Assembly: GCA_003557485.1 (NCBI GenBank)
Contig: PWOI01000165.1
Coordinates: 1 to 22,346 of the forward strand
DNA: 22,346 nucleotides
Direction: 5' to 3'
From: Elusimicrobiota bacterium
GTDB lineage: Bacteria; CG03; SLGR01; PWQF01
Each line of letters begins with the position of its first letter. Within the stretch, counting starts at the first letter, position 1. The translations under genes were made by a program, and so were the position numbers. Of the stretch, positions 1 to 22,346 are shown in pieces. The notes below the pieces were generated by a model that was not told the origin of the DNA, made no database searches, and saw nothing but the letters and a program-made list of their open reading frames with translations.

Positions 1-1712
1 CAACATTTCTGCAGTTCCTCTGGCAGAATGACGGAGATCTTTTTTCTGAAGACTATGAAGAGATAACTGTAACTGAGGAACCTTTCGCCGAAACATTAAG
101 ATATTACAAAAGTTTTTTCGAAAAGGGTGCGGCTCCTCTTGAAGATCCCGGATATAATCTCTTATGGGCATTCAGGGAAGGCCATTATCCCATGCTGATT
201 TCAGGCCCCTGGATGATAGATCAGATAAGAGACCAGATTCCCGAAATAGAAGGCAAATGGAGCGTTGCTATGCTGCCAGGCAATAAGTCCAGGACTTCGT
301 TTGTCGGCGGAAGCCATCTTGTGATGTTTAAAGAATCTCTCCATAAAGAAGCAGCATGGAGATTTATAGAATTTATGAGCCGCGCGCAGAGTCAGCTGGA
401 ATGGTTTGAAATTTCCGGCGGCCTTCCCGCAAATGTAAACTCATGGGAAACAGGATATTTTGACGATATGCCCAAGATTAATGTCTTCGGCCAGCAGATG
501 TATGACACAAAAAGCCCCCCGAATTTTCCCGAGTGGGAAGAAATGGCGGATCTGCTCAACAGGCGCCTTGAAGAAGTAATGAGAGGCGAGAAAACCGTTG
601 CTGCCGTTCAGGCGGATTTAGAACGCGACTTTCAGAGAGTTCTTGCCCGGAGGGAAAAGGGAGAAGGGGCCAGCCTTCTTCTATGGATGCTGGCCCTAAG
701 CCTAGGCGGCATATTTCTCCTTTACTTTTATGTTAAAAAGGCGAAGCTGACCGGACAGAGCGTTACGCTTGCCAAACAGAAAAGGGAATCGGAATCCAGA
801 AACATTCCCGGAGGAATGATGGGCAAAGGCTGGAAAAGCATCTATATACCGATTTTCTTTATTCTTCCTTCAGTTCTGACTCTTGCTGTTTTTCTTTTCT
901 TCCCTATTTTCAGTTCTTTCTTCATAAGCCTCACGGACTGGAGTGTATATACTTTCTCCGATATAGGCCACCTGAATTTCGTAGGAATACAGAACTATAT
1001 TGAACTTTTCAATGACTCGGTATTCTGGCATGCCCTCCGCAATACGTTTTTGTTTTCAATTCTCGGCATACCGCTTAACATAATAATTTCGCTTCTGGTT
1101 GCGGTTATGATCGATAAAAAATTCATCAAGACCAAATCTATTTTCCGGGCCGGATACTTTATGCCGGTTGTGACAACCCTGGTGGCTGTAGCGGTCATAT
1201 GGGTCTGGCTCTACAACCCCGAGTACGGCCTTGTTAATTACACTTTGGGATTTTTAGGAATAGAACCACAGAACTGGCTTGCTAACCCGTACCTTGCTCT
1301 TCCCTCGCTGATAGTGATGAGCGTATGGAAGAATTTCGGTATAAATATGGTTATTATTCTTGCCGGGCTGCAGACAATACCCTCAACTCTTTACGAAGCT
1401 GCAAGCGTAGACGGCGCGGACGGCTGGCAGACATTCTGGAACATAACACTGCCCAGCCTTAAACCGACACTTTTTTTTGTTATGATAATGACAACTATCG
1501 GTTCTTTCCAGTTCTTTGCAGAGCCCTATATAATGACGGACGGGGGGCCTTTAAACAGGACTATTTCAATGGTTATGTATATGTATAACCAGGGGTTTCA
1601 GTTTTTCAGGTTCGGATACGGAAGCGCTATAGGATTTATCCTTTTTATATGCATACTTATGTTTACCGTAGTCCAGCTGATTTACAGGAAAAAGCTTGAG
1701 GAGGCGTGGTGA
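1..1712 (+). CDS. Carbohydrate ABC transporter: solute-binding domain fused to MalF-type permease (5' partial)
   Basis: The frame is open from base 3 to the TGA at 1710-1712, so the gene begins left of the window; the ATG at 192 lies inside the protein. Bases 3 to about 665 encode the C-terminal part of a family 1 sugar-binding protein (LISGPWMID, FVGGSHLVMF, the AAWRFIEFMS helix, SGGLPAN). Then comes one hydrophobic helix (about 669-735) ending in KKAK, a polar linker of about 35 residues, and a full MalF-type permease (about 841-1712). The permease has several membrane spans and the cytoplasmic EAA loop, EAASVDGADG...LPSLKP, near 1396-1470, which docks the ATPase. Positive residues after the extra helix put the linker in the cytoplasm, which suits a cytoplasmic start for the permease and an outside binding domain. 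The substrate is probably a sugar or oligosaccharide but cannot be named. The next gene overlaps its stop codon. Confidence 0.9.
   Translation, partial: TFLQFLWQNDGDLFSEDYEEITVTEEPFAETLRYYKSFFEKGAAPLEDPGYNLLWAFREGHYPMLISGPWMIDQIRDQIPEIEGKWSVAMLPGNKSRTSFVGGSHLVMFKESLHKEAAWRFIEFMSRAQSQLEWFEISGGLPANVNSWETGYFDDMPKINVFGQQMYDTKSPPNFPEWEEMADLLNRRLEEVMRGEKTVAAVQADLERDFQRVLARREKGEGASLLLWMLALSLGGIFLLYFYVKKAKLTGQSVTLAKQKRESESRNIPGGMMGKGWKSIYIPIFFILPSVLTLAVFLFFPIFSSFFISLTDWSVYTFSDIGHLNFVGIQNYIELFNDSVFWHALRNTFLFSILGIPLNIIISLLVAVMIDKKFIKTKSIFRAGYFMPVVTTLVAVAVIWVWLYNPEYGLVNYTLGFLGIEPQNWLANPYLALPSLIVMSVWKNFGINMVIILAGLQTIPSTLYEAASVDGADGWQTFWNITLPSLKPTLFFVMIMTTIGSFQFFAEPYIMTDGGPLNRTISMVMYMYNQGFQFFRFGYGSAIGFILFICILMFTVVQLIYRKKLEEAW
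1698..1704 (+). promoter_or_regulatory. Ribosome binding site of the MalG-type permease gene
   Basis: GAGGAGG lies inside the last codons of the fused transporter gene. It is 4 bases before the GTG at 1709 and only 1 base before the GTG at 1706, which favours 1709 as the start. The gene therefore depends on ribosomes finishing the upstream frame. Confidence 0.6.
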
Positions 1713-2557
1713 ACAATAAACCCAAAGATTATTTAATGGAATACAGGCTCAAGAAGTGTATTGTATATACGCTTCTTATAGTCGGCCTTATTATTACACT
1801 GGCTCCTTTTTTCTGGATGCTTTCCACATCGCTTAAAACAAGGGCCGGCATTTTCACAATGCCTCCGCAGTGGATACCTGACGAACCCACATTGATGCAT
1901 TACGGGAGATTGTTTGATGAAGTGGATTTCCTGCGGAGTTTTCTAAACAGCACAATTGTCGCCATATCCGTAACGGTACTGGGCCTGTTTTTTAATTCGC
2001 TGGCAGGGTATGCATTTGCCAAATACCGGTTTCCCGGCAGAGACAGAATATTTGCAATTCTCATTCTTTCCCTTATGGTTCCGGGGCAGGTTACAATGAT
2101 GCCTGTCTTCCTGATACTCCGGTCGGTGGGGCTTATCAATACTTATCTCGGACTGATTATAACCGGGACCATATCCGTATTCGGAATTTTCCTTGTCAGG
2201 CAATTTGTGCAGACAATTCCCAACGACCTTATAGAGGCAGCCAGGATCGACGGCTGCAGTGAATTCGGAATATACCTTAAAGTAATTTTACCTCTCTGTA
2301 AGCCGGTCCTTGCCACACTCGGAATTTTTACTTTTATGGCATCCTGGAATGAGTTTTTGTGGCCGTTGATTGTTATGGTACGCGAAGAAATGTATACTCT
2401 TCCGGTGGCGCTTGCCGCGCTGGAGGGGCAGTACGCCACGGATTACGGACTTGTAATGGCTGGCGCAGTTGTGGTTGTAATACCAGTAATAATTGTTTTC
2501 CTGCTTGCCCAGAAGTATATAATAGAGGGAATAAGCACAACCGGGCTTAAAGGGTAA
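1709..2557 (+). CDS. Carbohydrate ABC transporter permease, MalG family
   Basis: This is the second membrane subunit of the sugar importer, pairing with the MalF-type half encoded just upstream. The product is about 282 residues, the usual MalG length. It has an N-terminal membrane span, a periplasmic stretch, and a cluster of spans ending in a hydrophobic C-terminal helix. The EAA loop reads EAARIDGCSEFGIY with LPLCKP after it (about 2233-2310). GTG at 1709 is chosen because of its spacing from the GAGGAGG site; GTG at 1706 is in the same frame, and ATG at 1736 is a third option without a visible ribosome site. The start overlaps the previous stop, a sign of translational coupling and equal dosage of the two permeases. 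The family is certain, the sugar unknown. Confidence 0.93.
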   Translation: MNNKPKDYLMEYRLKKCIVYTLLIVGLIITLAPFFWMLSTSLKTRAGIFTMPPQWIPDEPTLMHYGRLFDEVDFLRSFLNSTIVAISVTVLGLFFNSLAGYAFAKYRFPGRDRIFAILILSLMVPGQVTMMPVFLILRSVGLINTYLGLIITGTISVFGIFLVRQFVQTIPNDLIEAARIDGCSEFGIYLKVILPLCKPVLATLGIFTFMASWNEFLWPLIVMVREEMYTLPVALAALEGQYATDYGLVMAGAVVVVIPVIIVFLLAQKYIIEGISTTGLKG

Positions 2558-2589
2558 TTTAAAGGTAATATTGAGAGGAGATCTATAAA

Positions 2590-3693
2590 ATGGCAGACGT
2601 AGTTTTTGAAAATGTCTCAAAGATATATAACGGCGGGGTAATAGGATGCAAGGACATAAATCTTGAAATAAGAGACAAAGAATTTTGCATTCTCGTGGGC
2701 CCCTCCGGATGCGGAAAATCCACAACTCTCAGAACAATTGCAGGCCTTGAAGAAATTACCGAAGGAAACCTGAAGGTGGACAACGAGATAGTTAATAACA
2801 TACCCCCGAAAGACCGGGATATAGCTATGGTCTTTCAAAACTATGCGCTATACCCGCATATGAAAGTTGCCGACAATATGGCTTTCGGACTTAAACTTCG
2901 TAAATACCCGAAGGAAGAAATAAATAAGAGAGTCGATGAAGCTGCCCGCATACTCGGAATAACAAAACTTTTAGACAGAAGGCCGAAGCAGCTCTCCGGA
3001 GGGCAGAGACAGAGAGTTGCGCTTGGACGCGCCATAGTACGCAAACCAAAGGTCTTTCTCTTTGATGAACCGCTCTCAAATCTGGATGCAAAATTGAGGG
3101 TTCAGATGAGAGTAGAGATAAAAAAGCTTTCATCAAAACTCCAGACCACAATGATTTACGTTACTCACGACCAGGTAGAAGCGATGACAATGGGGGACCG
3201 GATTGTGGTTATGAAAGACGGATTCATACAGCAGGTCGATGATCCTATAAAGCTATATAACGAGCCGAAAAACAAATTCGTAGCCGGATTTATTGGTTCG
3301 CCTTCGATGAATTTTATTGATGCTGAAATCACCTCGGAATCGGAAAAATATCAGATCAAGGGAGACAGTTTCAATATATCACTGAATAAAAAAGCATTTG
3401 ATTTCCTGCAAAAATATAACGGCAAAAATATTATTATCGGTATAAGGCCTGAAGATATAATAGACAGGGTATATGCCAAGGTCTCCACATCCAAGAATGT
3501 GGTCAGGGCGGAAGTCATTACAGAAGAGCCGATGGGAAGTGAGAACTACATACACGCCAATATAGGCAGCAACAAGATAATAATGAAGACAAAGGGCTCA
3601 AACAGGGTTTCGATGGGCGATGAGCTCGAACTTATATTTAAACCGGAACAGCTTCACTTCTTTGATGTAAAAACTGAAGAACGGATAACCTGA
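2590..3693 (+). CDS. Sugar ABC transporter ATP-binding protein, MalK/UgpC/MsmK family
   Basis: This cytoplasmic ATPase energises the importer encoded upstream. All motifs are intact: Walker A GPSGCGKST (residues 37-45), Q-loop Gln83, signature LSGGQ (135-139), Walker B VFLFDE (155-160) and switch His193. After about residue 240 comes the regulatory/TOBE extension typical of MalK-like subunits (367 residues in all), including IGIRPEDI. An AGGAG ribosome site at 2576-2580 is 9 bases before the ATG. It lies 32 bases after the MalG-type gene, in the same operon. MalK-like ATPases can serve several sugar importers, so it may not be dedicated to this one. Its stop is 4 bases from the end of the convergent PilZ gene, with no terminator between. 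Confidence 0.95.
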   Translation: MADVVFENVSKIYNGGVIGCKDINLEIRDKEFCILVGPSGCGKSTTLRTIAGLEEITEGNLKVDNEIVNNIPPKDRDIAMVFQNYALYPHMKVADNMAFGLKLRKYPKEEINKRVDEAARILGITKLLDRRPKQLSGGQRQRVALGRAIVRKPKVFLFDEPLSNLDAKLRVQMRVEIKKLSSKLQTTMIYVTHDQVEAMTMGDRIVVMKDGFIQQVDDPIKLYNEPKNKFVAGFIGSPSMNFIDAEITSESEKYQIKGDSFNISLNKKAFDFLQKYNGKNIIIGIRPEDIIDRVYAKVSTSKNVVRAEVITEEPMGSENYIHANIGSNKIIMKTKGSNRVSMGDELELIFKPEQLHFFDVKTEERIT

Positions 3694-3697
3694 GGAT

Positions 3698-3994
3698 TTA
3701 TTTTACTGAATCTACCGGGATTTCCCTGGTAAATTTAACAGCGTTATGCCAGACGCTGTCATAAAGGTGTTCTACCCGCGCAATTTCTCCCTTTATATTT
3801 TTCATTATGGGGGATTTTCCGTCGGTGATATTAAGTTTTACGGTATCCCTGTCCCTGAATGGGCGTCTGGTTAATATAGCTATACCCCCCGGGCTGATAT
3901 TTCTTGCCTCGCCGCAGGCAAGATAATTGTTTTCATTATCAAAAACTTCGGCTGTGCAGCGTGTCTCTTTTCTTTGGTGTGCTCTTCTTTCCAT
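3698..3994 (-). CDS. Small PilZ-domain protein (probable c-di-GMP binding)
   Basis: The product is 98 residues, essentially one PilZ domain. The two family motifs are present: RxxxR as RAHQR (residues 4-8) and (D/N)xSxxG as NISPGG (32-37), followed by a beta-rich body. PilZ domains with both motifs generally bind cyclic di-GMP and pass the signal to motility, polysaccharide or transcription targets; the target here is unknown. There is no signal peptide or membrane segment, so it should be cytoplasmic. The gene stands alone on the minus strand, convergent with the sugar ATPase gene and divergent from a second protein whose C-terminus also looks PilZ-like. Its ribosome site is weak (GGGGGT upstream of the ATG). 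Confidence 0.82.
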   Translation of the reverse strand: MERRAHQRKETRCTAEVFDNENNYLACGEARNISPGGIAILTRRPFRDRDTVKLNITDGKSPIMKNIKGEIARVEHLYDSVWHNAVKFTREIPVDSVK

Positions 3995-4037
3995 TTTTTA
4001 TACCCCCGTATATTTACTGTCGTCATCACTGACTACA

Positions 4038-4066
4038 CAGGTATCAGATTATTTCTGTTTTGTCAA
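4038..4066 (-). promoter_or_regulatory. Possible promoter of the PilZ gene
   Basis: On the minus strand there is an exact TTGACA (-35; 4061-4066) and, 17 bases on, TACCTG preceded by TGA, which resembles an extended -10. The -10 hexamer matches the consensus poorly, so only the -35 box is convincing. Confidence 0.3.
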
Positions 4067-4102
4067 CTATTTTAAGAGCTCTCTTGCATCCTGAAAATTA
4101 AT

Positions 4103-4131
4103 TTGACAATTATAATTCATCTATGTAAAAT
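4103..4131 (+). promoter_or_regulatory. Sigma70-type promoter for the receiver/PilZ-like gene and pyrG
   Basis: TTGACA (4103-4108), a spacer of 17 bases and TAAAAT (4126-4131) give a near-consensus promoter. Transcription should begin near 4138, leaving a leader of about 28 bases before the ATG at 4166. The TTG that could formally extend the downstream frame to 4103 is the first codon-sized piece of this -35 box, so the longer reading of that gene is very unlikely. Confidence 0.75.
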
Positions 4132-4165
4132 CGTGTCAAATGTTAAAGAGCAGCGAAGGCCAAGA

Positions 4166-6566
<2,401 letters not shown>

Positions 6567-6569
6567 TAT

Positions 6570-6595
6570 CCCGGAAAGAACTATGTTTTTCCGGG
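6570..6595 (+). terminator. Inverted repeat after pyrG, possible weak terminator
   Basis: CCCGGAAA (6570-6577) and TTTCCGGG (6588-6595) form a perfect 8-bp stem with a 10-base loop, starting 4 bases after the pyrG stop. No T-run follows on either strand, so it is not a standard intrinsic terminator. It could protect the 3' end of the mRNA or need a factor. Confidence 0.4.
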
Positions 6596-6660
6596 CCATA
6601 ATCAAATGTCGGAAAAACTCTTTAGATGCTTGAGAATTAATACCGTAATGTAATAAGACT

Positions 6661-6666
6661 GGAGGT
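6661..6666 (+). promoter_or_regulatory. Strong ribosome binding site of the glutamate dehydrogenase gene
   Basis: GGAGGT, 6 bases before the ATG at 6673, is the best ribosome site in the window. It suggests strong translation of the dehydrogenase. No convincing promoter was found in the 106 bases after pyrG. Confidence 0.7.
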
Positions 6667-6672
6667 TAATAT

Positions 6673-7959
6673 ATGTCTGACAATCGTTACAACCCTTATG
6701 AAACAGCACAGGCGCAGTTTGACGTGATAGCCGGTATGCTTGAACTGGAAAGCGGTATCAGGGAGCTTCTCCGGAGGCCATTGAGAGAATATCATTTTAC
6801 TATTCCTGTACGTATGGATAACGGAGAAGTTAAAGTTTTTCAGGGATTCCGCGTGCAGCATAACGACGCCCGCGGCCCGGCCAAGGGAGGAATAAGATTT
6901 CATCCCGAGGAAACCGCTGATACGGTAAGGGCCCTGGCAATGTGGATGACATGGAAATGTTCCGTAGTTGATATTCCTCTTGGCGGAGGCAAAGGCGGAG
7001 TCATATGCGATCCGCGCAGCCTAACAGACCGCGAACAGGAACGGCTTTGCAGGGGGTGGATAAGGCAGATTTCTAAAGACATAGGCCCTAACAGGGATGT
7101 CCCCGCGCCCGATGTTATGACAAGCGCCAAACATATGCTCTGGATGCTTGATGAATTTGAAACAATAAACGGTGAGAGATTGCCCGGAGTTATAACCGGC
7201 AAGCCGGTTGGAATGGGAGGGTCCCTGGGCAGAAAAGAGGCTACGGGATTCGGAGTCATCTACACCTTAAGAGAAGCATTGAAAGAGCTTAATCTCAAAC
7301 CGGAAAATATGACCGCGAGTATACAGGGTTTCGGCAATGTTGCCCAGCATGCCGTCCAGCTTTTCAGAGAACTCGGCGGAACTGTAAGCGCTATATCCTG
7401 CTGGGACCATAAAGATTGTAACTCTTGCACTTACGTTAAAAAAGACGGCATAAACCCTAAAGAACTCTGTGAAATAACCGACCCTTACGGCGGTATAGAT
7501 AAAGAGAAAGCAGCTGACATGAATTATCAGGTTCTTCCGGGAGATGAGTGGATCAATCAGGATGTTGATATACTTATTCCGGCCGCTCTTGAAAACCAGA
7601 TAACCGCCTCAAATATGCAAAATATAAGCAAAAGGGTAAAAGTTATAGCCGAAGGAGCCAATGGCCCCACAACTCCTGCAGCGGACAAGATAATAAGTGA
7701 AAAAGGAATATTTGTTATTCCCGATTTTCTTGCAAATGCAGGAGGTGTCACCTGCAGCTACTTTGAGCAGGTCCAGTCAAACATGAATTATTTCTGGGAG
7801 AAGGAAGAGGTTCTTGAAAAGCTTGACACAAAAATGACATCCGCCTACAAGGCGGTAAGCGGGCTTGACAGGAAGAGAAAGCTCTACATGAGGGATGCAG
7901 CTTACGTGATAGCGATAAACAGGGTTGCAGAAGCTGTAAGTGCCCGCGGCTGGGCTTAA
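6673..7959 (+). CDS. gdhA: Glutamate dehydrogenase (Glu/Leu/Phe/Val dehydrogenase family)
   Basis: Interconverts glutamate and 2-oxoglutarate plus ammonia, joining carbon and nitrogen metabolism. At 428 residues it matches the hexameric bacterial and archaeal type. The substrate domain has the GPAKGGIRFHP motif (Lys71), MTWK (Lys95), the catalytic Lys107 in PLGGGKGG and the catalytic Asp147 in VPAPDV. The nucleotide domain has the glycine-rich turn GFGNVA, and later PAALENQI and EGANGPTTP. Leu, Phe or Val dehydrogenase is a less likely reading because these are usually shorter and the motifs here are of the glutamate type. NAD or NADP preference cannot be read safely. The gene ends 7 bases before a large modular protein gene, probably in the same transcript. 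A local cluster of three Cys (CWDHKDCNSC) sits in the nucleotide domain. Confidence 0.95.
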   Translation: MSDNRYNPYETAQAQFDVIAGMLELESGIRELLRRPLREYHFTIPVRMDNGEVKVFQGFRVQHNDARGPAKGGIRFHPEETADTVRALAMWMTWKCSVVDIPLGGGKGGVICDPRSLTDREQERLCRGWIRQISKDIGPNRDVPAPDVMTSAKHMLWMLDEFETINGERLPGVITGKPVGMGGSLGRKEATGFGVIYTLREALKELNLKPENMTASIQGFGNVAQHAVQLFRELGGTVSAISCWDHKDCNSCTYVKKDGINPKELCEITDPYGGIDKEKAADMNYQVLPGDEWINQDVDILIPAALENQITASNMQNISKRVKVIAEGANGPTTPAADKIISEKGIFVIPDFLANAGGVTCSYFEQVQSNMNYFWEKEEVLEKLDTKMTSAYKAVSGLDRKRKLYMRDAAYVIAINRVAEAVSARGWA

Positions 7960-7966
7960 AATCACT

Positions 7967-10900
7967 ATGAATGAAAAACCTGCCGGCAAGGAATATGTTC
8001 TTGACGTGCTCAAAGAAAGGGCTAAGGAACTTAACTGCCTTTATCTCGTTGAGGAGCTTCTAAGCCGCCGCAAACTTTCCCTTTCAGAAATTTTCGGCAG
8101 GATAGTCAATATTATCCCTTCGGGTTTGCGTTTTCCTGACGTCTGCAAGGCAAGACTTGTATATGAAAAAAACAGTTACCAGACCACGGGATTCCGCAGT
8201 TCGTCCTGGATGTTCAGCTCCGACATAAAGATTGAAGAAAAAGCCGTAGGTAAAGTTGAAGTCTGTTATTTAAGCAATGTGCCCCGTACTGAAGAGGGGG
8301 TTTTCCTTGAACGGGAACAGAAACTCATAAAAACAATTGCCGGCCGAATTGGCCAGACGGTTCTTCACCGCAAGATGGACCAGATACTTAAGGAATGGGA
8401 TTCTGCCAAGAAGGAGCTTTCCGAAACCGAGGACACCAGCAGGGAATGGAAAATTATTGTTGACCTCTTAAACAGAACGGACCAGGGAATGCTGCTGCAC
8501 ATATGCAGGAAAATGATAAATTACCTTTTCTGGAGCGGCGTGGAGGAGGCTGCGGGAGTATTGCATAAAATCGGCTCAAAATCCATAGAATCTTTTGAGA
8601 GCGGGGAGGTTAACGCTCCAAGCCTGCGTAAACCACTTGAAGATATTGTAATTATAAGTGAAAAAACTTTTAAAATCGCATCAAAACATTTAAGCGACAG
8701 CGAAATAGTATTAAGAGTTAAAAAATGGATACAGGAAGAAAAATATAATTTTCTCATAAGGACTGTAGACCGGGTAGATGCGTCTCTTTCTGAAATAATA
8801 GATGCTCTTTCCCGCTACAGGAATATTTTTGAAAATCAGTCCATTTCTTATTCACCTACTGAAAGGTGGCTTAAAGTTGCCCTTATACACAGGTTTCTGT
8901 CCAACGACCTCGACTTCATAAACATTGCAAAACAGTATATAGAGGTTCAGGATTTCTGCAGAATTGCAGACAAGATGATATATCCTCCCGGAAGCAAGGG
9001 AAAGCTTGGAGGGAAAAGCACCGGGCTTTTTTTCGGCCAGCAAATACTTGATAAAACCGCAGCCCAGTTTCCCATACTCAAATCGGTAAAAACCCCTAAA
9101 ACCTGGTATATAACCGCAGACGAAATGACGGAGTTCCTGCACCACAACAACCTGGAAGAACTCAAAGAGCAGAAATATAAGGAACTCTACGAAATACGCA
9201 TCGACTATCCCAACATAATACAGCTTATGAAGAACGCCAGCTTCACTCCGGGAATAATAAAGAGCCTAGCGCTTGCACTTGACGATTTCGGGGAACGCCC
9301 GCTTATAGTCCGCAGTTCCAGTCTTCTTGAGGACAGGATGGGAGCGGCGTTTTCCGGAAAATATAAAAGTCTCTTTCTATCCAACCAGGGTTCCAAGCAG
9401 CAGCGCCTGGAAGCGCTGACAGACGCTATAATTGAAGTATACTCCTCTAAATTCTGTCCTGATTCAATTCAGTACAGGTCCGAACGGGGGCTCCTGGATT
9501 TTCCCGAAGAGATGGGGATAATGATTCAGGAAGTTGTAGGCACGCAAATAGGAGATTATTATATGCCGCTTTATGCCGGAATTGCTTTTAGCAGCAATGA
9601 ATTCCGGTGGTCTCCCCGCATCAGGCGCGAGGACGGGCTGCTTCGTATAGTGCCGGGGCTCGGAACACGGGCAGTGGACCGTTTAAGCGACGACTTTCCG
9701 GTTCTTATTTCTCCGGGCCAGCCTGAACTCAGGACAAATACTGTTCCGGAAGAAATTAAACACTATTCCCCGGGAAAAATAGACCTGATAAACCTTAAAA
9801 CAAACTCCTTTGAAACGGTAGATGTCCGTGCTTTTATCAGGAAGCACGGCGATGAGATCCCGGAAATACATAACCTGGTTTCAATATACCGCGACAATCA
9901 GATTTTAAAACCTTCAAAATTAAACATAGACTTCGAAAATGACGACCTTGTGGTGACATTTGACGGGTTGATCTCAAAAACTCCCCTTGTAAAACTGGTA
10001 AGCCGTATCCTTAAAACGCTGCAGGAAAAAATGGGAACCCCTATAGATATCGAATTCGCTTCGGACGGAAAAGATTTTTATCTTCTGCAATGCCGCGCCC
10101 AGAGCTCCGGAGCTGCAAGTTCTGCCGCCCCTATACCTAAAGATATTACGGATTCCGATATGCTTTTTACTGCAAAGAAATATATTTCAAACGGCAGAAT
10201 CGACAACATATCTCACATAGTTTACGTTGATCCGGACGCTTACAACAAAATAAGCAGGAAAGAGGAATATGTAAATACAGGAAAAATAGTAGGCCTTCTG
10301 AATTCCATACTTCCAAAAAGGCAGTTTATACTTATGGGGCCGGGGCGGTGGGGCAGCAGGGGCGATATAAGGCTGGGAGTCCCGGTAAGCTATTCCGACA
10401 TAAACAATACGGCCGCGCTTATTGAAATAGCAAGAAAAAAATCCGGCTATGTCCCGGAGCTTTCGTTCGGAACTCATTTCTTTCAGGATCTTGTTGAAGC
10501 TGATATAAGGTATCTTCCTCTTTATCCTGATGAAAAGGATATTGTCTTTAACGAGATGTTTTTTAGCGGCAGGGAGAATATCCTTGAGAAAGTTTTACCC
10601 GATTACGCCAGCTACTCGGATATAGTAAAAGTCATAGATGTTCCTAAAACATCCCGGGGCAAAATACTTAAAATCCTGATGAATGCCGACCTTAGCGAGG
10701 CAGTCGGATTTCTGGGTTCACCCTCAGCCGCTGTACCCGGCAGGCAGGAACCCGAAGACTACGGAGAGCCTAAAATAAAGGATGAATTCTGGCGCTGGCG
10801 TTATCATATGGCAAAATGCATAGCATCCCGCATTGATCCGAAGCGGTTTGGAGTACAGGGCTTTTATGTCTTCGGAAGCACCAACAACACAACTGCAGGG

Positions 10901-11161
10901 CCTGCCAGCGATATAGATATCCTTATACATTTCAGGGGAAATAAATCTCAGCGCAAGGACCTCGAGCAATGGCTTGAAGGATGGAGTATATGTCTTGCAG
11001 AATTAAATTATCTAAAAACGGGATACTCCGCAAAAGAACTTCTTGACCTGCACATAGTTACCGATGAAGATATAAAAAATAAGACTTCATATGCCGTTAA
11101 GATAGGAGCCGTGACTGACCCTGCCCATCCTCTTGAACTTAAAAAAGACAGCGAAAAATAG
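7967..11161 (+). CDS. Modular protein: sensor-like N-terminus, PEP/pyruvate-type ATP-grasp domain, nucleotidyltransferase-like C-terminus
   Basis: The product is 1064 residues from ATG 7967; GTG 7940 would overlap gdhA, and neither start has a clear ribosome site. Residues about 1-130 look like a GAF-type sensor (SSDIKI, VGKVEVCYL, then a helix IAGRIGQT). About 130-335 are helical and unrecognised. About 340-714 match the ATP-grasp domain of PEP synthase/PPDK: GGKSTGL, RPLIVRSSSLLEDRMGAAFS, MGIMIQEVV, GLGTRAVDR and the closing FYLLQCRAQ, so the ATP site looks complete. About 740-930 (GPGRWGSRGD, LSFGTHFFQD) belong to a region I know only from uncharacterised PEP/pyruvate-binding proteins. About 940-1055 carry a polymerase-beta-type nucleotidyltransferase signature, FGST...SDIDI (Gly970, Ser971, Asp982, Asp984). 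The phosphohistidine swivel domain and the PEP/pyruvate barrel of true PPDK are absent, so it is not PEP synthase. The reaction is unknown; it sits directly after gdhA. Confidence 0.8.
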   Translation: MNEKPAGKEYVLDVLKERAKELNCLYLVEELLSRRKLSLSEIFGRIVNIIPSGLRFPDVCKARLVYEKNSYQTTGFRSSSWMFSSDIKIEEKAVGKVEVCYLSNVPRTEEGVFLEREQKLIKTIAGRIGQTVLHRKMDQILKEWDSAKKELSETEDTSREWKIIVDLLNRTDQGMLLHICRKMINYLFWSGVEEAAGVLHKIGSKSIESFESGEVNAPSLRKPLEDIVIISEKTFKIASKHLSDSEIVLRVKKWIQEEKYNFLIRTVDRVDASLSEIIDALSRYRNIFENQSISYSPTERWLKVALIHRFLSNDLDFINIAKQYIEVQDFCRIADKMIYPPGSKGKLGGKSTGLFFGQQILDKTAAQFPILKSVKTPKTWYITADEMTEFLHHNNLEELKEQKYKELYEIRIDYPNIIQLMKNASFTPGIIKSLALALDDFGERPLIVRSSSLLEDRMGAAFSGKYKSLFLSNQGSKQQRLEALTDAIIEVYSSKFCPDSIQYRSERGLLDFPEEMGIMIQEVVGTQIGDYYMPLYAGIAFSSNEFRWSPRIRREDGLLRIVPGLGTRAVDRLSDDFPVLISPGQPELRTNTVPEEIKHYSPGKIDLINLKTNSFETVDVRAFIRKHGDEIPEIHNLVSIYRDNQILKPSKLNIDFENDDLVVTFDGLISKTPLVKLVSRILKTLQEKMGTPIDIEFASDGKDFYLLQCRAQSSGAASSAAPIPKDITDSDMLFTAKKYISNGRIDNISHIVYVDPDAYNKISRKEEYVNTGKIVGLLNSILPKRQFILMGPGRWGSRGDIRLGVPVSYSDINNTAALIEIARKKSGYVPELSFGTHFFQDLVEADIRYLPLYPDEKDIVFNEMFFSGRENILEKVLPDYASYSDIVKVIDVPKTSRGKILKILMNADLSEAVGFLGSPSAAVPGRQEPEDYGEPKIKDEFWRWRYHMAKCIASRIDPKRFGVQGFYVFGSTNNTTAGPASDIDILIHFRGNKSQRKDLEQWLEGWSICLAELNYLKTGYSAKELLDLHIVTDEDIKNKTSYAVKIGAVTDPAHPLELKKDSEK

Positions 11162-11173
11162 TACCGCGTACCT

Positions 11174-11749
11174 TTAAGGGTTGATGCGCGACTGTTTTGT
11201 TCCTGCTATATGAAGGGGTATTCCATCCCTGCAAAGAGGGCATTGTTGCGGATCATAGGCGGGCCAGGAGGCTTTTAAAAGAGGCTTGAAGAGATACCCG
11301 AAATCAGCTTCTCCGCGCTGAAGAAGTGCAGTGATTCCTACTATTTCGGCACTGTAGCTCTTTAAAACATACAGCGCTTCCATCACGCTGCCGCCGGTAG
11401 TAACCACATCTTCAACAACAAGAATTTTTTCCCCGGGCTCAATATGAAACCCCCTGCGCAGCGAAAAGTTCTCATCTTTCCTTTCAAGGAATATGTGCCT
11501 GCAGCCGAGATGGCGGCTTATTTCCTGGCCAAGCACAATACCTCCCACGGCAAGAGAGACAGCCGCATCAATAGTGGTTCCTTTCCATTTACCGGCAAGG
11601 TTTTTTGCTGCCCGCGAGGCTTCTTTCGGATATTTCAGAAGAGCCTGGGCCTGAAAATAATGACCGGAGTGAAGTCCGCTTGCAAGAAGGAAATGTCCCT
11701 CTTTCAGGGCGCCTGTTTTTTTGAATATTTTAGTCTCAAAGTCCGGCAT
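11174..11749 (-). CDS. pyrE: Orotate phosphoribosyltransferase
   Basis: Joins orotate to PRPP to give OMP, step five of UMP synthesis. At 191 residues it has the PRPP-binding loop VVEDVVTTGGS (residues 111-121) and, upstream, LERKDENFSLRRGF, which covers the mobile loop. The C-terminal DPQQCPLCRDGIPL segment is typical of one bacterial branch of the family and includes a CxxC pair. An AAAGGAG ribosome site lies upstream of the ATG, within pyrF. It is the last gene of the pyr operon and overlaps pyrF by 14 bases. Its stop is 12 bases from the stop of the convergent plus-strand gene. Confidence 0.95.
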   Translation of the reverse strand: MPDFETKIFKKTGALKEGHFLLASGLHSGHYFQAQALLKYPKEASRAAKNLAGKWKGTTIDAAVSLAVGGIVLGQEISRHLGCRHIFLERKDENFSLRRGFHIEPGEKILVVEDVVTTGGSVMEALYVLKSYSAEIVGITALLQRGEADFGYLFKPLLKASWPAYDPQQCPLCRDGIPLHIAGTKQSRINP

Positions 11750-12383
11750 CTTTTTTTATCTCCTTTACAGTTTCAAGGGGGTTTTCACTGTTTCTTATGG
11801 GCCTTCCTATTACAAGGTAATCCGCCCCGCAGCAGACAGCCTCCGAAGGAGTAAGAACTCGCTTCTGGTCGTCCTTGAGGGAGTACGAGGCCGGCCTTAT
11901 ACCGGGAACCACGCATTCAAGGTTTGGAAAAGACTCTTTGACTCTTTTCAGATCGGCCCCGGAAACAACGACGCCGTCCAGCCCGCAGGAAAGGGCATCT
12001 GATGCGGCCTGCATAGAATCCCCCGCCCCGGCGCTTGAGAGGACCGTAACTCCCCATATTTTAGGCTGGCCGGACGATTTTCTTACCGCGCTTGCCGCCC
12101 TAAGCGCTTCAGGGGAGGCAGCAATATGTATAGTAGTTGAGAAGCTGCCTGTTTCTGCTGCCGAAGCGACAGCCTTGGCGCATATCGAGGGTATGTCGTG
12201 AATCTTAAGGTCCAAAAAAACTTCTGCTCCGTGCCGCCGGACCATCCTGACCGCTTCAGGGCCGTAACGGATAAAAAGCTGCAGTCCTATTTTAAAAAAT
12301 TTAAGTTCACCCTTGAGCTTTTCTACAAGGTTCTCCGCTTCGCTCAGGTTTTCAAAATCAAGCGCGCATATTATTTCAGCCAT
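11736..12383 (-). CDS. pyrF: Orotidine 5'-phosphate decarboxylase
   Basis: Converts OMP to UMP, the final step of the pathway. The product is 215 residues, slightly short for the bacterial group 1 enzyme but complete. It starts ICALDF, has the catalytic signature DLKIHDIP (Asp58, Lys60, Asp63), and closes the barrel with VPGIRP and the phosphate-binding IGRPI. The AAGGAAAGG ribosome site precedes the ATG at 12383. It lies between pyrD (15-base gap) and pyrE (14-base overlap), so PyrF and PyrE are separate proteins here, not fused as in eukaryotes. Confidence 0.96.
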   Translation of the reverse strand: MAEIICALDFENLSEAENLVEKLKGELKFFKIGLQLFIRYGPEAVRMVRRHGAEVFLDLKIHDIPSICAKAVASAAETGSFSTTIHIAASPEALRAASAVRKSSGQPKIWGVTVLSSAGAGDSMQAASDALSCGLDGVVVSGADLKRVKESFPNLECVVPGIRPASYSLKDDQKRVLTPSEAVCCGADYLVIGRPIRNSENPLETVKEIKKDAGL

Positions 12384-12398
12384 TATGATTACCTTTCC

Positions 12399-13226
12399 TT
12401 ATTTTTCTGATTTTTCCTCTTCAATTATGGTGTTTACCGCATCAGGGTTTTTCAGCAGGGCCGTACCTATTACAAAAGCCCTGGCGCCTGCCAGCAAATA
12501 ATCCTGAACGTCTCCATAATCACTTATTCCTCCGCAGGCCGCTATATCTATTGACGTATTCTGCCTTATCTGTCTGACTGCTTTGAGAACAACGGGTTTA
12601 ATTGCCGGGCCTGTCAGGCCTCCTTCATATATTGTACCTTTAAAATTAATTGCGCAGGGAATGGAGTTGGAGCAGACAACCGCATCAACTCCAAGTTCTT
12701 CCAGCCGGAGGCTTAAATCAACAGGTGAATCTACCGCATTAATTTTTACCCATAAAGGCAATTCCGAGGCTTCCCTGACTTTTCTTACAACACCGGCGCA
12801 TTTTTTACTGTCACGGGTAACAACTTCTCCTTTCAGGTTGGGGCATGAGAGGTTAAGTTCAAGCGCATCCGCTCCTATGCCGGAAAGCCTTCCGGCAATC
12901 TCTGCCCACTCATCGGGTGTCTCTCCGAATATGCTTATAACGGCAGGACAGGGGAGTTCTTTTATTGCAGGGAATTTTTCATCTATAAATACTTCAAGGC
13001 CGCAGTTCTGCAGCCCCACGCGGTTTACTACCCCGTTTTCAGTTTCAAATATACGGGGCGGGGCATTACCCTGGCGCGGATTAAGGGTTATTGTTTTTGT
13101 TGTAACGGCTCCCCAGAGCAGCCGAAGACCCTTGAAAAGCTCCCATGCCTCGGCACCGTAGCCGTAGCATCCGCTTGCCGGCAGGTAAGGAGTAGAGAGT
13201 GTAAGGCGGCCGAATTTAAGAGCCAT
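12399..13226 (-). CDS. pyrD: Dihydroorotate dehydrogenase, class 1B catalytic subunit
   Basis: Oxidises dihydroorotate to orotate using FMN. The product is 275 residues, shorter than the membrane class 2 enzyme and without its N-terminal helix, so it is a cytosolic class 1 enzyme. The active-site Cys128 lies in ELNLSCPN; VTTKTIT, GGLTGPAIKP and the FMN phosphate-binding ACGGI and IGTALL segments are also present. The gene for PyrK, the electron-transfer subunit, lies directly upstream and overlaps it by 11 bases. That makes class 1B (NAD+ as acceptor) the clear choice over the fumarate-linked class 1A, and it fits an anaerobic life. Confidence 0.95.
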   Translation of the reverse strand: MALKFGRLTLSTPYLPASGCYGYGAEAWELFKGLRLLWGAVTTKTITLNPRQGNAPPRIFETENGVVNRVGLQNCGLEVFIDEKFPAIKELPCPAVISIFGETPDEWAEIAGRLSGIGADALELNLSCPNLKGEVVTRDSKKCAGVVRKVREASELPLWVKINAVDSPVDLSLRLEELGVDAVVCSNSIPCAINFKGTIYEGGLTGPAIKPVVLKAVRQIRQNTSIDIAACGGISDYGDVQDYLLAGARAFVIGTALLKNPDAVNTIIEEEKSEK

Positions 13227-13959
13227 CCCAGTCTATCTTTTCTGCATCAAAAACCGGCCCGTCCGTGCAGGTAAGGCGATAACCCTGCAGAGTTCTAACC
13301 ACGCATGACTGACAGAGGCCTGTGCCGCACCCCATATGCTCTTCCCAGCTCACAAAACATTTTTTATTATTGAGCTTTGATATCTCAGCTGTTTTTTTCA
13401 TCATTGCTTTCGGGCCTGCCGCATATACCGTTCCGGCATCCTTTATATATTCATCAAGAATATCAACGACCGTGCACCTGTCGGATTTTTCTGAGACGGC
13501 AACAGTTTTATGGCCTTTTGCGGAAACAGGTTCAAGGCCTATATGTTCCTCCGGAGAACATACGCCGTGCAGGAATGTTCCCGGATTGCTTGAATGAAGG
13601 CTGAGAAAATATAACGGAGCCACACCCACGCCGCCGGATACGAAAAGAGGTTTTGCCGAAGGTTCTCCGAAACCCCTGCCGAGCGGGCCCATTATGTCAA
13701 GCTCGTCTCCTTCACCGCAGCTGCTGAGTATGCGGGTTCCCGATCCGGTGACCCTGAAAAGTATTTTAAAAAAGCCGGATCCGGCTTCAAATACGCTGAA
13801 AGGTCGCCTTAAACTTTTGCCTTTTACGGCAATATTGACAAATTCTCCCGGAGAACAGCTTTCGGATATCCCGGGTTCCTTAACAGTGAAAATATATATG
13901 CAGGGAGAAACTTGCTCCTTTAAAGTAACAATCCCCTTTTTAATTAAAGACGCTTTCAT
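13216..13959 (-). CDS. pyrK: Dihydroorotate dehydrogenase electron-transfer subunit
   Basis: Carries electrons from the FMN of PyrD to NAD+ through FAD and a [2Fe-2S] cluster. The product is 247 residues. FAD-binding RRPFS is at 51-55; GPLGRGF (91-97) and the pyridine-nucleotide segment GGVGVAP (109-115) follow. The cluster ligands are Cys211, Cys216, Cys219 and Cys231, in CGTGLCQSC and after a short gap. All four are present, so the subunit should be functional. It overlaps pyrC by 20 bases and pyrD by 11; no clear ribosome site precedes its ATG, so it probably relies on coupling. Confidence 0.95.
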   Translation of the reverse strand: MKASLIKKGIVTLKEQVSPCIYIFTVKEPGISESCSPGEFVNIAVKGKSLRRPFSVFEAGSGFFKILFRVTGSGTRILSSCGEGDELDIMGPLGRGFGEPSAKPLFVSGGVGVAPLYFLSLHSSNPGTFLHGVCSPEEHIGLEPVSAKGHKTVAVSEKSDRCTVVDILDEYIKDAGTVYAAGPKAMMKKTAEISKLNNKKCFVSWEEHMGCGTGLCQSCVVRTLQGYRLTCTDGPVFDAEKIDWDGS

Positions 13960-15229
13960 TCTTGTAGGCTATCTTGCCTTCGGCCAGGGTAAGTACGGGA
14001 AGTCCTTTAAGTTTCTTTCCCAGGTAGGGCGAGTTCTTGCTTTTTGAAATGAAAAAGTCTTCTGTAATCTGTATTTCTTTTTCTGTATCAATAACTGTTA
14101 TGTCCGCGGGAGAACCTTTTTCTATCTTACCAAGATTCTCCTGTTTCAGAATTGAAGCGGGTTTAACAGTCAGGGATGCAACAAGGTCGCTGAAAGATAT
14201 AGACTTTTTGTCAACTAAAAAGGTGTAGAGGGCGCCGAATGCGGTTTCCAGCCCGGTTATTCCGAACGGGGCCAGAGCAAACTCCCTGTTTTTTTCCACA
14301 TTAAGATGCGGAGCGTGGTCTGTTGCTATGCAGTCTATCGTTCCGTCTTTCAGTCCATTTATAAGAGCCTTTATATCTTCCTGCGTCCTCAGAGGAGGCT
14401 TCATTTTAAAATTGGTGTCATAACCTATCACATCCTCTTCGGTAAAAGTAAGGTGGTGGGGAGTAACTTCCGCGGTCACAGCAATTCCTCTCTTTTTCGC
14501 TTCGCGTATCATATCGACCGAACGTTTTGTTGTAATATGGCACAGATGAAGACGGCACCCTGTAAGTTCGGCAAGAGAAATATCCCGTGAGACTATAATC
14601 TCTTCAGCCTGTGCCGGCATGCCCCTGAGGCCCAGTATTGTTGATGTTTTTCCTTCGTTCATCATGCCTTCCCGGGTGAGGTTCAGGTCCTCCGGATGTG
14701 AGAAGAGGGGGAGATCAAACATTTTGCAATACTCCATTGCCCGGCGCATTATCATGGAATTCATAACAGTTGTCCCGTCATCGGAAATGGCTATGGAGCC
14801 CGCCTTGTGCATTTTCCCTATCTCGGTGAGCTCCTTTCCCTTGAGTTCCTTTGTAACTGCGCCAACGGGAAGCACTCTGACTTTACCCTCTGTGGCATTG
14901 GTTGCAATAATATACTTTACTCCGGAAACCGAATCTATCGCGGGTTTCGTGTTTGCCATTGAACATACGGTTGTAAATCCGCCTTTAGCTGCAGCCCTTG
15001 TTCCCGAAGCAATGGTTTCCACGTCTTCCCTTCCGGGTTCGCGCAGATGGGTATGAAGGTCTATCATCCCCGGTATGACATATCTCTGCCCCGCATAGAA
15101 AGTTTGACATTTCACAGAAATGCTCTTATCTATTCTTTCTATTTTGCCGTTGCTTACAAGTATATCCGTTACCCTGGCTTTGCCGGATTCCGGGTCAAAG
15201 AGCCTGGCCTTTTTAAGTAATATTTTCAT
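13940..15229 (-). CDS. pyrC: Dihydroorotase
   Basis: Closes carbamoyl aspartate to dihydroorotate. The product is 429 residues, a class I enzyme of the amidohydrolase superfamily. Metal ligands are visible: His59 and His61 in DLHTHLREPG, Asp150/151 in AISDDG, later His residues in FSHPED and LCHITT, and the catalytic Asp in ATDHAPH. It has the usual small N- and C-terminal beta domains around the barrel. A GGAGGAAAAG ribosome site precedes ATG 15229, inside the end of pyrB (17-base overlap). Inactive dihydroorotase-like proteins (PyrC') lack some of these ligands; this one keeps them, so it should be active. Confidence 0.96.
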   Translation of the reverse strand: MKILLKKARLFDPESGKARVTDILVSNGKIERIDKSISVKCQTFYAGQRYVIPGMIDLHTHLREPGREDVETIASGTRAAAKGGFTTVCSMANTKPAIDSVSGVKYIIATNATEGKVRVLPVGAVTKELKGKELTEIGKMHKAGSIAISDDGTTVMNSMIMRRAMEYCKMFDLPLFSHPEDLNLTREGMMNEGKTSTILGLRGMPAQAEEIIVSRDISLAELTGCRLHLCHITTKRSVDMIREAKKRGIAVTAEVTPHHLTFTEEDVIGYDTNFKMKPPLRTQEDIKALINGLKDGTIDCIATDHAPHLNVEKNREFALAPFGITGLETAFGALYTFLVDKKSISFSDLVASLTVKPASILKQENLGKIEKGSPADITVIDTEKEIQITEDFFISKSKNSPYLGKKLKGLPVLTLAEGKIAYKNESVFN

Positions 15230-16148
15230 CTTTTCCTCCAGAGAGCAGGTAAAGTACAGCCATCCTCACGGCAACCCCGTTAGTTACCTGCTGATCTACG
15301 ACGGAATTGGGAGAGTCGGCCACATCAGAAGATATTTCAATTCCCCTGTTCATAGGGCCGGGATGCATTATGAGAAGGTCTTTCTTGGCGCCGGCCAGTT
15401 TAGTCGAGTCAACCCCGAAAACAAAACTGTATTCCTCAAGGCTCGGAAAAAGCAGCTCTTTCTGGCGTTCCTTCTGAATGCGAAGTATGTTTATTACATC
15501 AAGTTCACCGATTATCTCTTCCGGCCTGTGGTAAACACTGACCCCCAGCTTTTCTATATCCCTTGGAATAAGGGTGGCGGGGGCTATTACGCAAACCTCT
15601 GCTCCGAGTTTTGTAAGACCCCATATGTTAGAACGTGCGACACGGGAGTGAAGAATATCGCCGACTATACCGACCTTAAGGCCCTTTATCCGTCCTTTTT
15701 TCTCCCTTATAGTGTACATATCAAGCAGTCCCTGAGTGGGATGTTCATGAGTTCCGTCCCCGGCGTTTATTATTGAGCATTTTACGTGTTTACTCAGCAG
15801 GTGCGGCGCTCCCGAGTGAGGATGCCTCATTATTATAATGTCGGCCCCGAGAGCCTGAACGGTGCGGCCTGTATCAATAAGGCTTTCTCCCTTTTCTATG
15901 GATGAAGCTTTCGCAGCTATATTTATAGTATCTGCGCTGAGCCGTTTTGCAGCCAGTTCAAATGATATTCTTGTTCGCGTTGAAGGTTCATAGAAAAGGT
16001 TTACCACTGTTTTTCCCCTTAGAGGAGGCGTTTTCTTAACGGTGCGGGTAAATACATCTTTCATCGGTATGGCGGTGTCAAGAATAAGCTCTATTTCTTC
16101 CCTGGTAAGTGTTTCCAGCTCTATAAGGTCTTTGCGGTTAAATTTCAT
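15213..16148 (-). CDS. pyrB: Aspartate carbamoyltransferase catalytic subunit
   Basis: Joins carbamoyl phosphate and aspartate, the committed step of pyrimidine synthesis. The product is 311 residues. The carbamoyl-phosphate loop STRTR is at 56-60 in FYEPSTRTRISFE, KASSIEKGES follows near 80, and HPTQGLLD is at 136-143. These assign it to ATCase rather than ornithine carbamoyltransferase. No pyrI regulatory subunit gene is seen, so control is probably left to PyrR. An AGGAAG ribosome site precedes the ATG. The gene begins 4 bases after pyrR and overlaps pyrC by 17. Confidence 0.97.
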   Translation of the reverse strand: MKFNRKDLIELETLTREEIELILDTAIPMKDVFTRTVKKTPPLRGKTVVNLFYEPSTRTRISFELAAKRLSADTINIAAKASSIEKGESLIDTGRTVQALGADIIIMRHPHSGAPHLLSKHVKCSIINAGDGTHEHPTQGLLDMYTIREKKGRIKGLKVGIVGDILHSRVARSNIWGLTKLGAEVCVIAPATLIPRDIEKLGVSVYHRPEEIIGELDVINILRIQKERQKELLFPSLEEYSFVFGVDSTKLAGAKKDLLIMHPGPMNRGIEISSDVADSPNSVVDQQVTNGVAVRMAVLYLLSGGKDENIT

Positions 16149-16152
16149 GGTA

Positions 16153-16704
16153 TTAACTTCCTTTTCCGGGCTTTCTGTCTGTCACGAAGACTTCGTCTTT
16201 TCCGCCTTCTTCGGTCATCATCAGCTGCACCCAGGCGTTTTTAGGCAGGTCAATTTTTTTTCCCGTATAGTTAGGCTCAATCGGAAAATCCCTGTATCCC
16301 CTGTCAAAAAGAACGCAGAGCCGAACTTTGGAGGGCCGGCCGAAATCAATCATGTGGTCCAGGGCCGCCCTGACTGTGCGCCCCGTCCATAAAACATCGT
16401 CAACAAGTATCACATACTTGCCTGTAATGTCAAAATCAAGTATAGTCTGTTTAATCTGAGGCTGGACAGGGCGGTTGAAAAAGTCATCCCTGTATAGGGT
16501 GATGTCGAGTATGCCTACCGGTATTTCTTTACCGGTAGTTTTTTTTATCTGCTGCGCAATGCGTTTTGCTACATGCGCGCCGGCTGAGCGGATTCCTATG
16601 AGGACAAGATCTTCAGCCCCTCTGGTATCATCTATTATTTCCGAGGAAAGCCTTTTGATTTTTCTCTGGAACTCCTGCGAGTCCATAATTTTTTTGTCTT
16701 TCAT
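16153..16704 (-). CDS. pyrR: PyrR, pyr operon RNA-binding regulator / uracil phosphoribosyltransferase
   Basis: In well-studied bacteria PyrR binds UMP or UTP and then the pyr mRNA leader, lowering expression when pyrimidines are plentiful; many members also make UMP from uracil. The product is 183 residues. The PRPP loop VILVDDVLWTGRT spans about 98-110, and FGRPSKVRL and VLFDRGYRDFPI follow as in known PyrR. It is the first gene of the operon, with an AAAGGAG ribosome site 6 bases before the ATG. The leader in front of it is short and holds no clear PyrR-binding consensus, so how it acts here is uncertain. Confidence 0.95.
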   Translation of the reverse strand: MKDKKIMDSQEFQRKIKRLSSEIIDDTRGAEDLVLIGIRSAGAHVAKRIAQQIKKTTGKEIPVGILDITLYRDDFFNRPVQPQIKQTILDFDITGKYVILVDDVLWTGRTVRAALDHMIDFGRPSKVRLCVLFDRGYRDFPIEPNYTGKKIDLPKNAWVQLMMTEEGGKDEVFVTDRKPGKGS

Positions 16705-16725
16705 GGTTGCTCCTTTGCAGTAAGG

Positions 16726-16741
16726 CGGAAATATGTTTCCG
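16726..16741 (-). other. Small hairpin in the pyrR leader
   Basis: CGGAAA and TTTCCG form a 6-bp stem with a 4-base loop in the predicted leader, about 9 bases upstream of the pyrR ribosome site. No T-run follows, so it is not a terminator. It could be a protein- or ribosome-access element, but it is small and may be chance. Confidence 0.3.
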
Positions 16742-16763
16742 AAGCGTCCCGGTCTTTAGGATA

Positions 16764-16791
16764 AGTTTAAAAAGAATTTTTGATTTGTCAA
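16764..16791 (-). promoter_or_regulatory. Promoter of the pyr operon
   Basis: On the minus strand an exact TTGACA (16786-16791), a 16-base spacer and TAAACT (16764-16769). Transcription should start near 16757, giving a leader of only about 53 bases before the pyrR ATG. Confidence 0.55.
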
Positions 16792-16982
16792 GAAAAAATA
16801 CCGGCAAAAACAGCAGTTAAAAAAGAGTGTCGGAATGCAGAGCCTGTTGGTATAGCTTTTTACTATAGCAATAATTTTAGAAATTGTAAAGCCGCAACGT
16901 TTTCTCGACGACAAAGCATCTTCTAGTAAATTTAAAAAGTATTATTTAAGGGCATATTATTGACTGTGAAACAGAGTTCAAC

Positions 16983-17011
16983 TTGACATAAAATGCGCAT
17001 GATTATAAATT
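16983..17011 (+). promoter_or_regulatory. Promoter of the nrdD operon
   Basis: An exact TTGACA at 16983-16988 followed by an A+T-rich -10 region, TATAAATT at 17004-17011. TAAATT lies at a 17-base spacing and TATAAA at 15. This gives a leader of about 70 to 75 bases before the ATG at 17091. Confidence 0.5.
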
Positions 17012-17042
17012 GAAACATACATTGATAATTATGCTTAGTTTA

Positions 17043-17060
17043 AGAGATAGGGGCGTCTCT
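17043..17060 (+). other. Hairpin in the nrdD leader
   Basis: AGAGAT and GTCTCT form a 5-bp stem (six with a T-G pair) around AGGGGC, about 18 bases before the AAGGAG ribosome site (17078-17083). Its role is unknown and it could be chance. Confidence 0.3.
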
Positions 17061-17090
17061 GCCGGATTTTAATTAAAAAGGAGTGGTTTT

Positions 17091-19352
17091 ATGAGTAAAA
17101 AGTTTTTAGAAAACATAAAAAAAAGAAACGGCAACATCGCTGAATTTAAACAGGAGAAAATAACCCGCGCCGTAGAAAAGGCAATGAAGGAACTGGGAAA
17201 AAATGACACTAATGGTAAAAATGTGTCCGAAATATCCCGTCAGGTTTCAGATACCGTAACACACCGTCTGAAAAAGAGTTACGGCTACATGACCCCGAAT
17301 GTTGAAGAAGTGCAGGATGTAGTAGAAGAGGTTCTTCTGGACGGAGGACATTCCGAAATAGCACGCACTTACATTCTATACAGGCATATAAAGAATGAAA
17401 ACAGGCAGCGCAAGGCCTTTCTTAAAAAAATAGAGGGCCTTATAGATTCCTATATATCAAAGGATGACTGGAGAGTAAAGGAAAACAGCAATGTTTCCTA
17501 TTCCATATCGGCAATGCAGGAGTATATTTCCGGTGCAGTTATAGCCGAATATACGCTGAAACACGGATATCCCCCGGAGATAGCCCGGGCGCACAGGGAA
17601 GGGGATTTTCACATACATGACCTCTCGGTTGGAACTTTTGCCGGATACTGCGCAGGATGGTCGCTGAGCCAGCTTCTGCTGGAAGGTTTTAACGGTGTAC
17701 GGGGCAGAATAGCCGCCAGGCCGGCAAAACATTTTAATGCCGTACTTGGCCAGATAGTAAACTTTATGGGGACTCTTCAGAACGAATGGGCAGGCGCCCA
17801 GGCTTTTTCTTCATTTGACACATATCTAGCTCCCCTGGTTGCAAAAGACAACCTTTCCTATGCCCAGGTTAAGCAGTCTGTTCAGGAATTTATTTTCGCA
17901 ATAAATGCTACCTCCAGGTGGGGAAACCAGGTTCCGTTTACCAATCTTACCTTCGACCTTGTTCCTCCGGAGGATTTAAGAGATAAGCCTATAATATACG
18001 GCGGCGAGATTCTAAACGATGAAAAGTACGGCGATTTCCAGAAAGAAATGGATATGATAAACCGCGCTTTCATAGAAATTATGCTTAAAGGCGATATGGA
18101 CGGAAGAGTATTTACTTTTCCTATTCCCACATACAATATAACAAAGGAATTTGACTGGGACAGCGAGATTTCCGACCTGCTCTTTGAAATGACTTCCAGG
18201 TACGGGATACCGTACTTTCAGAACTTCATAAACAGCGATCTGCGCCCAACTGATGTAAGAAGCATGTGCTGCCGCCTTCAGCTTGATGTGCGAGAGCTTA
18301 AAAAGAAAACCGGCGCTCTTTTCGGATCCGGTGAAAAAACAGGCAGTATAGGGGTTGTTACGATAAATCTTCCCCGCCTGGGATATACCAGCGACGATGA
18401 GGAAACTTTCTTTGAAAAGCTTGAAGAGCTTATGTACCTGGCAAAGGAATCCCTTGAGATAAAAAGAAAAGATGTTTCAAAAAATATGGCTCAGGGGCTG
18501 CTGCCCTGGTCCAAGAGATATCTTGGCAACCTGGACAACCATTTTTCTACTATAGGACTTGTGGGAATGAATGAAACATGCCTTAACTATCTCGGAAAAG
18601 ACATATCCACCCCCGAAGGCAAGCAGTTCGCCCTGAAAGTGATGGATTTTATGAGAGAAAAGCTGGAGGTTTACCAGGATGAAACCTCACACATATATAA
18701 CCTGGAAGCAACGCCGGCCGAAGGTACCGCCTACCGTCTTGCGCGGCTTGACAGAAAAAAATTCGGAGACAGCATAATTGCTGCCGGCGGCGAAACTCCC
18801 TACTATACAAATTCATCGCATTTGCCGGTTCATTTTACCGACGATGTTCTTTTTGCGCTTGACCACCAGCAGGAGCTTCAGTCCAAGTATACCGGGGGAA
18901 CTGTTCTTCATACTTTCCTTGGCGAATCCCTGGTTTCAAGCCAGGCCTGTAAAGAGTTTGTGAGGAAGATCGCATATAAATCGACTCTTCCTTACTTCAC
19001 CATAACCCCGACATACAGTATCTGTGACGAACACGGCTATATCTCTGGAGAACACCACAGCTGTCCGACATGTGAAAATAAAACAGAAGTTTACAGCAGG
19101 GTTGTCGGATATTACAGGCCTGTCGGCAACTGGAACGACGGAAAGCAGCAGGAGTTCACGGAAAGAAAGACTTACTCTGCGGATTTCGTTTCTCCCGAGG
19201 AGATTGAAGAAGTTGTCCGGCCGGTTAAGGAAAAAACAAAAAAGAAACCGAAGGACAACCCGGAAACTGCCGTGGATGAACCGGAAGCTCCGGTGGCTGA
19301 CGTGAAAGTTGAAACGCAAAAGCAGGACAACAGCCAGCTTGCTCTATTTTAA
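17091..19352 (+). CDS. nrdD: Anaerobic (class III) ribonucleoside-triphosphate reductase
   Basis: Reduces ribonucleoside triphosphates to deoxynucleotides using an oxygen-sensitive glycyl radical. The product is 753 residues. An ATP-cone allosteric domain covers roughly 1-95 (ITRAVEKAM, LDGGHSEIARTYILYR). The catalytic barrel has Cys393/Cys394 in MCCRLQLD. Near the end is a zinc-type site with Cys645, His648, Cys658 and Cys661, then the radical Gly673 in RVVGYYRPVGNW. The protein runs 80 residues beyond the glycine, about 50 more than E. coli NrdD. The added tail is charged, rich in Lys, Glu and Pro, and ends in QLALF, which looks like a DNA sliding-clamp-binding motif. An AAGGAG site lies 7 bases before the ATG. 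It leads an operon with its activase. Confidence 0.97.
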   Translation: MSKKFLENIKKRNGNIAEFKQEKITRAVEKAMKELGKNDTNGKNVSEISRQVSDTVTHRLKKSYGYMTPNVEEVQDVVEEVLLDGGHSEIARTYILYRHIKNENRQRKAFLKKIEGLIDSYISKDDWRVKENSNVSYSISAMQEYISGAVIAEYTLKHGYPPEIARAHREGDFHIHDLSVGTFAGYCAGWSLSQLLLEGFNGVRGRIAARPAKHFNAVLGQIVNFMGTLQNEWAGAQAFSSFDTYLAPLVAKDNLSYAQVKQSVQEFIFAINATSRWGNQVPFTNLTFDLVPPEDLRDKPIIYGGEILNDEKYGDFQKEMDMINRAFIEIMLKGDMDGRVFTFPIPTYNITKEFDWDSEISDLLFEMTSRYGIPYFQNFINSDLRPTDVRSMCCRLQLDVRELKKKTGALFGSGEKTGSIGVVTINLPRLGYTSDDEETFFEKLEELMYLAKESLEIKRKDVSKNMAQGLLPWSKRYLGNLDNHFSTIGLVGMNETCLNYLGKDISTPEGKQFALKVMDFMREKLEVYQDETSHIYNLEATPAEGTAYRLARLDRKKFGDSIIAAGGETPYYTNSSHLPVHFTDDVLFALDHQQELQSKYTGGTVLHTFLGESLVSSQACKEFVRKIAYKSTLPYFTITPTYSICDEHGYISGEHHSCPTCENKTEVYSRVVGYYRPVGNWNDGKQQEFTERKTYSADFVSPEEIEEVVRPVKEKTKKKPKDNPETAVDEPEAPVADVKVETQKQDNSQLALF

Positions 19353-19357
19353 TTTGT

Positions 19358-20059
19358 GTGTTATTTGCCGGAATAAAGAAGACTTCTCTTATTGACTGGC
19401 CTCCTAATACAGTAACAACTTTATTTACAAGGGGGTGTAATTTAAGATGCCCGTGGTGCCAGAACCCGGATCTTGTTCTGACGGAAAATGCCCCGGAAGA
19501 TATACCTGTTGAAGAGATTTATAGCTTTTTAGATAAAAACAGGAAATGGATTGACGGGATATGCATTACCGGGGGAGAACCCCTGGTTCAGCCGGGACTT
19601 GAAGGCTTTCTTAAAGAAATGAAGAATAGGGGCGTTCCCGTTAAACTTGATTCAAACGGTTATATGCCGCTGAAACTTAAAAGCGCTATTGAAAAAGGAC
19701 TTGTTTCCTATATTGCAATGGATATTAAGGCTCCTCTTACTGCAGAAGAATATTCAATAGCTTCAGGAACCAGTATTGACATAGAAAAAATAATTCATAG
19801 TATTCATATTCTCAGGGAAGAGAAGGTTCCCTATGAGTTCAGAACAACGCTTGTCCCGGGTATAACAGAAAAAGAAGAAGTAGAAAAAATTGCCGGGTTT
19901 CTCAAAGGGGCCGCCCGTTATGTCTTGCAGAATTTCAGAGGGGGTGAAACACTTGACAGCAGCTTCAACGGTATAAGGCCTTACGAAAAGGAAACATTGC
20001 TGAAGGCAGGAGATATAGCCCGTAGTTATGTAAATCAGGTAGAGGTAATACAGAGATGA
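19358..20059 (+). CDS. nrdG: Anaerobic ribonucleotide reductase activating protein (radical SAM)
   Basis: Uses S-adenosylmethionine and a [4Fe-4S] cluster to create the glycyl radical on NrdD. The product is 233 residues, with the cluster motif CNLRCPWC (Cys27, Cys31, Cys34) and the SAM-binding ITGGEPL. It is longer than E. coli NrdG and opens with IKKTSLIDWP, as in the second, NrdG2-like branch common in anaerobes. The start is GTG 19358, the only start in frame after the nrdD stop. It has no visible ribosome site and is 5 bases from nrdD, so translation is probably coupled. It shares ATGA with thyX. Other glycyl-radical activases look alike, but the neighbour settles the partner. Confidence 0.92.
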   Translation: MLFAGIKKTSLIDWPPNTVTTLFTRGCNLRCPWCQNPDLVLTENAPEDIPVEEIYSFLDKNRKWIDGICITGGEPLVQPGLEGFLKEMKNRGVPVKLDSNGYMPLKLKSAIEKGLVSYIAMDIKAPLTAEEYSIASGTSIDIEKIIHSIHILREEKVPYEFRTTLVPGITEKEEVEKIAGFLKGAARYVLQNFRGGETLDSSFNGIRPYEKETLLKAGDIARSYVNQVEVIQR

Positions 20060-20685
20060 AAGTTCAGCTTATTTCAGTCACACCCGACGCCGAGAAAGTA
20101 ATAGAAAAAGCGGCGCGGACTTGTTATATGTCACACGGCAGGATAACAAAGGATTCCCATGCGGCATTTATAAAAAGACTGATCGGAGCAGGACATCTTT
20201 CCGTGCTGGAACACGCTACAGCGACCTTCAGCCTGGAAGGAGTCAGCCGCGCGCTTACTCACCAGCTTGTCCGGCACAGGCTTTGCTCCTATTCACAGCA
20301 GTCCCAGCGTTATGTAAGAGAAGACAATTTTCAATGGGTAGTCCCGCCCGATATAAATAAAGATGAAAAACTTAAAAAAGAATACAATCAATGTATGGAA
20401 TATCTCAGGGACAGGTACAGTTCTTTTCTTAAAAACGGGCTTAAAGCCGAAGACGCCCGTTTTATTCTTCCCAACGCCTGCTGTACGAATATTGTTTTTT
20501 CTGCCAATTTTCGGCAGTTAAGGCATACTATTGCCCTGCGGGGTTCATCCAAGGCTCAGTGGGAAATACGGGATCTTTTTATGAAAATTACCCTGTTAAT
20601 GAAAGAAGTTGCGCCGAACTGTTTTTTTGATTTTAATATAGACACCGAAAAGAATGTTATTCAAACAGGCGGCGCAGATGTATGA
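20056..20685 (+). CDS. thyX: Flavin-dependent thymidylate synthase
   Basis: Makes dTMP from dUMP with FAD, NADPH and methylenetetrahydrofolate, unrelated to ThyA. The product is 209 residues. The ThyX signature RHRxxSxxxxSxR is complete at 73-85 (RHRLCSYSQQSQR), and the dUMP-binding LRGSSKAQWEI follows near 160. It overlaps nrdG by four bases (ATGA). Its position in a deoxynucleotide operon with nrdD and dcd fits a supply line from ribonucleotides to dTTP. No thyA is present in the window. Confidence 0.97.
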   Translation: MKVQLISVTPDAEKVIEKAARTCYMSHGRITKDSHAAFIKRLIGAGHLSVLEHATATFSLEGVSRALTHQLVRHRLCSYSQQSQRYVREDNFQWVVPPDINKDEKLKKEYNQCMEYLRDRYSSFLKNGLKAEDARFILPNACCTNIVFSANFRQLRHTIALRGSSKAQWEIRDLFMKITLLMKEVAPNCFFDFNIDTEKNVIQTGGADV

Positions 20686-20703
20686 TGATGATAATGGATA
20701 AAC

Positions 20704-20710
20704 AAAGGAG
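20704..20710 (+). promoter_or_regulatory. Ribosome binding site that fixes the guaB3 start
   Basis: AAAGGAG lies 7 bases before the ATG at 20718. It picks this start over the ATG run at 20682-20694, which is in the same frame but overlaps the thyX stop. Confidence 0.75.
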
Positions 20711-20717
20711 AAAAGAA

Positions 20718-21851
20718 ATGGACAGAGCATACGGATTTGATGAAGTAGCAATAGTTCCGGGCCGGGAAACCTGCGACCCGGAAGAAGTAAACGTAGCCGG
20801 CAGCATAGGGGGCCATAAGTTTGATATCCCATTCATAGCAAGCGCAATGGACGGGGTAGTCTCTCCGGAATTTGCGGCAACTATGGACCGTTTCGGCGGG
20901 CTTGCCGTTCTCAATCTTGAGGGAGTATTCACGAGATACGAATCTCCCAGGGAGGTTCTTGAAGAAATAATAGCTGCCCGCACGGAAGAAGTCACCCCGC
21001 TGCTGCAGAAGATTTATGCGGAACCCATAAAGGACGAGCTGGTGACTAAAGTTATAAAAGGGATGAAAGAAAAAGGAATCCGCGTATGTGTTTCGGCAAC
21101 TCCTGTCAAGGCTGAGAAACTGGGAAAACTCAGCAAAGATGCAGGTGCCGATCTTTTTTGCCTCCAGGCAACAGTTCTTACCCGCAACCACCAGTCCACA
21201 AAATATAACCCGCTGGACCTGGATAAGTTCATTAAGGATATGGAGATACCGGTTATACTGGGAAATTGCGTCTCTTATGAAGTAGCAATGGACCTTATGG
21301 AAGCCGGCGCCAGCGCTGTTCTTGTAGGAATCGGCCCGGGAGCGGCCTGCACTACAAGAGGCGTTCTGGGAATCGGCGTCCCCCAGGTAACGGCAACTAT
21401 GGACTGCGCCAGGGCCCGTGATGACTACTACAAAAAGACCAACCGCTATGTTTCGGTTATAACAGACGGCGGAATGACCCAGGGGGCTGATATCTGCAAG
21501 GCTTTTGCAAGCGGTGCTGATATGGTTATGCTCGGCAATACATTTGCCAAAGCCCAGGAGGCGCCCGGAAAGGGATACCACTGGGGAATGGCCCTGCCGC
21601 ATCCTTACCTTCCGCGCGGGACAAGGATAAGAGTAGGTATGTGCGGCCATCTGGAAGAGATACTTATAGGGCCGGCAAAAACAGACGACGGGACACAGAA
21701 CCTGGCAGGGGCGCTTAAACTTTCGCTGAGCTGCTGCGGGGCTAAGGACATAAAAGACTTCCATTCCAAGAGCACTCTCATAATAGCGCCCGAGATAAAA
21801 AAGGAAGGCAAAATTTATCAGAAAGCCCAGAGCCTGGGAATGAGTAAATGA
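20718..21851 (+). CDS. guaB3: IMP dehydrogenase-related protein, GuaB3 family
   Basis: The product is 377 residues from the ATG that follows AAAGGAG; earlier ATGs at 20682-20694 would add twelve unlikely residues. It is a TIM barrel of the IMP dehydrogenase/GMP reductase superfamily without the CBS pair of ordinary GuaB. The start [26 protein letters not shown], the catalytic loop [17 protein letters not shown] (Cys211) and the phosphate-binding [14 protein letters not shown] are those of the GuaB3 subfamily known from actinobacteria and cyanobacteria. The likely substrate is a purine nucleoside monophosphate such as IMP or GMP, but the exact reaction cannot be read from sequence. It is an odd purine gene between thyX and dcd and overlaps dcd by four bases (ATGA). 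Confidence 0.88.
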
Positions 21852-22346
21852 TACAACCTGACAGCTGGATAAAGAAGATGTCGCAGGAAAAGGGTATGAT
21901 TGAACCCTTCTGCGACAAACAGGTCCGTGACGGAGTAATATCGTACGGACTTTCTTCCTACGGCTATGACATAAGAGTTGGAAGCCGCTTTAAGATATTT
22001 ACCGATATAAATTATGCCCAGGTTGATCCCAAGGACTTTGACCGGGGATGTTTTGTCGATGTGGAGAGCGACACCCACATACTGGTGCCGCCGAACTCCT
22101 TTGCTCTTGCGCAGACGGTTGAATATTTCAGGATTCCAAGAGATGTCTTAGCAGTCTGTGTCGGAAAATCGACATACGCCCGATGCGGTATTATAGTAAA
22201 CGTTACTCCTTTTGAGCCTGAGTGGGAGGGAAACGTTACACTTGAAATTTCAAATACTACTCCGCTTGCCGCAAAAATTTATGCCGGCGAGGGAATAGCC
22301 CAGGTACTTTTTTTCAGAAGCGAAACGCCCTGTGAAAGGTCATATG
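21848..22346 (+). CDS. dcd: dCTP deaminase (3' partial)
   Basis: Deaminates dCTP to dUTP, which feeds dUMP to ThyX. The first 166 residues are present; the family is usually about 170 to 205, so little is missing. Clear motifs: [10 protein letters not shown] near residue 40, [26 protein letters not shown], and the active-site block [10 protein letters not shown] followed by [11 protein letters not shown] and NTTPL. The ATG overlaps the guaB3 stop as ATGA. Whether it is a plain deaminase or also hydrolyses dUTP, as in the two-function DCD-DUT enzymes, cannot be decided without the missing end and biochemistry. Confidence 0.96.

Follow-up and report, generated by a model that had tools for sequence, protein, structure and literature searches.

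What is the role of a large multidomain protein whose gene lies directly behind that of a glutamate dehydrogenase (GDH) in an Elusimicrobiota genome, and does it act on that enzyme? Expression and substrate level are usually regarded as what controls bacterial GDHs of this type. The window analysed here, i.e., the whole stretch of 22,346 nucleotides, contains at 7967-11161 on the forward strand an open frame of 1064 aa counted from its ATG, for which the coordinates and reading frame of the original prediction proved right; a GTG at 7940 is an alternative start and would give a protein of 1073 aa. The stop codon of the GDH gene occupies positions 7957-7959, and the ATG of the large protein, referred to here as P0001, follows 7 bases further on, at 7967. 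The original prediction had read the domain make-up of P0001 well but had overlooked the GDH gene directly upstream, which is the strongest clue to this protein. The features of the pair are collected in Table 1.

Table 1. Coordinates of P0001, its modules and its GDH neighbour in the window
Feature	Position	Strand	Basis
Glutamate dehydrogenase (GDH), 428 aa, conserved upstream partner	6673..7959	+	PF00208/PF02812
P0001: GAF - helical - ATP-grasp - probable swivel - nucleotidyltransferase	7967..11161	+	Pfam and full-length model
GAF-fold sensor domain, residues 10-152	7994..8422	+	Fold match, full-length model
Helical linker domain, residues 157-340	8435..8986	+	Full-length model
PPDK_N ATP-grasp domain, residues 345-715	8999..10111	+	PF01326
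Probable diverged swivelling beta/beta/alpha (phosphohistidine-like) domain, residues 719-922, no Pfam family	10121..10732	+	Model and weak fold matches
Codon of His837, candidate phosphoryl-carrying histidine (SFGTHFF)	10475..10477	+	Invariance in 115 homologues
Pol-beta/MNT-type nucleotidyltransferase domain, residues 936-1064	10772..11158	+	PF01909, PF18765; fold 2rff, 8xeo, 6sxj
GS(970-971)...D982-x-D984 catalytic signature	10874..10918	+	Alignment, orthologue conservation
Third carboxylate D1027	11045-11047	+	Alignment, orthologue conservation

The rest of the window has a different content. At its start, one ORF (3-1712, +) encodes the C-terminal portion of a solute-binding protein fused to an ABC permease (SBP_bac_8 then BPD_transp_1). 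Genes for a second permease and a UgpC/MalK-type ATPase come next, the set being a sugar transporter with fused binding protein and permease. A 290-aa ORF with a TTG start (4103-4975, +; a later ATG is probable) precedes the CTP synthase gene and matched no family in Pfam or NCBIfam. From 4944 to 22346 the window is a nucleotide-metabolism island, which begins with pyrG, includes a minus-strand run of pyrE, pyrF, pyrD, pyrK, pyrC, pyrB and pyrR, and after pyrR holds nrdD, nrdG, thyX, a guaB-like gene and dcd. Elsewhere in this genome there are two P-II genes (G000:C138 and C177).

Above the Pfam cut-offs, P0001 matches PPDK_N, NTP_transf_2 and the overlapping Polbeta model (PF18765) and nothing else; NCBIfam gave partial PEP-synthase-type matches far under their cut-offs, and a PDB sequence search only a trace match to PEP synthase. 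Further modules emerge from a full-length structure model (pLDDT 79). In this model residues ~10-152 adopt a GAF fold (Z 11-13, rmsd 2.2-2.8 over 112-124 residues), in a region that has no Pfam match, with DosP, NifA (8jrc) and PtsP (3trc, 3ci6) among the matches and the GAF domains of NifA and PtsP at Z 10.5-11.5; the sensor-like domain that had been proposed for the N terminus is thus borne out. The helical linker domain that follows is common to the shorter homologues of 765-791 aa considered below, in which its profile (HEL) finds matches.

The next module is an ATP-grasp domain of the PPDK_N family (E 4e-54, residues 346-726). Orthologues show little or no variation in its motifs GGKSTGL, VRSSSLLEDR and DIEFA..LLQCR or in residues G349, K350, R449-S452, E455, D456, D694, E696, Q708 and R710, in agreement with the earlier statement that the ATP-grasp motifs are complete; conservation of these and of the nucleotidyltransferase residues was read from 58-81 orthologues, 50-67% identical to P0001. 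Moreover, the tested catalytic residues are unchanged in 93 full-length homologues, except for a single change at D984, and the core catalytic residues are intact in full, core and small homologue forms. P0001 is a real conserved protein and no chance arrangement. By hhalign the ATP-grasp domain aligns to PEP synthase at 97.7%, and in the fold search residues 345-928 of the full-length model match rifampin phosphotransferase (RPH; Z 15.5), PEP synthase (2ols, chain 18-467; Z 15.2) and PPDK (1dik, chain 14-518; Z 13.1), a span that covers the PPDK phosphohistidine domain. The PEP/pyruvate TIM barrel has no Pfam match anywhere in P0001, as had been foreseen, and the region after 930 is the nucleotidyltransferase. 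The RPH family model NF041857 scored 26.8 bits against a cut-off of 999, on the ATP-grasp part only, and the rifampin-binding domain was not found.

Residues 719-922 lie directly after the ATP-grasp domain, in the same place as the phosphohistidine domain of PPDK. Folded alone with 115 homologues, they give a confident model (pLDDT 94.7), for which the best rows of a VIA fold search are weak (Z 4.5-6.2) and mostly swivel domains: the pyruvate kinase (PK) C-terminal domain, the RPH His swivel (chain 755-867), the PPDK phosphohistidine domain (375-515), RraA and AF_0055. The LdcA/MccF and PA-domain rows we take to be of the swivelling beta/beta/alpha fold too, and some rows (DRTGG-domain, replisome chains) are not obviously swivel. 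In the RPH structure paper, PPDK, PK and EI are the relatives of the RPH phosphohistidine swivel (PMC4844700), which agrees with the PK and PPDK rows obtained here. The core of the model runs strand, helix, strand, strand, SFGTH at a helix start, strand, and PPDK appears to have its catalytic TSHAA motif at the equivalent place in this order. His837 is invariant in the 115 homologues, down to ~20% identity, and so are G793, R794, G796, G804, E820, S833, G835 and F839.

Sequence methods do not see this relation: Pfam matched 0/115 members of the domain, a profile search against PDB sequences returned chance matches only, and hhalign found no similarity to phosphohistidine domains (PF00391; E 0.14). 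Foldseek with the region alone likewise gave no significant match (E 0.1 or worse), its top rows being muramoyltetrapeptide carboxypeptidase, catharanthine synthase and CD38 with prob up to 0.54. Since hhalign failed, the assignment stands on fold, position and invariance, and since the sequence methods are blind to it, residues 719-922 are called a probable, not proven, phosphohistidine swivel, highly diverged, which would leave only the PEP/pyruvate barrel missing from P0001. The phosphohistidine domain that the original prediction reported as absent is therefore probably there, and the region 740-930, for which no function had been named, can be named as a diverged swivel domain with a confident fold of its own. 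It is improbable that the region is instead an unrelated swivel-fold or protein-binding domain, with the ATP-grasp serving directly as kinase or ligase for GDH or some other partner; the lack of a sequence-level relation to PF00391 and the low fold scores would suit such a domain, but its place directly after the ATP-grasp, the matching order of strands and helices, the one invariant His at a helix start, the invariant GxGRWG-type residues and E820 speak for a carrier.

The neighbouring gene offers a clue to the process that these modules may serve. A scan of genome contigs found 336 stretches related to P0001 in species genomes, and a survey of the same architecture, as earlier proposed, placed homologues in many bacterial phyla: judged by record titles, the best 80 of the 336 come from Bacillota, Spirochaetes, Aminicenantes/Acidobacteria, Zixibacteria, Krumholzibacteria and Coatesbacteria, and further from Ignavibacteria/Bacteroidetes, Planctomycetes, Kiritimatiellae/Verrucomicrobia and Anaerolineales. 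Among the 69 loci with enough upstream DNA, many of them MAG contigs, 41 have GDH immediately upstream (<400 bp) and another 18 have it with only a 585-aa ATP-grasp plus swivel paralogue in between, i.e., 59/69 altogether, and these GDHs are 58-78% identical to that of the window; the other 10 loci, including Ignavibacteria L052, L074 and L075, have no GDH nearby. A second, independent sample comprised 386 genomes, with membership of this GDH clade set at >=560 bits. Of the 27 genomes with the clade, 24 carry a P0001-type protein and 3 do not (29 carriers overall; Fisher p 3.6e-30), and the two genes are within 2.2 kb of each other in 18/24 pairs and on separate contigs in 4/24. A mirror-tree comparison of the two proteins, run with no control, gave a moderate correlation (rho 0.50).

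A functional link of P0001 to GDH is very likely. That the two genes merely answer a shared need, e.g., amino-acid fermentation in anaerobes, with no physical control, has in its favour that many carriers appear from record titles to be anaerobes or sediment/digester MAGs, but the immediate adjacency persists across many phyla, at protein identities of 46-94%, and recurs with different GDH clades, and we regard it as very unlikely. At the level of residues, W244 and A280 are common to the GDHs that accompany the full-length protein, at positions mostly gapped in unlinked GDHs, and these GDHs also have W293, C361 and N370, which are absent from partnerless GDHs, a comparison that phylogeny confounds.

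Homologues that lack modules show which part of P0001 carries this link. Core homologues of 765-791 aa, which have neither GAF nor nucleotidyltransferase, and more distant homologues of 770-1000 aa, some with a response-regulator domain, also adjoin GDH genes, among them genes of another GDH clade. The link to GDH therefore follows the ATP-grasp plus swivel core, and GAF and nucleotidyltransferase are added modules; the smallest paralogues consist of ATP-grasp and swivel alone (584-606 aa). The genome of the window holds a second ATP-grasp plus swivel paralogue (G000:C105:738-2543, L082), which has 866 aa, lacks the nucleotidyltransferase and is 33% identical over 289-896. A calcineurin-like metallophosphoesterase gene is adjacent downstream in 30/74 loci, convergent in 26 (e.g., L009:11278-12120), and absent beside the window gene; its product is a possible eraser of the modification.

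The C-terminal nucleotidyltransferase itself is well defined. NTP_transf_2 matches residues 960-1003 (32 bits against a cut-off of 21), G970, S971, D982 and D1027 are invariant in orthologues and D984 nearly so, and Foldseek with the full-length model retrieves nucleotidyltransferases (2rff, MNT antitoxins and AAD(9)); the GS...DxD ending that had been predicted is present with its fold and its intact triad, and the catalytic residues are kept in >90 orthologues. No match was found to the GlnE domain PF03710, the MntA antitoxin model of type VII toxin-antitoxin systems (NF047752) scored 23 bits against a cut-off of 60, and no HepT (HEPN) partner lies beside the P0001 gene, whose neighbours are GDH and pyrE. 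PADLOC returned no more than generic candidate nucleotidyltransferase/phosphoesterase models, so a role in defence was set aside. One genome that lacks the full-length protein has a stand-alone nucleotidyltransferase-like ORF overlapping the end of a GDH gene (L170:1583-2275, -), possibly an unfused counterpart of this domain.

With these features, nucleotidylation could be the main activity, the C-terminal domain AMPylating or UMPylating GDH in the way that GlnE modifies glutamine synthetase, with the ATP-grasp and swivel serving as a gate or adenylate-charge sensor. The GS..DxD..D triad intact in 93 full-length homologues, the MNT/aminoglycoside adenylyltransferase fold, the failure to find the GlnE family in the window's genome (assembly 87% complete) and the lower activity of AMPylated mammalian GDH, a precedent for covalent GDH control set by SelO (PMC12375108), all point that way, but homologues without the domain still adjoin the same GDH clade, and the ATP-grasp/swivel core is always kept. 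Because close homologues beside this clade lack both it and GAF, the nucleotidyltransferase is not the core of P0001. We hold nucleotidylation as the main activity to be unlikely, and nucleotidylation of GDH in any role to be somewhat less so, though still doubtful. The earlier view of a ligand-controlled enzyme with two modifying or signalling activities is upheld by the GAF fold, the intact ATP-grasp and nucleotidyltransferase triad and the response-regulator-fused paralogues, but has to be amended, the nucleotidyltransferase not being the core and a phosphohistidine domain being probably present.

If ATP-grasp and swivel form the active unit, the phosphate needs an acceptor, which must be another module or protein because P0001 lacks the barrel and 585-aa paralogues consist of ATP-grasp and swivel only. 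RPH-type enzymes phosphorylate small molecules, which counts against a protein substrate for P0001. By that analogy the pair might phosphorylate a GDH-related metabolite (2-oxoglutarate, glutamate or a derivative) as RPH does its antibiotic; the closest solved full-length relatives are small-molecule phosphotransferases and the GDH linkage fits a pathway step, but there is no conserved acceptor domain, the smallest paralogues have no further module, and the fusions with GAF and response-regulator domains speak for regulation, so that we give this reading little credence. Given the conserved linkage, GDH is the best acceptor candidate.

Taking the domain make-up, the conserved catalytic residues and the GDH linkage as supported by the data, we tentatively favour, at slightly less than even confidence, a model in which P0001 is a phosphohistidine transferase, gated by nitrogen status and charged by ATP, which modifies GDH or otherwise controls it, the nucleotidyltransferase being an accessory modifier. 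P0001 would be the regulator half of a conserved GDH module, its GAF domain sensing a metabolite of nitrogen or energy status. The ATP-grasp would take a phosphoryl group from ATP and place it on His837 of the swivel, by analogy with PPDK or RPH the beta-phosphoryl with release of AMP and Pi, and the swivel would hand it to an acceptor other than a PEP/pyruvate barrel. As the likeliest acceptor or bound target we infer the neighbouring GDH hexamer, the activity of which would be switched, and the C-terminal nucleotidyltransferase may act as a second modifier, adding a nucleotide to GDH or to P0001 itself. Phosphotransfer by ATP-grasp and His swivel appears likely, whereas GDH itself as acceptor or controlled target is about an even call. 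The low fold scores of the swivel (Z 5-6) and its missing profile similarity to phosphohistidine domains count against the model, as do the three clade genomes that lack the protein, the orthologues with no GDH beside them and the MAG origin of many loci.

Each module of P0001 belongs to a known superfamily, and comparison with known systems shows where it departs from them. With RPH and PEP synthase/PPDK it shares the PPDK_N ATP-grasp, including K350, R449, D694/E696, Q708 and R710, and a fold match (Z 15) that spans ATP-grasp and probable swivel; it differs in having neither the PEP/pyruvate barrel nor the rifampin-binding domain, in adding GAF and nucleotidyltransferase, in adjoining GDH, and in a swivel unrecognisable by sequence, with the TH of SFGTHFF in place of GGxTSHAA. 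The pairing of GAF sensor and phosphohistidine swivel proposed for P0001 exists in EI-Ntr (PtsP), which is linked to nitrogen status and the autophosphorylation of which is inhibited by glutamine through GAF (PMC4848567), a precedent for such gating. EI-Ntr, however, uses PEP through the barrel that binds it and hands the phosphate on to NPr, whereas in P0001, without the barrel, the ATP-grasp would charge the histidine. The pol-beta nucleotidyltransferase signature is common to P0001, GlnE/GlnD and MNT-type proteins; GlnE/GlnD control a nitrogen enzyme by nucleotidylation, while the P0001 domain is closest to minimal MNT and aminoglycoside adenylyltransferases. Finally, REC-PPDK response regulators have been listed as a 'Bacteroides-like' combination with no function given (PMC5847659), and are likely the REC-fused paralogues seen here, of ~1000 aa, with the same ATP-grasp and swivel, some beside GDH, and with REC and DUF5752 in place of the GAF and nucleotidyltransferase of P0001. 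In the searchable literature, which covers few subscription journals, no GDH with a PEP-synthase-like, ATP-grasp or nucleotidyltransferase partner is described, nor are the architecture, the diverged swivel and the GDH linkage of P0001.

GDH joins carbon and nitrogen metabolism, and P0001 may be an unrecognised switch for it. In its widest and more speculative form, the proposal is that ATP-charged phosphohistidine proteins with a fused nucleotidyltransferase covalently switch GDH on a GAF-bound metabolite across phyla. If true, this covalent control of GDH would stand beside glutamine synthetase adenylylation and EI-Ntr as their counterpart, with a reach that takes in Bacillota, Spirochaetes, Acidobacteria/Aminicenantes, Zixibacteria, Ignavibacteria, Planctomycetes, Chloroflexi and further groups. 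Many proteins that are now annotated merely as 'PEP synthase-like', the REC-PPDK response regulators included, would also gain a function open to testing, and P0001-type proteins would then be the ATP-driven counterpart of the nitrogen PTS.
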